Origin: Thiothrix subterranea
GTDB taxonomy: Bacteria > Pseudomonadota > Gammaproteobacteria > Thiotrichales > Thiotrichaceae
NCBI RefSeq assembly: GCF_016772315.1
Contig: NZ_CP053482.1
Span: 620,001-684,000 of the forward strand
Direction: 5' to 3'
DNA: 64,000 nucleotides
Both the position numbers and the translations under genes were made by a program. The notes beneath the pieces were generated by a model. That model did not search any database. It saw only the letters and a list, made by a program, of their open reading frames with translations, and had not been told where the DNA came from. Position 1 is the stretch's first letter, and every line of letters starts with the position of its first letter. Below, in pieces: positions 1 through 64,000 of the stretch.

Positions 1-1690
1 GCAATGGCTCATCCCACGCAACATTATTGAGCTGCATAACCGCTTCGGCATTAACGCCAAGCTTCACCACCACCTGTTCCAAGGTATCACCCGCTTGGAC
101 AGCGTAAAAAAATGCCCCATAACGCCCGCTGCCACGCTGCTCCGTTTGCGCCAGCAAAGCCGCTGGCATAACCTCACAGGCTTGCAAAGCCGGTGGTGCT
201 GGTTGTTCTTGTGGCATGGTTGGTGGCACTGACGGTAACGGTTCAGGATCAACCATGGTTTCTGTCGGCACTAATTCAGCAGTGCTCACATGCTTGACCC
301 GCACAATCCCTTCAGCAATCCCCTGATCAAGCGTTGAAATCAGGTGCAAATTTGGCTGTGTCTCGGCACTTGCTTCAGTCGGCGAAACCTTTTCAGTGCG
401 TATAAATGCCAAGGTCATTTCAGGGTTAAGTTCTGGCGTTTCTGCTGAAGCAGCAACGGTTTCAGGCTCAGCGACCGCCAGCGTTTCACCGGACAATGCG
501 GCTTGATACGCCAGCTCAGCCTGTTCCCAACCGGCTAATAGCAAGCGAGCCTGTTCAATGGATTGTTTACCTTGTTCCAACTTAGTCATATTGGTTAGCA
601 CATTACGGATATAACCACGGGTTTCGGTAAACGCAATCGTAATGGGTGCGCCCTGCTCTATCCTGCCGGGCCCTGCGTTGTAGGCCGCAATCGCATGAGA
701 CACGCTGCCGTCGTAACGCCGCAATAACCAACCGAGGTAGCGCGTACCAGCGTTAATATTTTCCTGTGGGTCAAAAATATCAAGCACTCCCAGCTCTGCC
801 GCCGTTCCTGGCATTAATTGCATCAAACCCGACGCGCCTTTGTAGGACACCACCATTTCCCGGTAACAACTCTCGGCGGCAATCACCGCCTTGACAAGCG
901 CAGGGTTCACCCCGTGACGTTTGGCGGACTGTTGAATAATGTCATCATACGGGGCAGCTTTCGTTTGCAAGGTTTTGGCACTGAAACCACCACACCCTCT
1001 GGCTTCGGGCGTGCGCGGGTAGTGCACCTTGGTTAAACGCGACTGAAACCACGTTTTGGCGGCTTTAATATCCGGGCGAGGCAACGCCGCTAACGCCGTG
1101 TGATAGACCTTGGTGGACTTTGCCCATTTTTTCAATAATGCCACCGCTTGGCGATTGGCTTTCTTATTGCTGTCGAGCTTGAGCAGAGTCGCCAAGTGTT
1201 GCTTAACCGGCTCTTGAATCAGCTCAAGTGCCACGGGTAACTCCGGCTCATGCCAAAGCGTGCCGCTGTTGGCAACATACGCTGCCAATACCTCCGCGAT
1301 GCTGCCTTGGTAACGTCGGAGCAAATAACTGAGGTAGCGCGTTCCCGCATCAATATTGGCTTCTGGGTTGAAAACATCCGATGCCCCGAAACGCTTAGCG
1401 GTATCCATCTGCAATTGCATCAAGCCCACCTTCCCCTTGGGCGAAACATAAGCATGATTAAAGCAGCTACCGGTAGCAATCACCGCCTTGATCAGCGACG
1501 GGTTAACGCTGTAACGGTTAGCGGCTTTTTTAATGCCTGCTTGATACGCGCTGGCGTGCTGATTGAGGGTTTTTGCATTGAAATTTAAGCAATTCGCGGG
1601 TTCTGCTTCTGCCGCGAATACACTGAGCGGCAAACACAGAAAACCCACGACCAGCCACACTGAACCGAATTTTTTTACTATTTTTTTCAT
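1..1690 (-). CDS. Tandem-SLT lytic transglycosylase with LysM (partial, C-terminus off the left edge)
   Basis: Read on the minus strand from ATG at 1690; the frame stays open to the window edge (563 codons visible). A signal peptide (about residues 1-27) is followed by two SLT (lysozyme-like) domains, about 50-150 and 245-350, a long Glu/Pro/Ala-rich linker, and a LysM repeat starting near residue 525. Such enzymes cleave peptidoglycan glycan strands in the periplasm, and LysM binds the wall. The second SLT domain has the full family signature: catalytic E273 in AAES, then GASGLMQLMP and AAYNAGPG. The first domain keeps the fold motifs (GKVGLMQLQ, NIDAGTRYLSYLLRRY), but the catalytic Glu is Gly (ATGS, G74) and AYNAGPG has become AYVANSGT, so it is probably a non-catalytic binding module. 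The gene is monocistronic as far as seen. MltD-like by domain content. Confidence 0.88.
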   Translation of the reverse strand, partial: MKKIVKKFGSVWLVVGFLCLPLSVFAAEAEPANCLNFNAKTLNQHASAYQAGIKKAANRYSVNPSLIKAVIATGSCFNHAYVSPKGKVGLMQLQMDTAKRFGASDVFNPEANIDAGTRYLSYLLRRYQGSIAEVLAAYVANSGTLWHEPELPVALELIQEPVKQHLATLLKLDSNKKANRQAVALLKKWAKSTKVYHTALAALPRPDIKAAKTWFQSRLTKVHYPRTPEARGCGGFSAKTLQTKAAPYDDIIQQSAKRHGVNPALVKAVIAAESCYREMVVSYKGASGLMQLMPGTAAELGVLDIFDPQENINAGTRYLGWLLRRYDGSVSHAIAAYNAGPGRIEQGAPITIAFTETRGYIRNVLTNMTKLEQGKQSIEQARLLLAGWEQAELAYQAALSGETLAVAEPETVAASAETPELNPEMTLAFIRTEKVSPTEASAETQPNLHLISTLDQGIAEGIVRVKHVSTAELVPTETMVDPEPLPSVPPTMPQEQPAPPALQACEVMPAALLAQTEQRGSGRYGAFFYAVQAGDTLEQVVVKLGVNAEAVMQLNNVAWDEPL

Positions 1691-1816
1691 GACAATAAGA
1701 CACTCACTGAAAAGCCCGACCATTAATATAGTCTAATGACCTCAATTTTGCCGGAAAATTCCCAAAAATACTTGTAACGATTCAGGGAGTGGCCAGTTAA
1801 GCCGATGAGCGGTGTT

Positions 1817-2632
1817 CTAAACCCAATTTTTTTCCATGTCTACCAACTGCTCCAATTCTTCAGCGCTAAAACCCGCCTGCAAACGTGCCTCGGTATAAAA
1901 TGGGCCACGCAACGGCACGGGCAAAGCTTCACGGAGTAATTGCCGGAACGTGGCATCGGGTTCTAAGCCACGTTGCGCACAACAGTAATGAAACCAATGC
2001 GAGCCAATCCGCACATGCCCGATTTCATCTCGCAGAATAATTGTTAATATTTCAACGGTTTCGGCATCGTCGACTTCGCGTAAACGCTGCATCATACCGG
2101 GGGTAACATCCAGCCCACGGGCTTCGAGCACTCGCGGCACCAATGCCATGCGCACCAGCACATCATGGTCGGTCTTACAGGCTTGTTCCCACAGGCCATT
2201 GTGCGCGGGTAAGTCACCATAAGCGCAAGAAAAATCCTGCATCCGGGCGCGTAATAAACTGAAATGGTAAGCTTCTTCCGCCGCGACCTGTAACCAATCA
2301 CCGTAATAAGCATCCGGTAATTCACGAAAACGGTAGACTGCATCCAGCGCCAAATTAATCGCATTAAATTCAATGTGCGCAACCGCGTGTAATAATGCCC
2401 GCCGCCCTTCTGGGGTGCTGAGTTTGCGCTGTTTGACATGCTTAGGGTGCACTAACTCCGGCTTGGCGGGGCGACCGGGAATCAAAATAGGCTGCACCGG
2501 AAAATTCGACTCATTATCACGCAATAAGTCGCCCTGTTGCCAAGCGGTGTAGAGTTGCTGCGCACCGACCAATTTCTGCTCAATATCCGCTTGCATTAAG
2601 CAGGCGTGAGCTGCTCGGTAGAGGTTTTGCAT
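1817..2632 (-). CDS. DUF455 ferritin-like domain protein
   Basis: A 271-residue protein of the DUF455 family, ferritin-like four-helix proteins of unknown reaction. Carboxylate/His motifs typical of a di-metal site are visible: HIEFNAINLALD (about 87-98), EEAYHFSLL (about 119-127), and EILTIILRDEIGHVRIGSHWF (about 194-214; read as separate E, DE and H positions). The start overlaps the end of the glycerate kinase gene by 37 bases. An alternative ATG at 2596 would make a TAATG stop/start overlap, but the N-terminal L..A..CL...D...K pattern of this family lies upstream of it, so I keep 2632. It is co-transcribed with the kinase gene. Function is not known; tRNA-hydroxylase-like or metal-storage roles are only guesses. 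Confidence 0.85.
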   Translation of the reverse strand: MQNLYRAAHACLMQADIEQKLVGAQQLYTAWQQGDLLRDNESNFPVQPILIPGRPAKPELVHPKHVKQRKLSTPEGRRALLHAVAHIEFNAINLALDAVYRFRELPDAYYGDWLQVAAEEAYHFSLLRARMQDFSCAYGDLPAHNGLWEQACKTDHDVLVRMALVPRVLEARGLDVTPGMMQRLREVDDAETVEILTIILRDEIGHVRIGSHWFHYCCAQRGLEPDATFRQLLREALPVPLRGPFYTEARLQAGFSAEELEQLVDMEKNWV

Positions 2633-3762
2633 GGTAATTTTAAACCGATAATGACATCCATAACATTCGTACCCGTCGGCCCTGTGTGAATCAGGTCGCC
2701 GCTGGCTTCAAGGAATGTACCGGCATCAGCGGCACGTAAACAAGCCCACGGGTCAAGATTTTGCGATTTACCACGCGAGACAGTGCCATTATCGACCAGC
2801 GCTCCGGTATCGGCTGTCACGCCATCCGAACCATCCGTCCCGGCAACCAATAGGTAAATGTCATCTTTCGGGTTTAGGCACAGCGCCGCTGCCAAGGCCA
2901 AATGCTGATTGCGCCCGCCACGACCGGGATTCAACGGCAATTGCACCGTGGTTTCCGCGCCCCACAGGTAAAGACCGGGAGCGCTCACCTGCAACTGTTC
3001 CACACACCATTGCGCCATCACTTCCGCATCACCTTCGATAAAATCAGGCATTAGCTGCACCGGTAAATCGGCTGATTCAGTAGCAGCCATTGCCTCCAGC
3101 ATTTGGCGATTACTCGCGACAATTTGCCAATCAAACCTGTCATGCGGTGCGGGAAACAATAATCCCGAACCAATTACTGCGGGATCATCACCGGGTACAT
3201 CAGACATTAGCAAACAAGTGACCGGACGTTCCCCCAAATATTCCCACAATTTGCCGCCTTTAATTAAAGATAGCGCTCGCCGCATCGCATTAATGTCGCT
3301 AATAACTGCCCCGTTTGCCAACATCGCTTGGGTCGCTTGTTGCAAGCGTGGCAAGTTCCAGCTCACATCCAATACTTCAACCAAACTGGATGTGCCACCT
3401 GAAATCAAAAACAACACGGGCTCATTTTCAGGGAGTGTTTGTAGGTAAGTCAGTAAGATTTGACCAGCCGCTAATGACGATTCATCAGGAACGGGGTGTG
3501 CCGCTTCGACGACTTGCACATAAGGCGGGAGCGCAATCGTAACGTGACCGTGTTTAGTGATTAGCAAAGCACTGTTTATCTGCGTAGTTAGGTAGCGGCT
3601 TGCCCCCATGAACATAGCTTCAGCCGCTTTGCCAATCGCCACAACATGGCAAGCTTCGCGCTTACCCTTGGCAAGCAATGCTTGGTAAACAGCCATCTCG
3701 CCATTGACGGCGCTTAAGCCAGCGGCATAGATTTCTAATAGCAGGGTACGGTGATCGGTCAT
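2596..3762 (-). CDS. Glycerate 2-kinase, MOFRL/DUF4147 family
   Basis: A 388-residue protein with an N-terminal DUF4147 domain (VVAIGKAAEAMFMGA near 40-55, FLISGGTSSLVE near 117-128) and a C-terminal MOFRL domain (GRGGRNQHLALAAAL near 279-293, GTDGSDGVTADTGA near 308-321). Family members phosphorylate D-glycerate at the 2-hydroxyl, feeding glycolysis from hydroxypyruvate or tartronate-type pathways in the cytoplasm. All signature glycine-rich loops are intact and the length is close to usual. It is the first gene of a two-gene minus-strand unit with the DUF455 gene and is divergent from the response regulator at 3876. No specific regulator site is recognised in the 113-base gap. Confidence 0.92.
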   Translation of the reverse strand: MTDHRTLLLEIYAAGLSAVNGEMAVYQALLAKGKREACHVVAIGKAAEAMFMGASRYLTTQINSALLITKHGHVTIALPPYVQVVEAAHPVPDESSLAAGQILLTYLQTLPENEPVLFLISGGTSSLVEVLDVSWNLPRLQQATQAMLANGAVISDINAMRRALSLIKGGKLWEYLGERPVTCLLMSDVPGDDPAVIGSGLLFPAPHDRFDWQIVASNRQMLEAMAATESADLPVQLMPDFIEGDAEVMAQWCVEQLQVSAPGLYLWGAETTVQLPLNPGRGGRNQHLALAAALCLNPKDDIYLLVAGTDGSDGVTADTGALVDNGTVSRGKSQNLDPWACLRAADAGTFLEASGDLIHTGPTGTNVMDVIIGLKLPCKTSTEQLTPA

Positions 3763-3875
3763 TTTGTCGTGTTCATTCCTAAGTACATGGGAGCAATAAG
3801 TTGATCAATCTACTATACAACACTTAAAAGCCGATGTTCAGCCTCCCCACAGCACCACAGAACAGGGAATCGTTT

Positions 3876-4562
3876 ATGCAACATGCATTAATTGTCGAAG
3901 ATGTGCCAGAAACTAGCCAATGGCTCCGTGATATTCTTACCCAAACGTTTGGAGACATACGCACCACGCAAAGCATGACCTGCCAGCAAGCGCGTGATGC
4001 CCTGCAAACCCAGTATTTCAATTTAGCCTTGCTGGATCTCAATTTGCCCGATGGCAGCGGTATCGACTTGATCAGTTGTGTGCGCCAACGTTGCCCCGAT
4101 GCTTACATTGTAATCACCACCATTTTTGACGATGAAGAGCATATTCTCAAGGCATTACGGGCAGGTGCGCATGGCTATCTATTGAAAGATTCGCCCGATG
4201 CACGGTTCATTCAGAAATTGCGCGGCATTCTCAGCGGCGACCCGCCGTTATCACCGAGTATTTCACGGCGAATATTGCGCTATTTCACGGAAGTAAACGC
4301 CGAACAGCCCCAATCTGCGGTGGTCAGTCCCCCGCACACCGAGTCAAGCCAGCTCAATCAACTCAGCCCAAGGGAACAGGAAGTGTTAACACTGGTGGCA
4401 AAAGGCTTGAGCCGCAACGACGTGGCAAAATTGTTAACACTTTCCAACAATACCGTGGCGCGTTACATCCGTGATGTGTACCAAAAACTAAACATTTCGA
4501 GCCGCGCCGAAGCAGCGGTGGAAGCTTGTCGCATGGGGTTGGTGAATACGGATTCGCACTAA
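3876..4562 (+). CDS. NarL/FixJ-family response regulator
   Basis: A receiver domain (residues 1-115; acidic pocket E8-D9, phospho-acceptor D54 in LLDLNLPDG, Lys in YLLKD) is joined by a Ser/Pro-rich linker to a C-terminal LuxR-type helix-turn-helix (LSPREQEVLTLVAKGLS ... NNTVARYIRDVYQKL). It is a DNA-binding transcription factor. I start at ATG 3876, preceded by AGGGA at good distance, because the receiver's first strand (HALIVEDV) begins immediately after it; an in-frame ATG at 3834 would add 14 unrelated residues. The stop overlaps the start of the downstream sensor kinase (TAATG at 4560-4564), so the two form a coupled two-component pair. The signal is unknown. Confidence 0.93.
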   Translation: MQHALIVEDVPETSQWLRDILTQTFGDIRTTQSMTCQQARDALQTQYFNLALLDLNLPDGSGIDLISCVRQRCPDAYIVITTIFDDEEHILKALRAGAHGYLLKDSPDARFIQKLRGILSGDPPLSPSISRRILRYFTEVNAEQPQSAVVSPPHTESSQLNQLSPREQEVLTLVAKGLSRNDVAKLLTLSNNTVARYIRDVYQKLNISSRAEAAVEACRMGLVNTDSH

Positions 4563-6742
4563 TGCGCTGGTTCGCGGCTATTCCCCCGCCCAAGGCGTCG
4601 CCCGCGAATGCCTTGTTGTTGGGTTTGGTATTTATTTGTTTGGTTGAAGCGCTGACGTTGTACCTGCACCTGCAATTGCCCTGGACAGGCGTACAACTTG
4701 CTGTCAAAGCGCAACAGGTGATTGGACTGGTTTCGCCGGATTCACCTGTTGCGGGTCAGTTAGCCAATGCCAGCGCTTTGCAAGCCATTGAAACCCCGAC
4801 GGCGCGTATTGAATTGCAACCCCTGCTGCTAATAGAACCGCTGTCTATTCCAACTTATGCTGAACTCAACCAATACATTGCCCTGCAAGCGCAGTTAGCA
4901 CAGGCATTCACTGGCGATATGCCGGTCAATCTCATCACGGCGGAACAACAACGTATCACCTTATCCATTAAACCCCACACGATGCTTGTGCAGATACCCG
5001 CTTTCTTTTGGTGGTTTGCGCTTACCAATATCGCTGGATTATTGGTTGGTGTGGTGGTGTGGACGTATAAGCCGCATACCTTGGAATCCACGTGTTTGTT
5101 GTTGGCTTGCCTGAGTTATTACTGTGCCGGTAGCATTTTCCGTTTGCTGATTAGCCGTGAGTTTTACCTGCCCCCTGCTTGGCTTAAGGTCATGATACCG
5201 GCAGAGGCATTAGCCATGAATGTGTTTCTGGGGAGTTTATTGACCATTTTGTGCTATTACCCACGGCAAATAGCCGCCAAGTGGGGAATGCTGGCAATCG
5301 CTGGCATCATGTTGCTGTTGACACTTAACTATTATTTTCAATGGGTTGCGATGCCTTTGCATATTTACATCACACCCATAACGCCATTTATCGTAATTGG
5401 TACTTGGCTGTTTTACAAGCAATGGCAACGGACACGCGGAAACCCGGTTGACCGCACCACGGTATGGGTTTTGCAGTTCTCGACGTTACTACCGGCGTGG
5501 TTGATTATGCTGTTGTACGGATTTCCGCTGATGTTTGGGGTACAACCTTTTATCTCAGAAGTGACGACCCGTGCGTTGCTGGTCGCTACGTTTACGGGTT
5601 GGGCTGTCGGTATTTTGCGGTTTCGGTTGTTTGAAATTGAGTATTGGTGGTTTCGGTCGTTGCTGTGGTTGGTGGGTGGCAGTGTGGTGCTGATATTGGA
5701 TTTGGTATTAGCAGCGACGTTTCAGGCTTCAACCGCTTATGCGTTGGGCGGGTCAGTGATCTTAGCGGGTTTTGTGTACTTTCCGTTGCGGCAGTGGTTA
5801 TTTGAAAAAATCATGCCGGATGAGCGGCAATCCTTACAGGCATTTTTACCGGTGTTTAGCCAAAGCATGGCAGATGCCACGTCTAAAGAAGGCTTTGAGC
5901 AACGTTGGCAGGCGGCATTGCAACAACGCTTTCGCCCCTTACATATAGAACGTTTGGCGGAACAAAGCAGCGCGGTGATGTTGGCGGATAATGGTTTGCA
6001 CCTAACCGTGCCGAGCCTTGGCAATCACCATGCTTATCGACTGAGTGGCAAACAAATGGCGGCGCATTTGTTCAATAAAGCCGATAGGCAGCAAACCGAA
6101 TCGCTGCTGACGATTGCTCGCATGGCGAGTGTTGCCAGCGAAACCCGCCAACAAACGGTACTGGCGGAACGGCAACGCATTATGGGTGATTTGCATGACA
6201 GCGTGGGAGCGCAATTGATGACACTGATGCACAAATTGCCTGACCCAGAACACAAGCAGGCGGCACGGCTGGCATTGACGACGTTGCGGGATACGATTCG
6301 TTTATCGCAAAAAACCAGCCCGCTGCGCTTGGTCGATCAAGTGGCGGATTGGCGGGTGGAGATTGCGGAAAGAGCGGAGGCGGCTGGGGTGGAATTGGTG
6401 TGGCAGCAGGGGGAGTTGAATGGGTTTGCATTGAGTGCTAAGCAGGTGTTGGAATTGTCACAGGTTCTGCGTGAGGCAGTGAGTAATGCGTTGCGCCATG
6501 CGTTGCCGGAGGTGTTGGAGATTGGGATTTCGGTTAAAGCGCAGCGTTTGCATGTTTGCATTATGAACGATGGGCGAGTGTCCCTGCCCGCAACGTGGCG
6601 GGCGGGGACGGGGATGAGTACCATGCAAAAGCGGGTACATGGGTTGGGTGGGCATATTCAGTTTCGACTGACGGCGTTACCGAAGGCGAAAATGCAGGTG
6701 TTGTTGAATGTGCCGCTGTACGCTACCACCCCCGACAGGTGA
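4562..6742 (+). CDS. Membrane sensor histidine kinase, HisKA_3 (NarX/LiaS type)
   Basis: A 726-residue partner kinase of the preceding regulator. An N-terminal membrane segment is followed by a roughly 110-residue periplasmic section with a PDZ-like GLVSPDSPVAG loop, then about seven further hydrophobic segments (residues about 145-410). The cytoplasmic C-terminus holds a HisKA_3 dimerisation domain with phospho-acceptor His in GDLHDSVGAQL and an HATPase domain with N-box REAVSNALRHA and GTGMSTMQKR as the ATP-lid region. I start at ATG 4562, which overlaps the regulator's TAA; an in-frame ATG 36 bases upstream lies inside the regulator. The ligand is unknown; the multi-pass sensor resembles kinases that detect membrane or quinone state, but this is not demonstrated. 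Confidence 0.9.
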   Translation: MRWFAAIPPPKASPANALLLGLVFICLVEALTLYLHLQLPWTGVQLAVKAQQVIGLVSPDSPVAGQLANASALQAIETPTARIELQPLLLIEPLSIPTYAELNQYIALQAQLAQAFTGDMPVNLITAEQQRITLSIKPHTMLVQIPAFFWWFALTNIAGLLVGVVVWTYKPHTLESTCLLLACLSYYCAGSIFRLLISREFYLPPAWLKVMIPAEALAMNVFLGSLLTILCYYPRQIAAKWGMLAIAGIMLLLTLNYYFQWVAMPLHIYITPITPFIVIGTWLFYKQWQRTRGNPVDRTTVWVLQFSTLLPAWLIMLLYGFPLMFGVQPFISEVTTRALLVATFTGWAVGILRFRLFEIEYWWFRSLLWLVGGSVVLILDLVLAATFQASTAYALGGSVILAGFVYFPLRQWLFEKIMPDERQSLQAFLPVFSQSMADATSKEGFEQRWQAALQQRFRPLHIERLAEQSSAVMLADNGLHLTVPSLGNHHAYRLSGKQMAAHLFNKADRQQTESLLTIARMASVASETRQQTVLAERQRIMGDLHDSVGAQLMTLMHKLPDPEHKQAARLALTTLRDTIRLSQKTSPLRLVDQVADWRVEIAERAEAAGVELVWQQGELNGFALSAKQVLELSQVLREAVSNALRHALPEVLEIGISVKAQRLHVCIMNDGRVSLPATWRAGTGMSTMQKRVHGLGGHIQFRLTALPKAKMQVLLNVPLYATTPDR

Positions 6743-6777
6743 TTTGGGTAAACTGGATATTGAAACCCGCATTAGTT

Positions 6778-8229
6778 TCAGCTACCAGACCAAAGCTTGT
6801 AAGCTTTATTAAAAACTTGTGTACCGACTTTTTCACCCAAATCTAACCCAACCACATTACCTTCATAGAAATGGATGCCTCCAAATAAACGCGACTCCCC
6901 AGCCTCTCTTGCCGCACTAGTAAATGTCGGCCAAGATAAAACCACATCAGTTACTGCTTCACTCGGATCTGCTTTTAACGGAGAGTTTTGTGCATAGAAA
7001 AAGCCAAATCGATCACTTCCCGTAAATTTTTTCAATACTGTAGCAGCAGCCATGGAAAAACCGCTATGTCCCGATGTAAACTCTGCAAATGGTGGAGTGG
7101 GAAATGAAGCCACTTGGAAAGGCTTCCACGTTTCACCCTGAATTTCTTGTATTCCTTTTCCTGCTCCTGCCCAACCTAATATTTTTCTACCACCAAATAA
7201 GTAGCGGATAGCGGTAATGGGTCGAACATAATCAAAAGCCACCTTTGCATCCCAAGTCGCAATACTTGCATCAAATACTGCATTTGCCACTAAAAACAGT
7301 AACTTCACACTATTATCAATAGAATAATCAGCATCGGCTTCGCCACCATAATCACGCTCTAGGACAAAAGCAGCGAACTCAGTCCAATGCCCCGGTGGTA
7401 ATTCAGAGTTAGGACCATCAGCCCAATATTCGGCAATCACTTTCTGTTCTGGTGTTAGTTTTACTTGTATATCCATAACGTGACGAGCTTGATCCAGAAA
7501 ACCCTGAGATAAAACAGGTTGAGGAGGTGCTGGTCTAAATTGCTGTCCATTCTCTAGTGAAAATGGCACAACACCGCCCCAATGTGGAGTAATGAATTTA
7601 GGTGAAACCGCAACATTATGAATATTCAAATAGGTTAAAGACTGCCATCTATCAGGAAAGTCGATCGCATCCATCGTAGCAGGCAAAATAACAGACATTG
7701 GTTTGTTAACTGATTGATAACCTGATGTGTCATCATAAAGATTGTCCTGATTTGCAAAGTCATTATGTCGACTTTGTAGAATACGATCAGCCATAATATT
7801 AGCAATACCAACTGGATTATCAGAGTTTGTATTGGTATCACCTAGCATAATGCCTTCTTTTCTTAGCAGAGCTTCTAAGCGAAATTGATATTCATCTTTA
7901 AAGGAATTGCACTTAACCTCACATACTGGTGAAAATGCAGAAGGAGGAAACTGATCTATTATTCCGCGATATGCTGCTTGAGAAATAGCTTTACGTTTAT
8001 TTGCCAATGTACATTGTGGCTCAGGACATCGTATAGGATTACCAATACTTGGGTTTGCTACAGGATCATAGGCAGACCAAGAGTCATAAATAATGGTGTA
8101 AATAATACCTAATGATCTTGCAATTTGAGGAGGACCACCGCGATTACGTTCTTTAGACTCTACGGGTAGTTTACCTAACGCACGAATCGCATCTAATACT
8201 AGATTGTTCCATTCAATCAACAAATTCAT
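6778..8229 (-). CDS. Vanadium-dependent haloperoxidase / PAP2-superfamily protein
   Basis: A 483-residue protein with the full oxyanion-pocket pattern of vanadium haloperoxidases and PAP2 acid phosphatases in order: K329-x6-R336-P337, then T385-S-G-H388, then S446-R447-x5-H453 with D463 downstream. Known relatives oxidise halides with peroxide, using vanadate bound where phosphatases bind phosphate; which activity this one has cannot be read from sequence. No obvious signal peptide is seen. An AGGAGT ribosome site lies six bases before ATG 8229. Base use is clearly more AT-rich than in both flanks, with many AAT/ATA/TTA codons, suggesting acquisition by transfer. It is convergent with the sensor kinase gene, separated by 35 bases. 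Confidence 0.85.
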   Translation of the reverse strand: MNLLIEWNNLVLDAIRALGKLPVESKERNRGGPPQIARSLGIIYTIIYDSWSAYDPVANPSIGNPIRCPEPQCTLANKRKAISQAAYRGIIDQFPPSAFSPVCEVKCNSFKDEYQFRLEALLRKEGIMLGDTNTNSDNPVGIANIMADRILQSRHNDFANQDNLYDDTSGYQSVNKPMSVILPATMDAIDFPDRWQSLTYLNIHNVAVSPKFITPHWGGVVPFSLENGQQFRPAPPQPVLSQGFLDQARHVMDIQVKLTPEQKVIAEYWADGPNSELPPGHWTEFAAFVLERDYGGEADADYSIDNSVKLLFLVANAVFDASIATWDAKVAFDYVRPITAIRYLFGGRKILGWAGAGKGIQEIQGETWKPFQVASFPTPPFAEFTSGHSGFSMAAATVLKKFTGSDRFGFFYAQNSPLKADPSEAVTDVVLSWPTFTSAAREAGESRLFGGIHFYEGNVVGLDLGEKVGTQVFNKAYKLWSGS

Positions 8230-8593
8230 TGCCTACTCCTTAATGAATAACATTTCTTTAGTTAAATGCAAATATTTCAAGTACTCACGCATAAATTCGC
8301 CGTAACCTCGCAACCACAAATAAGTATTAGTTTGTGTCGGAATTTTTTGGGATAATTTATGGAAAGGTATTTATTAGAAATCACTAAAGGATTTCGTTAT
8401 GCACTGATAAATGCTGAATAGCAATTACCAAAATCAAAAAAGGATTAGCAGATAGTCTTTCCTTATCGGTGCTCATAACATACGTCCTGTAAGTTTTTCT
8501 GCTTACAGAGTAAAGCCATTTTCACGACGCAGACACTACCTATTTGAATACACTCGAATGAGTCAAGGTCTGTTGATGTTTAAATATTGATGG
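8230..8593. other. AT-rich 364-base intergenic stretch
   Basis: No convincing gene is seen on either strand. The region shares the low GC of the haloperoxidase gene and holds that gene's ribosome site and presumably its promoter. It also contains a small hairpin (CTGTAAG / CTTACAG at 8487-8508). It may mark one edge of a transferred segment; no terminal repeats or integrase remnants are recognised. Confidence 0.5.
8487..8508. repeat. Short inverted repeat in AT-rich gap
   Basis: CTGTAAG (8487-8493) and CTTACAG (8502-8508) form a 7-base stem with an 8-base T-rich loop. It could be an operator or a weak terminator for the haloperoxidase segment; no T-run follows on either strand, so the role is open. 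Confidence 0.35.
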
Positions 8594-9199
8594 TCAAATA
8601 ACATTCAACAACGCCGCCACTTTCTTCCGATCCGCCCGCTTCATCGCCTTGCCCGTGATCGGGCTAATCGGCGCACTCGCAAAGCGATCATCGTGGGGAA
8701 ATACCATCAACTCCACTTCCACATCATCCACATAAAAACGCAACAGCGGGAAATATTCCTGCTTTTTATTACCCAAACGGGTACGGCGCTCGTGTACTTG
8801 AAACGGAATGTGTTGATCTTCCAGAAAAAACATCACCTGTTCCACCCCATCGGCTGACAAATACAGCGTCACCGCCGAATGCGGGCTGGAGGTTCCCTCC
8901 AACGCTGCACCTGTCAAATAAGGGTTGTAGGCTTGCAAAAACTCCATCGCTTCCAACGCCACTTCACGGTGCTGGCGCAACAACGCAGGTTGCGTCTCCG
9001 CATCGAACAATTGAATGCGTTGATGAATTGACGCCTCAATCTCTTCATTGGTCGGCTGGGAACTGCCGTGCGCGGAAACACCCAACTGTTCGGCTGCCCG
9101 CAACTTCGCCAAGCGGTAATCGCGCATTCCCTCTTCGTAAATCAGGCGGGCGGCTTCTTCCGCCACCAAATGGCGGGTTTCTTCACGGGTATTACGCAT
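8594..9199 (-). CDS. Conserved hypothetical protein, possible minimal nucleotidyltransferase fold
   Basis: A 201-residue soluble protein. I recognise the general pattern of a proteobacterial conserved hypothetical family: an N-terminal helical region with EEAARLIYEEGMRDYRLAK, then a middle block (GAALEGTSSPHSAVTLYLSAD, about 100-120) reminiscent of the GS...D-x-D core of nucleotidyltransferases, and beta-rich FYVDDVEVELMVFP near 155-170. Function is unknown and the nucleotidyltransferase idea is only a fold-level guess. Its ATG overlaps the stop of mrcA in a TAATG junction, so it is translated with the penicillin-binding protein. Confidence 0.72.
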   Translation of the reverse strand: MRNTREETRHLVAEEAARLIYEEGMRDYRLAKLRAAEQLGVSAHGSSQPTNEEIEASIHQRIQLFDAETQPALLRQHREVALEAMEFLQAYNPYLTGAALEGTSSPHSAVTLYLSADGVEQVMFFLEDQHIPFQVHERRTRLGNKKQEYFPLLRFYVDDVEVELMVFPHDDRFASAPISPITGKAMKRADRKKVAALLNVI

Positions 9200-11757
9200 T
9201 AGAACAATTGCTCAGGAATTTCTACCCGTTCCGGTGTACGTTGCGGAGCAGGTGCACGCGGCGCTCCCCCGTTTTGGGCAGCTTGACGCGGGGCAATATC
9301 ACGCTCACTTTTATACTGAAAGCCAGCATTTGAACGCTCAGCACGCTCTGTACGCCGCTGCGGTTTATCGTTCTCAATGCCCAAATCCAAATCCGCTTCT
9401 TTAATATCCACCGGCTTTTCCCATTCTTTCGACGGTTCACCCTTCAAAACACGGTGCATGAAATCAATCCACATCGGCAACGCTACATTGGTCGCCGTTT
9501 CGCCCTCGCCTAACTTCGCCATGTCGTCAAAACCGACCCAAGCGACCGTCACAACGCTTGGCGTGAATCCGCAAAACCATGCATCTTTTTGATCATTGGT
9601 GGTGCCAGTTTTACCCGCAATGTCTTTACGGTTCAAACTGCGTCCGGCACGCGCTGCTGTTCCTGACTGGGTAACATCCTGCATCATGCTCACAATCTGG
9701 TAATGCGCTCTGTTATTCAAAATGCGTTTAGCCGCCGGATAAACCCCCTCTTCGCCTACTTTGGGGCGTTCAACAGCCGCCGTTTCCCAAATGGGTTTGT
9801 CATCAGCCGCTTTAGCAGGCACAGCCGTCTTGCCATCCTTGCCTTCGTAATCCTTTGCGGGCAGATCAGTGTTGTCTGTGACTTTTTTCTCGACCACACA
9901 CACATCGGTTTCACCGGCGCAAATTCTGGGTGAAGTCTCTTTAAACAATACCTGATGGTTACGGTCTTCAATTTTGGTAATAAAGTAACTGTCGACTTTG
10001 TAACCGCCGTTCGCAAACACCGCGTAAGCCGTTGCCATTTCCATCGGCGTGGTCATGGCAGTGCCTAAAGCCAGCGTCAAATTGGGGGGCAAATTTTCCT
10101 TGGGAAAACCGAATTCGTGCGCAAAATCAATGGTGTAATTAATCCCAATGCTGCGCAATAAACGAATAGAAACCAGATTGCGTGATTTTGCTAACGCTTC
10201 GCGTAACGTGGTCGGGCCAATGTATCTGCCGCCGAAGTTTTCAGGTTTCCAATTACTCCCCGGAATATCAAGCGGTGCATCGTTCACCACACTGGCGGGC
10301 GTGAAGCCTTTCGACAAAGCCGCCGCATACACAATCGGCTTAAAGCTGGAACCCGGCTGGCGCATGGCTTGCGTCGCCCGATTGAATTTGGAATGCTGGA
10401 AATCAAAGCCCCCCATCACCGCACGCACCGCACCGTCAGTCGGATCCAGTGAGACCAAAGCCCCACCAACAGTCGGCACTTGCGAAAGCACCCAAGTATT
10501 TTTTTCTTTATCGGTTTGGCGTAAGCGCACAATCTCACCCGGACTCAAGACATCGCTCACTCGCTTAGGGGAAGAGCCACGGCGGTCTTCGCTTTTAAAC
10601 GCCCGCGCCCACTTCACCGCATCCAAATTCAACGTTACACGGGTTTCACCCACCAATAATTCAGCGCTGCTGGCTCCGGCTTGCAGCACTAAGGCGGGGT
10701 GCAAATCGCCAAACGTGGGGTAAGACGAGAGCTTGTCGCGCATCTCATCCTCATTTTTCAATTCACTCAAGGATAATTTGTCTTCAGCACCGCGATAACC
10801 GTGCCGTTGGTCATAGGCGGACAAGGATTTGCGTAACGATTCGGCGGCTTCTTTTTGGGTAGCGGAATCCAAGGTGGTGTACACGTGATAACCTTGGGTG
10901 TAAGCATTGGCCTCACCAAAACGCTTTACAATGTCTGCACGCACCATTTCGGCAAGGTACGGTGCATCCGCATCAATCTCGGTTTTATGGCGTTGCGCGG
11001 TATTGGGTTCGTTGATGGCGATTTGGTAGTCATCGGGGGAAATATGACCAAGTTCCAACATGCGCTTGAGGATGTAGTTGCGGCGGATCATGGCGCGTTC
11101 AGCGTTAGCCAGCGGGTTATAACGCGACGGTGCTTTGGGCAATCCGGCAATCATCGCACTTTGCGCTAAGGTCAGTTCCGCCAAGGTTTTGCCGTAGTAA
11201 ATTTCCGCAGCGGACGCAATGCCATACGCGCGATTGCCCAAATAAATTTTATTAAGGTAGAGTTCCAGAATCTGGGGCTTATCCAGCGTCTGTTCCATTT
11301 TAATGGCTAATAGGGTTTCTTTAAGCTTACGCTCGAAATTTTTACCGGAATCCAGAAAGGAATTTCGCGCCAACTGCATGGTAATGGTGCTGGCACCTTG
11401 GCTGGCAGAACCCGTGGAAATCACACTGCGCAATGCCCGTAACACCCCTTTTATATCAACCCCTTGGTGTTCATAAAAGCGAGCATCTTCAATGTCTAAA
11501 AATGCCTGTTGCAGATTTTTAGGCACATCATCCAATTTCACCGGGCGACTGCGGTGTTCGCCGTATTCAGCCAACAATGCGCCATCGCGGGCATAGATAC
11601 GCAGCGGCACTTGAATGTCGATTTTACGTAACTCTGCCGCATCAGGTAACTGGGGGGCATAGTGGGAATAAAGCGCAAACAATCCCAACGCCCCTAAAGT
11701 GAGGAGCGCGAAAAAAGCGCCTAAAACAAGCTGGAAGAATTTATAGATGAACCGCAT
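9199..11757 (-). CDS. mrcA: Penicillin-binding protein 1A
   Basis: An 852-residue bifunctional peptidoglycan synthase. A single N-terminal membrane anchor (about 9-30) is followed by a GT51 glycosyltransferase domain (catalytic Glu in EDARFYEHQGVD near 90-101, then QGASTITMQLARN), an OB-like insert, and a transpeptidase domain with active-site serine in PGSSFKP, the SRN motif and KTGTTNDQKDAWF. The length matches PBP1A. The C-terminal tail is Pro/Arg-rich and variable. The gene is divergent from pilM across 170 bases, the usual ponA-pilMNOPQ arrangement of gammaproteobacteria, and is coupled to the hypothetical gene downstream. Confidence 0.96.
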   Translation of the reverse strand: MRFIYKFFQLVLGAFFALLTLGALGLFALYSHYAPQLPDAAELRKIDIQVPLRIYARDGALLAEYGEHRSRPVKLDDVPKNLQQAFLDIEDARFYEHQGVDIKGVLRALRSVISTGSASQGASTITMQLARNSFLDSGKNFERKLKETLLAIKMEQTLDKPQILELYLNKIYLGNRAYGIASAAEIYYGKTLAELTLAQSAMIAGLPKAPSRYNPLANAERAMIRRNYILKRMLELGHISPDDYQIAINEPNTAQRHKTEIDADAPYLAEMVRADIVKRFGEANAYTQGYHVYTTLDSATQKEAAESLRKSLSAYDQRHGYRGAEDKLSLSELKNEDEMRDKLSSYPTFGDLHPALVLQAGASSAELLVGETRVTLNLDAVKWARAFKSEDRRGSSPKRVSDVLSPGEIVRLRQTDKEKNTWVLSQVPTVGGALVSLDPTDGAVRAVMGGFDFQHSKFNRATQAMRQPGSSFKPIVYAAALSKGFTPASVVNDAPLDIPGSNWKPENFGGRYIGPTTLREALAKSRNLVSIRLLRSIGINYTIDFAHEFGFPKENLPPNLTLALGTAMTTPMEMATAYAVFANGGYKVDSYFITKIEDRNHQVLFKETSPRICAGETDVCVVEKKVTDNTDLPAKDYEGKDGKTAVPAKAADDKPIWETAAVERPKVGEEGVYPAAKRILNNRAHYQIVSMMQDVTQSGTAARAGRSLNRKDIAGKTGTTNDQKDAWFCGFTPSVVTVAWVGFDDMAKLGEGETATNVALPMWIDFMHRVLKGEPSKEWEKPVDIKEADLDLGIENDKPQRRTERAERSNAGFQYKSERDIAPRQAAQNGGAPRAPAPQRTPERVEIPEQLF

Positions 11758-11859
11758 GACTACATTGGACTTTTATTCATTTACGCACGGCTTCCGTTTA
11801 TCTGAAAGCACGCCACCCAAGACGGGCAGAGTAGACTAATTTAGGATTCGACGCTACCA

Positions 11860-11927
11860 TTGACCTGAAAATAATTAAAAGATACGCCCCACAACGTTTA
11901 ATAATAACAATAACCTCGGAATTGCCT
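11860..11927 (+). promoter_or_regulatory. Possible pilM operon leader
   Basis: A TTGACC at 11860-11865 resembles a -35 element, but no good -10 lies at standard spacing (nearest GATACG around 11881). The start of pilM is taken as GTG 11928 because CGGA at 11917-11920 is seven bases before it, whereas the in-frame TTG at 11922 would be only one base away. Confidence 0.3.
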
Positions 11928-12980
11928 GTGTTTTCAATATATCCTCGTAAAGAAAGCTTACTCGGTCTGGACATCAGCTCTTCCGCCATAAAACTGGTGG
12001 AAATGACCCGTAAGGGACGCGACTACCGGATTGAAAGTTATGCCGTTGCCCCCCTACCGGAGGGCGTTGCCAATGAAAAAGACATCGTAGAGCCGGAACC
12101 CGTGGGCGAAGCCATCCGCAAAGCCTTGCGTGATAGCCGCTCTAAACTGAAGCATTGCGCCTTGGCGATTCCGACGTCGATGGCTATTAGCAAAATTATT
12201 CCCATGCCCGCCTCCATCCCCCAAGCAGAACTGGAAGCGCAAATGTCGATGGAAGCCGAGCAGCACATCCCCTACCCCATGAACGAGGTCAATTACGACT
12301 TTGAAATTCTGGGACCGTCCGCCAATTCGCCGGAAACCGTGGATGTGTTACTGGCTGCCACCCGCTCAGAAAACGTCGAAGTCCGGGTAGCCGCTGCTGA
12401 AATGGCCGGTTTAACCGTGGATATTGTCGATACCGAAACCCACGCACTGGAAAAAGTCCTACGCCACTTGACCAACGAATTGGAACAACACGATTCACTG
12501 GCGATCGTCGACTTTGGCGCGACCATGACCGGCATTAGCGTGTTCGAGCGCAGTCGTCTCACGTTTTCCCGCGAGCAAGCGTTCGGTGGACGTCAACTCA
12601 CCGAAGAAATCATGCACCGCTACGGGCTGACTTGGCAGGAAGCAGGCTTAGCCAAAAAAGAAGGCAATTTACCGGAAAACTACGTATCCGAAGTGCTGGA
12701 ACCGTTTAAAGACAATATGGTGCGCCAATTGCACCGTTTTCTTCAGTTTTACTACGCCTCCAGCCAGAAAGACAGCGTGGCACAAATCCTGATTTGTGGC
12801 GGTTGCGCCCGTATTCCCGGCGTGGACGAACAAATTCAATCCACCATCGGCATTCCGGTCAGGGTCATTAACCCCTTCACACGGGTAGCATTAGGGCCGC
12901 GTGTCAGCCCGGTGCGTTTCACCAATGATATGCAAGCCTTGCTGATTGCAGCAGGTCTATCACTGCGAGGATTGGAATAA
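11928..12980 (+). CDS. pilM: Type IV pilus assembly protein PilM
   Basis: A 350-residue actin-like ATPase of the type IV pilus inner-membrane alignment complex. The N-terminus has the PilM pattern GLDISSSAIKLVEM; the phosphate-binding and adenosine loops appear as IVDFGATMTGISVF and ICGGCARIPGVDE. Its cytoplasmic face binds the N-terminus of PilN, linking the motor to the PilNOP ring. It is the first gene of pilMNOPQ and its stop overlaps pilN's start (TAATG at 12978-12982). A GTG start is chosen on ribosome-site spacing. Confidence 0.95.
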   Translation: MFSIYPRKESLLGLDISSSAIKLVEMTRKGRDYRIESYAVAPLPEGVANEKDIVEPEPVGEAIRKALRDSRSKLKHCALAIPTSMAISKIIPMPASIPQAELEAQMSMEAEQHIPYPMNEVNYDFEILGPSANSPETVDVLLAATRSENVEVRVAAAEMAGLTVDIVDTETHALEKVLRHLTNELEQHDSLAIVDFGATMTGISVFERSRLTFSREQAFGGRQLTEEIMHRYGLTWQEAGLAKKEGNLPENYVSEVLEPFKDNMVRQLHRFLQFYYASSQKDSVAQILICGGCARIPGVDEQIQSTIGIPVRVINPFTRVALGPRVSPVRFTNDMQALLIAAGLSLRGLE

Positions 12981-13624
12981 TGGCTGGCCTAAACCTCCTG
13001 CCTTGGCGGGAAAAAGCACGCGAGGAAAACAAAAAGCAATTCTTCGCCCTCGTGGGCGGCAGTGTCCTATTAGCGGCGGCCGCAGTGTTTGGTGCGCACC
13101 AATACATGCAATACGCCATCGAACACCAAGAGCAGCGCAACCAATATTTAAGCACGCAAATTGCCGAGTTGGATAAGCAAATCAAAGAAATTGAGCAACT
13201 GGATGCCACGCGCCAAGCGTTACTGGATCGGATGCAAGTCATCGAAGATTTGCAAAGTACCCGCCCCGCTATCGTGCATTTGTTTGATGAAATGGTGAAC
13301 GCCCTCCCCAAAGGCATGTACCTGCTGCACTTGAAACAAGATGGCACCAAAGTAGAACTCGAAGGCAAGGCAGAATCCTACGCACGGGTTTCCAGCTACA
13401 TGAACCGGCTGGATGCTTCGCCTTGGTTGAGTTCATCCAACTTGAACATTATTTCCACCAAAAAAGAAGGCGATAACGGGGAATTGGTGCTCAGGGACTT
13501 CAAATTGGATGTGACGCAATTGCTGCGTCAAACACAAGATGAGGCTAACGCGGCGCCAAGCAAACCCAAAACCGGCACACCTCCCGCTGCCAAAAAACCG
13601 AACAAAAAACAGGAGGGCGGTTGA
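12980..13624 (+). CDS. pilN: Type IV pilus assembly protein PilN
   Basis: A 214-residue bitopic inner-membrane protein. The short cytoplasmic N-terminus holds the PilM-binding motif (NLLPWREKAREE, residues 4-15), followed by one membrane helix (about 24-42), a coiled coil, and a periplasmic ferredoxin-like domain (LKQDGTKVELEGKAES...). The C-terminus is Lys/Pro-rich (KPKTGTPPAAKKPNKK), longer than in many homologues. It pairs with PilO to form the inner-membrane platform. Confidence 0.95.
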   Translation: MAGLNLLPWREKAREENKKQFFALVGGSVLLAAAAVFGAHQYMQYAIEHQEQRNQYLSTQIAELDKQIKEIEQLDATRQALLDRMQVIEDLQSTRPAIVHLFDEMVNALPKGMYLLHLKQDGTKVELEGKAESYARVSSYMNRLDASPWLSSSNLNIISTKKEGDNGELVLRDFKLDVTQLLRQTQDEANAAPSKPKTGTPPAAKKPNKKQEGG

Positions 13625-14268
13625 TGAAGATGCACGAACTCAATAATCTGGCTGATGATCCCGGTAGCGTCTCTTGGTCAATCAAGGCGCTGGCGCTAGG
13701 GGTCATCATGATCGTTATTTTAGTGCTGGGCTACCAACTCGTTATTGTGGATGAGCTGGAGGCACTCGCCAATGTCGAATCCAAAGAGCAACAATTGCGT
13801 ACCGACTTGGAAACCAAACAAAAACGCGCCAGCCAATTGCCACAATACCAAGCCCAAATGGAAGAAATGCAGCGCTCTTTCAGCGTCTTGTTGCGCCAAT
13901 TGCCTAGCGATACCGAGATACCGGGCTTGATTCTGGATATTTCCGAAAAAGGCTTATCCAATGGCTTGGAATTGGAACTCTTTGAACCACAAAATGAAGT
14001 GCAGATGGAGTTTTACGCGGAAAAACCCATTAAAATTATTGCCAAAGGTTCATACCGCGAACTGGCAACCTTTGTCAGTGATATTTCCGGGTTGTCACGC
14101 ATTGTGACCATCAACAATATCGACCTAAAACCCGAAGAGCAAAGCGGACGCTTGCGTTTAGAAGCGACGTTAAAAACCTATCGCTATTTAGAAGACGGTG
14201 CCGAGGGTGATACGCCTGCTAAACCCAATAATAAAGTTGCCAGCAGCACCAAGGGGAATAAAGGATGA
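13624..14268 (+). CDS. pilO: Type IV pilus assembly protein PilO
   Basis: A 214-residue partner of PilN: one membrane helix (about 20-40), a coiled coil (about 45-80) and a periplasmic domain with ITTINNIDL-type strands (IVTINNIDLKP near 158). ATG 13624 is chosen because it overlaps the pilN TGA and AGGAGG at 13611-13616 is well placed; an upstream in-frame TTG at 13621 is less likely. It overlaps pilP by four bases (ATGA). Confidence 0.94.
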   Translation: MKMHELNNLADDPGSVSWSIKALALGVIMIVILVLGYQLVIVDELEALANVESKEQQLRTDLETKQKRASQLPQYQAQMEEMQRSFSVLLRQLPSDTEIPGLILDISEKGLSNGLELELFEPQNEVQMEFYAEKPIKIIAKGSYRELATFVSDISGLSRIVTINNIDLKPEEQSGRLRLEATLKTYRYLEDGAEGDTPAKPNNKVASSTKGNKG

Positions 14269-14822
14269 AAACACCAGCACCCACCCCATTCGTCGCGTCT
14301 ATTAAGTTAATATCAAGTTTTAGCTTATTATTCTTATTGACGGCCTGTAATAGTGACATGAGTGATTTAGAACAATACGTGCAAAGTGTTAAGGCGAAAC
14401 CAGCCGCGCCAATTGACCCGATTCCCGAAATAAAACCTTATGTACGGTTTATTTACCCTGGACACGAATTAAATCCGTTTGATTCCAAGATTCTTGCACC
14501 CGATACCGTGGCAGACCCCGGCAGCGCCATTATGCCCGACGCGAATCGTGTCCCTGAATTTTTGGAAGGTTTTCCGTTGGACAGCCTGCGCATGGTTGGC
14601 ACGCTCAACCAAAATGGCGCATTGTGGGCGCTTATCCGCATCCCGGATGGTGCTATTCACCGCGCTCGTGCAGGCAATTACCTCGGTAAAAATCACGGCA
14701 AAATCAATAAAGTTGAAGAAACCAAAGTGATGGTTCAGGAAATTGTCGAAAACGGTTTTGGTGGTTTTAAAGAACGGGAAAATGCCATCGCCCTCTCTGA
14801 CCTTAAAGATGTAAAAAAATAA
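14265..14822 (+). CDS. pilP: Type IV pilus lipoprotein PilP
   Basis: A 185-residue lipoprotein. The signal peptide ends in the lipobox LLTAC (Cys28). A flexible Pro-rich region is followed by the beta-sandwich HR domain (LRMVGTLNQNGALWALIRIPDG, read as LRMVGTL then ALWALI, and RARAGNYLGKNHGKI), which binds the N0 domain of the PilQ secretin. The order pilMNOPQ and the ATGA overlap with pilO support the call. Confidence 0.94.
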   Translation: MKTPAPTPFVASIKLISSFSLLFLLTACNSDMSDLEQYVQSVKAKPAAPIDPIPEIKPYVRFIYPGHELNPFDSKILAPDTVADPGSAIMPDANRVPEFLEGFPLDSLRMVGTLNQNGALWALIRIPDGAIHRARAGNYLGKNHGKINKVEETKVMVQEIVENGFGGFKERENAIALSDLKDVKK

Positions 14823-14842
14823 TACACAGGACTAGCAACAAA

Positions 14843-17253
14843 ATGAAAACAATAAAGCAAAGTGTTGCGTTGGCAATTCTCGTGGCCTGCACCCCTGCCA
14901 GCAGCTTGGTGTTTGCAGCCGATAAGCAACTGCAAAATATCACCGCGCAAGCAACAGGCAATAAAACCGAAGTTCAATTGCAATTCAGCTCCCCTGTGCA
15001 ATTGCCCCAAGGTTTTCTCATGGAAAATCCTTCACGGCTAGTCTTTGATTTTCCTGCGACCGACGTTGCACCCAATACCCGCAGCAAAGCGGTTAACTTG
15101 GGAAATGTGCAAACCATTGATGCCGCCAATAACCAAGGCAAAGCACGGGTAGTGGTGCACCTGAATGGCTTGGTCAACCACACGCTAGAATCCCGTGGCA
15201 ACACCGTTGTCATGTTATTCGACAATAACGGCAAACAACAAACAACGCCCAACGTGCAGCGCAGCGGCAAAGCCAGCGCCGATAATTTTGCCCCCGCACC
15301 CAAACCGTCCACCGTGGAGACGCAAAATCTTGCGTCTCTACCCCCAACCGTGACGCCAGCCAGCCAAACGTTACCATTGCCAGAATTGCCCGTTCCCGCC
15401 GCGCTGCCGAAAGATTACGCTTGGTATACGCCACCGGATGCTGTCGCTCCGCCAGCACCCGTGGTTATGCCTGCCCCCGTGGTCATGCCCCCCCTAAAGC
15501 TGTAATCGCCTCTCCGATGGCAGCAAAACCCGCACCGTTGGCAAGCGTCGCTACCCCAGCACCAATGCCAGTAGCCGCACCAGCCAACACTGTATCGCAA
15601 TTACAAAGCGTGGATTTCCGGCGTGAACCCGACGGTAGCGGGCGCATGATCATTAATTTACCTTCCGCTGACACCAATGTTAGCGATAGCAAAAGCGGTA
15701 ACACCATTACCGTTACCTTGGCGGACGTTGACGTGCCTGCGAATTTGCAAAAACGCATGGATGTGATGGACTTCGGCACGCCCGTGAGCAGCATCGACGT
15801 GGCGCAACGGAATGACGGGGCGCGAATTCGCCTTTCCAGCCACGAAGGATTTGAATACCGCACCAATCGCAACGGCAATGAATACACCGTTTACATCGAC
15901 AAACTCAAAGTATCGGCTGAAGAAAAACTCGCGAGTGAACAAAAAAAGAAGACCTTTACCGGCGAAAAACTCTCGCTCAATTTCCAAGACATTGAAGTGC
16001 GGGCGGTATTGCAATTGCTGGCTGACTTCACCGACAAAAATATCGTCGTCAGTGACACCGTAGCGGGCAATATTACGGTGCGCCTCAAAGATGTGCCGTG
16101 GGATCAAGCGCTCGACATCGTGCTCGAATCCAAAAATCTGGCCATGCGCGAAAACGGCAACGTCATCTGGGTCGCGCCTGCCGCCGAATTGACCGCGAAG
16201 GAACAGCAAGAGCTGCAATCCATCAAAGCCAAGCAAGAATTAGAACCGTTGGTGACAGAATATATTGCCATTAATTTCGCCAAAGCCAGCGAACTGTCGG
16301 CGTTGATTGAAAAATCCAAAGGCGAAGACAAACAATCCCTGCTCTCCCCGCGCGGCAAAGTATCGGTAGATGAACGCACCAATACTCTGTTGGTGCAAGA
16401 CACGGCAACACAAGTCAAAGCCATCCGCGATCTCGTCAAAGCACTGGACGTTCCGGTCGAACAAGTCTTAATAGAATCACGCATTGTCATTGCCAATGAC
16501 ACCTTCGGCAAAGAACTCGGCGCACGTTTCGGCATTACACCAAACTGGATCAATCAAGACAGCATTGGCATTGGTACTGGGCATCTTGGCTCCGGCACTG
16601 ACGATTACTGGGAAAGTGCGACCAAAGCACTGGCTGACCCTACCGGCGACAATACCGTAACAATTCCCGGCCTCAGCGACCGCCTCAGCGTCAACCTGCC
16701 TGTCACCGGCGCGATTGGCAGCTACGGCTTCTCCATTTTGAGTAAGGATTTCTTGGTCGATCTCGAACTCTCTGCCTCACAAGCCGAAAGCAAGAGCGAG
16801 ACCATTTCCAGCCCACGGGTGATCACCTCCAACCAAACCAAGGCGTTGATCGAACAAGGTGTAGAAATTCCGTACCTGCAAGCGTCTTCCAGCGGTGCGG
16901 CGAACGTTGCCTTCAAAAAAGCGGTGCTCAGTCTTGAAGTCACGCCACAAATCACCCCGGACGAACACATTTCCATGGATTTGAAAGTGAATCAGGACAC
17001 CGTGGGGCAAATCTTCTCCGGCGTCCCCAGCATCAACACCCGTGAAGTGCAAACCAAAGTGCTGGTAGAAAACGGGCAAACGGTGGTGCTCGGTGGCGTG
17101 CATGAGGAAGAAAACCTGAGCGGCACGACCAAAGTTCCGGTGTTAGGCGATGTGCCGGTGTTAGGCCGACTGTTCCGCACCGACAACAACAGCAACAAGA
17201 ATCGTGAGCTACTGATTTTTGTTACCCCGAAAATTGTGGACAGTAAACGCTAA
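14843..17253 (+). CDS. pilQ: Type IV pilus secretin PilQ, interrupted by a frame change at a C7 tract
   Basis: PilQ forms the outer-membrane pore for the pilus. The first frame (14843 to a TAA near 15505) has a signal peptide and the first AMIN domain, which binds peptidoglycan, then a Pro/Ala/Val linker. The rest lies one frame back and runs to 17253: second AMIN domain (DFRREPDGSGRMIINLP), secretin N0/N1 (LSLNFQDIEVRAVLQLLADF), and a complete secretin core ending VPVLGDVPVLGRLFR. The join is at seven Cs (15488-15494). Adding one C gives a continuous protein reading MPPPKAVIASPMAAKPAPL across the join, so the gene was one unit. As written, translation stops about 220 residues in unless slippage occurs. 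A palindromic repeat (15314-15341) also lies within the linker. Confidence 0.93.
15314..15341. repeat. Palindromic repeat element, copy 1, inside pilQ
   Basis: GAGACGCAA and TTGCGTCTC (15317-15325, 15330-15338) form a perfect 9-base stem around a 4-base loop, extendable to 12 pairs with one G-T pair. A near-identical copy lies at 61528-61555. Here it is read in frame in the linker of PilQ, encoding the VETQNLASLP stretch. Confidence 0.75.
15488..15494 (+). repeat. C7 homopolymer at the pilQ frame break
   Basis: Seven consecutive C bases. An eighth C would join the two pilQ frames. The spot lies just after a short imperfect direct repeat encoding APVVMPAPVVMP. Candidate sequencing error, phase-variable tract or slippage site. 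Confidence 0.7.
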
Positions 17254-17305
17254 AGCAGTCCACAAGCTGCTTGATTCCCGCGCCCAGTGCTGGCATAAAT
17301 CCCCC

Positions 17306-17842
17306 ATGCAAAACAGTATCATTCTGGTGGGATTGATGGGCGCGGGAAAATCCACCATAGGCCGACAACTTGCGCGACGACTGAACCTAACCTTCTACGA
17401 TTCCGACAGGGTGATCGAAGAGCGCACGGGTGTCAGCATCCCCACCATCTTTGAGCTTGAAGGAGAAGCTGGCTTTCGCGAGCGCGAAGAACAAGTCATC
17501 GCCGAACTCACCGCCCTTCCCGACATATTACTCGCCACCGGCGGCGGCAGTGTTTTGCGCGAAACCAACCGCCAACATCTCAAAACCGGCGGGTGTGTAA
17601 TCTACTTACGGGCTTCCGCCGACCAACTGTTTCAGCGCATCAAACACGACCGCAGCCGCCCCTTGATGCAAACCGAAAACCCGTTGCAAACCTTACGCAA
17701 CCTGCTAAAAACCCGCGAGCCGTATTATCTGGAAGTCGCTGATTTAGTTGTGCCAACGGGCAAACAAAAAGTGAACGTTATCCTGCGCGAAATCCACAAC
17801 AAACTCAAACAATTACAGGAAGTTACCCATGCAAACCCTTAA
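17306..17842 (+). CDS. aroK: Shikimate kinase
   Basis: A 178-residue P-loop kinase that phosphorylates shikimate at the 3-hydroxyl in the chorismate pathway. Walker A is GLMGAGKS (residues 9-16); the shikimate-binding Asp is in [13 protein letters not shown] and the GGG loop is in [11 protein letters not shown]; the lid Arg region is [12 protein letters not shown] 17306 is chosen because the beta-strand before the P-loop starts right after it; in-frame codons further upstream have no family similarity and run into pilQ. The stop lies 14 bases inside aroB. Confidence 0.96.
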
Positions 17843-18905
17843 TCTCGACCTTGGCGAGCGCAGCTATCCGATTCACATCGGGCAAGGCTTGCTGCAACAG
17901 TCCGAGCTGGTCACGCCGCACATTCGTGGCAAAAGCGCGGTCGTCGTGTCCAACACCACAGTTGCACCGCTGTATTTGGAAACCACACAACGTTTGCTGA
18001 TGGGTTTGAAACACTCCGCCGCCATCTTGCCTGATGGTGAAAGCTACAAAAACCTCGATGTCCTCAACCAGATTTACACCCACTTGCTGGAAAACAAGGC
18101 GGATCGCAAAACCACGCTGATTGCGCTCGGCGGCGGTGTCGTGGGTGACATGACGGGGTATGCGGCTGCCAGCTATCAACGCGGCATCAACTTCATCCAG
18201 ATTCCCACCACCTTGCTGGCAATGGTCGATTCTTCCGTCGGCGGCAAAACTGGCGTGAATCACCCGCTCGGCAAGAACATGATCGGCGCATTCCACCAGC
18301 CGCAATGCGTGCTGATCGACACTGACAGTCTGAATACGCTGGCTGACCGCGAACTGAGTGCAGGCATTGCTGAAATCGTGAAATACGGTTTGATTCGTGA
18401 TCCCGCCTTCCTGCAATGGCTGGATACCAACATGGATAAGCTGCTGGCGCGTGACCCCGAAGCGTTGACCTATGCGATTTTCCGCTCCTGCGAACACAAA
18501 GCCGAAGTCGTCGCGGCAGATGAACGTGAGTCTGGGCAACGCGCCTTGCTGAATCTGGGGCATACCTTCGGTCACGCGATCGAAGCCGCAATGGGTTACG
18601 GCAACTGGTTGCACGGCGAAGCGGTTGCAACCGGCATGGTGATGGCAGCGGAATTGTCGCAGCAAATGGGCTGGCTGGTGGCGGATGACGTGGCTTACAC
18701 GCGCCACATTTTGCAACGCGCTAACTTGCCAGTTGACCCGCCCGCGCAAATGACGGGCGAAGACTTCACCCGCTATATGTCAGTAGACAAGAAAGTGTTG
18801 GATGGCACATTACGCCTCATCTTGATGAAATCGCTGGGTGAATCCATCGTCACCGCCGACTTTGATCCGGCGGCACTCAAGCGCGTCTTGAACCGGGAAA
18901 TCTGA
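17829..18905 (+). CDS. aroB: 3-dehydroquinate synthase
   Basis: A 358-residue NAD- and metal-dependent enzyme converting DAHP to 3-dehydroquinate, the second chorismate step. Visible motifs: [40 protein letters not shown], the substrate/metal region [18 protein letters not shown], and zinc-ligand histidines in [12 protein letters not shown] and [17 protein letters not shown] precedes ATG 17829. The overlap with aroK and the position after pilQ are the common arrangement. It meets the DUF3131 gene tail to tail with no gap. Confidence 0.97.
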
Positions 18906-20222
18906 TTATTTCCCCAACTTCATCAGCTTGCCGCCCTGCTTATACGCCAACGCTTCCAAGATGATGCCGTTGGTGTTGGCGGTAAGCGCTTTGTTGGGCT
19001 GACCGCTGACCTCATACAAACCGGAATACCAACCGCGTTCGGGGTCAGCCAAGGTCGCCGCCTTCTCCACCAGTTTCTGGGTATAATCGGTTTCATACAG
19101 CGCGTGCCAGCCAAATGCTGCCTTGGTACTCAACGTTTTAAACTGGCTGGCATCTTCGCCCTTCTCCGTGATAGCGTTCCAGATTTTGCCATCGGTAAAC
19201 ACCGTGTTGTAAACGAAGTACGGCGGCTGGTCGATATTGTCTTCCGACACGGCGGTGAGAATGCCCGTTTCGGCAAAGCGCTTTTCCTGTGCCTTATACA
19301 CACGCCATGCCAATTCTTGCGACAGGTGATCCCAACCGAATTCCACGCCATCCAGAATGTACGGTTCACTCACCACGTAGTTGTGCGCTCCGTATTGCTG
19401 CGCACTGCGGCTATCGGTGGCAACTTGAATCCCGCTAATATCCACAAACTTGAGGTAATCGGTGTAACGCAGTGAATTGGAAACATCCAGCCCCATCAGA
19501 TTGAAGGACTTGGCAGCATATTCTTCATAGCCCAAACGCCCTTCCTGTAGGTATTCGGTTTTGCCATCATCACTAACCGCCGCGCCATACAATACGCCCT
19601 GCACCAACATCGGCGCGGTATCCCACGTTTCCAACACCCGCTTAACCGATGCAGTGTGTTGCGGGTAATGCCAAGTCAGCACGTTAAACGGCACGAGTAC
19701 ACGCCCGATGTCGATTGCCGACCAGCCAATGCCTTTTTCGCTCGGCTGATTGTTGTAATCCACCATTTGTAAGGAAATCGTGTTGTAGGATTTATTCGGC
19801 AACTTGCCTTCAAACAGTGGCATTTTCGTCAAAGAATCCAAGGCTTTGAAAATACGCGCATCGAATTCGGTTTGATCAATAATCCCTAAGCGTTGCGCCG
19901 CAATCACCGCCATCAAATACGACGAAGTATCCCACAACGTGGAGGCGTTATACTTATCAACCGAATTCACCAGCCCCGTTCCAGGAATCGTGTTGTTCTG
20001 AAAATACTTCCACGCCGTTTTTGCCCACGCCATTTCCTGCGCGGTTAAGGCACGCGGCGGCGCAATGTTTACCTCAGTGCTGATGTCGATCATTGCCTCC
20101 GGGGTATTCGCATTGCCCACACTAAGCCCTTCCAACCAACCCACCAAACCAAACGCGGTGACTAACCCTGTCAAAAAAATCAAATGGCTACGCGCACGCA
20201 CCAAGCCCTGTTTAAAACTCAT
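18906..20222 (-). CDS. DUF3131 domain protein A
   Basis: A 438-residue protein with an N-terminal signal anchor (about 11-32) and one DUF3131 domain over the rest. Diagnostic blocks shared with two paralogues in this window: AWKYFQNN...TGLVNSVDKYNASTLWDTSSY, GIGWSAIDIGRVLVPFNVL, EGRLGYEEYAAKSF, VVSEPYILDGVEFGWD and LTAVSEDNIDQPPYFVYNT. The alternating helices and the aromatic/acidic loops suggest an (alpha/alpha) barrel of the kind seen in glycan-active enzymes, but no activity is established. I start at ATG 20222 with a GAGGTGA site; it overlaps the glycosyltransferase stop (ATGA). As last gene of the glycan operon it probably acts on the product in the periplasm. Unlike paralogues B and C it lacks a C-terminal CxxC. 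Confidence 0.85.
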   Translation of the reverse strand: MSFKQGLVRARSHLIFLTGLVTAFGLVGWLEGLSVGNANTPEAMIDISTEVNIAPPRALTAQEMAWAKTAWKYFQNNTIPGTGLVNSVDKYNASTLWDTSSYLMAVIAAQRLGIIDQTEFDARIFKALDSLTKMPLFEGKLPNKSYNTISLQMVDYNNQPSEKGIGWSAIDIGRVLVPFNVLTWHYPQHTASVKRVLETWDTAPMLVQGVLYGAAVSDDGKTEYLQEGRLGYEEYAAKSFNLMGLDVSNSLRYTDYLKFVDISGIQVATDSRSAQQYGAHNYVVSEPYILDGVEFGWDHLSQELAWRVYKAQEKRFAETGILTAVSEDNIDQPPYFVYNTVFTDGKIWNAITEKGEDASQFKTLSTKAAFGWHALYETDYTQKLVEKAATLADPERGWYSGLYEVSGQPNKALTANTNGIILEALAYKQGGKLMKLGK

Positions 20223-22039
20223 ACTGTCACCTCTTCTTCTGGTCGCCAAAACGCCGCCATCACAATCCCACTCAACGCCAAAATATTATTCAGCCCCCAA
20301 AACAGATTGGTCAGAATTCCACCCATCGAATAATCATCGTTACCCAGCACAAAAAACTGCACGCTGGCATACGCAATCCCCAGCACCGTCAACACAATCA
20401 CCGCAAATTGCGGCAGCACCAGATGGAAAAAATTACCTTCTTGCCGGTCTTTTGGTGTCACCGGAAACTTAATCTGTTCACCCTTCAACACCGTCCAAAT
20501 CGCCTGAAGATTCACCGGGAAAAATGACAAGTAACTGGCTTTGGAACGGTAGCCCGCAATTCCCCATGTCCCCACCATAAACGCCAATTCCATCGCAATC
20601 AGGAACGGCAAAATGTGCAGGAAAAAATCCCCGGTGTAAGCACTCACCGGCGCAATCCCACTAAACAAATACACCAAAGGTGCTGCCAAAAACATCATAT
20701 TCCAGATACCACCAAGGTATGACCATGCCGTTGCGCCATACATCAAGCGTTGCGCCCAACTCATGCCTTTGCGCGTCATCGGATTGTCGTGCATGACAAT
20801 ATCCAATGTACCGCCTGCGTATTTAAAGCGTTGCACTGTCCAACTCAACAAGTCTTGCGGCGACAACATTTTGGATTCAACCGCCGGATGCAGCACCGAT
20901 TTCCAATGCCGATCTTCATCCGAATGCAGCACAATCGAGGTGTAAATATCTTCCGAAACGTGGAAACGGTACGGGGTAAATTCCTCTTCGCCCGCTACCT
21001 GATGGCGCATTTCCTGCACCAAACCGCTGTCGAGTGCTTCCCCACCCATCAGCTTTTGCAACTGTTTGGACTGCTTACCGACCTGCTTTTCGATGGTATC
21101 GGAATAGGTTTTGAGCGCCGCTTCCATCACTGCTTCACGCCGATGGATCGAGCCTGCCCCGCAACAAAACGACGCATTCGCCCAGTTACGGCGGCGTTGG
21201 ATAATGTCGTAAAACATTTTTGGCTCATTCACGAACGGGTCTTCGCCCACGCGCATTTCACCGATCATTGCTTCCACGCCTTTGCCCAGCCAACGACCGG
21301 GGGCTTTCAAGTATTTACCCAACACATCGGGTAAACGTTTGCCTTCCGGCAGGTCGAAAAACCATTGCGGAGTTTGCACCCACGCCACGTCAGGGTCGCG
21401 AAAATAGCCGAGCGTGTGTTCCAAAATTGTCGGAAACGGGCGCGTATCGGCATCGCAAATCACAATGAAATCACCGTGGGTTTGCTCCATCGCATTGCGC
21501 AAATTGCCTGCTTTGAAACCGATATTGCTGGTGCGGGTGATGTAACCCACACCCTCTTCTTCCGCGACTTGGCGCATTTCCGCGCGTTTGCCATCATCCA
21601 ACACGAAAATTTTCAGTTCAATCGAATGCGGATATGTCACCTTTTTGGCATCACGGATACTCAGGCGTACCAGCTCCACATCTTCATTGTAGCTAGGGAA
21701 AAACACATCCACCTTCAGCGGGCGTTCTTCGCCATGATCAGGGCGCACCACTTCACTGAGTGTCGAAGGCGGCGGCAATTGCTCATAATCCTGCACTTTC
21801 CACAAGTTGAACACGAACAAGCCCAGCCCAAAATAGGAGGCGGTTTCCGCAAATGCCAGCGGAATCGCATACCACAGCGCATCCGGATTAAGCGAAGCCG
21901 TCCACCGCCACCACAAATACCACGCCCCCAAGGTCAAGGCGATGACGGCGAGAAATTGCCAAATGCTTTCCGTTACCGCCGAATATTCCAGCGGCGGTTC
22001 GGGTTTGCGGTCTTCAAACTTGTCGAAATAGAATCCCAT
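20219..22039 (-). CDS. Cellulose-synthase-like GT2 membrane glycosyltransferase
   Basis: A 606-residue processive-type family 2 glycosyltransferase. Two N-terminal membrane helices (about 25-85) are followed by a cytoplasmic GT-A domain with the four expected motifs: D in FVLDDGKR, DxD in VICDADTRP, the catalytic TED-like SEDIYTSI, and QRFKY in place of the classical QxxRW. At least four or five helices follow. Such enzymes polymerise UDP- or GDP-sugars and push the chain across the inner membrane. No PilZ domain is present, so direct c-di-GMP control is unlikely. It shares an operon with a GH2 lipoprotein, a sugar nucleotidyltransferase and two partner-switch proteins. The polymer made is unknown. 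Confidence 0.9.
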   Translation of the reverse strand: MGFYFDKFEDRKPEPPLEYSAVTESIWQFLAVIALTLGAWYLWWRWTASLNPDALWYAIPLAFAETASYFGLGLFVFNLWKVQDYEQLPPPSTLSEVVRPDHGEERPLKVDVFFPSYNEDVELVRLSIRDAKKVTYPHSIELKIFVLDDGKRAEMRQVAEEEGVGYITRTSNIGFKAGNLRNAMEQTHGDFIVICDADTRPFPTILEHTLGYFRDPDVAWVQTPQWFFDLPEGKRLPDVLGKYLKAPGRWLGKGVEAMIGEMRVGEDPFVNEPKMFYDIIQRRRNWANASFCCGAGSIHRREAVMEAALKTYSDTIEKQVGKQSKQLQKLMGGEALDSGLVQEMRHQVAGEEEFTPYRFHVSEDIYTSIVLHSDEDRHWKSVLHPAVESKMLSPQDLLSWTVQRFKYAGGTLDIVMHDNPMTRKGMSWAQRLMYGATAWSYLGGIWNMMFLAAPLVYLFSGIAPVSAYTGDFFLHILPFLIAMELAFMVGTWGIAGYRSKASYLSFFPVNLQAIWTVLKGEQIKFPVTPKDRQEGNFFHLVLPQFAVIVLTVLGIAYASVQFFVLGNDDYSMGGILTNLFWGLNNILALSGIVMAAFWRPEEEVTV

Positions 22040-22051
22040 AACTGTGCATTC

Positions 22052-24208
22052 TTATTGTTGTGGTTGAACGGTGAAACGGTATTCGTTGCTGCTTAACAGA
22101 TTGCCTTGCGCATCGTGGATAGCGGCTTCCAGACGGTACTCGCCCGCATCCAATGCAGGTGCGGTGTAATCCCGCAAATGCTGGTGCATATCCGCCGTCA
22201 GGTTGAATGCCCATGTTTGCGCATCCAGCGTTTGCTTGTCGCCTAACAGTTTGATGGCATAACGTGCATTCGGGTAATTCGCGGCGCTGTCATTCAACGC
22301 CCACGCGCCAAACGTAATGGTTTCACCCGCTGCATAATCCACCTTGTTCCACGCCAGACTCGGCAAAATGGGCTGATAAGCACGTTGCAAAGCGTAATAC
22401 CCCGGTTTGGGTTTGCGCCAAAAATCCACCATGCCCCAATTCATCGAAGCCCAATCTTCCACCAGCATGAACTGGAACAACGCTCCGACTGGACGGTACG
22501 CTTGGCGACGGTAGGATTCTGCTGCAAGCTGATTTAACCGCGCTTGGTATTGCTGGGTATTATCAATGAATTCATCCAACGTTTTGCCTTGTGGGATCTT
22601 GGCAATCTCCAAGGTTTCTTTGCGCTGGAAGTTGTGAAATGCCCATGCCTCCCATGCCGCATCGGTGGTGGGCAATTCCGCTTCATGCCCCAGAATCTTG
22701 CGCAAGGTTGCTTTATCCGGCAAGGCTTGCGCACCGAATTCGGCTATGGTGGCGGTCTTGGTCGGCTTGGCGTAATCGAGCCAATGCCCCGAATACCAGC
22801 CCAACCACGGGTGTTCTTTGGTGGAAGAAATCATGCTGATCGGGCGAGTTTTTTCCAACGCCAACGCCGCACGATGCAGCTTGTTATCCAGCACTTTGTT
22901 TTGCTGCGGGTTGTAATCTTTGTACTTCCACTTCATCCAATCCGCATCCCACGGTGGCTCGTTGTGCAACGTCCACTGGATGATGGAAGTGTATTGCCCG
23001 AATTGGCGGATCATATCGCCGACTTGTGACACCGCTTGCTGATGGAATTCGGGTGTGTCCTGATAGCCCCATTGCAATGGGAAATCTTGCCACACCATCA
23101 AACCCATTTCATCGCACAAACGGTAAAATTCAGGGGCAGTGACGTGGGCATGGACGCGCACGGTGTTGATATTCGCATCCAGCATCAATTGAATGTCGCG
23201 GCGAAAATCAGCCGATGACATCTCACTGAGCCACTGGCTGGCAATGTAATTCGTGCCTTTGAGCTGGATACGCTGGTCATTGATGCTCCAGATTTCTTGC
23301 GGCGAACGGCGGATTTTGCGGAAGCCAATGGTGCGCTCGAAGGTATCGAGTACTTTGCCATCGTGTACGGCGCTGACGGTTAGCTTGTAGAGGTTGGGGT
23401 TGCCGTAGCCGTGCGGATTCCAGAGTTTAGGATTAGAAACGGTAATAGATAAGGATTGACGTGCGGGCGTTTCGCCCCGCCAAGCCCCTATTTGCCATTG
23501 CAGTTTAGTGTTTGCTGGCAACTCCCCCAATACATCCAAAGCCACCAACACCTGCCACTGCTCCAGCCCTTGCACCGGCTGCACCTGCACACGTTTGGGT
23601 TCAAGTTGTACCTGCTGTGTTTGGCGCAAACGCACCTCACCCCAAATGCCGCCGGTATTCTGTTCCTGCCCCCGATCCGACCAAGCCCCACCGGGGCGCG
23701 TATCGTGGTGCGAAAAAATGCCTTTAATCAATCGCTTACGCAGCGAATAATCTTCCGCCTTTTCCTGCGGACTGTTCACTCGCACCAGTAAAATATTCTC
23801 GCCAGCCTTCAGATGCTGCGAAATATCAAACGCAAATTCTTGAAAATAACCTTCGTGTGAACCGAGCTTTTGCCCGTTCAACCACACAGCGGCAAAGTAG
23901 TCCACCCCGCCAAAATGCAGGGTAGACACGGTTTCAGGGGACGTATTCGCGTTAAACTTGAGCCGATACCATGCCACGCCATGATGGTCATAGCCTTGCG
24001 TGTACCAATTGCTGGGAATATTGATGGTTTGCCATACGGCTTTGGCAGCGGGCATAGCCTCCGAACCGGAGGGCAGAAATTCCCACTGCCCCGCCAGCGA
24101 ACCCGTTTTACTGACAGAATCAGGCTGACTGGACGGGATGCTGCTGCATCCCTGCAAGAGCAGTACCCACACCATGATGACTGCCCAAACCAGCCGTTTC
24201 ATCTTCAA
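22052..24208 (-). CDS. GH2-type glycoside hydrolase lipoprotein
   Basis: A 718-residue protein starting with a lipoprotein signal (LLLQGC, Cys21). Domains: N-terminal GH2 sugar-binding jelly roll (WYRLKFNANTSPETVSTLHFGGVDYFAAV, in pieces WYRLKF and HFGGVDYFAAVWLNG), an immunoglobulin-like domain, and a TIM barrel with the acid/base Glu in WTLHNEPPW and a probable nucleophile Glu in IAEFGAQ; a C-terminal beta domain follows. Relatives are beta-mannosidases, beta-galactosidases and glucuronidases, so the substrate cannot be assigned. As an outer- or inner-membrane lipoprotein in the synthase operon it could trim or release the new glycan. Its ATG overlaps the stop of the anti-sigma-type gene (ATGA). 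Confidence 0.88.
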   Translation of the reverse strand: MKMKRLVWAVIMVWVLLLQGCSSIPSSQPDSVSKTGSLAGQWEFLPSGSEAMPAAKAVWQTINIPSNWYTQGYDHHGVAWYRLKFNANTSPETVSTLHFGGVDYFAAVWLNGQKLGSHEGYFQEFAFDISQHLKAGENILLVRVNSPQEKAEDYSLRKRLIKGIFSHHDTRPGGAWSDRGQEQNTGGIWGEVRLRQTQQVQLEPKRVQVQPVQGLEQWQVLVALDVLGELPANTKLQWQIGAWRGETPARQSLSITVSNPKLWNPHGYGNPNLYKLTVSAVHDGKVLDTFERTIGFRKIRRSPQEIWSINDQRIQLKGTNYIASQWLSEMSSADFRRDIQLMLDANINTVRVHAHVTAPEFYRLCDEMGLMVWQDFPLQWGYQDTPEFHQQAVSQVGDMIRQFGQYTSIIQWTLHNEPPWDADWMKWKYKDYNPQQNKVLDNKLHRAALALEKTRPISMISSTKEHPWLGWYSGHWLDYAKPTKTATIAEFGAQALPDKATLRKILGHEAELPTTDAAWEAWAFHNFQRKETLEIAKIPQGKTLDEFIDNTQQYQARLNQLAAESYRRQAYRPVGALFQFMLVEDWASMNWGMVDFWRKPKPGYYALQRAYQPILPSLAWNKVDYAAGETITFGAWALNDSAANYPNARYAIKLLGDKQTLDAQTWAFNLTADMHQHLRDYTAPALDAGEYRLEAAIHDAQGNLLSSNEYRFTVQPQQ

Positions 24209-24636
24209 ACCAACTGCTTGCTGACGTGCAGGTGGTTGCCTTTGGCATCACGGATATAGCGAATGGAATCTGCCAGCAAGTGAATCAAACCCATGCCCCA
24301 ACCGCCTTCCGGCAAGTCTTCCGGGTCAGGCATTTCATGCGTCTCGGCGTGTACCGCGTCTGGCATCGTGCGCCCACTGTCAGAAATGATCAGATTCACC
24401 ACTTCCGAGTTGTATTCCACCCGCACCCGCACATCGTTGCCACCCTGCATTTCGTAAGCGTGTTCGATGACATTGTTGACGGCTTCCACCATCATTAATT
24501 CGAGTTGCCCCAGCTTATCATCGGACAGTTCCAGCTCTTTGCCGATCCCGCGTAATGCACCTGACAACACCCGTACTTGCTCCAAACGGCTGTCGATAGA
24601 GAGCCGAATGTCATAGTGTTTGTAAGTCGTTTCCAT
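24205..24636 (-). CDS. RsbW/SpoIIAB-type serine kinase (HATPase_c_2)
   Basis: A 143-residue GHKL ATPase of the anti-sigma-factor kinase family. The N-box is ELMMVEAVNNVIEHAYE (about 46-62), the G1 box ISDSGR (about 84-89) and the G2 region GGWGMGLIHLLAD (about 111-123). Family members either sequester a sigma factor or another partner and phosphorylate a STAS-domain antagonist on serine. A STAS gene is two genes upstream and a PP2C phosphatase lies in the facing cluster, giving all three parts of a partner switch. No sigma factor gene is seen here, so the target may be a non-sigma protein, as in several Gram-negative biofilm switches. Embedded in the glycan operon with overlaps on both sides. 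Confidence 0.9.
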   Translation of the reverse strand: METTYKHYDIRLSIDSRLEQVRVLSGALRGIGKELELSDDKLGQLELMMVEAVNNVIEHAYEMQGGNDVRVRVEYNSEVVNLIISDSGRTMPDAVHAETHEMPDPEDLPEGGWGMGLIHLLADSIRYIRDAKGNHLHVSKQLV

Positions 24637-25826
24637 TAGGCTGCCTCCGTTTCCCGTGCCAATTCGCCATAGAAACTGTGCATATTATTGAACAGCAGCA
24701 TGTCGTGAATGTCGCTAGGGTTGAGCGCCCGGCGTCTGTCATCCACTAACCAGCGAATTTGCGTTTCACCCACATTCAACACACTGCCATCCGGTGCAAT
24801 GCAGTCACCGCCAAAGATCAGTTTGTGATCCAAGGTTGCCATGCCACCGATGCGGGTATAATCGCTAATCAGGCATTCGCTGATTTCTGCGCCAGACTCG
24901 ATCAGGCAGTTAGCCCCAATCATGCACGGGCCGGTAATCTTGCTGCCTGCTTCGATTTGCGTGCTGCTGCCAATGTAGACCGGCGGGATAATGTTGACCC
25001 GCTCCCAATTCACGCTGACATTAATCCCTGCCCATACGCCGGGGCGCACTTGTTTGCCGGGCATTTGAAAGCCGTGAATATCCCCTTGCAGGGCTTTGCG
25101 CGTGGCTTCCCACACATCCGGCACGGAACCAATATCCACCCACTGGAAATCCATTTTGATGCCGTAGAATTCCTCACCCGCCGCAACCAATGCCGGGAAC
25201 AACTGACTGCCAATGTCGTATTCCACACCCGCTGGGATATAGTCGAAAATCTCCGGCTCAAACAAGTAGATGCCGGTATTGATCAGGTTAGAAACCGCAG
25301 CTTCCGGCTTGGGCTTTTCCTGAAACTGCACAATGCGTTGATGCGCATCCAGTTTGACCACGCCGTATTTGTGTACTTCCTCGCGGGGGACTTCCTGCAA
25401 GATAATGGTCGCCACCCCGCCTTTTTCGCGGTGTTGGCGCAAGGCTTCGGTCAGATCGAGATCAATCCAGGCATCGCCACACAGCACAATGAAGGTTTCA
25501 TCGAAAAACCCGGAAAAGTTTTGAATGCGCTTCATGCCGCCTGCCGATCCTAGCGCCTTGCCTTCCAAGCCTTCTTCGGTCATGTAGCCTTCGTAGGAAT
25601 ACGCAATTTGTACCCCTAACTGATTCCCGTCACGAAAATAGTTTTCGATCACGGGGGCAAGGTGGCTGGTATTGACCACAATGTCTTCGACACCGTGAGT
25701 GCGCAGCAATTCCACAATGGATTCCATCACCGGCTTGCGCAAGATCGGAATCATCGGTTTGGGCATTTCGTTGGTAATTGGGCGCACGCGCGTGCCTTTA
25801 CCGGCTGCCAGAATCATCGCTTTCAT
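24636..25826 (-). CDS. Sugar-1-phosphate nucleotidyltransferase with left-handed beta-helix tail
   Basis: A 396-residue protein. The N-terminal nucleotidyltransferase domain has LAAGKGTRVRPITNEMPKPM (residues 7-26), substrate loop GSAGGMKR and metal Asp in VLCGDAWIDLD. The C-terminal part (about 265-345) has hexapeptide repeats such as IGSSTQIEAGSKITG and IGANCLIESGAEI, a left-handed beta helix. It resembles mannose-1-phosphate guanylyltransferases and glucose-1-phosphate uridylyltransferases; the base and sugar cannot be fixed by eye. It most likely supplies the activated sugar for the GT2 synthase downstream. Its stop overlaps the kinase ATG by one base. Confidence 0.88.
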   Translation of the reverse strand: MKAMILAAGKGTRVRPITNEMPKPMIPILRKPVMESIVELLRTHGVEDIVVNTSHLAPVIENYFRDGNQLGVQIAYSYEGYMTEEGLEGKALGSAGGMKRIQNFSGFFDETFIVLCGDAWIDLDLTEALRQHREKGGVATIILQEVPREEVHKYGVVKLDAHQRIVQFQEKPKPEAAVSNLINTGIYLFEPEIFDYIPAGVEYDIGSQLFPALVAAGEEFYGIKMDFQWVDIGSVPDVWEATRKALQGDIHGFQMPGKQVRPGVWAGINVSVNWERVNIIPPVYIGSSTQIEAGSKITGPCMIGANCLIESGAEISECLISDYTRIGGMATLDHKLIFGGDCIAPDGSVLNVGETQIRWLVDDRRRALNPSDIHDMLLFNNMHSFYGELARETEAA

Positions 25827-25861
25827 GAAAACCCCTCCTCAATTGGGTGATACGCGGTTAA

Positions 25862-26200
25862 CTAGGCAGCAACGGCACCTAATGCGGCTTCAACGCTATC
25901 AGCCATGCGGAATACGCGCTCCATGCGGGTCAGCTTAAACAGATCCGCCACAACACCTTTCGCACCGACAATGATCAGATCGCCACGATTGCCCACCATT
26001 TTCAACAGGCTGACCAGTACGCCGAGGCTGCTACTGTCCATGAACTTGACGGTGCTCAAATCCAAGACAATACGGGTTGCACCGTCTTCGAGCAGTTGCA
26101 CAATTTGATACTTAAATTCGGGAGCAATGGCAGCATCCATGCGGGTTTCGTCAATGGTTGCAATGGTAAAATCGCTTTGAACATGCGTAGAAAGTTTCAT
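25862..26200 (-). CDS. STAS-domain anti-sigma-factor antagonist
   Basis: A 112-residue SpoIIAA/RsbV-type protein. The phosphorylation loop reads VKFMDSSSLGVLVSLL, with the accepted serine at S56/S57 of the D-S-S-x-L-G motif. Unphosphorylated STAS proteins bind the GHKL kinase and free its target; phosphorylation by the kinase blocks this and a PP2C phosphatase reverses it. I start at ATG 26200, with GAGGA eight bases upstream; a possible ATG at 26215 lies inside that ribosome site. It is the first gene of the six-gene minus-strand glycan operon, divergent from the FIST gene. Confidence 0.92.
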   Translation of the reverse strand: MKLSTHVQSDFTIATIDETRMDAAIAPEFKYQIVQLLEDGATRIVLDLSTVKFMDSSSLGVLVSLLKMVGNRGDLIIVGAKGVVADLFKLTRMERVFRMADSVEAALGAVAA

Positions 26201-26244
26201 TCTTGTTGTCCTCATGATTAGGGAAATGGCTTCGGCTTATTATT

Positions 26245-26271
26245 TTTATATAAAATTATTGTATACACCAA
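26245..26271 (-). promoter_or_regulatory. Putative promoter of the STAS/glycan operon
   Basis: On the minus strand TTGGTG (26266-26271) and TATAAA (26245-26250) are separated by 15 bases in an AT-rich divergent region, about 45 bases before the STAS start. Plausible sigma-70 type but spacing is short. Confidence 0.35.
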
Positions 26272-26333
26272 TCAGGAAAAACCGCAACAAAAGTTGCCTC
26301 AACGGTCATGCGCGATTCGTATAAATATATAAC

Positions 26334-26362
26334 TTTCTTATCTGCTAATTGTTAAATATAAT
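26334..26362 (+). promoter_or_regulatory. Putative promoter of the FIST/kinase unit
   Basis: A perfect TATAAT (26357-26362) lies 50 bases before the FIST ATG; the sequence 17 bases upstream is a weak -35 (TTTCTT, 26334-26339). A weak -35 often means activator dependence; no operator is recognised. Confidence 0.4.
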
Positions 26363-26412
26363 GACTGACTAATCTTGTAAAAATAATAAACCAACGACAG
26401 GAACGCTTACCC

Positions 26413-27561
26413 ATGCACCTAACGCCTGCCCAAATCTTTGTTGATCAGAGTGGAAGCTGCGAGGGCTTGCTGCAATCGCTGGATAAAGCTATCGCGGCGG
26501 GAGCGCAAAGTGTCTTGGTCTTCGCCGCCGATGCGAATGGCTTCACTCCCGCGCAACTGGATACTTACCTACAAGCACTTTCCATCCCCATCTTTGGCGG
26601 TATTTTTCCTGAAATCATTGCCAATGGGCAAATCCTGCAACAAGGCAGTGTGGTTTGCGCCTTACCCATTGTCAGTGAGGTGTACCATATCGAACACTTA
26701 TCTGACCCTGATGCGGATTATTTTTCCGCAATAGAAGCCCTATCCGCACTAACACCCGCCAATGCCACCCTGGTAACGTTGGTTGATGGCTTAAGCAAAC
26801 GTATCAGCTCACTGTTAGAAAGCCTGTATGAAATCTTTGGCGGGCATTATCAATATATCGGCGGCGGCGCTGGCTCACTCAGTTTCGAGCAAAAGCCCTG
26901 TCTATTCAGCAACCAAGGCTTGCGGATGGATTGCGCTCAAATCACCTGCATCCAACTGCCGCTCAGTATCGGAATTGAGCACGGCTGGCGCAAATTTGCC
27001 GGGCCATTTTTTGTCACCGGCGCTTACAACAACACGATTACCACGCTTGATTACCAACCGGCTTTTGAGGTGTATCGCAAAGTCGTCGAAGCCGACAGCG
27101 GTAAACGCTTTGCAGATGGTACATTTTTTGATCTCGCCAAAGCCTACCCGTTTGGTTTGGAACGCTTAAGCAGCGATGTCGTGGTGCGTGATCCACTGTT
27201 CGTCGACGGTAATAAATTAATCTGTGTGGGGGAAGTACCCGCCAATCACATTATTTACATCCTCAAAGGCGAGGCTGATGACTTGCTGGCAGCATCACGC
27301 GCTTGCGCTACCACCGCCATGCGCGTGCCAACGCCCCCGGCATTGGGATTATTGTTCGATTGCATCAGCCGTACCTTGTTTCTACAAGAACGGTTTGCGG
27401 AAGAGATCGACAATATTCACGCGCATTTGCCTGCCGGAGTGCCATTGATCGGGGCGTTATCCTTGGGTGAAATCGCCGATGCGGGCAACACCTGTTTGGA
27501 ATTTTTTAACAAAACCATCGTCTTGGGCATCCTCGCTCAAACCAAGGAATCCGCTGCATGA
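26413..27561 (+). CDS. FIST-domain sensor protein (NosP-like)
   Basis: A 382-residue soluble protein with an N-terminal FIST domain (about 15-210; VLVFAADANGFTPAQL, YIGGGAGSLSF) and a FIST_C domain (about 225-375; ending GVPLIGALSLGEIADAGN, in which the GxLSLGE loop is typical). FIST proteins are ligand sensors, and the NosP subgroup binds haem and nitric oxide and controls a neighbouring hybrid kinase. Here the downstream gene is a hybrid kinase overlapping by four bases (ATGA), exactly that arrangement. Haem binding itself cannot be read from the sequence. The cluster also has an H-NOX, a second NO-sensor family. Confidence 0.87.
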   Translation: MHLTPAQIFVDQSGSCEGLLQSLDKAIAAGAQSVLVFAADANGFTPAQLDTYLQALSIPIFGGIFPEIIANGQILQQGSVVCALPIVSEVYHIEHLSDPDADYFSAIEALSALTPANATLVTLVDGLSKRISSLLESLYEIFGGHYQYIGGGAGSLSFEQKPCLFSNQGLRMDCAQITCIQLPLSIGIEHGWRKFAGPFFVTGAYNNTITTLDYQPAFEVYRKVVEADSGKRFADGTFFDLAKAYPFGLERLSSDVVVRDPLFVDGNKLICVGEVPANHIIYILKGEADDLLAASRACATTAMRVPTPPALGLLFDCISRTLFLQERFAEEIDNIHAHLPAGVPLIGALSLGEIADAGNTCLEFFNKTIVLGILAQTKESAA

Positions 27562-29225
27562 GTCCAACGCTGGAACTGGTTTCCATTCAATACGCACTGG
27601 CTTTATTGATTGGGCAAGATCTGGATTTGCGCACCATGTTACGCAAATTTTTGCCACCCGCCTTAAAGCTGCTGAATTGCCGGAGCGGTTACATTTGGTT
27701 GCACAAAGGCATCACGCTGGATAATGCGGCACAAGCCCCACTCCCTTGCTACAGCTACCCGACCCTGCGCGGCACATTGGAAACGGATCAACCCCTGTTA
27801 GCCACACACATCCTGCGACTCGCCAACCAAGGCTGGTCAATCAAAAAGCCGGGCGAAACCATCCTCATAGAAGACATGCATTACCATTTCATGCCGCTCG
27901 GCGATAACGGTTTATTGGTGGTCGTGCGTGAGCCGCCATTGCCGGAAGCCCACATACTCGCTTTAGGTTTGGTGCTCAGGCGTTTAGAAACCGCGTGCCT
28001 GGCCTGTTTGCAGCACGCCTATTTAGAAGATGCTCGCAAAGAAGCCTTGCAAGCCAAGGAAATGGCAGAACAAGCCAGCAAAGCCAAAAGCGAATTTCTG
28101 GCGATGATTAGCCACGAAATACGCACCCCCATGAACGGTATTATCGGCTTAACCGATTTAATGTTGTACAGCGAGGTATCGGAATCGCAACGCGAACACT
28201 TGGGCATGATCAAATCCTCATCGAGTGCCTTGCTGGATATTATCAATGAAATTCTCGATTTCTCACGCATGGAAGCCGGAACGCTGACGCTCAACACCGC
28301 TCCTTTCCAATTGCGGGCTTTATTGCAAGACACGTTTGCACCACTGGCCTTACGCGCCCGCGCCAAGCACTTGCAGTTTCAGTGGGACATTCTGGCTGAC
28401 GTGCCAGATGCTTTAGCCGGTGACATCGGGCGCTTGCGTCAAGTGATGATCAATTTAGTCGGCAATGCCATTAAATTCACCGAACAAGGCGATGTTAGCG
28501 TCACTATCAGCCTGCAAAGCGGCGCTCCCACGGGACAAGTGTTTGTCATGTTTGCCGTGCGTGACACTGGCATTGGCATTCCCCGCGACAAGCAAGCCAG
28601 CATTTTTCAGCCCTTTCAGCAAGCGGACAGCTCCATCACCCGACGCTATGGCGGCACGGGCTTGGGCTTAACGATTTCCTCGCAATTGATCGCCATGATG
28701 GGCGGTACTTTGCGGGTAGACAGTGATGTGGGTGACGGCAGCATTTTCTATTTCAGCGTGCCCTTCACCATCGTCGCTCACGTCAAACCGACAGCACCCG
28801 TTGCACCGCAGGCACTGCTGCGTGCCGAACGGGTATTGTCGATTTTATTGGCGGAAGATAATGCCGTGAACCGAATGCTGGCAGTACGCCTGTTAAACAA
28901 AGCCGGGCATCACGTCAAAGTCGCTGAAAACGGGCGCGATGCCGTGCAAGCTTGGGAAAACAATCGCCCTGATGTGATCCTAATGGATGTGCAAATGCCC
29001 ATTATGGATGGCTTGGAAGCCACTACCCTGATTCGGGCGCAAGAGCACGCGCAACAACTGCCTCACACCCCGATTGTTGCACTCACGGCCAATGCCATGA
29101 GCAGTGACCGCGAACAGTGCCTCAACAGCGGCATGGATGATTTCCTCAGCAAACCCTTTAACGTGCAAGATTTACTGGATGTGTTGATGCGCGTTTGTCC
29201 CGTTAAAGAAATCAATGATGAGTAG
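27558..29225 (+). CDS. Cytoplasmic hybrid histidine kinase paired with FIST protein (NahK-like)
   Basis: A 555-residue protein. The N-terminal 150 residues look like a degenerate GAF-type domain without membrane segments; a helical linker leads to HisKA (phospho-His H186 in [12 protein letters not shown]), HATPase (N-box QVMINLVGNAIKF, G boxes DTGIGIP and GGTGLGL) and a C-terminal receiver (acidic LAEDN near 431, phospho-Asp D477 in ILMDVQMP). It is translationally coupled to the FIST gene, so it is presumably the kinase that FIST inhibits or activates. A receiver on the kinase requires an Hpt intermediate, and one is encoded at 30565. Its last 54 bases overlap the tail of the convergent PP2C gene. 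Confidence 0.92.
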   Translation: MSPTLELVSIQYALALLIGQDLDLRTMLRKFLPPALKLLNCRSGYIWLHKGITLDNAAQAPLPCYSYPTLRGTLETDQPLLATHILRLANQGWSIKKPGETILIEDMHYHFMPLGDNGLLVVVREPPLPEAHILALGLVLRRLETACLACLQHAYLEDARKEALQAKEMAEQASKAKSEFLAMISHEIRTPMNGIIGLTDLMLYSEVSESQREHLGMIKSSSSALLDIINEILDFSRMEAGTLTLNTAPFQLRALLQDTFAPLALRARAKHLQFQWDILADVPDALAGDIGRLRQVMINLVGNAIKFTEQGDVSVTISLQSGAPTGQVFVMFAVRDTGIGIPRDKQASIFQPFQQADSSITRRYGGTGLGLTISSQLIAMMGGTLRVDSDVGDGSIFYFSVPFTIVAHVKPTAPVAPQALLRAERVLSILLAEDNAVNRMLAVRLLNKAGHHVKVAENGRDAVQAWENNRPDVILMDVQMPIMDGLEATTLIRAQEHAQQLPHTPIVALTANAMSSDREQCLNSGMDDFLSKPFNVQDLLDVLMRVCPVKEINDE

Positions 29226-30401
29226 TGAAATATCATCCGGCTTTTCCTTGGCGTCATTATCCAACCCCAAGGTGATAGCTAATTGCTGAATGAGCTGCTG
29301 AGCAGATTGCTGGCGCAGAGGTTGTAAGTAATTTTTCAAAGCAAGCTCGGTCATCATCGCACCATTCGCTTCATGCAACTCCAGCAAACCGTCCGAATAC
29401 AAAATCAAGCGACTTCCGCTGGGAAACGGCAAGCGTATGGTGTCGTACTCCATATCCGGCAATAAGCCAATCGGAAAGCCGGTGCAATCCAGTTGTTCCC
29501 ATTCATCACTAACGGGACTGTACAAAAACGGTTGCGGATGACCGGCTTGCACAAAATACAATTGCTCTTGGCGCGTATCGACCACCCCCATAATCAGCGT
29601 CAGGTAATGATCACCCGTATCCAATTGATAATGCAGGTGATGATTCAAGCGTTCCGCTAAACGCGACGGCAAGGTTGAAACGGCTTGCGGCGACAAATCA
29701 TCCAAACAATGCAATTCACTGGTAGCACTCAGTAAGGTTTGCAAACACATTGATAACAACGCCGACGCAATCCCGTGACCTGACACATCAATCGAATAAA
29801 AGAACAATAAATCATCATTGATTGGGAAATAATTAAAGGTATCCCCGCCGATGTATTGAGCAGGTTGGAAAAACCAATCCACTCGAATCTGCCCAAACAT
29901 TTTCTGGCTAGGCAACACCCCTGCTTGCAAAACGGCGGCGCGTTGCAAATCGTTTTGGATCAATTGTTGGGCAGCCGAAAGCGAGCCATTCACACTTTCC
30001 AGATGGCGGTTTTTATCTTCCAAGGTGTGTTCCAGATTCAGCACACGTTGGGCAGCACGCAAGCGAACTTCCAACTCTTCGCGCACAATCGGTTTGGTCG
30101 CAAAATCATCCGCACCCGCTTCCATGCCTTGAATCAGGTTTTGTTTCCCCGACATTCCGGTTAGCAAAATAATGTAAACGTAATAAGGCAGCTCCGCTGC
30201 GCGTACTGTGCGACACAAGGTTGGGCCATCCATGACGGGCATTACCCAGTCACTGATCACCAGTTGAAAATGGTGCTGTTGGATTAACTCCCAAGCCACG
30301 CGACCGTTCTCTGCCAGCATCACCTGATGACCCATCAGGGTAAGAATACGGCGCAGAATTAATTGCATATCTCTGGCATCGTCAACGACTAAAATATTCA
30401 T
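29172..30401 (-). CDS. PP2C (SpoIIE)-output response regulator
   Basis: A 409-residue protein. The receiver has acidic pair D7-D8, phospho-Asp D51 (LVISDWVMP) and Lys in FATKP; a coiled coil follows (about 128-155); the C-terminus is a SpoIIE-type serine phosphatase with metal motifs IDVSGHGIASALL, LYSDGLLE and KPDDISLLI. Such regulators dephosphorylate STAS antagonists. The matching STAS (25862) and kinase (24205) are in the facing operon and the phosphodonor Hpt is divergently transcribed 163 bases away, so this is probably the junction between the phosphorelay and the partner switch. The C-terminus overlaps the convergent hybrid kinase gene by 54 bases. Confidence 0.93.
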   Translation of the reverse strand: MNILVVDDARDMQLILRRILTLMGHQVMLAENGRVAWELIQQHHFQLVISDWVMPVMDGPTLCRTVRAAELPYYVYIILLTGMSGKQNLIQGMEAGADDFATKPIVREELEVRLRAAQRVLNLEHTLEDKNRHLESVNGSLSAAQQLIQNDLQRAAVLQAGVLPSQKMFGQIRVDWFFQPAQYIGGDTFNYFPINDDLLFFYSIDVSGHGIASALLSMCLQTLLSATSELHCLDDLSPQAVSTLPSRLAERLNHHLHYQLDTGDHYLTLIMGVVDTRQEQLYFVQAGHPQPFLYSPVSDEWEQLDCTGFPIGLLPDMEYDTIRLPFPSGSRLILYSDGLLELHEANGAMMTELALKNYLQPLRQQSAQQLIQQLAITLGLDNDAKEKPDDISLLIIDFFNGTNAHQHIQ

Positions 30402-30471
30402 TGGCTATATCTTATTTTTATGATGTTATTAACACTCGGATAGAGATATGCTACCATCAAATTATAAATTG

Positions 30472-30533
30472 TCTATATAGATAAAAATGATAAAAATACA
30501 ATTCCGGTAAGTGGCACATGCTGCGACTACCGG
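30472..30533 (+). promoter_or_regulatory. Palindrome and hairpin in the PP2C/Hpt divergent region
   Basis: A 10-base palindrome TCTATATAGA (30472-30481) is followed by an inverted repeat CCGGTA (30504-30509) / TACCGG (30528-30533), extendable by AGT/ACT with one bulged A. The hairpin would sit in the 5' leader of the Hpt transcript. Operator or leader structure is possible; no known family is recognised. Confidence 0.3.
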
Positions 30534-30564
30534 CTTAGCACAATCGAGCGGTTGAGGTACACAA

Positions 30565-30915
30565 ATGACTGCGCATAGCCCTATCGATGCAACAACCTAC
30601 GCGGAACTTCAAGAAATCATGGCGGATGAATTCGCGGAAATCATTGATTTTTTCATCACTGATACCGAAAGTTCATTAGAGCTACTCCAGCAATGCGTTG
30701 ACACCCAAGACAGCGCACAAGTTGGCACTATCTGCCACAAACTCAAATCCAGCAGTAAGATTATTGGTGCGTTCGCATTAGCCGACATCACCCACTTACT
30801 CGAAAGGTACAAAGATCATCAGGATCAACCCACTGCGTTTTTGCACATCACCCAGATGCGTGAGGAATTTGTCAGCGTCCTCGCATGGCTCAAGCAACAA
30901 CCTGCCATCGCTTAA
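30565..30915 (+). CDS. Histidine phosphotransfer (Hpt) protein
   Basis: A 116-residue all-helical protein with the Hpt signature around H58 (CHKLKSSSKIIGA). Hpt proteins carry phosphate from the receiver of a hybrid kinase to the receiver of a response regulator. Both neighbouring hybrid kinases end in a receiver and the only stand-alone regulator nearby is the PP2C protein, so this is the likely common relay. It is 45 bases upstream of the H-NOX gene and probably co-transcribed. Confidence 0.9.
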   Translation: MTAHSPIDATTYAELQEIMADEFAEIIDFFITDTESSLELLQQCVDTQDSAQVGTICHKLKSSSKIIGAFALADITHLLERYKDHQDQPTAFLHITQMREEFVSVLAWLKQQPAIA

Positions 30916-30960
30916 CGGTACGACACCACCAAACCGCCCCAATAACAATAGGTATAACGC

Positions 30961-31509
30961 ATGAAAGGTTTAGTGTTTACAGAATTTCTGGAAATGGTGG
31001 AACAAACCTTTTCCGCTGACATGGTGGATGACATCATTGATGCATCCGATCTGCCCTCTGGTGGTGCGTACACCGCTGTAGGAACTTACCCGCATTCTGA
31101 AATAGTCACCTTAGTACAACAGCTTGCCATCCAGACAGGAATGCCGGTACCTGAATTGGTCAAAGCGTTTGGACGTTACTTATTCGGGCGTTTTGTGGTG
31201 CTCTACCCCAGCTTTTTTGCCGCAGCACCAGATGCGTTCGATTTTCTCGATTCGATCGAAAACCACGTTCACGTTGAAGTACGCAAACTCTACCCCGATG
31301 CAGAATTACCCACGTTTGAAACCGTGCGTGAGGGCAAACAAAAACTGATCATGATTTACCGCTCGAAACACCCCTTTGCGACTTTAGCAGCGGGGTTAAT
31401 TGATGGCTGTCTCACTTATTACCAAGTGGAAGCACAAACTGAAATGGTCGACTGTTCCGCTGGACAAGGGACACACGTTGAATTCCATATTACCCGGATG
31501 GCAGCCTAA
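30961..31509 (+). CDS. H-NOX haem sensor protein (HNOB domain)
   Basis: A 182-residue stand-alone H-NOX protein, a haem-based nitric oxide sensor family. The proximal haem ligand is H104 in [11 protein letters not shown]; typical N-terminal and core motifs are present ([23 protein letters not shown]). The propionate-binding YxSxR motif reads Y133-R-S135-K-H137: the conserved Arg is His, an unusual change checked in the DNA (CAC codon). Stand-alone H-NOX proteins normally bind and regulate a kinase encoded next door; here the stop overlaps the start of a hybrid kinase (TAATG). It may respond to NO or have altered haem affinity. Confidence 0.92.
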
Positions 31510-33254
31510 TGAGCGACGAGGTAGCCCGTTTACAACGCCGTCTGGAGCGCGAGCGTGCCTCCCGTAAACAGGCTGAGCAATTGCTGGAAAGCAAAAGTCT
31601 GGCGCTGTATCAAGCTAACCTAGAGCTACGGGCGCAAGCGGATTCCCTAGAACAAACCATTGCCGAACGTACCCGTGAATTGGTGGAAGCACGCGATCAG
31701 GCGCTCTCGGCAAGCCGTTCTAAAAGTGCATTTTTAGCCGCCATGAGCCATGAAATCCGCACGCCGATGAATGGCATAATCGGCATGACAACCTTGCTGC
31801 AAGACACCAATTTGGATCAGAACCAGCGGCGTCAAGTCGAAATGACCTTGCATTCTGCGCAATCCCTGTTGGGGATTATTAATGACATTCTCGACATTTC
31901 TCGGCTCGACGCGGGCAAGCTGGAACTACTGGAAGAAGACTTCAAACTCAGCGAAACCTTACCCAGTATTATTGAAACGCTTGGGGTTATCGCCAATCAG
32001 AAACAACTCGAACTCTTTAGCATTGTCGACAAACGCATGACCAACTGTTTACATGGTGATGCCTTACGCTTGCGGCAGATTTTGATGAATCTACTGGGTA
32101 ACGCGATTAAATTTACGCAGCACGGGCAAATTGTGTTACGCATCTTACCCGCCACCCAAATGGCAGAAGGTATCCGTGTCGAAGTACAGGATTCCGGGGT
32201 AGGTATTCCGCCAGACAAACAACACTCACTGTTTCATGCATTCAGTCAAATTAACCGTTACGACCAGCACAATGGTAGCGGTACGGGCTTAGGCTTAGCG
32301 ATCAGCCGCAAACTGGTACACCTGATGGACGGCGTTATCGGAGTCGACAGCCAACCGGGGGCAGGCAGTACGTTTTGGTTTGAAGTACCCTTCAAAACCA
32401 CGAATGGGGGCAAAAGCTGCGCCACACACTTAAGCAGTCGGTGCTTAGTCGTGCACCACAATGCGTTACATGCACACTTAATTACCGAGCAATTAAGCAA
32501 TCTTGGGGCGCAATGCTGGGTACTCAGTGAGCTAAGCGAGGCCAATGATTTACCGGATGCGCAAACCTTTGACTGGTTAATCGTCGATTACAACAGCTAC
32601 CCGTTGTCGCAACGCGCCGCATTGGATCAATGGTTAAAACGCTTAAACGCCTTAACGCCGCCCGTGCATCTGTGCAATATTTCCTCGCAAACCAACAGTT
32701 GTTCGCAATGCAGCATCCCCAGTGCGTTGAACCATTGCAACTGCCTGTTGAAACCCGTGACGCAAAGCAAACTGCTGAATTTATTAGCTGCACCGCCACC
32801 ATCAACCGAGGCGGCACTGTTGCACAGTGAGTCAGCAGCCATCACACTGGCACGCCAAGCACAGGCCGATGTGCTACAAAGAGGCACGCACATACTGGTG
32901 GTAGAAGACCATAAGGTGAATCAACTGGTGGCGAAAGGGATGCTGGCAAAATTAGGCTACCGCGTCACCTTAGCCGAAGACGGCTTTCAGGCGCTGGATA
33001 AAGTGCGCACCCAAGCCTTTGACTTGATTTTGATGGATATTCAAATGCCCGGCATGAGTGGTGTTGAAACCACGCGCCATATCCGCGCTGAATTCCCTGA
33101 CAATACCATTCCTATCATTGCACTCACCGCTAATGCCATGAAAGGCGATGAGCTGGAATACCTGCAAGCCGGAATGAATGCCTGCCTAACCAAACCCATC
33201 CAGTTGGATGTACTGGCCAACACGCTCAAGGAATGGTGTCCAGTCACAGCCTAA
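31509..33254 (+). CDS. Hybrid histidine kinase paired with H-NOX (HnoK-like)
   Basis: A 581-residue cytoplasmic kinase without a membrane segment or classical sensor domain. It begins with a coiled coil (1-75), then HisKA (H81 in [11 protein letters not shown]), HATPase ([25 protein letters not shown]), a degenerate receiver-like domain (about 305-425: VVHHNA lacks the acidic pair though VDYNSYP keeps an Asp), and an intact C-terminal receiver ([10 protein letters not shown]510 in LMDIQMP). Overlap with the H-NOX gene shows coupling, so sensing is probably supplied in trans by H-NOX. Confidence 0.92.
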
Positions 33255-33276
33255 CACCCACAAATAATAAAAATCA

Positions 33277-33284
33277 GGGGGGGG
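33277..33284 (+). repeat. G8 tract in the ribosome-binding region of the next gene
   Basis: Eight consecutive G bases, 11 bases before ATG 33296, form the Shine-Dalgarno region. Length change would alter spacing and could tune translation. Confidence 0.5.
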
Positions 33285-33295
33285 AAATACCGCCG

Positions 33296-33823
33296 ATGAA
33301 TACCATCTCACACATTTTACTCAGCATGTTACTGGTACTGGTGGCTTACTTAGTCGTTCAAAATCAACAATTACGGGCAGAACTTGGCGTCATTAGCACC
33401 ACGCAAAACAATGCTGCCGGTATTTTGGCAGAAACACTGACGCCCTTAGCCACCAAAATTGATGCCATCAATACCGTCACCAGCAAAATCGGCAAAGAAA
33501 CCGATGACGCCTTCAATCAAAAACTGACTGCCCTGCAAAAGCGCCTCGACTTGTACAAACTGATCGGCACGCTCAACCAAGCCAACCAATTACGCGCCGA
33601 AGGCAAAGGTGCCGAAGCCGCTGAAAAACTCGTCAGCACCAAAAAACCCATCTGGCAAGCCGGTGAAACCTTCGCCGCTCACAAAACTAAACTGCAAGGG
33701 TTAATGGGTACGCTCGACAAGCTCAGCGCCGCATGGAAAAGCGGTGACACCAGCACCGCACCGGATGCTGTGCGCAAAACGCTGGAAGCCGTCCTAGGAG
33801 AGCTGAACAATGAACAAAAATAA
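33296..33823 (+). CDS. Membrane-anchored coiled-coil protein of unknown function
   Basis: A 175-residue protein: one N-terminal membrane helix (about 4-20) then a long, mostly helical, Ala/Lys/Leu-rich region predicted to coil and lie in the periplasm. I do not recognise a family. ATG 33296 is chosen over an in-frame start at 33233 because the latter overlaps the kinase and the G8 tract is a better ribosome site. It overlaps the start of the DUF3131-B gene by 14 bases, so the products are probably made together and may interact at the inner membrane. Confidence 0.7.
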   Translation: MNTISHILLSMLLVLVAYLVVQNQQLRAELGVISTTQNNAAGILAETLTPLATKIDAINTVTSKIGKETDDAFNQKLTALQKRLDLYKLIGTLNQANQLRAEGKGAEAAEKLVSTKKPIWQAGETFAAHKTKLQGLMGTLDKLSAAWKSGDTSTAPDAVRKTLEAVLGELNNEQK

Positions 33824-35260
33824 CCTCAAGGTAGCACTCGCCTGGTTGGCTGGCTCCGTCTTGGCTGGTGTTTTAATCTTCTTCATTACCCACAGCGCCC
33901 CCCCGTAACAAACCCAGTAGCAGCGACTGATTCCCCTAGCTTGTTGCAGATGTTAACAAGCGGCTCCACCGCCGGGCGGAATGACACCTTTTGCGCCCTG
34001 ACCACCGGCCCTGACAACAGTTGTTTAGGTTCACCGCAAGCCTTGTGCAGCACCGATCAGGAAATGGCACAAATTGCATGGAAATACTTTGAAAACAATT
34101 ACAACCCTGAAACCGGGCTGTACAACGCGGCTGACAAATACCCTTCCACCACCATGTGGGATACCGGCTCGGCACTCGCTGCCACGATTGCTGCCCACGA
34201 TTTCGGCCTGATTGACGCCAAAGTGTTCGATGACCGCATTCGCAGCATGTTCAAAACCTTGAGCAATATGGAGCTGTTTAACAAAGAAGCCCCCAACAAG
34301 GTTTACCACACCGTCAGCGGCGCAATGGTGGATTACCGCAATCAACCCGCACCGGAAGGCATTGGCGTTTCCGCACTGGATCTGGCGCGGATTATTTCGT
34401 GGCTAAACACCCTAAGTTGTATGCACCCGCAATACGCTTATCCCGCGCAAAAAGTGATTGAACGTTGGGATCTAAAACGCCTGATCAAAGACGGGCAAAT
34501 GTTCGGGCTATACCGCGACCCTACCTCAAAAAACATGGTGGTTGCGCAAGAAGGCCGTCTCGGATACGAGCAATACGGCGGCAAAATCTTCCGCGAACTC
34601 GGTTACGACCAACACGTTGCTGCCACCTATAACAACGAATTTCGCGAAACCATCAATATCTACGACGTACCGATTGCGTATGACCGTCGCGACCCGCGTG
34701 ATTTGGGCGCATACAATTACGTCGTCACCGAATCGTATGCGATGGATGCCATCGAAAACGGCATTGATGCAGAAAATCGCCCGTTACTGGACAATATTTA
34801 CCTGGTGCAAAAACGCCGTTGGGAACAAACCGGCATTCTCACCGCCGTATCCGAAGACAATATCGACCAAAAACCGTACTTCCTCTACAACACCATTTTC
34901 ACCGCAGGCTTGCCCTGGAACACCACCACCGACAAAGGCGTGCGTTATGACAGCCTCAAAACCGTGTCGGTAAAAGCAGCATTATCGCTGGCGATTCTCT
35001 ACCCCGAAGACCCGTACAGCAAAGAACTCGCTTACAACGTCAGCTCCGCTTATAACCCGGAACGCGGCTGGTATTCCGGGATCTACGAAAGCGGCGGCGG
35101 CTACAATAAAGCGATTACCGCCAATACCAATGGCATTGTATTAAGCCTGTTGCTGTACAAAAAATACGGTGAATTTTACCCCATCTGCAAACGCTGTGAA
35201 CGCGGCCTCAAACCCAAACTGATGGCGGCAAAAACGTGCGATGCCTGCACCACTGAATAA
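33810..35260 (+). CDS. DUF3131 domain protein B, interrupted by a frame change at a C7 tract
   Basis: The gene starts at ATG 33810 (AGGAG nine bases upstream) and encodes a signal anchor, but the frame stops at 33908 after 32 residues. The DUF3131 domain continues in the frame one base back to 35260. Adding one C to the C7 run at 33898-33904 makes one protein: the anchor continues as APPVTNPVAATDSPSLLQML into the domain. Shared blocks: AWKYFENNYNPETGLYNAADKYP, in pieces; EGRLGYEQYGGKIF; VVTESYAMDAIENG; LTAVSEDNIDQKPYF. The C-terminus has CKRC and CDAC, a possible metal or disulfide site. It overlaps the downstream gene by 20 bases. Confidence 0.85.
33898..33904 (+). repeat. C7 homopolymer at the DUF3131-B frame break
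   Basis: Seven C bases directly after the signal anchor. One more C restores a continuous frame, the same change needed in pilQ at 15488. Confidence 0.7.
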
Positions 35261-36953
35261 ATTTTTGCTGCTCTCTTTGGGTGGCGGGGTCTTAATCGCG
35301 CCGGTAATGGCGAACGAGCCGCCGCCCTTGCAGCAAAAATTGGAAGCCTTGCACTGTGCCACCGATGCCCACATTGCTAAAAAACTATTAGGCGAATTGC
35401 ATCATATCAATGCCCCCGGTCAGCGCTGGCCGGATGAATGGTTAGGGCAAAAACCCGAAGCTTCCCTGCACGCCGGATTACTGGACATCGCCCTGCATAC
35501 CTTGAAAATCACTGCCGAACGTTTCCCCGACTTGCGCGAAGAAGCCGAACGCATCGCTTTGCAATGGGATTATTGCGAGATTATGGAAAATCAAAATTTT
35601 CATGACCTTATCCTGCGCCAGAAGAAACTGTACAAAATGCTCAGCGGCAATGATGCGCCATTACAATGGCGTGGGTTTCGGGAATGGGGGTTTCTGACCC
35701 CTGATCCAACGGCGCGTTTCGTGCCGAAATTGCTGGATGAAATTCGCTTGGCACCGAATGCGTACCATCTGGTATTGCATCAAGCCTACCGCGAACGCTG
35801 CTTTCCACACCCCGAAACCGGCTTAACGGTGCGCGAGGCAGAAACACCCACTGCCGCCGTTGCCAATCAAGCCCTGCCCTTTCAAATGGTTACGGAAGCC
35901 ACCGCACCACCTTATCCGTTTAAATGGAATCCGTCGTGTCAAGTTAGCTACCAAGTCGCAAAAAAGGTGACGGAAAGAGCCGTCACTATTCCCGAAACCA
36001 CGCAGAAAGCCTCGAAAGCTAAGCCTACTAACGCGCAAAAAACCAGTAAGCCAGCGCCCACCAGCAACAAAACCGAGCGCAAAAAACAGCGCGAGTTACG
36101 CCAAACAGCACGGCAACAACGCCAACAGCAACGGACACTTGCCCCGCTGGTGCAAGGTGTTAGCGGAGCAGTCGGCAATAGCGCAACCAAGCCTCCCCCA
36201 CCCACGGTTGCTGCCAAAAAACCAACCGTTGCACAGCAAGTGTATACAACCGTTGAGGGCGAAACCATTCTGCCCACGATTGTCAGCACCAGCGCGGGCG
36301 GCGACATTCCCATTTACTTTGAGGATGCACCTAGACCGCAAGCCCACAGCACCACCGGCATTATTGATAATCAAAAGAAAAAACGCCGCGTAGCCGTTAC
36401 GGTATCAGATACCGTATCACTCAAAGACGGCAGCAATAACGTCGCGGTCAGCGCCACTTGGTCGCCAAAAAAAGATTGGTTCGTCAACGGCAGCGCGTCA
36501 GTGAAAGACGGGGAACCCGGTTACGCTTGGAATGTCGGCTATGCCAACCCCAAACCGGGAACAGTATCGGTGCAAGTCGGGCATACCGGCCCTATCAAAC
36601 CGGGGCAAGGCTTGGACACAAAAAATGCCAGCGCCAGCATTGGCTACAAGGTGAAATCCGCTGCATTAACCAAGCGGAAACTCAGCGCCTCCGGCAGCGT
36701 CAATATTTCCGCACAAGGCAAAGCCAAGGCCAGCGCCACCGTGCAATGGAATCCCAAGCCGAATGTGAATGTGCGTACCACCGCCACCGTCCCCGTTGAC
36801 GGCGGCAGCCCCAGTTGGAGCTATTCCGCAGGTTATTCCAGCCCCAAACCGGGTAAATTACGGGTGGAATACTCCAACTACGGCAACAACGCTTTCCCCG
36901 GCGATAATCTGAAAGATGGTGCAATTACGGTAAGCAAAAGCTGGCAATTTTAA
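35241..36953 (+). CDS. Secreted protein with beta-rich C-terminus, candidate outer-membrane component
   Basis: A 570-residue protein, no family recognised. N-terminal signal peptide (ends near VMA-NE, residue 24), a helical domain (about 28-200), a basic Lys/Gln/Arg-rich low-complexity linker (about 245-300), then about 190 residues of alternating strands. Two similar units are visible: WSPKKDWFVNGSASVKDGEP with VGYANPKPGTVSVQVGHTG, and WNPKPNVNVRTTATVPVDGG with AGYSSPKPGKLRVEYSNYG. The protein ends in aromatic SWQF, as outer-membrane barrel strands do. It overlaps DUF3131-B and shares a TTAA stop overlap with the convergent DUF3131-C gene. A pore or surface anchor for the glycan is my inference. 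Confidence 0.7.
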   Translation: MPAPLNKFLLLSLGGGVLIAPVMANEPPPLQQKLEALHCATDAHIAKKLLGELHHINAPGQRWPDEWLGQKPEASLHAGLLDIALHTLKITAERFPDLREEAERIALQWDYCEIMENQNFHDLILRQKKLYKMLSGNDAPLQWRGFREWGFLTPDPTARFVPKLLDEIRLAPNAYHLVLHQAYRERCFPHPETGLTVREAETPTAAVANQALPFQMVTEATAPPYPFKWNPSCQVSYQVAKKVTERAVTIPETTQKASKAKPTNAQKTSKPAPTSNKTERKKQRELRQTARQQRQQQRTLAPLVQGVSGAVGNSATKPPPPTVAAKKPTVAQQVYTTVEGETILPTIVSTSAGGDIPIYFEDAPRPQAHSTTGIIDNQKKKRRVAVTVSDTVSLKDGSNNVAVSATWSPKKDWFVNGSASVKDGEPGYAWNVGYANPKPGTVSVQVGHTGPIKPGQGLDTKNASASIGYKVKSAALTKRKLSASGSVNISAQGKAKASATVQWNPKPNVNVRTTATVPVDGGSPSWSYSAGYSSPKPGKLRVEYSNYGNNAFPGDNLKDGAITVSKSWQF

Positions 36954-38317
36954 TCAAACTTGCCATCCGCCAAACACTGGCGCTTATTTTGATTGGCGCT
37001 CAGAAATTTTTCAGACAATTTCACGCCCTTGCCGCATCGATCACATTGCTGATTCAGCGCCCCGTACAACTTGTATAACATTACCGACAAAATCACCCCA
37101 TTGGTATTCGCAGTCTTGGCTTTGTTGAAACCTTTGGCCGGGTCTTCGTAAATGCCGGAATACCAACCACCTTTAGGGCTACGCGCATCCTTCACCGTAT
37201 CCAGCAGCAGCTTGCTGTATTGGCGCTCAGGAAATAAATACGCCAGCGAGACTGCCGCTTTCACCGACACACTTCTCAAGGCCGACATGTCTTCGCCCTT
37301 ATCGGTGATTGCTGCCCAAGGAATGTCATCGCTGAAAATGGTGTTGTAAACGAAATACGGTTTGCGATCGAGGTTATCTTCCGACACGGCAGTGACAGTG
37401 CCGGTTTGTTCCCAACGGCGTTGTTGCACTGTGTAAATTGCATCGAGCAGCGCTTTATTTTCCTTGTCCAAACCGTGCTCCAACACATCCATCGCATACG
37501 ATTCGGAGACGACGTAATTGTGTGCGCCAAGGGTAGAAGCATCCCGCGAATCCACCAGTAATTCCACACCCGATACTGTCGTGGTGGTGGCATATTGGTT
37601 GTGATAACGCGCCGAAAGGCTCGTGTCAAACCCCAACTGCTGGAAAGCTTTACCCGCGTATTGCTCATACCCCAAACGCCCTTCCTGCTGCACTTCCACC
37701 TCGCCGGACTCGTCTTTGAAAGCCAGACCGTACATTTGATTGTGTTCCAACAAACGGCAAAAATTCCAGCTTTCCAGTATTTGTTGCGCCTTGGCTTGGT
37801 GTTGCGGATGCAGGCAAGACAAAATGTTTAACCAAGACACCAAGCGCCCCAAATCCAAGGTGGAAACCCCAATACCGTGCGCGGATGGCTGATTGCGGTA
37901 ATCGACTTTTTGCGCGGTCTTGGTGTTGTAGACTTTATTGGGGGCTTCGCCATTGAACAAATCCAAATGCCCTAAGGTATCCAGCATCTGGTTGGTCATG
38001 CGGTCAAAGCGTTCACGCGGGATAATGCCTAGCTTTTCGGCGGCGATAAACGCGGCGAGTGATGAACCAACATCCCACAAGGTCGTGGAGGGGTATTGAT
38101 CAGCAGCATTCACTAAGCCGGTTTCAGCTTGAATATTGTTCTCAAAATATTGCCAAGCGACACGTGCCAGCGCTTTATCGCGCTCGTTTAACTCCGCTTT
38201 GCGAGCCGGGCAATACGTGGGTTTAGTGGGTTGCGCAGCGTCGGCACTGGCAGGATTCAGCCAGAGTCCACCGCACACACTGGTAATAAAGGCTAAGGCT
38301 AAGCTAAGGCGCAGCAT
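36950..38317 (-). CDS. DUF3131 domain protein C
   Basis: A 455-residue protein with a cleavable-type signal sequence (about 1-27) and one DUF3131 domain. Shared blocks: AWQYFENNIQAETGLVNAADQYP (in pieces), STLWDVGSSLAAFIA, HGIGVSTLDLGRLVSWLNILSCLHPQ (in pieces), EGRLGYEQYAGKAF, VVSESYAMDVLEHG and VTAVSEDNLDRKPYFVYNT. It is closer to B than to A and also carries a C-terminal CDRC. The enzyme activity is unknown. It is convergent with the candidate outer-membrane gene and divergent from the OmpA-domain gene across 126 bases. Confidence 0.86.
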   Translation of the reverse strand: MLRLSLALAFITSVCGGLWLNPASADAAQPTKPTYCPARKAELNERDKALARVAWQYFENNIQAETGLVNAADQYPSTTLWDVGSSLAAFIAAEKLGIIPRERFDRMTNQMLDTLGHLDLFNGEAPNKVYNTKTAQKVDYRNQPSAHGIGVSTLDLGRLVSWLNILSCLHPQHQAKAQQILESWNFCRLLEHNQMYGLAFKDESGEVEVQQEGRLGYEQYAGKAFQQLGFDTSLSARYHNQYATTTTVSGVELLVDSRDASTLGAHNYVVSESYAMDVLEHGLDKENKALLDAIYTVQQRRWEQTGTVTAVSEDNLDRKPYFVYNTIFSDDIPWAAITDKGEDMSALRSVSVKAAVSLAYLFPERQYSKLLLDTVKDARSPKGGWYSGIYEDPAKGFNKAKTANTNGVILSVMLYKLYGALNQQCDRCGKGVKLSEKFLSANQNKRQCLADGKFD

Positions 38318-38443
38318 GGTTTTATGATTGTTCCTGCACTGGGGAACTTGATTTTTACCGTGCAGTCGTCGGAAGTCAATTGCCGTCAGACAAACGTAGC
38401 CCTATCATCGAATCCAGCAATCATAACAATAAAGGTGATGCCC

Positions 38444-39563
38444 ATGTTCCCAAAACGCCCGCTGCAAGTGGCAATATTGTGCGCGATGGCAGGGTTAGCC
38501 GTGCCACACACACGCCGATACCCCCAAATCTGCCGCCCTTTACCCGGTCTGCGACACGCCAGCCGTACCCATCGGCAAAGAAGACTACCAACCCAGCAGC
38601 CTCGCGTTGCACGGTTTAACCGCACTTTACATCAATATTGACGATGTAATCAGCAGTGCCAAACCCAAAAATGTCAAGTTGCAAAAAGACCTTAAAGAAG
38701 CCGTCCAACAACGCTTAAGCGCCGCCGGAATGCGCTTATTGAGCAAGGAAGAAATGGAAACCACAGCGGGGCAACCCGAAATGAGCATGTTCCCCTCCTA
38801 CCCCAAACACTTAGGCCCGTTCAAACCCGGCGAACCGCGCATCGAATACAACGCCGCCTGTTGCACCGCCGGTATCTGGACATCGTTCTCCCAAGGCGCC
38901 ATGACCCTACGTGACCCGCTGTTACACCACAAACTGGCAACGTGGGGCGAAGGCCACAACACCACGGACTGCAACAATGTGGGCAAATGGCTCAGCGAAG
39001 TCGTGCTAAAAACCGTCGATGACTTCATCGCAGCCAAACAAAAAGCCGATAAAGATTACCAAGCTTGGCAGAAAAAATCGGGGCAGACACCAGCAAAACC
39101 CGACACAGATACCCCGCCCACGAGTGCTGACAAGCCCGCAAAAGATATTCCACCCGCCAGCACTGCCAAACCCGTAGAATTGCGCGAAACCAACGATGCT
39201 GAAGCCTTAGCCTGCGATACCGCGATTTTGTTGTATGCCGAAATCTTCCCAACCGCCGCCGTTGACATCAGTGATGCGAAGGGTGGAATTTTAGGCAAAA
39301 TCGCCGACAATATGAAAGCCTGCCCACAATACCGTTATCGCATCGAAACGCACGCCGACCAACGTTCCAGTCATGAATACAATGATGTACTCTCAGCACG
39401 GCGGGCAGTCGCCATCCGCAATTATTTGGTCGATAACGGGGTCGATGAAGAACAGTTTGACCTACGCTTTTACGGCAAGCGCAAACCCTTGGTAGACGGT
39501 GATAATGAAACCGCATGGGCAGCTAATCGGCGCGTTATGATCACCCCGATTAAGCCCAAATAA
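38444..39563 (+). CDS. OmpA-C domain protein, frame broken near the signal peptide
   Basis: ATG 38444 opens a signal peptide (MFPKRPLQVAILCAMAGLAV), but the mature protein continues in another frame (from about 38502 to 39563). A CA-dinucleotide run (CACACACAC, 38505-38513) lies at the junction; two more bases (one CA) would read AVPHTHADTPKSAALYPVCD with a sensible cleavage site, and one fewer base would also join the frames. The body has an unfamiliar Cys-containing domain (about 20-200), a Pro/Ala/Lys linker, and a C-terminal OmpA peptidoglycan-binding domain (YRIETHADQRSSHEYND...LSARRAVAIRNYLVDNG...FYGKRKPL). It probably tethers a periplasmic or outer-membrane complex to the wall. Confidence 0.78.
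38505..38513 (+). repeat. CA-repeat at the OmpA-protein frame break
   Basis: Four-and-a-half CA units at the end of the signal-peptide coding region, where the reading frame changes from that of ATG 38444 to that of the OmpA domain. Confidence 0.55.
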
Positions 39564-39591
39564 CCCTCACGCATTCATGGCTGGATTCGAT

Positions 39592-40863
39592 TTAATGTGG
39601 AATCCAGCGAAATAAAAACTGCCGTTTCACCAGCACCCAGACCAACGCCAATAACCCAATATGGATGCCCGTATTAATCCAGAAATTCTGATAATCGGGC
39701 AATGGCGTATTGGCGATCAACAGCAATAAAAACACATGAATAAAAAACACATACAACGACGCTTGCCCTAATGGAATAAAGAACCAGCCCAACATGCGGT
39801 TAAGCGGCTGCCAGCAAAGTGTCATGAGCGTGTAAATAGCGATAAACAGCACGACCACATTCACCAAACGCCCAATACCCAAGGTATTTTTAGTAAAATA
39901 CGTGTTATACCAATGCAAAAATGTATCCGCTGGCACAAAATGCAAACGCGCCCATTCAGGAAACTGTTGTAAGGGGTGATTCCAGGTAAACACGATAAAA
40001 CCCAATGACAAGGCAATACACAGCGCCACTAAACGCTTCCCCCATGCTGTTGCCGAGAAAAATTGCACCACTTCCTGTTTATAATAACCGGCGACCATTC
40101 CGTGTACATAAAGCAACTGCCAAGAAAGAATAGGAAAAGCGTATTCAAACTGCGCATTCGTCGGGCGAAAAAACGGGTTGCTTCCCAAATTAATCAGGTA
40201 TAACACCCAACTTGCCCCTAATAACAAACCTAGCTGCCGCTTAGCTAACATAAAAAATACCAGCGGCGTAAACAGGATAAACATCACCACGTACATGCCG
40301 ACAATTTGGAACTGATGCGGCCCGATCTGAAGCAATAACGCTTTACTGATAATCTGAAAAATACTGGCGTCGATTGGTGGGTATAATTGGAAAGTTTTCC
40401 CACCGTAAGGGTCATGAAACGTGGTAATAATGGTGGTATCCAGCCAAGGAATAAAACGCAGTGCCGCTATTGCTAATATCATCAAGACGCTAATCCGGTA
40501 TAGCGCCACCGAGCGACTAATTAACCCCGGCATGGCGGCGGCAACACCGGCTTGTTTGACCTTTTTGCCATACACCATCCCGACCACGATTCCCGATAAA
40601 ATCACGAAAATCTCGGCGGTGGAAATCACCCCAATGCGTTCCCAACCAATGAACATCAACGCCGAAAAGTATTCAAAATGCGACGCAAATAACAGTGGAA
40701 TCACAAAGCCGCGCATAAAATCGAGGCGCAAATCACGGGTTGCTCCCGTGTCGGGATACGCCCAACTCGCCGGAATCCAATCGGAAAAAGTGCGCGGAGC
40801 ACGTAAGGTGTCTGTCGTCATCTTGTACCGCCATTTATCGGTTTTTATATCGCGTTTATCCAT
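39592..40863 (-). CDS. OpgC-family membrane acyltransferase
   Basis: A 423-residue integral membrane protein with about ten hydrophobic helices. RDLRLDFMRGFVIPLLFASH near residues 44-63 and VILSGIVVGMVYG near 87-99 match the OpgC family, which succinylates or otherwise acylates osmoregulated periplasmic glucans and other polysaccharides. The start is uncertain: ATG 40863 lacks a clear ribosome site and an in-frame ATG at 40821 follows GGCGG. Its presence next to the DUF3131/GT2 genes suggests the glycan is acyl-decorated. It is convergent with the OmpA-domain gene. Confidence 0.85.
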   Translation of the reverse strand: MDKRDIKTDKWRYKMTTDTLRAPRTFSDWIPASWAYPDTGATRDLRLDFMRGFVIPLLFASHFEYFSALMFIGWERIGVISTAEIFVILSGIVVGMVYGKKVKQAGVAAAMPGLISRSVALYRISVLMILAIAALRFIPWLDTTIITTFHDPYGGKTFQLYPPIDASIFQIISKALLLQIGPHQFQIVGMYVVMFILFTPLVFFMLAKRQLGLLLGASWVLYLINLGSNPFFRPTNAQFEYAFPILSWQLLYVHGMVAGYYKQEVVQFFSATAWGKRLVALCIALSLGFIVFTWNHPLQQFPEWARLHFVPADTFLHWYNTYFTKNTLGIGRLVNVVVLFIAIYTLMTLCWQPLNRMLGWFFIPLGQASLYVFFIHVFLLLLIANTPLPDYQNFWINTGIHIGLLALVWVLVKRQFLFRWIPH

Positions 40864-40924
40864 GCTATGACTTAAAGCAATAGCATGGCAAGCACTAGCC
40901 GCTATACGGTAATGTGATGATTTT

Positions 40925-41281
40925 TTAAATTCGTTTAATGCTGACTTCCATCTTTTTCAGTTCTAAACGCGCCAGCGCCAAATTCGCACGGCTACGTTCC
41001 AATGCGACGTACAAAAAGATTTCACGGTTTGAACTCAAGGGGCGAATCAAGTGGTACTGCGTCCCCAGACTGATGAGAATATCTTCAATATTATCATCAC
41101 CCATGCCAATTGCATCCATCGCTTTCAGCTTGGCACGCACCACTTCGGTATTGGCAGCAGCGGCAATTTCAATCGGAAAATTACTCACATTGATGGACTC
41201 CAACATCATGCCACTGCTGGCGTCGACCAACGCTGCGGCTAAAAATCCATCTAATTTTTTTAAAGAATCCACTGTTGCCAT
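40925..41281 (-). CDS. Roadblock/LC7-domain protein
   Basis: A 118-residue alpha/beta protein of the roadblock/LC7 fold (GFLAAALVDASSGMMLES, DILISLGTQYHLIRPL, LYVALERSRANLALARLEL). Such proteins bind or regulate small Ras-like GTPases, as MglB does for MglA. The gene follows the GTPase gene at 41309 by 27 bases, supporting that pairing. ATG 41281 is preferred over 41290 because AAGGA lies nine bases upstream of it. A role in polarity or twitching is possible given the pil operon but not shown. Confidence 0.75.
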   Translation of the reverse strand: MATVDSLKKLDGFLAAALVDASSGMMLESINVSNFPIEIAAAANTEVVRAKLKAMDAIGMGDDNIEDILISLGTQYHLIRPLSSNREIFLYVALERSRANLALARLELKKMEVSIKRI

Positions 41282-41308
41282 ACTGACCATCCTTGAGGGG
41301 TTAAAAAC

Positions 41309-42193
41309 CTAGCGAAGTCTAGCCGTCTCGATTAATAAGTCAACCAGCCCCTTCATCTCTAAGTGATTGCGGGCATCGACTTTGCGAACCGGCCAAAACT
41401 GCCCCCGCGCTTGAATAAAATCGGCGTACACCCGCAATGCCGGAGTTGGGCTAATATCGTTGTGCGTCACCCCAATCACCGCCGGGTGGGTGCGCAAAAA
41501 ATCGTGGTAAGCGTTCAAGTAGTAGTTCAATTCTGACAGGCAATCGCTGCGGTCATTGCCAATCAAAATAATAAGCCCCGCCGCTTTGTGCAGCAAAATA
41601 TCGCCCATAAAATCAAAGCGCCGTTGCCCCGGCGAACCGTACAGACGCACTTGTGTCGCATCATCCAAACGCAAAGTGCCGAAATCCATCGCCACCGTGG
41701 TGGTGCTTTTCTGCAATTGCGTTTGATCACTGGGTTTCGCTTCGGTGGAAATCGCACTGCTTCCACCTAGCGTTTTGACGGCGGTAGTTTTGCCAGAGCC
41801 AACGCTACCGACAATCAATACTTTTAAACTCTCGGATTTGGCTGCTGTCTTTACGGGAATAACCGGCGCTGACTTCACCCGACTTTGCGTAATATTTTTC
41901 AATAACAGCGTGAAATCTAAAGGGGATGGCGTTTGCGCATTCGCAGGGCGCAACAAGTGCCATTTCGCCTGCTGGCTTGGCTGGTTGGCGTACAAAATAA
42001 TATTGTCGGGTGAAAAATGCGGCGGATAGTGTGTGGTTTCATCATCCGCCGCCAGCAACACAAATTCAGCATCCGCGACTTGCTCCACCACCTCCCACGG
42101 CTGTTGCCAATGACGGGCATGGGTGAATAAAGCCGCTAAGCGGGCGGATTCCGCCGCGTCATTAAAACCTAGCATTGCGAGTCTAATCGTCAT
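41309..42193 (-). CDS. Ras-like small GTPase with N-terminal extension
   Basis: A 294-residue protein. The first about 120 residues are an extra domain with no motif I recognise. The GTPase part has Walker A GSVGSGKTT (129-137), a switch I threonine run (STTTVAMDFG), a switch II LYGSPGQRRF in which the usual DxxGQ Asp is Gly, and VTHND in place of NKxD for guanine recognition. It resembles the bacterial MglA/Rup GTPases that pair with roadblock proteins. The changed G3 and G4 motifs may alter hydrolysis or nucleotide choice. It is upstream of and co-transcribed with the roadblock gene. Confidence 0.8.
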   Translation of the reverse strand: MTIRLAMLGFNDAAESARLAALFTHARHWQQPWEVVEQVADAEFVLLAADDETTHYPPHFSPDNIILYANQPSQQAKWHLLRPANAQTPSPLDFTLLLKNITQSRVKSAPVIPVKTAAKSESLKVLIVGSVGSGKTTAVKTLGGSSAISTEAKPSDQTQLQKSTTTVAMDFGTLRLDDATQVRLYGSPGQRRFDFMGDILLHKAAGLIILIGNDRSDCLSELNYYLNAYHDFLRTHPAVIGVTHNDISPTPALRVYADFIQARGQFWPVRKVDARNHLEMKGLVDLLIETARLR

Positions 42194-42283
42194 AAAGCCC
42201 TATCCCGTAGTACGCAGCGTGGTATCAAAGTACATTTAATCAACAGTTTGTATACTACCAGACTAACAGGCTAAATCCAGCGA

Positions 42284-44581
42284 CTAACGATCGACATTAC
42301 CCCCTTTTATTCTTGCTGGGGAAGAATTGGGAATCGGCATTGTTTGCGCCTGCTGGAAATACTCCGCCGGAAAATCATCCACCCGCACCGCATTCGCCGT
42401 CGCCCGCCGCGCTGCCAGCAACTTTTCCACGCTGAACTTATCCAGCAAGCCTTTGCTCCCCGCTTCGACAATCGCTTCCATCACGGTATGCGCTACCAAT
42501 TGCCCCGATTTCATCAGCTTGCGTAACTGCTTTTCCAACTCGGCGACTGCCAGTGTTTTGTGCAACGCATCCTCAATCCGCCCCATGCGATCCGCCGGGT
42601 CGTTGGTAATGTAAATCCCCGCCGTCAAACGATCCCGCGTTGCAGAAGGTTCGAGCGCCAAACGTGCCACCTGATGAATCAAGTGGTCATCCGGCGGGCT
42701 AAACGGCTTGCCATACGGGAACATCAGGGTACGCAAGGTCTTCGCCAGCCAGGGGTGCGGCAAATTGTGGAATGCCGCCAACATCGCCTGTTGCGCCCGG
42801 TGAATCGTCAACTTGCAAGCGTATTCCATCAATGGCACATCGGCTTCCGGCTCGCCCTGCTCCTCAAAATGCTTGAGGACTGCCGAACACAGGTACAAAT
42901 TGGCAAGAATATCCGCCATGCGCCCCGACAAACGTTCGCGCCGTTTCAAATTGCCGCCCAATGACAGCGCTGCGTAATCGGCTAATAGCGCAAACTGGCT
43001 GCTCAGACGGCTTAAGTGACGGTAATACTGGCGTGTCAGTGGCGAACCCGACACCACAAAACGCGCATTGCTCAACCCATACCACACACTACGCCCCAAA
43101 TTACTCATAATGTGCTTAATATGCCCCATGAAAGCGCTATCAAACGCCGCTAAATCATCCGCTTTGGCTGCCTGTATTTCTTTCAGCAACCAGGGGTGGC
43201 AACGCATCGCCCCCTGCCCAAACACAATCAGCGAACGGGTGAGAATGTTCGCGCCTTCCACGGTAATCCCAATCGGAATCGACTGATACGCCCGCGCCAA
43301 ATAGTTGGAAGGCCCCATGCAAATCCCCGCCCCGCCGGAAATATCCATTGCATCATTGATCAGTCGCCGCATCCGTTCCGTCAACTGGTATTTCAACAGC
43401 GCGGTAATCACTGCCGGACGTTGCCCCTGATCAATCGCGGTAGCGGTGAGAATACGCCCCGCATCCATGAGGTAGGTGTTGCCGAGAATTCGCGCTAAGG
43501 GTTCTTCCACGCCTTCAAAATAGCCAATCGGCATTCCGAATTGCTGGCGCACCCGTGCATACGCGCCGGTATAACGCGCTGCCACTTTCGCCGCACCTGT
43601 AGACAACGCAGGCAGGGAAATACCGCGCCCTTCGCCCAAACATTCCACCAACATCCGCCAACCTTTGCCTGCCTGTGCTTGCCCACCAATCAGCCAGTCG
43701 ATGGGAATGAACACATCGCGCCCGTAATTCGGGCCATTTTGGAACGGAATATTCAGCGGGAAATGCCGTGTGCCGATTTCCACACCGGGGTGATTCGTCG
43801 GAATCAGCGCCACACTAATGCCCAGCTCCTCCTTATCCCCCAGCAAATGTTTCGGGTCATAAAGCTGGAACGCCAGCCCTAGCAAGGTTGCGACCGGCGC
43901 TAAGGTGATGTAACGCTTGTCCCAATTCAGGCGAATTCCCAACACCGCCGTTTCCCCGTTGAAATCCTGACGGCACACCACGCCGCTATCGGGAATCGAA
44001 CTCGCATCGCTGCCTGCTTCGGGGCCGGTCAGCGCAAAGCACGGAATTTCGCGCCCATCCACCAAGCGTGGCAGGTAATAATCCTTTTGCGCGGTTGTGC
44101 CGTATTTCAGCAGTAATTCGCCGGGGCCAAGTGAATTTGGCACCATCACCGTAACCGCAGCCGTCACGCTACGGCTGGAGATTTTCATCACCACTTGCGA
44201 ATGCGCCAACGCCGAAAAGCCCAAACCGCCGTATGCCTTGGGGATAATCATGCCAAAAAAGCGTTGTTGCTTGAGAAAATCCCAAATGTCGGGCGGCAAA
44301 TCGTGGAGTTCGTGGGTAATCTGCCAATCATCCAAGCGGCGGCACAATTCTTCCACTGGGCCATCAAGAAACGCCTGTTCTTCCGCCGTCAGCTTGCTAA
44401 TGGAGAGAGCGTGCAAACGTCCCCAATCCGGTTTGCCGGAAAAAAGCTCGGAATCCCACCAGACGTTGCCACTGTCCAGCGCGTCCTGTTCCGTCTGCGA
44501 GATCGGCGGTAACTGCTGTTTCATCAGACGCATGACGGGGCGGCTCAGGTAGTGCTGCCGGTATTGTGTTAGCCAACTCAT
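42284..44581 (-). CDS. fadE: Acyl-CoA dehydrogenase FadE
   Basis: A 765-residue long-form acyl-CoA dehydrogenase (FadE with C-terminal DUF1974 region), catalysing the first step of fatty-acid beta-oxidation with FAD. Visible motifs: IPKAYGGLGFSALAHSQVV, ALTGPEAGSDASSIPDSGVV, GEGRGISLPALSTGAAK and SGGAGICMGPSNYLARAYQ. The length is close to the usual 800-odd residues. ATG 44581 is chosen on an AGGAGG site; the frame is open further upstream but without family similarity. The start lies inside the end of the YiiX-like frame (185-base overlap). Confidence 0.94.
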   Translation of the reverse strand: MSWLTQYRQHYLSRPVMRLMKQQLPPISQTEQDALDSGNVWWDSELFSGKPDWGRLHALSISKLTAEEQAFLDGPVEELCRRLDDWQITHELHDLPPDIWDFLKQQRFFGMIIPKAYGGLGFSALAHSQVVMKISSRSVTAAVTVMVPNSLGPGELLLKYGTTAQKDYYLPRLVDGREIPCFALTGPEAGSDASSIPDSGVVCRQDFNGETAVLGIRLNWDKRYITLAPVATLLGLAFQLYDPKHLLGDKEELGISVALIPTNHPGVEIGTRHFPLNIPFQNGPNYGRDVFIPIDWLIGGQAQAGKGWRMLVECLGEGRGISLPALSTGAAKVAARYTGAYARVRQQFGMPIGYFEGVEEPLARILGNTYLMDAGRILTATAIDQGQRPAVITALLKYQLTERMRRLINDAMDISGGAGICMGPSNYLARAYQSIPIGITVEGANILTRSLIVFGQGAMRCHPWLLKEIQAAKADDLAAFDSAFMGHIKHIMSNLGRSVWYGLSNARFVVSGSPLTRQYYRHLSRLSSQFALLADYAALSLGGNLKRRERLSGRMADILANLYLCSAVLKHFEEQGEPEADVPLMEYACKLTIHRAQQAMLAAFHNLPHPWLAKTLRTLMFPYGKPFSPPDDHLIHQVARLALEPSATRDRLTAGIYITNDPADRMGRIEDALHKTLAVAELEKQLRKLMKSGQLVAHTVMEAIVEAGSKGLLDKFSVEKLLAARRATANAVRVDDFPAEYFQQAQTMPIPNSSPARIKGGNVDR

Positions 44582-45371
44582 GGGAAGCCTCCTTATCTTG
44601 GTGCCAAGGCAAAGTCCGGTACGCGGGTTCGCGCCCCGTGTTCCATGCCGGGTATTTAATGACCGAAAAGTAGGGTGAGTAATCAAAATCGCTAGGGGTG
44701 ATTAGGCGGAAATTGCGTTCGTAAAAGCGCACTTCATCCTGTTGCGCGTTATGCACAATCGGCAAAATCGGGTAATGCACTTGCTGAAAACACCGCGCAA
44801 TCATGCTCGAACACACAATGTGTGTCGGTTGCCCCGCATTGTGTTGAAACAAGCTGGAGCGCCAGCAACGCGGCAAAATCGCATACGGAAAAATAAAGCG
44901 TGCCAAATCCAATAATTGGCGCACGTCATACCCCATGCCGAGGTGTTCGATCCCGAAATTCACCACTTTATCCGCATCCTGCCAAGTCAGTGTGGCAGGG
45001 CGGCAAATGCGCAGGTGTTCTTTGCGGTACTGACGTAAAGGGGTGACAATCGTACCTTTGCCAAGCAGGGATTCGATCACCAAAGGTTCGCTCAAATCCC
45101 CATCGTAATAGGCAGCAAGGCGGGAACGCACTTTCGGGTCACGAATATCATTCAGCCGCCCGATATACAACGCCGCATGAGTCCAAGGCGATAACACCAC
45201 GGTTTGGATGACTTTGCTGACACGGGATTGACCCGCAAACAGGATCACATCGGCAGGACGGATTTCGCGTTCAAGGAATTCAAAGTTACACAGGGCGCTG
45301 AAGTCGTCTGCGCGGGGGACGGTATTGAGCCACTCAATACCTTTATGCCATAACCAGTCGGTAATTTTCAT
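44397..45371 (-). CDS. YiiX/YebB-like permuted papain-fold amidase
   Basis: A 324-residue protein of the NlpC/P60-superfamily YiiX group: catalytic His in PWTHAALYIG and catalytic Cys in HIVCSSMIARCF, with conserved VILFAGQSRVSKVIQ before. Substrates may be lipids or peptides; unknown here. About the last 75 residues, from near RTLPWHQDKEA onward, are low-complexity Pro/Ala/Thr and overlap the fadE reading frame by 185 bases. In the third frame a TAA lies directly in front of fadE's AGGAGG, so the natural end may be there and a small frame error may have extended the frame. The core domain is complete either way. Confidence 0.78.
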   Translation of the reverse strand: MKITDWLWHKGIEWLNTVPRADDFSALCNFEFLEREIRPADVILFAGQSRVSKVIQTVVLSPWTHAALYIGRLNDIRDPKVRSRLAAYYDGDLSEPLVIESLLGKGTIVTPLRQYRKEHLRICRPATLTWQDADKVVNFGIEHLGMGYDVRQLLDLARFIFPYAILPRCWRSSLFQHNAGQPTHIVCSSMIARCFQQVHYPILPIVHNAQQDEVRFYERNFRLITPSDFDYSPYFSVIKYPAWNTGREPAYRTLPWHQDKEASHELANTIPAALPEPPRHASDETAVTADLADGTGRAGQWQRLVGFRAFFRQTGLGTFARSLH

Positions 45372-45514
45372 ACCTCACTCCTACGGTGTTCCGCAGGCAC
45401 AGGCGAGAAAGTCGTGCCTGCTAGAATACGCTGTTGTTATATATATTACATACACTTGACTCTAGTTCATATTGACCCAGCAATCCGTGATTTAATTCCC
45501 GCTTGGCAGAGAAA

Positions 45515-45859
45515 TCAGCTCGGAACAGGCTGTAGCGGCGCCAAACCATAATTGGCGCGGGCGCGATCACAGGTAGGATTATGTTCACCGTGTTCCCACG
45601 AGGCAGTGAATTCGCGGCATGTAGAAGAGCGTAGCAGGTAAATGTTGCAACTGACACACTCACCCACCGCGCCTTGCAGTGCAATACAGTGAGGTTTGGC
45701 TTGATTTGTGCCTAACATGGCAACGTGGTGCGGGGCAATCGCTTCGGTCAGGTGGGCGGGTACAAGGCCAGCGGGGGCTACGTCGGTTTCGCCCCAATAA
45801 AACGAGACGCGGAAACTGGCGCAACACGCGCCGCAAGTCATGCAAGGGTTAGGGTTCAC
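45515..45859 (-). CDS. YkgJ-family cysteine cluster protein
   Basis: A 114-residue protein with the CxxCxxCC-type metal cluster motif near the start ([20 protein letters not shown], residues 5-24) plus later Cys pairs ([15 protein letters not shown]). The family probably binds zinc or iron; function unknown. The open frame extends upstream to 45931, but GTG 45859 has AGGAA at good distance and gives the usual family N-terminus; the upstream part overlaps the peroxidase terminator hairpin. Confidence 0.78.
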
Positions 45860-45899
45860 GCGATTTCCTGAAATACCAACGAATCGCGCATCATAACAA

Positions 45900-45928
45900 A
45901 TGCCCAGCACTACCACAGCGCTGGGCAT
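45900..45928 (-). terminator. Rho-independent terminator of the dihaem peroxidase gene
   Basis: On the minus strand ATGCCCAGC pairs with GCTGGGCAT (9 pairs, 11-base loop) and is followed by TTTGTTAT. It lies 23 bases after the peroxidase stop. Confidence 0.62.
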
Positions 45929-45950
45929 CATTTACTCAGAAATACGCTAA

Positions 45951-47030
45951 TCAGGATTTCTTGTCAGCGTCGCCTGCTTTGGCAGTATCACCCTTACCGA
46001 ACGGATCAGGGCGTGGGGTTTCATTGGTAGACGGTGGCAAAATAGGCAACTTGATGTCGGGCTGCTTACCTGTTAAGGCTTTCAAGAAGGCTACAATGTC
46101 AGCGGTTTCAGCCTCAGTGTATTTCTTACCTAACTGAATTTGTCCCATGATATTAACCGCGTCTTCCAAAGTCTTGGCAGCACCATCATGGAAATACGGG
46201 TACGTTAATTCAACGTTGCGCAAGGTAGGCACTTTGAATTTGAAACGGTCAGCATCTTTGCCAGTAACAGCCGCTAAACCTTCGGCAGGGTTGTCGGTTT
46301 TATACGGTTCAACCGCGCCCATTTTCTGGAAGCTTGAACCACCGACTGCTGGGCCATTATGACAAGCCACGCAACCACTGTCCTTGAATAACTTGTAACC
46401 GTTGATTTCTTTGTCATTCATCGCGGTTTCATCGCCCTTCAACCAACGGTCAAATTTGGAATCGGGTGTCACCAAAGTTTCCTCAAACGCGGCGATCGCA
46501 TCTGTCACCATGTCGATGTCGATAGCATCTTTACCAAACGCCATTTTGAACTCTTCCTTATACGCAGGAATGGAGTCCAGCACACCAATGGCTAATTCGT
46601 GAGTAAACGCCATTTCGCCGGGGTTAGCAATCGGGCCTCCGGCTTGAGCTTTCAAGTCTTTAGCGCGACCGTCCCAGAATTGCGCGACGTTCATGCTGGA
46701 ATTCAGCACAGTCGGTGAGTTGATCGGGCCTTGTTGCCAATGGTCGCCGATGGAAGTGGGGAGATTGTCAGTCCCACCCATGCTCAAATTGTGGCAAGAG
46801 TTGCAGGAAATAAAACCGGATTTGGACAAACGCGGGTCAAAATACAATTTTTTGCCCAGTTCCACGACGGCTTCTTTTGGCACATAAGTGGGAATGGGCT
46901 TGATCGGTTCGTCTTTAACAACGCTGGCTTCAACCGCTTTCGCTGGCTCGGTTTTTTCGGCTTTTTCTGCCCACACAGCGCTTGCAACGCTAAGTGCCAG
47001 CAATGAAATGATTAAGGCTTGTGCTTTCAT
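45951..47030 (-). CDS. Dihaem cytochrome c peroxidase (CCP/MauG family)
   Basis: A 359-residue periplasmic protein: signal peptide (cut near AVWA-EK), a charged spacer, then two cytochrome-c domains with haem sites CNSCH and CVACH. Family features visible: GKKLYFDPRLS, SPTVLNSS, FWDGRAKDLKAQA, LRNVELTYPYFHDGAAKTLEDAV. It reduces hydrogen peroxide using electrons from small cytochromes or azurin. The Lys/Pro/Asp-rich tail is extra. An FNR/Anr-like box at 47097-47110 suggests induction under low oxygen. Confidence 0.93.
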   Translation of the reverse strand: MKAQALIISLLALSVASAVWAEKAEKTEPAKAVEASVVKDEPIKPIPTYVPKEAVVELGKKLYFDPRLSKSGFISCNSCHNLSMGGTDNLPTSIGDHWQQGPINSPTVLNSSMNVAQFWDGRAKDLKAQAGGPIANPGEMAFTHELAIGVLDSIPAYKEEFKMAFGKDAIDIDMVTDAIAAFEETLVTPDSKFDRWLKGDETAMNDKEINGYKLFKDSGCVACHNGPAVGGSSFQKMGAVEPYKTDNPAEGLAAVTGKDADRFKFKVPTLRNVELTYPYFHDGAAKTLEDAVNIMGQIQLGKKYTEAETADIVAFLKALTGKQPDIKLPILPPSTNETPRPDPFGKGDTAKAGDADKKS

Positions 47031-47096
47031 GAGTATCTCCTACCTTTATGAGTAAATCTTGTAGGGGTCATGTTAGCCTCATGCTGGTTCTGCTAC

Positions 47097-47110
47097 TTGA
47101 TACAGGTCAA
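47097..47110 (-). promoter_or_regulatory. FNR/Anr-like box upstream of the peroxidase gene
   Basis: TTGATACAGGTCAA matches the FNR/Anr consensus TTGAT-N4-ATCAA with one mismatch. Its centre is about 74 bases before the ATG at 47030, a workable activator position. CCP genes are classic FNR/Anr targets. Confidence 0.6.
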
Positions 47111-47186
47111 GGAATTCCCCGCAACATCATAGGGTTTTTAGGTCGTCATAATCGGTTTTTTAGAACAGTGCCACGCGAATAACGAC

Positions 47187-47210
47187 AATCTCCCGCAATA
47201 GCGGGAGATT
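47187..47210 (-). terminator. Strong hairpin after the repeat-protein gene
   Basis: AATCTCCCGC and GCGGGAGATT form a perfect 10-base stem with loop AATA, 30 bases beyond the stop of the repetitive-protein gene. The following bases on the minus strand are only modestly T-rich. Confidence 0.55.
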
Positions 47211-47240
47211 TAACCAAGACGATTGAGACATTAACGCGCT

Positions 47241-48923
47241 TTAGTCAGTCACGACACGGATAAAATGATGGGTATCATCAGCACCACGGCATACCACGAT
47301 ATTGCAATAATGGAACAGGATGCCACCACCTTGCTCGATATTGCCAACATCACCGCCCACCGCGACAAAGCCCGCCCTTGGCACACCGCAATGACTTGAA
47401 CCGAGTTTGTCATACGTCGCGGGTTGCAAACTGATGGATTCGTAGTCATCGAGTGTAGAACAGTCATAGTGGCTATCACTGCCCCATAAGCGGCTAACCG
47501 CACGCGGATTGCGCCCACGGTAAGCGGCTTTGGTTTGCTGTACCAGCAACGAAAGCCAATCAGAGGAAGTGTCGAGAGCAACTTTGGCGGTTAACCCTGC
47601 TCCCGCAGCAAGAACAGCCACTTTCGCAGCATTCAGAAAATCACTACCCGTACCATCCGCTCCGACATCTGGCGTTTGCAGCGATACATCCGGCAAATCA
47701 ACATCAATCTCTGGAAGGCTCATGTCCATATCCGGCGGATTCAGAATCGGCTTGTGTGGGTCAATGCCGCTCAAATCCATGCGCGGCACTTTCACATCAA
47801 CCGTTGGCAAGTCAACCTCAAACGACGGCACATCCAAGGACACATCCGGCAAATCAACGTCCGGTACTTTCAGCGATACATCCGGCAAATCAACGTCTGA
47901 TACTTTCAGCGATACATCCGGCAAATCAACGTCCGGTACTTTCAGCGACATATCCGGCAAATCAACACCGACCTCTGGAAGGCTCATGTTCATATCTGGC
48001 GGATTCAGAATCGGCTTGTGTGGATCAATGCCGCTCCAATACATGCGCGGCGCTTTCACATCAATCGTTGGCAAGTCAATATCAAACGACGGCACATCCA
48101 AGGACACCTCCGGCAAATCAACTTCCGGTACTTTCAACGATACATCCGGCAAATCAACTTCCGGCATTTTCAGCGACATATCCGGCAAATCAACGTCTGG
48201 TACTTTCAGCGATACATCCGGCAAATCAACGTCCGGTACTTTCAACGACACATCCGGCAAATCAACATCAATCTCTGGAAGGCTCATGTCCATATCTGGC
48301 GGATTCAGAATCGGCTTGTGTGGATCAATGCCGCTCCAATCCATGCGCGGCGCTTTCACATCAACCGTTGGCAAGTCAATATCAAATGACGGCACATCCA
48401 AGGAAACATCCGGCAAATCAACGTCCGGTACTTTCAACGATACATCCGGCAAATCAACTTCCGGCATTTTCAGCGACATATCCGGCAAATCAACGTCTGG
48501 TACTTTCAGCGATACATCCGGCAAATCAACGTCCGGTACTTTCAGCGACATATCCGGCAAATCAACACCGACCTCTGGAAGGTTCATGTCCATATCTGGC
48601 GGATTCAGAATCGGCTTGTGTGGGTCAATGCCGCTGCAATCCATGCGCGGCGCTTTTGGCATTTTCCATGACACATCAGGTACATCCACATTAGTATCTA
48701 ACTTAGAACGAGCGGCGGCTACAGCACCCACGGCGGCGGCAGTACCACCCAACACGGTCGCCACCACCGGCACATTCACCCGTGCAGGAACATCTTCATA
48801 AAGTGGGATCGCCGCATTCTCAGCAGGACGGCAGAACAATGATTTCAGAAAACGGCCAATACCGTACCCCAGCAAAAAAGCAATCAGCAGCCAGAGCAAT
48901 GCCTGTAACAAAAACATTGTCAT
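47241..48923 (-). CDS. AHNAK-like repetitive membrane-anchored protein
   Basis: A 560-residue protein. N-terminal membrane helix (3-27) with FLLGYGIGRFLKSL, an Ala/Val-rich spacer, then residues 91-419 built of a 12-residue repeat, VDLPDVSLKVPD with small variations, about 15 copies. These are set in three larger units (100, 100 and 88 residues) plus a partial fourth, each opening with the PRMxxSGIDPHKPILNPPD block. A non-repetitive C-terminal domain (about 425-560) has several Cys and an HHFIRVV end. The regular V-D-L-P-D pattern recalls vertebrate AHNAK repeats and suggests an extended beta or PPII-like fibre. No bacterial family is recognised. It lies downstream of a 32-residue membrane peptide and a BON-OmpA gene. 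Confidence 0.85.
   Translation of the reverse strand: MTMFLLQALLWLLIAFLLGYGIGRFLKSLFCRPAENAAIPLYEDVPARVNVPVVATVLGGTAAAVGAVAAARSKLDTNVDVPDVSWKMPKAPRMDCSGIDPHKPILNPPDMDMNLPEVGVDLPDMSLKVPDVDLPDVSLKVPDVDLPDMSLKMPEVDLPDVSLKVPDVDLPDVSLDVPSFDIDLPTVDVKAPRMDWSGIDPHKPILNPPDMDMSLPEIDVDLPDVSLKVPDVDLPDVSLKVPDVDLPDMSLKMPEVDLPDVSLKVPEVDLPEVSLDVPSFDIDLPTIDVKAPRMYWSGIDPHKPILNPPDMNMSLPEVGVDLPDMSLKVPDVDLPDVSLKVSDVDLPDVSLKVPDVDLPDVSLDVPSFEVDLPTVDVKVPRMDLSGIDPHKPILNPPDMDMSLPEIDVDLPDVSLQTPDVGADGTGSDFLNAAKVAVLAAGAGLTAKVALDTSSDWLSLLVQQTKAAYRGRNPRAVSRLWGSDSHYDCSTLDDYESISLQPATYDKLGSSHCGVPRAGFVAVGGDVGNIEQGGGILFHYCNIVVCRGADDTHHFIRVVTD
47667..48653 (-). repeat. Nested tandem repeat coding for the 12-residue VDLPD motif
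   Basis: The DNA repeats a 36-base unit, itself arranged in super-units with periods of 300, 300 and 264 bases (the CTGGAAGG landmark recurs at 47711, 47975, 48275 and 48575). One super-unit has exactly one 36-base repeat fewer. Copies are nearly identical, so recent expansion and ongoing length change by recombination are likely. Confidence 0.9.
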
Positions 48924-48926
48924 GAT

Positions 48927-49025
48927 TTAATCCTCTTTCCCTGAGCGTGAAAACCAACCCATTACCAGACCGAAAACAAACGTCAGTAAGAGCCACATGA
49001 ATAATTCTGAAAATAAATACATCAT
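48927..49025 (-). CDS. 32-residue single-span membrane peptide
   Basis: Read on the minus strand from ATG 49025 (GGAGA site eight bases upstream) to TAA 48927-48929. It encodes one membrane helix, ELFMWLLLTFVFGLVMGW, followed by a basic/acidic tail SRSGKED. The WLLLTFVFGLVMGWF pattern closely resembles the anchor of the next protein (WLLIAFLLGYGIGRF), both with a GxxxG-like core. It ends three bases before that protein's ATG, and the latter's ribosome site (GAGG) lies in its last codons, so translation is coupled. Confidence 0.7.
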   Translation of the reverse strand: MMYLFSELFMWLLLTFVFGLVMGWFSRSGKED

Positions 49026-49036
49026 AACGATCTCCT

Positions 49037-49963
49037 TCACTCAGGGTTGATGTCAAAAGTAATTCGACGATTCTGGGAACGCCCCGCCTCACTATCGTTG
49101 GAGGCAATCGGCTTGCTTTCACCATATCCAGCGCTTTTGATTAAAGTACTATCAACACCTTTTTTGACGAGATAATCTTTCACCGCATCGGCACGCTGTG
49201 TGCTCAGGTTCTGATTGTAAGCATCATTCCCAACGTTATCGGTATGCCCACTCACCTGAATGCCCCGACCGGCGATCACATCCTTACAATCAGCTATAAT
49301 GCCGGTGAGGGAATCCAGCAATGCCAAACTATCCCGCTTAATGGCAGACTTATTGGTTTCAAATAAAATGGTTTTGCCAGTCATGGCATCATTTAACTGC
49401 TGTTGGCAATTCATGACAGCTTGTTGTTCCGGCGCAGGCGCAGCTTCAGCAGGAGGAACAGCCTGCTCAATTGGGGCTTGCGCTGTTTGATCAGCAGCCG
49501 GAGCTTCTTGCTCAGCAGAAGGAACTTCTGGTTCGGTTGCGGCTTGTGCTGTTTGATCAGCAGGAGAAGCCGTAGCAGGCGCGGTTTCCGGTGCAGCATC
49601 AGACATTTGCACGGGTGCCGCGACAGGATCGGATTCTGGGGTTATTGCCACTTCCACCATATTCTGCACATCACGTACCCCGTACACACCTTGGACAATC
49701 TTAAGAGCCGCGTCCTGATCCTGCTTTGATGCAGCCATGCCGTTAAGCTGTACGTCGCGTCCACGCTGATCAAGATTCACTGTTGCCCAATCCATACCAG
49801 CCGCTTTTAATGCCGCTGTACTTCGCGTCGTTAAATCCGTTTCAACTGCTCCCTGACGCGCTCCCGTCATCAGGAAAAACAACAGGGGTAAACCCAGTAA
49901 TGTCAGCAACCACCACCACATTGCGGGCAGTGCTCCGCAACAGCACGCGCTATTTTTTTCCAT
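49037..49963 (-). CDS. BON-OmpA envelope protein with Cys-rich N-terminus
   Basis: A 308-residue protein. It starts with an unusual ACCCG cluster before a membrane helix (about 13-34, WWWLLTLLGLPLLFFLM), then a BON-like domain (about 60-110, VNLDQRGRDVQLNGMA), a long Glu/Ala/Pro/Gln linker, and a C-terminal OmpA peptidoglycan-binding domain (VSGHTDNVGNDAYNQNLSTQRADAVKDYL in pieces, SAGYGESKPIASN). ATG 49963 follows AGGA at seven bases; an upstream in-frame GTG is less likely. It heads a unit with the small membrane peptide and the repetitive protein, so the three may form one envelope-spanning structure. Confidence 0.85.
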   Translation of the reverse strand: MEKNSACCCGALPAMWWWLLTLLGLPLLFFLMTGARQGAVETDLTTRSTAALKAAGMDWATVNLDQRGRDVQLNGMAASKQDQDAALKIVQGVYGVRDVQNMVEVAITPESDPVAAPVQMSDAAPETAPATASPADQTAQAATEPEVPSAEQEAPAADQTAQAPIEQAVPPAEAAPAPEQQAVMNCQQQLNDAMTGKTILFETNKSAIKRDSLALLDSLTGIIADCKDVIAGRGIQVSGHTDNVGNDAYNQNLSTQRADAVKDYLVKKGVDSTLIKSAGYGESKPIASNDSEAGRSQNRRITFDINPE

Positions 49964-50083
49964 CACACTATCCTTTGGTTATCATTAACAAAATATCCAG
50001 TATGTAGTGTAGTAGCATTAATTACGGAAAAATTTTAAAAAATCATGATAAAAAGAATAATATTTTCGGCTATCGGTATCAGG

Positions 50084-52806
<2,723 letters not shown>

Positions 52807-52842
52807 TCAATCCATCTAGCTGATTAAAACGAACGTATCATC

Positions 52843-53043
52843 CTATTTTTTATCAATAGTAGGGGAATGAAATGTCATGCAGTCATTCATCGACGTCCCT
52901 GAACATCCGTAGTTAATCGGTTTAGCATTCGCTACCGGCGCTTTCACGGGATCGTTAGCACATGCCCCCAACAAGCCGATTAAAGTAATGGCTGTGCATA
53001 TTTGCCAGACTTTGGCTAATGATTTCACGAGAGTTCTCCTCAA
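52843..53043 (-). CDS. Small lipoprotein coupled to tonB
   Basis: A 66-residue predicted lipoprotein: signal peptide with lipobox LLGAC (Cys28), mature part of about 39 residues with two further Cys (GCSGTSMNDCMTFH). No family is recognised. Its ATG overlaps the tonB TGA (ATGA), so it belongs to the exbB-exbD-tonB unit and may assist iron uptake; this is inference from position only. Confidence 0.72.
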   Translation of the reverse strand: MRRTLVKSLAKVWQICTAITLIGLLGACANDPVKAPVANAKPINYGCSGTSMNDCMTFHSPTIDKK

Positions 53044-53822
53044 TTGATTCTAAAATTAACGGGTACTTGGACGATGGATTCGATGTTTTGACCGCTACGG
53101 GTCGCGGGTACAAATGCCCAACCGCGTACCGCTTTGACAGCAGCAGAATCCAGTGATGCATTACCAGAGGATTTCTGGACTCTGGCGGCTATCACGCTAC
53201 CGCTGGGGCTAACGTTGGCACGTACAATGGTAGTGCCTTCCGTACCCGATTCCAGTGCACGGCGTGGATACTCCGGTGGGCGCGGTGGGCGGCGATAACG
53301 CGGGTTGGTAATCACCGGCACTTCGTTTTGTGCCTGTGCTGCTGCACGCGCAGCGGCTTCCTGTTGCGCCCTTTGACGTGCCTGACGTTCGGCGACTTCA
53401 CGCTGTTGCTGTTCGCGCATTTCCTGTTGGCGTTGCTGTTCCTCACGCTCACGACGTTCTGCTTCACGGCGTTCGCGTTGCTCCTGCTCTTGGCGCAAAT
53501 CCTTTTCTGGCTCAGGTTTGGGCAAGGGTTTTTCCACCTTCTTTTCCGGCTTGGGTTTTTCCGGTTTCGGCTTTTCCTTTGGCTTGGGCTTAGGTTGCGG
53601 CGGTGGTGGGGGTGGCGGCGGCGGTGGTTCCGGCGCTACCTGCGGCACGGGTTCGGGGGCAGGTTCGGGAGCTTGCGGCTCGAACATGCTCAATTCCACC
53701 GGCAGAATGGGGGGTTCTTCCGGTTTGGTTTCTGCGGCAAACAGGAGCGGCATCAGGAACAATGCCAACCCAATATGCACAGCCGTGGAAATACCAAAGC
53801 CGCTGATATGATTGGTTTTCAT
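53040..53822 (-). CDS. tonB: Energy transducer TonB
   Basis: A 260-residue protein: N-terminal membrane anchor (about 8-28), a Pro-rich periplasmic spacer with ten consecutive prolines and KPKPKEKPKPEKPKPE repeats, a long Glu/Arg/Gln helix (about 105-165), and the C-terminal TonB domain (RYRRPPRPPEYPRRALES...GTTIVRANVSPSGSVIAARV... AVRGWAFVPA). It carries proton-motive energy from ExbBD to outer-membrane receptors, here the divergent siderophore receptor. Four-base overlaps link it to exbD and the small lipoprotein. Confidence 0.95.
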   Translation of the reverse strand: MKTNHISGFGISTAVHIGLALFLMPLLFAAETKPEEPPILPVELSMFEPQAPEPAPEPVPQVAPEPPPPPPPPPPQPKPKPKEKPKPEKPKPEKKVEKPLPKPEPEKDLRQEQEQRERREAERREREEQQRQQEMREQQQREVAERQARQRAQQEAAARAAAQAQNEVPVITNPRYRRPPRPPEYPRRALESGTEGTTIVRANVSPSGSVIAARVQKSSGNASLDSAAVKAVRGWAFVPATRSGQNIESIVQVPVNFRIN

Positions 53823-54202
53823 GGCTCTTGCTGTGCCTGTATCGAAAGGTTATTGAGTTCCTGTGCTTTCAGCAAATCAATCAATTTGACGAAATGCTCA
53901 AACACAGCAGCTTTATCAATGCGCAATACAATCAACGTTTCTGGCTTGGCTTGCACCTTGAGCTTTGCAGCCATTTGTTCCAGCGTGACTTTTTCTTCAC
54001 CAAGGAAAAACTCATTCTGTGCATTGATGGCAATTTCCAACGGCTCTTCATCTTTCGATGGCTCGCTGACTTGTTCGGCGGTGGGCAGATTAACCGGAAT
54101 CAGCCCTTGAGACACAAAACTTGCCGTGGTCAGCACGATCGCCAGCAACACCAGCATAATGTCGATGAAGGGGATCATATTGATCTGGTCGAAACGTTTC
54201 AT
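53819..54202 (-). CDS. exbD: Biopolymer transport protein ExbD
   Basis: A 127-residue TolR/ExbD-family protein with one membrane helix carrying the essential proton-path Asp (IPFIDIMLVLLAIVLTTASF, residues about 10-29) and a periplasmic domain. ATG 54202 overlaps the exbB TGA (ATGA); an upstream in-frame ATG is inside exbB. Part of the exbB-exbD-tonB unit. Confidence 0.94.
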   Translation of the reverse strand: MKRFDQINMIPFIDIMLVLLAIVLTTASFVSQGLIPVNLPTAEQVSEPSKDEEPLEIAINAQNEFFLGEEKVTLEQMAAKLKVQAKPETLIVLRIDKAAVFEHFVKLIDLLKAQELNNLSIQAQQEP

Positions 54203-54630
54203 GCAAAGCCATCCTGCAAAGCCGTCCAACGTGATACCAGCACGTCCACTTTGCGCATCAAGCCGTTGTAAAACAGGATGGCGGGAATCGCAACCAACAG
54301 CCCGGCAGCGGTAGCTTTCAGCGCCATTGCCAGACCGAGCATAATGCTGTTCACATCCAGCTTGTTGCCTTGTCCCATTTCGTGGAAGGTAATCAAAATC
54401 CCCAAGACTGTGCCTAACAGCCCCACATACGGCGCATTCGCGCCAACACTGGAAATAGTGGTCAGATTGCGGGTCAGCGCGACTTTCAGCAGCTCAATGT
54501 GCTTGAATTCCGCCAGTTTAATGCGCCAGAAGTAGATATAACGCTCCACCGCGAACGCCAGCATAATAAAGCTCATAAAGCCCAACGTGCCTAGCACCAT
54601 GTGATCCAGATACAGTTTGAGAAATTCCAT
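54199..54630 (-). CDS. exbB: Biopolymer transport protein ExbB
   Basis: A 143-residue short-form MotA/TolQ/ExbB protein with three membrane helices; APYVGLLGTVLGILITFHEM and LGLAMALKATAAGLLVAIPA are the proton-channel helices. Starting at ATG 54630 gives the usual N-terminus; an open frame reaches 54720 but the added residues look unrelated. The shared 240-base divergent region with the receptor gene carries a Fur-like box. Confidence 0.93.
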   Translation of the reverse strand: MEFLKLYLDHMVLGTLGFMSFIMLAFAVERYIYFWRIKLAEFKHIELLKVALTRNLTTISSVGANAPYVGLLGTVLGILITFHEMGQGNKLDVNSIMLGLAMALKATAAGLLVAIPAILFYNGLMRKVDVLVSRWTALQDGFA

Positions 54631-54753
54631 TGTGTTAGTAAAACCTCGTAAAATTAAACGACTAATCTCAGTTAATACCGCGTGCTGCTGAATGTTCGTC
54701 AAAGTGCAGCAAGCTGTCAAATAGAAATTATTCGCATTTTTACCATAAAAGTC

Positions 54754-54785
54754 TTGACCTGTAAAATAGAATGATTATCATCTGC
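54754..54785 (+). promoter_or_regulatory. Promoter with overlapping Fur-like box for the siderophore receptor
   Basis: TTGACC (54754-54759) and TATCAT (54776-54781) are 16 bases apart. A Fur-type inverted repeat centred on GATTATC covers the -10 (54767-54785; 13 of 19 positions match the classic box). Iron-loaded Fur would block the promoter, and perhaps exbB on the other side. Confidence 0.6.
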
Positions 54786-54870
54786 AAGCTATAGAGTACG
54801 CATCGCATAGCCACTAACCTGACAGCCACGGATGCTTCTTCGAGTAACATTTTTATTTTAGGAGTATCCC

Positions 54871-57168
54871 GTGAGCTGTCAGAAAAAACCCCTTGCTATC
54901 CGTAGCAGTGTTAACCGTGCCGAATCCCCCGCTATTGCCCTTGCTTCGGCTGCATTTGTCATGATGGCAAGCATTGCTTCCCCTAGCCAAGCGGCGGATG
55001 ACACTAAAAAAACCAAAGATGCCAAAGCCGACGTTACCCAACTCGAAGGTGTGACCGCAGAAGCCAAGCAAGCCGCCCCCGGTTCCAACCCAAACGCTGA
55101 CCCGGAAGCGCCATACAAAGTCGACAAATCCGCCAACACCAAATTCACCGAACCCCTCCTGAACGTTTCCAAAACCATCACTGTCGTCGGTAAGGAACAA
55201 ATGGAAGACGCGGGCGTAATGGCGCTGAAAGACCTGATGCGCACCCAACCGAGCGTAACCATGGGAACCGGCGAAGGCGGTAATGCGGAAGGCGACCGTT
55301 TCCTGATCCGTGGTTTCGACACACGTAACGATATTTTCGTCGACGGAATGCGTGACCCCGGTTCCACTACCCGTGATGTGTTCGCCTCTGAGCAAATCGA
55401 AATTGCCAAAGGCCCAAGCTCTACCTTCGCAGGGCGTGGTACGACAGGCGGCGCGGTCAACAGCGTTTCCAAAAAACCGCAGGATGCTAACTTTGCACGC
55501 GGCACATTGACTGTGGGCGACGACAACCGTGCAACCCTAGACGCTAACCGCGTGGTCAACGACAAAGTGAAAGTGCGCAGCAACCTGATGATTCAAGATT
55601 CCGAAATTGCCGGACGGGATCACCTGTACAAAAAAGGTCACGGTGCCGCCATCGCTGCTGATATTGCAGCCAGCGAGAAAATGGACGTTTCCTTGGATTA
55701 TTACCACCTGCGTAACGAAGCCATGCCAGACCGTGGGCATCCGTGGGATCGGACAACCGGCGCACCGGCAGCGGTTGATCGTAGCAATTCTTACGTGATT
55801 GTCGGGCGTGACTTCCACGACACGGGTGCGGATATTTTAACGGGTACGGTGGACTACAAAGTCTCTCCAAACACCACGATCAACAGCAAAACCCGTGTGG
55901 GCGAAACCACCAATAAGTACATCGTTTCCAAACCCGGCAGCGTCCCTGCCACTGGCTTGACCGCAACGTCGACGATCACCAACAGTACCAATACCGCTGA
56001 TTTCACCAATACCTTCACCGGCAACAGTACCCAAATCACCCATGAATTCCACAAAGGTGATGTCGAACATACCGTGGTGGCAGGTTTTGAAGTGAGCAAG
56101 GAAAAAATCAAAAACGATGTACCGAGTTTGAATACCTTTAATGCCACAACCAATCCGACTGGCGTTCCCGCTCCCGTACTGAACATTATTAACCCCAATA
56201 ATAACGTTGCCGCACCGGGCATCAATGGTGTAAGCCGTACCTCCAACATTAATGCCGATGTGAATTCGGTTTATGTCATGGATACCGTCAAGCTCAACCC
56301 CAAATGGGAAGTATTCGGCGGTATCCGTCACGATACCTTCGACATTACCAGCGAATCCCTCACTTACGGGGCGGGTACAACCAGTGGTGCGGTGAATGGG
56401 GTCGCGCCCCCGGTCAAATACAACGAAGGCTTTACCAACGGTCATGCCGGTGTCGTGTATAAGCCCAAGGAAAACGGCAGCGTTTACGCCTCGGTTAGTA
56501 CCTCATCCAACGTACCGGGCGAAATGTATGACGGCGTGGGCGATGTTGCCTACGGTGGTTTGAATGCTTCAGTTGCTGCATTTGAGCCAGAGCGCAATAA
56601 GAGTGTGGAACTCGGCACCAAATGGAACCTGGCCAACGATAACCTCGCGGTCAGTGCAGCAGTATTCCAGTTGGATAAGAGCAACAAAATCGAATCCAAC
56701 ACCAGTAACCAAGGTGAAGTACGCATCAAGGGTGTAGAGCTGGGCGTTTCCGGTAATGTCACCGAAAAACTCAGCCTTGCCGGTGGCGCGGTCTACATGG
56801 ATAGCGAAATCACCGGCTCAGCAACCCCTGCGAACCTCGGCAAACCGTTAGCCAACATTGCCGAAAAGAGCGCCAGTGTGCAAACCAAGTACCAGATCAC
56901 GCCGAAAATCGCCGTCGGTGGCAGCGTGATTCACACCGGTGAAGTGGGCGGCGGTGCATTTGCCGCAACCACGGGTAACACCATCAAAGCCTCCAACCGC
57001 CTCGATTTGATGGGTGAATACAAAATCAACAACAAGATGTCAGCGCAGTTGAATATGAAAAACGCTACGGATGAAACCATCTACGAAGCGTTATACCGCA
57101 GCGGCGCACCGTTCACTTACGTTGCGCCGGGTCGCACCACTAACCTTAGCCTAACCTACGACTTTTAA
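54871..57168 (+). CDS. TonB-dependent siderophore receptor (Fiu/PiuA-like)
   Basis: A 765-residue outer-membrane receptor. Long signal peptide (cut near SQA-AD), plug domain ([22 protein letters not shown] in pieces, [21 protein letters not shown] in pieces, [21 protein letters not shown] in pieces) and a 22-strand barrel ending in the aromatic NLSLTYDF. The plug is typical of catecholate-type receptors such as Fiu and PiuA. GTG 54871 follows AGGAG at six bases. The downstream PiuC gene two bases after the stop is the usual partner of this receptor type. Expression is probably Fur-repressed. Confidence 0.94.
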
Positions 57169-57170
57169 TT

Positions 57171-57854
57171 ATGCTGCTGTGTATACCCAATGTCTTGACC
57201 AAACAACAAGTTGCCCAGTGTCGCGCCCAACTGGATGCGGCAGAATGGGTCGATGGAAAAGTGACGGCAGGTCAACAAGCCGCCACCGCCAAAAATAACT
57301 TGCAACTGGCGCAGACTTCGCCACTGGCGCAAGAGCTAGGCGATTTCATCCTTGATGCACTCGCCAACAATTCGCAGTTCATTTCTGCCGCGCTGCCACT
57401 GAAAATTTACCCGCCGCTGTTCAACCGTTATGAAGGCGGCGGTAATTTCGGTATCCATGTCGATAATGCCATCCGCTACGTGCCGGGCACGATTGTCAGA
57501 GTACGCACCGACGTTTCTGCCACTTTGTTTCTCGCCGAACCGGAAGAGTATGAAGGTGGCGAACTGGTGATCGAAGACAATTTCGGCGCACAGGAAGTGA
57601 AACTCGCGGCAGGCGATATGGTGCTGTACCCCGCCACCAGTTTGCATCAAGTACTTCCCGTTACGAGCGGCGCACGCATCGCCTCGTTCTTCTGGATGCA
57701 AAGCATGATCCGCGATGACGGGCAACGCACCCTGCTCTACGACCTCGACCAAAGCATCCAGGAATTGACGATAGAACTCGGTGTGGGGCATCCGCAAACC
57801 GTCAAACTCGTCGGAATTTACCACAATTTGGTTCGCCGTTGGGCGGATACGTAA
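57171..57854 (+). CDS. piuC: PKHD-type Fe(II)/2-oxoglutarate dioxygenase (PiuC/YbiX)
   Basis: A 227-residue protein with the 2-oxoglutarate dioxygenase iron triad: HxD in [11 protein letters not shown] (H97, D99 by count), distal His in [10 protein letters not shown], and a downstream Arg in [11 protein letters not shown]. Proteins of this family accompany Fiu/PiuA receptors and are needed for use of some siderophores, though the substrate is not settled. It is in one operon with the receptor, with a two-base gap. Confidence 0.93.
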
Positions 57855-57865
57855 AGGAGTATCTT

Positions 57866-58873
57866 ATGTTGAAAAAATTGACTGCTACTGTACTGCTGTT
57901 GTGCAGCACACAAGTGCTGGCTAATGAAGTGAATGTATATTCTGCCCGTGAAGAACAATTGATCAAGCCGCTGTTGGATGCGTTCAGCAAAGACAAGGGC
58001 GTGAAGGTCAACCTGATTACTGGCGATGATGACCCATTGCTGGAACGTTTGAAACGCGAAGGTGCGAATTCACCTGCTGACGTGCTGATTACCGCCGATG
58101 CGGGGCGTTTGCACCGTGCGGTGGAGGCTGGCACCTTGCAACCGATACAGTCCCCCAAGCTGAATCAGGCGATTCCGGCAAATTTGCGTGACCCTGCTAA
58201 TCAGTGGTTTGGGCTGACTTACCGCGCACGGGTGTTGTTCTACAATCCCGCAAAAGTACAGGCGAATGAGCTTTCCACTTACGAAGATTTGGCTGATCCG
58301 AAATGGAAAGGGCGCGTGTGTGTACGTTCTTCCAGCAGCATTTATAACCAATCGTTGCTGGCGTCGATGATTGCCGCCAAAGGCACGGTGCAAGCCGAAC
58401 AGTGGGCGCAAGGCTTGGTGGCAAATCTGGCAAAACCACCCAGTGGCGGCGACCGCGACCAAATTAAAGCGGTGGCGGCGGGTCAATGCGATGTCGCGAT
58501 TGCCAACACGTATTACTACGCGCAAATGTTGTACGGGGGCGATGCCGTGCAGAAAGCCGCTGCCAGCAAGGTGAAAGTATTTTTCCCCAATCAGCGTGAC
58601 CGTGGCACACACATCAATATCAGCGGCGCGGGCGTGACCAAATCCGCCAAAAACAAGGAAAATGCCATTAAATTGCTGGAATACATGGCGCTGGATGATG
58701 CGCAACGCTGGTATTCCAACACCAACGGCGAATACCCCGCCAAACGCGGTATTGCTGCCAGCCCGGAATTACAAAGCTGGGGTGCGTTCAAAAGCGATGC
58801 ACTGAACCTGTCTAACCTTGGCAAACACAACGCACAGGCGGTGATAATGATGGATAAGGTGGGTTGGCAATAA
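57866..58873 (+). CDS. Fe(III) ABC transporter substrate-binding protein (FbpA/FutA family)
   Basis: A 335-residue periplasmic protein: signal peptide (cut near VLA-NE), then a ferric-iron-binding fold (VNVYSAREEQLIKPLLDAF, TYRARVLFYNP, and ANTYYYAQMLYGG, whose paired tyrosines usually ligate Fe3+). ATG 57866 follows AAGGAG. No permease or ATPase gene is next to it; HupE-type membrane proteins follow instead. The membrane partner must be elsewhere or be unconventional. Confidence 0.92.
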   Translation: MLKKLTATVLLLCSTQVLANEVNVYSAREEQLIKPLLDAFSKDKGVKVNLITGDDDPLLERLKREGANSPADVLITADAGRLHRAVEAGTLQPIQSPKLNQAIPANLRDPANQWFGLTYRARVLFYNPAKVQANELSTYEDLADPKWKGRVCVRSSSSIYNQSLLASMIAAKGTVQAEQWAQGLVANLAKPPSGGDRDQIKAVAAGQCDVAIANTYYYAQMLYGGDAVQKAAASKVKVFFPNQRDRGTHINISGAGVTKSAKNKENAIKLLEYMALDDAQRWYSNTNGEYPAKRGIAASPELQSWGAFKSDALNLSNLGKHNAQAVIMMDKVGWQ

Positions 58874-58927
58874 AATCGCGGGAATACGCTACACTTTGTC
58901 CCATCAACCGATAGAGGTAATCAGCAG

Positions 58928-59521
58928 ATGATTTCAACACAACAACGTTTCGGCATCGCCTTACTGCTCTTGGGCATGACTAGCAGCGTGTGGGCGCATT
59001 CCGATGCGGCGGGGATGAGCGGCGGCTTTTTCAGTGGCTTTACCCATCCCCTGTTTGGCTGGGATCACGTCGCCGCAATGGTCGCGGTCGGTTTATGGGG
59101 TGCATTTTTAGGGCGACCCGCCATTTGGATGCTGCCCGTGGTGTTTCCAGTCGTCATGGCGTTCGGTGGGGTATTGGGTATCGCAGGCATTCCCCTTCCC
59201 GCTGTTGAAACCGGCATTGCGCTATCGGCATTGGTGCTGGGGTTAATGGTGGTGTTGGCTGTGCGCCCGCCGTTATGGGTGGCGGCGGTGTTGGTGGGTG
59301 CGTTTGCGATTTTCCACGGTCATGCACACGGCACGGAATTACCCGATGCTGCCAGCCCGTTGGCGTATAGCCTTGGGTTTGTGATGGCGACGGGTTTATT
59401 GCACCTGTCTGGCATTGCCTTTGGTGAGTTGACTCGCTGGCCTTGGGGAAGCAGTGCCGTGCGTGCTGGCGGTGCAATCATCAGCTTGGCTGGGGTTGGT
59501 TTTTTGACTGGGCTGCTGTAA
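58928..59521 (+). CDS. hupE: HupE/UreJ-family membrane protein
   Basis: A 197-residue protein with a signal-like first helix (cut near VWA-HS) and six more helices. HPLFGWDHVAAMVAVGLWGA and FAIFHGHAHGTELP carry the histidines typical of HupE/UreJ nickel or cobalt permeases. The position after a siderophore receptor, PiuC and an iron-binding protein raises the possibility of another metal. A second, related gene follows at 59534. Confidence 0.87.
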   Translation: MISTQQRFGIALLLLGMTSSVWAHSDAAGMSGGFFSGFTHPLFGWDHVAAMVAVGLWGAFLGRPAIWMLPVVFPVVMAFGGVLGIAGIPLPAVETGIALSALVLGLMVVLAVRPPLWVAAVLVGAFAIFHGHAHGTELPDAASPLAYSLGFVMATGLLHLSGIAFGELTRWPWGSSAVRAGGAIISLAGVGFLTGLL

Positions 59522-59533
59522 GTCATCGCCGCC

Positions 59534-60058
59534 ATGTATAGCTTTTTCTTACAGGGGCTGACCCAGCCCTTGCACGTTCCGGCACATATCCTTGCTTTGA
59601 TCGGCTTGGGTTTGTTGTTGGGGCAACAAGGCATTCGCCCACTACGCTACGGGGTGATGGCGTTTTTTATTGGGATTAGCAGCGGGATTGCGCTGACACG
59701 CTTTGCACTGCTGGCTTGGCCTTGGGAAACGGCACTGCTCGCTGGGGCGGGAGTGGCGGGGATGTTATTGGCCATACGCCTACCGCTGTGGCTCAGTGTT
59801 TGTGTCGCGTTTGCCGCTGTAATAGCGGTATTGCTGGGGTTGGATTCAGCCCCTAGCCTGATTCCAGGGCTAAAAGCGTTCAAAATCTATGCCATGATGG
59901 CAGGTACAGTCAGCAGTGCCACCTTCATCGTTTTACTGAGTGCCGCTATTGCGGTCGGTTTGCGCACACGTTGGGAAGGTATCGTGCTGCGGGTGCTCGG
60001 CTCGTGGGTCGTGGCTAGCGCCTTGATGGTGTTGGCGTTGCTGTTTGCCAAACACTAA
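59534..60058 (+). CDS. Second HupE/UreJ-like membrane protein
   Basis: A 174-residue protein with about six helices. It begins YSFFLQGLTQPLHVPAHILALIGLGLLLGQ, similar in layout to HupE (the PLHVPAH positions match HPLFGWDH), but lacks the second His-rich motif. It follows hupE by 12 bases and probably forms a heteromeric or paired permease with it. Confidence 0.75.
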   Translation: MYSFFLQGLTQPLHVPAHILALIGLGLLLGQQGIRPLRYGVMAFFIGISSGIALTRFALLAWPWETALLAGAGVAGMLLAIRLPLWLSVCVAFAAVIAVLLGLDSAPSLIPGLKAFKIYAMMAGTVSSATFIVLLSAAIAVGLRTRWEGIVLRVLGSWVVASALMVLALLFAKH

Positions 60059-60091
60059 TATTGTTCACTTCGATCGCATTATAAGGTCATC

Positions 60092-60679
60092 ATGTTAACC
60101 GTGAATTTTTCCAGCCGCGCCGCACTGTTGTTACTCGCGATGGCTCTACCGTTACACGCTAACGACTTCCACTATGGCATTGAGGCCAGCCATCAGGTGC
60201 AGGAAAACGCGGCAGGTCAGTTGACGGGTTTGCAAATGCACTGGGTTTACGATGCGGCAGTGACCGCCATGCTGATCGAAGGGGAAGATTTGCAGCCGAA
60301 TAACCGCACTGCAACCCTGAAAACCGTTGGTGATCTGATGCTGTCTGACTTAAAAACACACGCTTATTTCACCACGATTACATTGAACGATGCCGCACTG
60401 CCCATTGCCAATGTCAGCGAATATCACTTGGATTTATTGCCCGACCAACGCTTGCAACTGGATTTTGTATTGCCTTTTGCTGCCCCACAAACGCTGACCG
60501 GCAAGCGTTTGGCTGTTGCGTTAGCCGACCCCACAGGCAGTGCCATTCCGATGTATAAAGATCAAAACAGCATTACCTTAGGGGCGCAAACCCAGCAAGA
60601 TTGTCAAACGACTATCGAGCAGAAACCAACGTTTGAACATGGTGAAGCTGCGCAAATTATTCAGTTGCAATGCCGATAA
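60092..60679 (+). CDS. DUF1007 periplasmic protein
   Basis: A 195-residue exported protein (signal peptide cut near LHA-ND) of the DUF1007 family (NDFHYGIEASHQVQENAAGQ in pieces, GLQMHWVYDAAVTAMLIEGED in pieces, YFTTITLND). DUF1007 proteins often occur beside metal permeases and may act as periplasmic metal-binding helpers. It is 33 bases after the second HupE-like gene, so it is the last gene of the iron/metal operon. Confidence 0.8.
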   Translation: MLTVNFSSRAALLLLAMALPLHANDFHYGIEASHQVQENAAGQLTGLQMHWVYDAAVTAMLIEGEDLQPNNRTATLKTVGDLMLSDLKTHAYFTTITLNDAALPIANVSEYHLDLLPDQRLQLDFVLPFAAPQTLTGKRLAVALADPTGSAIPMYKDQNSITLGAQTQQDCQTTIEQKPTFEHGEAAQIIQLQCR

Positions 60680-60860
60680 GTAATGTCAAACCATCCTTGC
60701 CATCAAAAATAAACAGAAAACCGAACGAATCATCCCAAATAATCCATTTCACAAATGAATCAGTATTTAATAATATACCGATCATGGAAAGCAAAACGAT
60801 CGACTAGCAAGATCAATCTTTCTTAATCACATCTGACTGCTCACAGTAAAGGATACTGAA

Positions 60861-61502
60861 ATGGAAAACATGACAAACGCTATGCCACGCATTAACGAGC
60901 CAGCCCCCGCATTTGAAGCCCGCACCACCCACGGTGTAAAAAAGCTGGAAGACTACAAAGGCAAATGGTTGGTACTGTTCTCACACCCGGCTGATTTCAC
61001 CCCAGTTTGCACCACCGAATTCATGGCATTTGCCAAACGCCAAAGCGAATTCGCCGCGTTGAATTGCGACCTGTTGGGCTTATCCATCGACAGCTACTAC
61101 AGCCACGTCGCGTGGGTACGCAATATCAAGGAAAAATTTGGCGTGGAAATCGGTTTCCCGATCATCGAAGACCTGAGCATGAAAGTGGCGAATGCCTACG
61201 GCATGATCCACCCCGGCGCAGCGGATACTTCCGCCGTGCGTGCCACCTTCATCATCGACCCGAACGGCATTATGCGGGCAATGGTGTACTACCCGATGAC
61301 TAACGGACGTTCGATTGATGAATTCCTGCGTTTGGTCGCGGCACTGCAAACCTCCGATACCCACAAGGTAGCGACACCAGAAGGCTGGCAACCGGGCGAT
61401 AAAGTCATCGTGCCACCGCCGCAAGATGTCGCAGGCGCAGAAGCCCGCATGAACGAAGGTTACGAATGTACCGACTGGTATTTCTGCAAGAAATCGCTGT
61501 AA
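60861..61502 (+). CDS. Peroxiredoxin, 1-Cys Prx6-like
   Basis: A 213-residue AhpC/TSA-family protein. The peroxidatic Cys is in DFTPVCTTEF (about residue 50). The extended C-terminal domain (LRLVAALQTSD...GWQPGDKVIVPPP) marks the Prx6/AhpC2 group; two further Cys occur near the end (CTDWYFC). It reduces hydrogen peroxide and organic peroxides in the cytoplasm. An AAAGGA site precedes ATG 60861. The 181-base upstream gap is A/T-rich and presumably has the promoter; no OxyR site is clear. Confidence 0.93.
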   Translation: MENMTNAMPRINEPAPAFEARTTHGVKKLEDYKGKWLVLFSHPADFTPVCTTEFMAFAKRQSEFAALNCDLLGLSIDSYYSHVAWVRNIKEKFGVEIGFPIIEDLSMKVANAYGMIHPGAADTSAVRATFIIDPNGIMRAMVYYPMTNGRSIDEFLRLVAALQTSDTHKVATPEGWQPGDKVIVPPPQDVAGAEARMNEGYECTDWYFCKKSL

Positions 61503-61527
61503 TCTAACCCCTATACCTGCCATCACC

Positions 61528-61555
61528 GTAGAGACGCAACATCTTGCGTCTCTAC
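61528..61555. repeat. Palindromic repeat element, copy 2, between convergent genes
   Basis: GTAGAGACGCAA and TTGCGTCTCTAC form a perfect 12-base stem with loop CATC. It lies 26 bases after the peroxiredoxin stop and 16 before the end of the convergent exporter gene, where it could serve as a two-way terminator. Near-identical to the copy inside pilQ at 15314. Confidence 0.75.
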
Positions 61556-61570
61556 CCTTCCAGCCCAAGC

Positions 61571-62140
61571 CTACAGCGCCAACAACGTCGCGATACCCAA
61601 GGTGGCAAAAATAGCAGCCGCAATCCCATGCACCAATTTCAATGGTAAATTGCTGCCCATCTTATCGCCCAGCAACACCGCCGGAACATTCGCCAGCATC
61701 ATTCCCAAGGTTGTACCCGCGACCACCCAGAACAAAGAGGCGTATTGCGCCGCCAATGCCACGGTCGCAATCTGGGTTTTATCCCCCATTTCCGCAAGGA
61801 AAAACGCCACCACCGTTGCGCCGAAAATGCCGTAGTGCGTCGCATCCACCTTCACATCATCGTCATCCAGCTTGTCGGGGATCATAATCCACACCGCCAT
61901 TGCCAGAAACGACAAGCCCAAAATCCAACGCAACGCCTCTTCACCTAACACCGTCGTGACCCACGCACCAATCGCCCCCGCGCCTGCATGATTCAGCAAA
62001 GTAGCCACCAAAATTCCCAGAATAATGGGAAGCGGGCGGCGGAATTTTGCCGCAAGCACGAGCGAAAGCAATTGGGTTTTATCGCCGATTTCCGCGAGGG
62101 CGACAATGCCGGTTGAGACCAGAAAAGCTTCCATGCTCAT
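61571..62140 (-). CDS. TMEM165/GDT1-family Mn/Ca exporter
   Basis: A 189-residue six-helix membrane protein with the two inverted-repeat signature motifs ALAEIGDKTQLLS (residues 15-27) and FLAEMGDKTQIATVALAAQY in the second half. Bacterial members export manganese. Adjacent to a peroxiredoxin (convergent) and upstream-coupled to a rhodanese lipoprotein gene (ATGA overlap at 62137). I see no manganese riboswitch. Confidence 0.93.
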   Translation of the reverse strand: MSMEAFLVSTGIVALAEIGDKTQLLSLVLAAKFRRPLPIILGILVATLLNHAGAGAIGAWVTTVLGEEALRWILGLSFLAMAVWIMIPDKLDDDDVKVDATHYGIFGATVVAFFLAEMGDKTQIATVALAAQYASLFWVVAGTTLGMMLANVPAVLLGDKMGSNLPLKLVHGIAAAIFATLGIATLLAL

Positions 62141-62601
62141 TGACGCACGACCGGCTTACCCGCTTTGATCCAACCCATAATCCCGTTCGTCACGTTATAC
62201 ACGTCTTTGTAACCGACTTGCGCCAACATATCCGCCCCCGCTCGTGTGCGGTTGCCGGTGCGACAAATCAAAGCAACGGGCTTATCGGTAGCGGCTACTT
62301 GCTGCACTTTAGTCAAAAAATCCGGCGCAACAGAGCCATTTTTCTGAAACAGCGTAATCCGATGGCTATCCGCGACAATGCCGGTTTGCGCCCACTCTTC
62401 CGGCAAACGAATGTCGATCAAGGTAACTTTTTGATCCAACAAGGTTTGTAATTCGGCATTCGATACATTCTTCACCGCCCCCTGTGCAGCCGCTGCAACC
62501 GCATTAGCCCCGCCAACACTTTCGGTTTTGGAACAAGCCCCCACCGTCATCACCACACCCATTGCCACCGTAAGAGCCAGCCATTTAACTGCATACATCA
62601 C
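62137..62601 (-). CDS. Rhodanese-domain lipoprotein
   Basis: A 154-residue protein: lipoprotein signal (lipobox VGAC, Cys23) followed by a single rhodanese domain with the active loop ALICRTGNRTRAGAD, catalytic Cys and an Arg-rich pocket. Rhodaneses transfer sulfane sulfur; this one would act in the periplasm. It is first in a two-gene unit with the exporter. Confidence 0.9.
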   Translation of the reverse strand: MMYAVKWLALTVAMGVVMTVGACSKTESVGGANAVAAAAQGAVKNVSNAELQTLLDQKVTLIDIRLPEEWAQTGIVADSHRITLFQKNGSVAPDFLTKVQQVAATDKPVALICRTGNRTRAGADMLAQVGYKDVYNVTNGIMGWIKAGKPVVRQ

Positions 62602-62654
62602 TATAAAACTCCAAAATTAACCATAATAAATAAGAACCGTTATTATTACAATGC

Positions 62655-64000
62655 TTAAGATGGCAGCGAAGCCAGCAGTTCTTCCAGCACTTGGACGTCG
62701 ACTGGCTTGGGCATGTGCAGATCAAATCCAGCCGCTTCAGCCTTGCGCCGGTCATCTTCCTGACCGTAGCCCGTCATCGCAATGATCAGCGTATCGCTCA
62801 GCCCGCCGTTGCGCATTGCACGGCACGCCTGATAGCCATCCATCCCCGGAAGACCAATATCCAGCAACACCACCGCAGGCCGTTCCCGCAACGCGACTTC
62901 GACTGCTTGCTTGCCATCGTGGGCGACCAGCACCTCGTGACCAAAAATCGTGAGCAACATGACCATGCTGTCTGCCACGTCGGGGTTGTCGTCCACCAGT
63001 AGGATGCGTTGGGCGCGGGACGGTGCGGGCGAGTTAGCTAATACATCCGTGGATTGGAGCGCCGCTTCTTCAGCCAAACAGGGCAAGCGGATAATAAACT
63101 CACTGCCTTTGCCCAGCCCCTCACTGTGCGCCTCAACCTGACCACCGTGCATATCGACCAGACTTTTGACCAGCGACAAACCGATACCCAAACCACCATC
63201 GGAACGGTCGAGGTTGCGGTCTACCTGATAGAACAGGTCAAACAAACTCTTCAATGCTACCGGGTCGATGCCGCGCCCATTGTCACGCACCCGAATCACC
63301 GCTTCATGACCGACCTGTGCCACTGCCACCGTAATTGAGCCACCGGCATCGGTGTATTTCGCGGCGTTATTCAGCACATTACTGACCACCTGCGCTAGAC
63401 GGGTGAAGTCACCCTCAACCCGAAGTGTTGAGACCGGCAATTCCACTTGCAGTTGGTGCTGGCGTGCGTCGATGTGCGGCTGGCTGGTTTCAATGGCTTG
63501 ACGGATGACGGCTGCCACCTCCACCGTTTCTTTCTGGAGCGCAATCTTGCCCCGCGAGACCCGCGATATATCAAGCAAATCATCCACTAAGCGAATGAGT
63601 TGCTTCACCTGACGTTCAATCATCGCGGTGGCACGGCTCAAGGTCGGTTGCTGCGCCCCCTGCAAATGGATCACATGCACGGCGTTGCAGATGGATGCCA
63701 ACGGATTGCGCAATTCGTGTGCCAGCATCGCCAGAAAAGCATCCTTGTGGTGATTCGATTCCTGCAAAGCCAACTCTGCCAGCTTGCGCCCGGTAATGTC
63801 TTGGGTAATACCGAAAGCGCCTTGCAACCCTCCAGCCGCATCGAATTCCAAATAAGCCTTCTCCAGCACCCATTTCACCTGATTATTGACCACAATGCGG
63901 TGTTCAATGGCGTAGGGTGTGCCATCCAGAGCGGCTTGCCACTGCGTATTCACAGACTCGCGATCGTCGGGGTGAACGATTCCCAGGAAAGTTTCGTAGG
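62655..64000 (-). CDS. PAS hybrid histidine kinase (partial, N-terminus off the right edge)
   Basis: The minus-strand frame is open to the window edge. The visible part starts within a PAS domain (FLGIVHPDDRESV is read right at the edge, then IEHRIVVNN and GITQDITGRK), followed by HisKA (phospho-His in LAHELRNPLASI), HATPase (VVSNVLNNAAKYT, DNGRGID, GLGIGLSLVK) and a C-terminal receiver (LLVDDNPDVAD, phospho-Asp in VLLDIGLPGMDG). No partner gene is visible in the window. Confidence 0.92.
   Translation of the reverse strand, partial: YETFLGIVHPDDRESVNTQWQAALDGTPYAIEHRIVVNNQVKWVLEKAYLEFDAAGGLQGAFGITQDITGRKLAELALQESNHHKDAFLAMLAHELRNPLASICNAVHVIHLQGAQQPTLSRATAMIERQVKQLIRLVDDLLDISRVSRGKIALQKETVEVAAVIRQAIETSQPHIDARQHQLQVELPVSTLRVEGDFTRLAQVVSNVLNNAAKYTDAGGSITVAVAQVGHEAVIRVRDNGRGIDPVALKSLFDLFYQVDRNLDRSDGGLGIGLSLVKSLVDMHGGQVEAHSEGLGKGSEFIIRLPCLAEEAALQSTDVLANSPAPSRAQRILLVDDNPDVADSMVMLLTIFGHEVLVAHDGKQAVEVALRERPAVVLLDIGLPGMDGYQACRAMRNGGLSDTLIIAMTGYGQEDDRRKAEAAGFDLHMPKPVDVQVLEELLASLPS

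Follow-up and report, generated by a model that had tools for sequence, protein, structure and literature searches.

Within a 64,000-nucleotide stretch of DNA from the filamentous sulfur bacterium Thiothrix subterranea (hereafter the window), two sensor-kinase pairs, a stand-alone Hpt and a set of partner-switch genes lie beside a run of glycan genes (Table 1). Open reading frames and Pfam and NCBIfam matches placed a FIST protein with its hybrid kinase (HHK1) and an H-NOX protein with a second hybrid kinase (HHK2) where a preliminary description of this DNA had put them. Its PP2C-output regulator, STAS protein and GHKL kinase were likewise confirmed by Pfam and alignment, with their sites intact. 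Phosphorylation sites and catalytic motifs were intact in all nine proteins encoded between 24205 and 33254, and alignments showed that the phosphorylation sites and the proximal His of H-NOX are kept across relatives, single gapped rows excepted. The circuit reaches further left than 24205 to include the GT2 and DUF3131 genes. The only Pfam models matched by GT2 were glycosyltransferase models. The DUF3131 gene adjoins GT2 in relatives as well, and the accessible text of the literature naming this domain yielded no function for it. A sugar nucleotidyltransferase is present in some relatives' loci but not all. The N-terminal domain of HHK1 has no Pfam counterpart, and HHK2 carries an extra, degenerate REC domain in its middle.

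Table 1. Genes of the relay, the switch and the adjoining glycan run (positions within the window)
Feature	Position	Strand	Evidence
DUF3131 protein, final gene of glycan run	18906..20249	-	Pfam PF11329, E 1.1e-152
GT2 glycosyltransferase, putative glycan synthase, candidate output	20219..22039	-	Pfam PF00535/PF13641
Glycoside hydrolase family 2-like protein	22052..24208	-	Pfam PF22666/PF02837/PF00703/PF02836
GHKL serine kinase, RsbW/SpoIIAB type (HATPase_c_2)	24205..24636	-	PF13581, E 7.8e-24
Sugar-1-phosphate nucleotidyltransferase with hexapeptide tail	24636..25826	-	PF00483, E 3e-56
STAS protein, anti-sigma-antagonist type, phospho-acceptor Ser61	25862..26215	-	PF01740 and TIGR00377, above cut-off
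FIST protein (FIST_N+FIST_C), divergent, optional sensor	26413..27561	+	PF08495/PF10442
Hybrid kinase HHK1, His186 and Asp477	27558..29225	+	Pfam/NCBIfam profiles, alignment
Response regulator REC-PP2C (SpoIIE type), Asp51	29172..30401	-	Pfam, alignment
Stand-alone Hpt, His58	30565..30915	+	PF01627
H-NOX, proximal His104, YRSKH motif	30961..31509	+	PF07700, 130.8 bits
Hybrid kinase HHK2, His81 and Asp510	31509..33254	+	Pfam, alignment

Profile searches of the whole genome found one H-NOX and one SpoIIE-type PP2C. HATPase_c_2 was represented by one strong protein (84.2 bits in this search and 84.5 bits in that of the locus; a second match, of 30 bits, also passes the cut-off), and STAS by one match in a short frame, the other five being in frames of 511–630 aa. 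Because these four are single in the genome and all lie inside 8 kb, their grouping is not a matter of chance. The single PP2C, short-frame STAS and strong GHKL match therefore also leave few alternative partners. The "one Hpt" of the preliminary description is correct for the locus but not for the genome, which has five Hpt matches, two of them in short frames.

Alignments showed the motifs GGD, D(V/I)SGHG, AGHP, SDG and DD, which we take to be the PP2C catalytic motifs, in 23/23 rows. The FMDSS motif of STAS, which contains Ser61 in the T. subterranea protein, was likewise found in 23/23 rows, as were the N box Glu and Asn of GHKL, whose G1 and G2 boxes vary in more distant rows. By sequence, the solved relatives of the GHKL protein are RsbW (6m36) and SpoIIAB (1til). 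The phospho-accepting His of Hpt was present in 20/20 rows. (In these alignments, two stretches of the second relay of genome G001 carry one label, and one stands for both.) The PP2C regulator is 409 aa long and consists of REC and SpoIIE domains only; Pfam detected no fused kinase/anti-sigma domain of the HsbR or SypE type in it, the kinase being encoded by a separate gene. Thus, both anatomy and conservation support a predicted PP2C-STAS-GHKL partner switch, and the gene arrangement fits an Hpt common to several hybrid kinases that would pass phosphate to the PP2C regulator.

The H-NOX protein matches the HNOB domain far above the cut-off of 25.5 bits, and its closest solved chains are 6ocv and 6bde, with whose proximal haem His its His104 aligns. 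This His is present in 23 of 26 aligned rows (T. subterranea included) and missing in three relatives, one of which, G006, has an otherwise complete relay; the H-NOX of G004, where an unread base gives X, does not enter the alignment. YxSxR is an H-NOX motif. Tyr133 and Ser135 are kept, with His137 where the motif has Arg, a replacement seen in 13 of 15 same-genus rows. The proposed role as a haem NO sensor thus gains from the HNOB domain and the proximal His and loses from the His in place of Arg, whereas the position of H-NOX and HHK2 beside the Hpt is borne out by anatomy and conservation.

The gene set recurs in related genomes, so the refuting condition of a neighbourhood confined to this genome fails: 14 of the 15 other genomes of the genus keep sequences of PP2C, Hpt, H-NOX, HHK2, STAS and GHKL close to one another, and 13 of these also have GT2. 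Across 63 family genomes, 29 had both GT2 and the PP2C regulator, 32 had neither and two were discordant (raw genome counts, kinship ignored; the PP2C count leaves out G420, a REC-only match). In 27 of those 29 genomes a single contig carries both genes, within 11 kb of each other, and among the 33 genomes with no GT2 match G004 alone has a full PP2C regulator. Switch and synthase are thus almost always together across the family, which narrows the candidate targets to a few that can be tested, and anatomy and conservation both uphold the link to the glycan operon. In the class, 2 of 369 genomes matched GT2 at E<=1e-60; one is T. subterranea's own, and the other has no switch gene in the 1.5 kb flanks. 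We rejected the idea of a widespread circuit: only five of the best 80 of 550 named H-NOX loci, many of which end at a contig edge, have the PP2C-STAS-GHKL-GT2 set, and by their titles these are from Thiothrix (two), Leucothrix (one) and uncultured Thiotrichaceae (two).

The family-wide tie between PP2C and GT2 bears on a competing explanation, which we consider possible but rather improbable. What the switch controls could be a sigma factor, either RpoS or FliA/FlgM, as in HsbR/HsbA and CrsR/CrsA, with the glycan operon as one target or simply a neighbour. The anti-sigma domains of HsbR and CrsR bind RpoS in two-hybrid assays, according to PMC6482189. Among full-length solved relatives the response regulator is closest to 3eq2, which is labelled a "probable two-component response regulator," and its best NCBIfam match is Pseudomonas RssB, at 148.4 of 700 bits, far under the cut-off. 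However, neither a sigma nor an anti-sigma gene was found among the genes scanned between 17829 and 38317, and PP2C keeps its tie to GT2 across the family, G004 alone having a full PP2C regulator where GT2 has no match.

In contrast to the H-NOX pair, FIST and HHK1 are an optional insertion, present at the locus in 8 of 15 same-genus relatives and absent in 6 of 15 that otherwise keep the relay. The pair is inserted between PP2C and STAS, on the opposite strand from both, and the locus FISTs form one clade (support 99/99). In the FIST-less same-genus loci, PP2C adjoins STAS on the same strand at a distance of 75–85 bp (6/6); in the other FIST-less family loci compared, the gap is -86 to 65 bp, again on one strand (6/6; longest-ORF starts in both sets). 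Because they adjoin so closely on one strand, PP2C and STAS are probably one operon in these loci, running into GHKL and GT2. The PP2C tree (16 rows; another PP2C tree leaves out L049, L050, L053 and L101) splits exactly by FIST presence, with support of 100/100, a grouping that the 14-row GT2 tree rejects (AU p 3.6e-8). Adaptation of PP2C to a second kinase was rejected: the four fixed differences are in the catalytic domain and none is in REC. We therefore read them as recombination of the insert together with the neighbouring part of PP2C, and they fit linkage more than adaptation. The concatenated tree does not include G001's second relay. In the HHK2 tree, G013 has a branch length of 10; its row probably represents the 943-aa kinase next to it, which makes the count of changes in HHK2 unsure.

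FIST-HHK1 pairs away from any relay occur in 10 of 16 same-genus genomes, in three stretches read as adjoining hslVU or glnE; therefore, the pair does not need the locus. Given that some loci do without the pair and that its place is between PP2C and STAS, we infer rather than observe that it feeds this Hpt. An alternative that we would give well under an even chance is that H-NOX/HHK2 alone feeds the relay and FIST-HHK1 is a mobile passenger signalling to partners elsewhere, as its absence from relay-keeping relatives, its relay-free paralogues, its opposite strand and the linkage-like PP2C signal would suggest. Against this, FIST-HHK1 is associated with Hpt/PP2C/STAS/GHKL modules twice, in different positions: in the T. 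subterranea type of locus and in G001, whose duplicated relay has no H-NOX and carries its own FIST/kinase pair, near NorQ-like, NorE-like and cytochrome d1 genes. In addition, HHK1 has an intact REC that would require an Hpt, and none but that of the locus is close by. As to the claim that both kinases feed one Hpt, the place of HHK2 beside the Hpt is backed by anatomy and conservation, and feeding by HHK1 is presumptive, helped by the G001 association.

The locus FIST has no match to the NosP equivalog NF041558 (cut-off 450 bits) at E<=0.001, whereas two further FISTs encoded in this genome match it weakly. Therefore, labelling it a NosP-type NO sensor, as had been done, is not justified. 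Searches of solved structures by sequence gave chance matches only. Its AlphaFold model has a pLDDT of 90.9, and the best PDB fold matches are to FBXO22, a FIST-domain protein. His190 and His279 are invariant in locus FISTs and absent from the NosP-like FISTs compared. A tie between FIST at the locus and nirS was rejected: strong cytochrome-d1 matches occur in 4 of the 9 same-genus genomes with FIST at the locus and in 4 of the remaining 7. The T. subterranea genome has no cytochrome-d1 (nirS-type) match, and hence no endogenous NO source was found. That neither sensor serves for NO, FIST binding something else and H-NOX being a redox or apo switch, is unlikely in our estimation: it would accommodate the FIST results, the replaced Arg, the three relatives with no proximal His and H-NOX signalling without haem (discussed in section 10 of PMC8738867), but that His is kept in most rows, and G001's FIST-bearing relay lies near norQ/norE-like genes.

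We favour, by a modest degree, a relay centred on the Hpt, into which sensor/kinase modules plug and which sets a PP2C-STAS-GHKL switch devoted to a single GT2/DUF3131 glycan operon; judged from sequence, PP2C-STAS-GHKL-GT2 looks like the core and the sensors like plug-ins. The sensors most likely gate the kinases and, through them, PP2C, the phosphorylation of STAS and the production of glycan. The sequence itself shows the parts, their sites, the gene order, its conservation and the lack of other such parts among the genome's matches; we infer phosphotransfer, the ligand (NO), the sign and the final target. When ligand-free, HHK2 (under H-NOX) would autophosphorylate, as would HHK1 (under FIST) where present, and phosphate would pass by a His-Asp-His58(Hpt)-Asp51(regulator) path. 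The phosphorylated regulator would switch on its PP2C domain, which would dephosphorylate Ser61 of STAS, and the GHKL protein would re-phosphorylate it. The phosphorylation state of STAS would decide whether it binds GHKL or another partner and so set glycan synthesis. If NO acts as it does on HnoX in V. fischeri and on NosP in P. aeruginosa, kinase activity would drop, STAS would stay phosphorylated and glycan would fall. Known systems differ in sign, however: in Legionella, NosP with NO bound stimulates its kinase (PMC8738867). Also counting against the relay model are the FIST-HHK1 pairs away from relays, the missing cytochrome-d1 match, the location of the PP2C differences outside REC, the three relatives with no proximal His in H-NOX (G006 among them) and G004, which keeps PP2C but has no GT2 match.

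The RsbU-RsbV-RsbW and SpoIIE-SpoIIAA-SpoIIAB systems likewise comprise PP2C, STAS and GHKL, and by sequence they include solved relatives of STAS and GHKL here; T. subterranea differs in that no adjoining sigma factor was found and PP2C is under a receiver domain. The Shewanella oneidensis network has an output reported to be c-di-GMP, as opposed to a partner switch. H-NOX and NosP both feed that one network, to go by a title cited in PMC12570481. In V. fischeri (PMC12369376 and PMC4517449), H-NOX controls a hybrid kinase that signals through Hpt proteins, SypE, thought to be under SypF control, has serine phosphatase activity on Ser56 of the STAS protein SypA, and SypA is needed for polysaccharide-dependent biofilm. 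HnoX-HahK-SypF(Hpt)/LuxU-SypE-SypA and its syp polysaccharide thus share the H-NOX/kinase/Hpt/phosphatase/STAS logic; however, SypE combines kinase and phosphatase in one protein, where T. subterranea has separate genes, and syp has a transcription factor (SypG), different polysaccharide genes and, in those sources, no FIST input described. The P. aeruginosa relay NosP-NahK-HptB-HsbR-HsbA (PMC11784011 and PMC6482189) likewise runs from a FIST-family NO sensor and hybrid kinase, through an Hpt common to several hybrid kinases, to a PP2C regulator and an anti-sigma antagonist. It differs in that NosP is a sensor of a type whose model the T. subterranea FIST does not match, HsbR has the fused kinase/anti-sigma domain, and the relay acts on RpoS, FlgM/FliA and HsbD instead of a glycan operon next to it; the account in PMC11784011, as far as accessible, does not mention H-NOX.

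The circuit had been thought undescribed, but V. fischeri already has its logic, and P. aeruginosa and S. oneidensis have portions of it; the V. fischeri and P. aeruginosa systems are close precedents. Other bacteria have components of these kinds, and what looks new is the conserved plug-in arrangement; a literature search of titles and abstract openings, mostly of papers outside subscription, found no description of the circuit in Thiothrix. As late as 2015, the mode of action of SypA was still called unknown (PMC4517449). We tentatively raise the further, rather speculative reading that the switch gates a sugar-polymer synthase directly and post-translationally, involving neither a sigma factor nor a transcription factor nor a c-di-GMP domain, that H-NOX-HHK2 and FIST-HHK1 cassettes come and go in evolution via one Hpt, and that this FIST subfamily is a gas or redox sensor distinct from NosP. 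In Thiothrix, gas conditions could be tied to sheath, rosette or gonidia behaviour. The relays form a natural series: some have H-NOX alone, some have both sensors, the second relay of G001 has FIST and no H-NOX, and that of G006 has an H-NOX minus its haem His. Such a series is useful for learning how sensors get swapped on one relay.

ORF calls and family scans placed at the locus every gene of the circuit put forward in the preliminary description, in which FIST/NosP and H-NOX nitric oxide (NO) sensors act through two hybrid kinases on one Hpt, a PP2C regulator and a STAS/GHKL switch inside a glycan operon. The STAS, sugar nucleotidyltransferase (NTP), GHKL, GH2-like, GT2 and DUF3131 genes run in the same direction on the minus strand (table). 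On the plus strand, FIST and the gene of its hybrid kinase, HHK1, share 4 bases; further along, Hpt, H-NOX and the H-NOX-paired hybrid kinase, HHK2, are closely spaced in that order. The PP2C regulator gene lies between these two groups on the minus strand, and its end overlaps the HHK1 end. Key positions in the proteins are Hpt His58, regulator Asp51, STAS Ser61, H-NOX His104, HHK1 His186/Asp477 and HHK2 His81/Asp510. Glycosyltransferase models were the sole matches of GT2, and neither a sigma or transcription factor nor a c-di-GMP domain was found among the genes scanned (17829-38317). Two further DUF3131 paralogues (33941-35260 and 36950-38317) place this family on both sides of the regulatory block; among the papers listed by a literature search, none gave a function for DUF3131. 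A 570-aa protein without a Pfam match (35241-36953) adjoins one paralogue, DUF3131b, in most same-genus stretches.

Switch and glycan genes of the locus
Feature	Position	Strand	Basis
DUF3131 protein	18906-20249	-	family scan
GT2 glycosyltransferase	20219-22039	-	family scan
GH2-like protein	22052-24208	-	family scan
GHKL kinase, RsbW/SpoIIAB type	24205-24636	-	ORF call, family scan
Sugar nucleotidyltransferase (NTP)	24636-25826	-	ORF call, family scan
STAS	25862-26215	-	ORF call, family scan
REC-PP2C regulator	29172-30401	-	ORF call, family scan

The 4.08-Mb genome (4 contigs) encodes one H-NOX, one SpoIIE protein, one strong HATPase_c_2 protein (84.2 bits; the best of 11 further matches, 30 bits, is also over the cut-off) and six STAS matches, only that of the locus in a short frame. 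Any such partner switch in the cell would thus probably be built from the locus PP2C, STAS and GHKL proteins. Two of five Hpt matches are in short frames; the one away from the locus adjoins its own hybrid kinase and an OmpR-type regulator, so there may be cross-talk.

We compared fetched stretches of up to 20 kb around H-NOX, which was present in 27 of the 57 genomes searched, this one included. The gene neighbourhood proved to be conserved beyond this genome: in 14 of 15 other same-genus genomes, PP2C, Hpt, H-NOX, HHK2, STAS and GHKL sequence lay in one stretch, joined by GT2 in 13 of the 14. The one without GT2 (G004, stretch L038) kept PP2C and H-NOX and had a partial GHKL match, with GT2 and its neighbours absent between that match and aroB. 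The fifteenth relative, G008, had H-NOX-HHK2 a few kb from FIST-HHK1, with no PP2C module and no GT2. Outside the genus, H-NOX was found in 9 of 20 family genomes searched, six of which (G018, G021, G023, G024, G026 and G035) carried STAS, GHKL and GT2 in the same stretch; PP2C joined them in five, the G035 contig stopping at STAS. G016 and G032 had GT2 and PP2C on a different contig from H-NOX, and G030 had neither. Among the best 80 of 550 named H-NOX loci, five carried the PP2C-STAS-GHKL-GT2 set: those of Thiothrix sp., Thiothrix eikelboomii (which also carries FIST-HHK1), Leucothrix arctica and two uncultured Thiotrichaceae. At a Curvibacter H-NOX locus (L172), a FIST/hybrid-kinase pair also lies within a few kb, but there are no STAS or GHKL matches.

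The PP2C regulator and GT2 formed a nearly fixed pair. Across 63 family genomes, 29 had both, 32 neither, one GT2 only (G035, at a contig end) and one PP2C only (G004) (Fisher p 1e-15, shared ancestry ignored; G420, with a REC-only match, was scored as lacking PP2C). The two genes were at most 11 kb apart on one contig in 27 of the 29, and on separate contigs in G028 and G408. For GT2 and H-NOX, the 36 family genomes covered by both searches gave 22 with both, one with GT2 only, three with H-NOX only and ten with neither (p 1e-5, shared ancestry again ignored). At FIST-less loci, PP2C adjoined STAS on the same strand in all six same-genus cases (gap 75-85 bp) and in all six other family loci compared (gap -86 to 65 bp), measured from longest-ORF starts. 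We infer from this arrangement that PP2C-STAS-(NTP)-GHKL-(GH2)-GT2-DUF3131 forms a single operon.

FIST-HHK1 behaved as an optional addition, present at the locus in eight of the 15 relatives (G002, G003, G005, G006, G009, G010, G012 and G013) and absent from it in six (G001, G004, G007, G011, G014 and G015). In G013 (L037), the locus HHK1 is two ORFs, and a 943-aa hybrid-kinase ORF lies between HHK1 and PP2C. The insertion at this site was probably a single event, since locus FIST copies form one clade (10 rows, support 99/99). On the core-gene tree, FIST-bearing loci fell in two clades, requiring two changes, and quick trees of STAS, GHKL, Hpt, H-NOX, HHK2 (one row suspect) and two DUF3131 genes required 2-5. 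The PP2C tree divided exactly by FIST presence (support 100/100), a split that the GT2 data reject (AU p 3.6e-8). Four PP2C differences, at residues 212, 226, 228 and 257, are fixed between FIST-bearing and FIST-less loci. Adaptation of PP2C to a second kinase is disfavoured, all four lying in the catalytic domain; because of this, and because the PP2C and GT2 trees conflict, we read the insert as having been exchanged together with part of PP2C by recombination. FIST-HHK1 pairs also occur away from any relay in 10 of 16 same-genus genomes, beside genes that we take to be hslVU or glnE in stretches L085, L103 and L043.

H-NOX (30961-31509, 182 aa; closest solved chains 6ocv and 6bde) has its proximal His in 23 of 26 aligned proteins. 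The residue is Arg in G006, where relay and FIST are present, and Arg in G008 and Glu in G030, both without PP2C and GT2. At the Arg position of the H-NOX motif YxSxR, 13 of 15 same-genus rows carry His and 10 of the 11 other rows carry Arg. The FIST protein, one of four in the genome, did not bear out its description as NosP: it had no match to the NosP model NF041558 at E<=0.001, unlike two other FISTs of the genome, which give weak matches (60.8 and 64.1 bits against a cut-off of 450). All 23 rows of this FIST type keep its His190 and His279, which are missing from the four NosP-like proteins compared. The best PDB matches of its AlphaFold model (pLDDT 90.9) were FBXO22 (Foldseek E 2.7e-8, TM 0.52), itself a FIST-domain protein. 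HHK1 begins with a ~165-aa domain (27558-28067), highly conserved alongside FIST partners, that has no Pfam match and only weak roadblock/GAF-like structure matches (model pLDDT 87.8).

Signalling motifs were well kept among relatives: PP2C motifs, STAS FMDSS and the H box SHEIRTPM of each kinase held in all 23 rows, the Hpt His in all 20 compared, and the receiver Asp of the regulator, HHK1 and HHK2 in 22 of 23 each, the remaining row being a gap. The regulator's acidic pair is missing in two of 23 rows, both with the N-terminus outside the ORF taken, and the GHKL G1 and G2 boxes vary among more distant rows. The degenerate REC in the middle of HHK2 (whole gene 31509-33254) is absent from seven of 23 rows, which are shorter versions, and is by this comparison dispensable.

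We lean slightly towards a joint reading in which the relay kinases, modulated by the sensors, would drive both Hpt and the PP2C regulator; phosphorylation of STAS Ser61 would be set by PP2C together with GHKL, and the state of STAS would set glycan production. The logic of the circuit has precedents: H-NOX acts through Hpt and PP2C/STAS on polysaccharide in V. fischeri, a FIST sensor through Hpt on PP2C/STAS in P. aeruginosa, and the H-NOX and NosP families reportedly share one network in S. oneidensis; FIST genes close to H-NOX genes had also been reported from genome-neighbourhood analysis (PMC8738867). Within the literature searched, which includes few subscription papers, what is new is the presence of the two sensor types next to a single relay at one locus, the tight family-wide linkage to a glycan synthase, and sensor modules that are gained and lost. 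By analogy with V. fischeri and P. aeruginosa, NO would be expected to lower glycan production. In P. aeruginosa, NosP inhibits NahK during NO-mediated dispersal, NahK passes phosphate to HptB (PMC11784011), and HptB acts on HsbR, whose PP2C targets HsbA (PMC6482189); NO-bound NosP of Legionella stimulates its kinase, so the sign of NO differs between systems (PMC8738867). A mucous sheath, rosettes and gonidia are features of Thiothrix filaments (PMC8570282), so our guess is that the glycan is sheath or holdfast material.

G001 carries a second relay on contig C26 (L090, L101 and L102), in which two hybrid kinases and Hpt are followed by PP2C-STAS-NTP-GHKL-FIST-HHK1. The genome's sole H-NOX and sole GT2 match are both on contig C4, and neither is near the C26 relay. 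Because the C26 PP2C groups with G001's own locus PP2C (90% identity) and the C26 FIST with another FIST of G001, we infer a second event in which FIST-HHK1 was added to such a relay, at another position. Near the C26 HHK1 are a CbbQ/NirQ/NorQ-type AAA ATPase (~3 kb), a COX3-like gene that we read as NorE-like (~4.5 kb) and a cytochrome d1 protein (~19 kb), neighbours that would fit NO sensing. A NapC-like gene is also near this relay.
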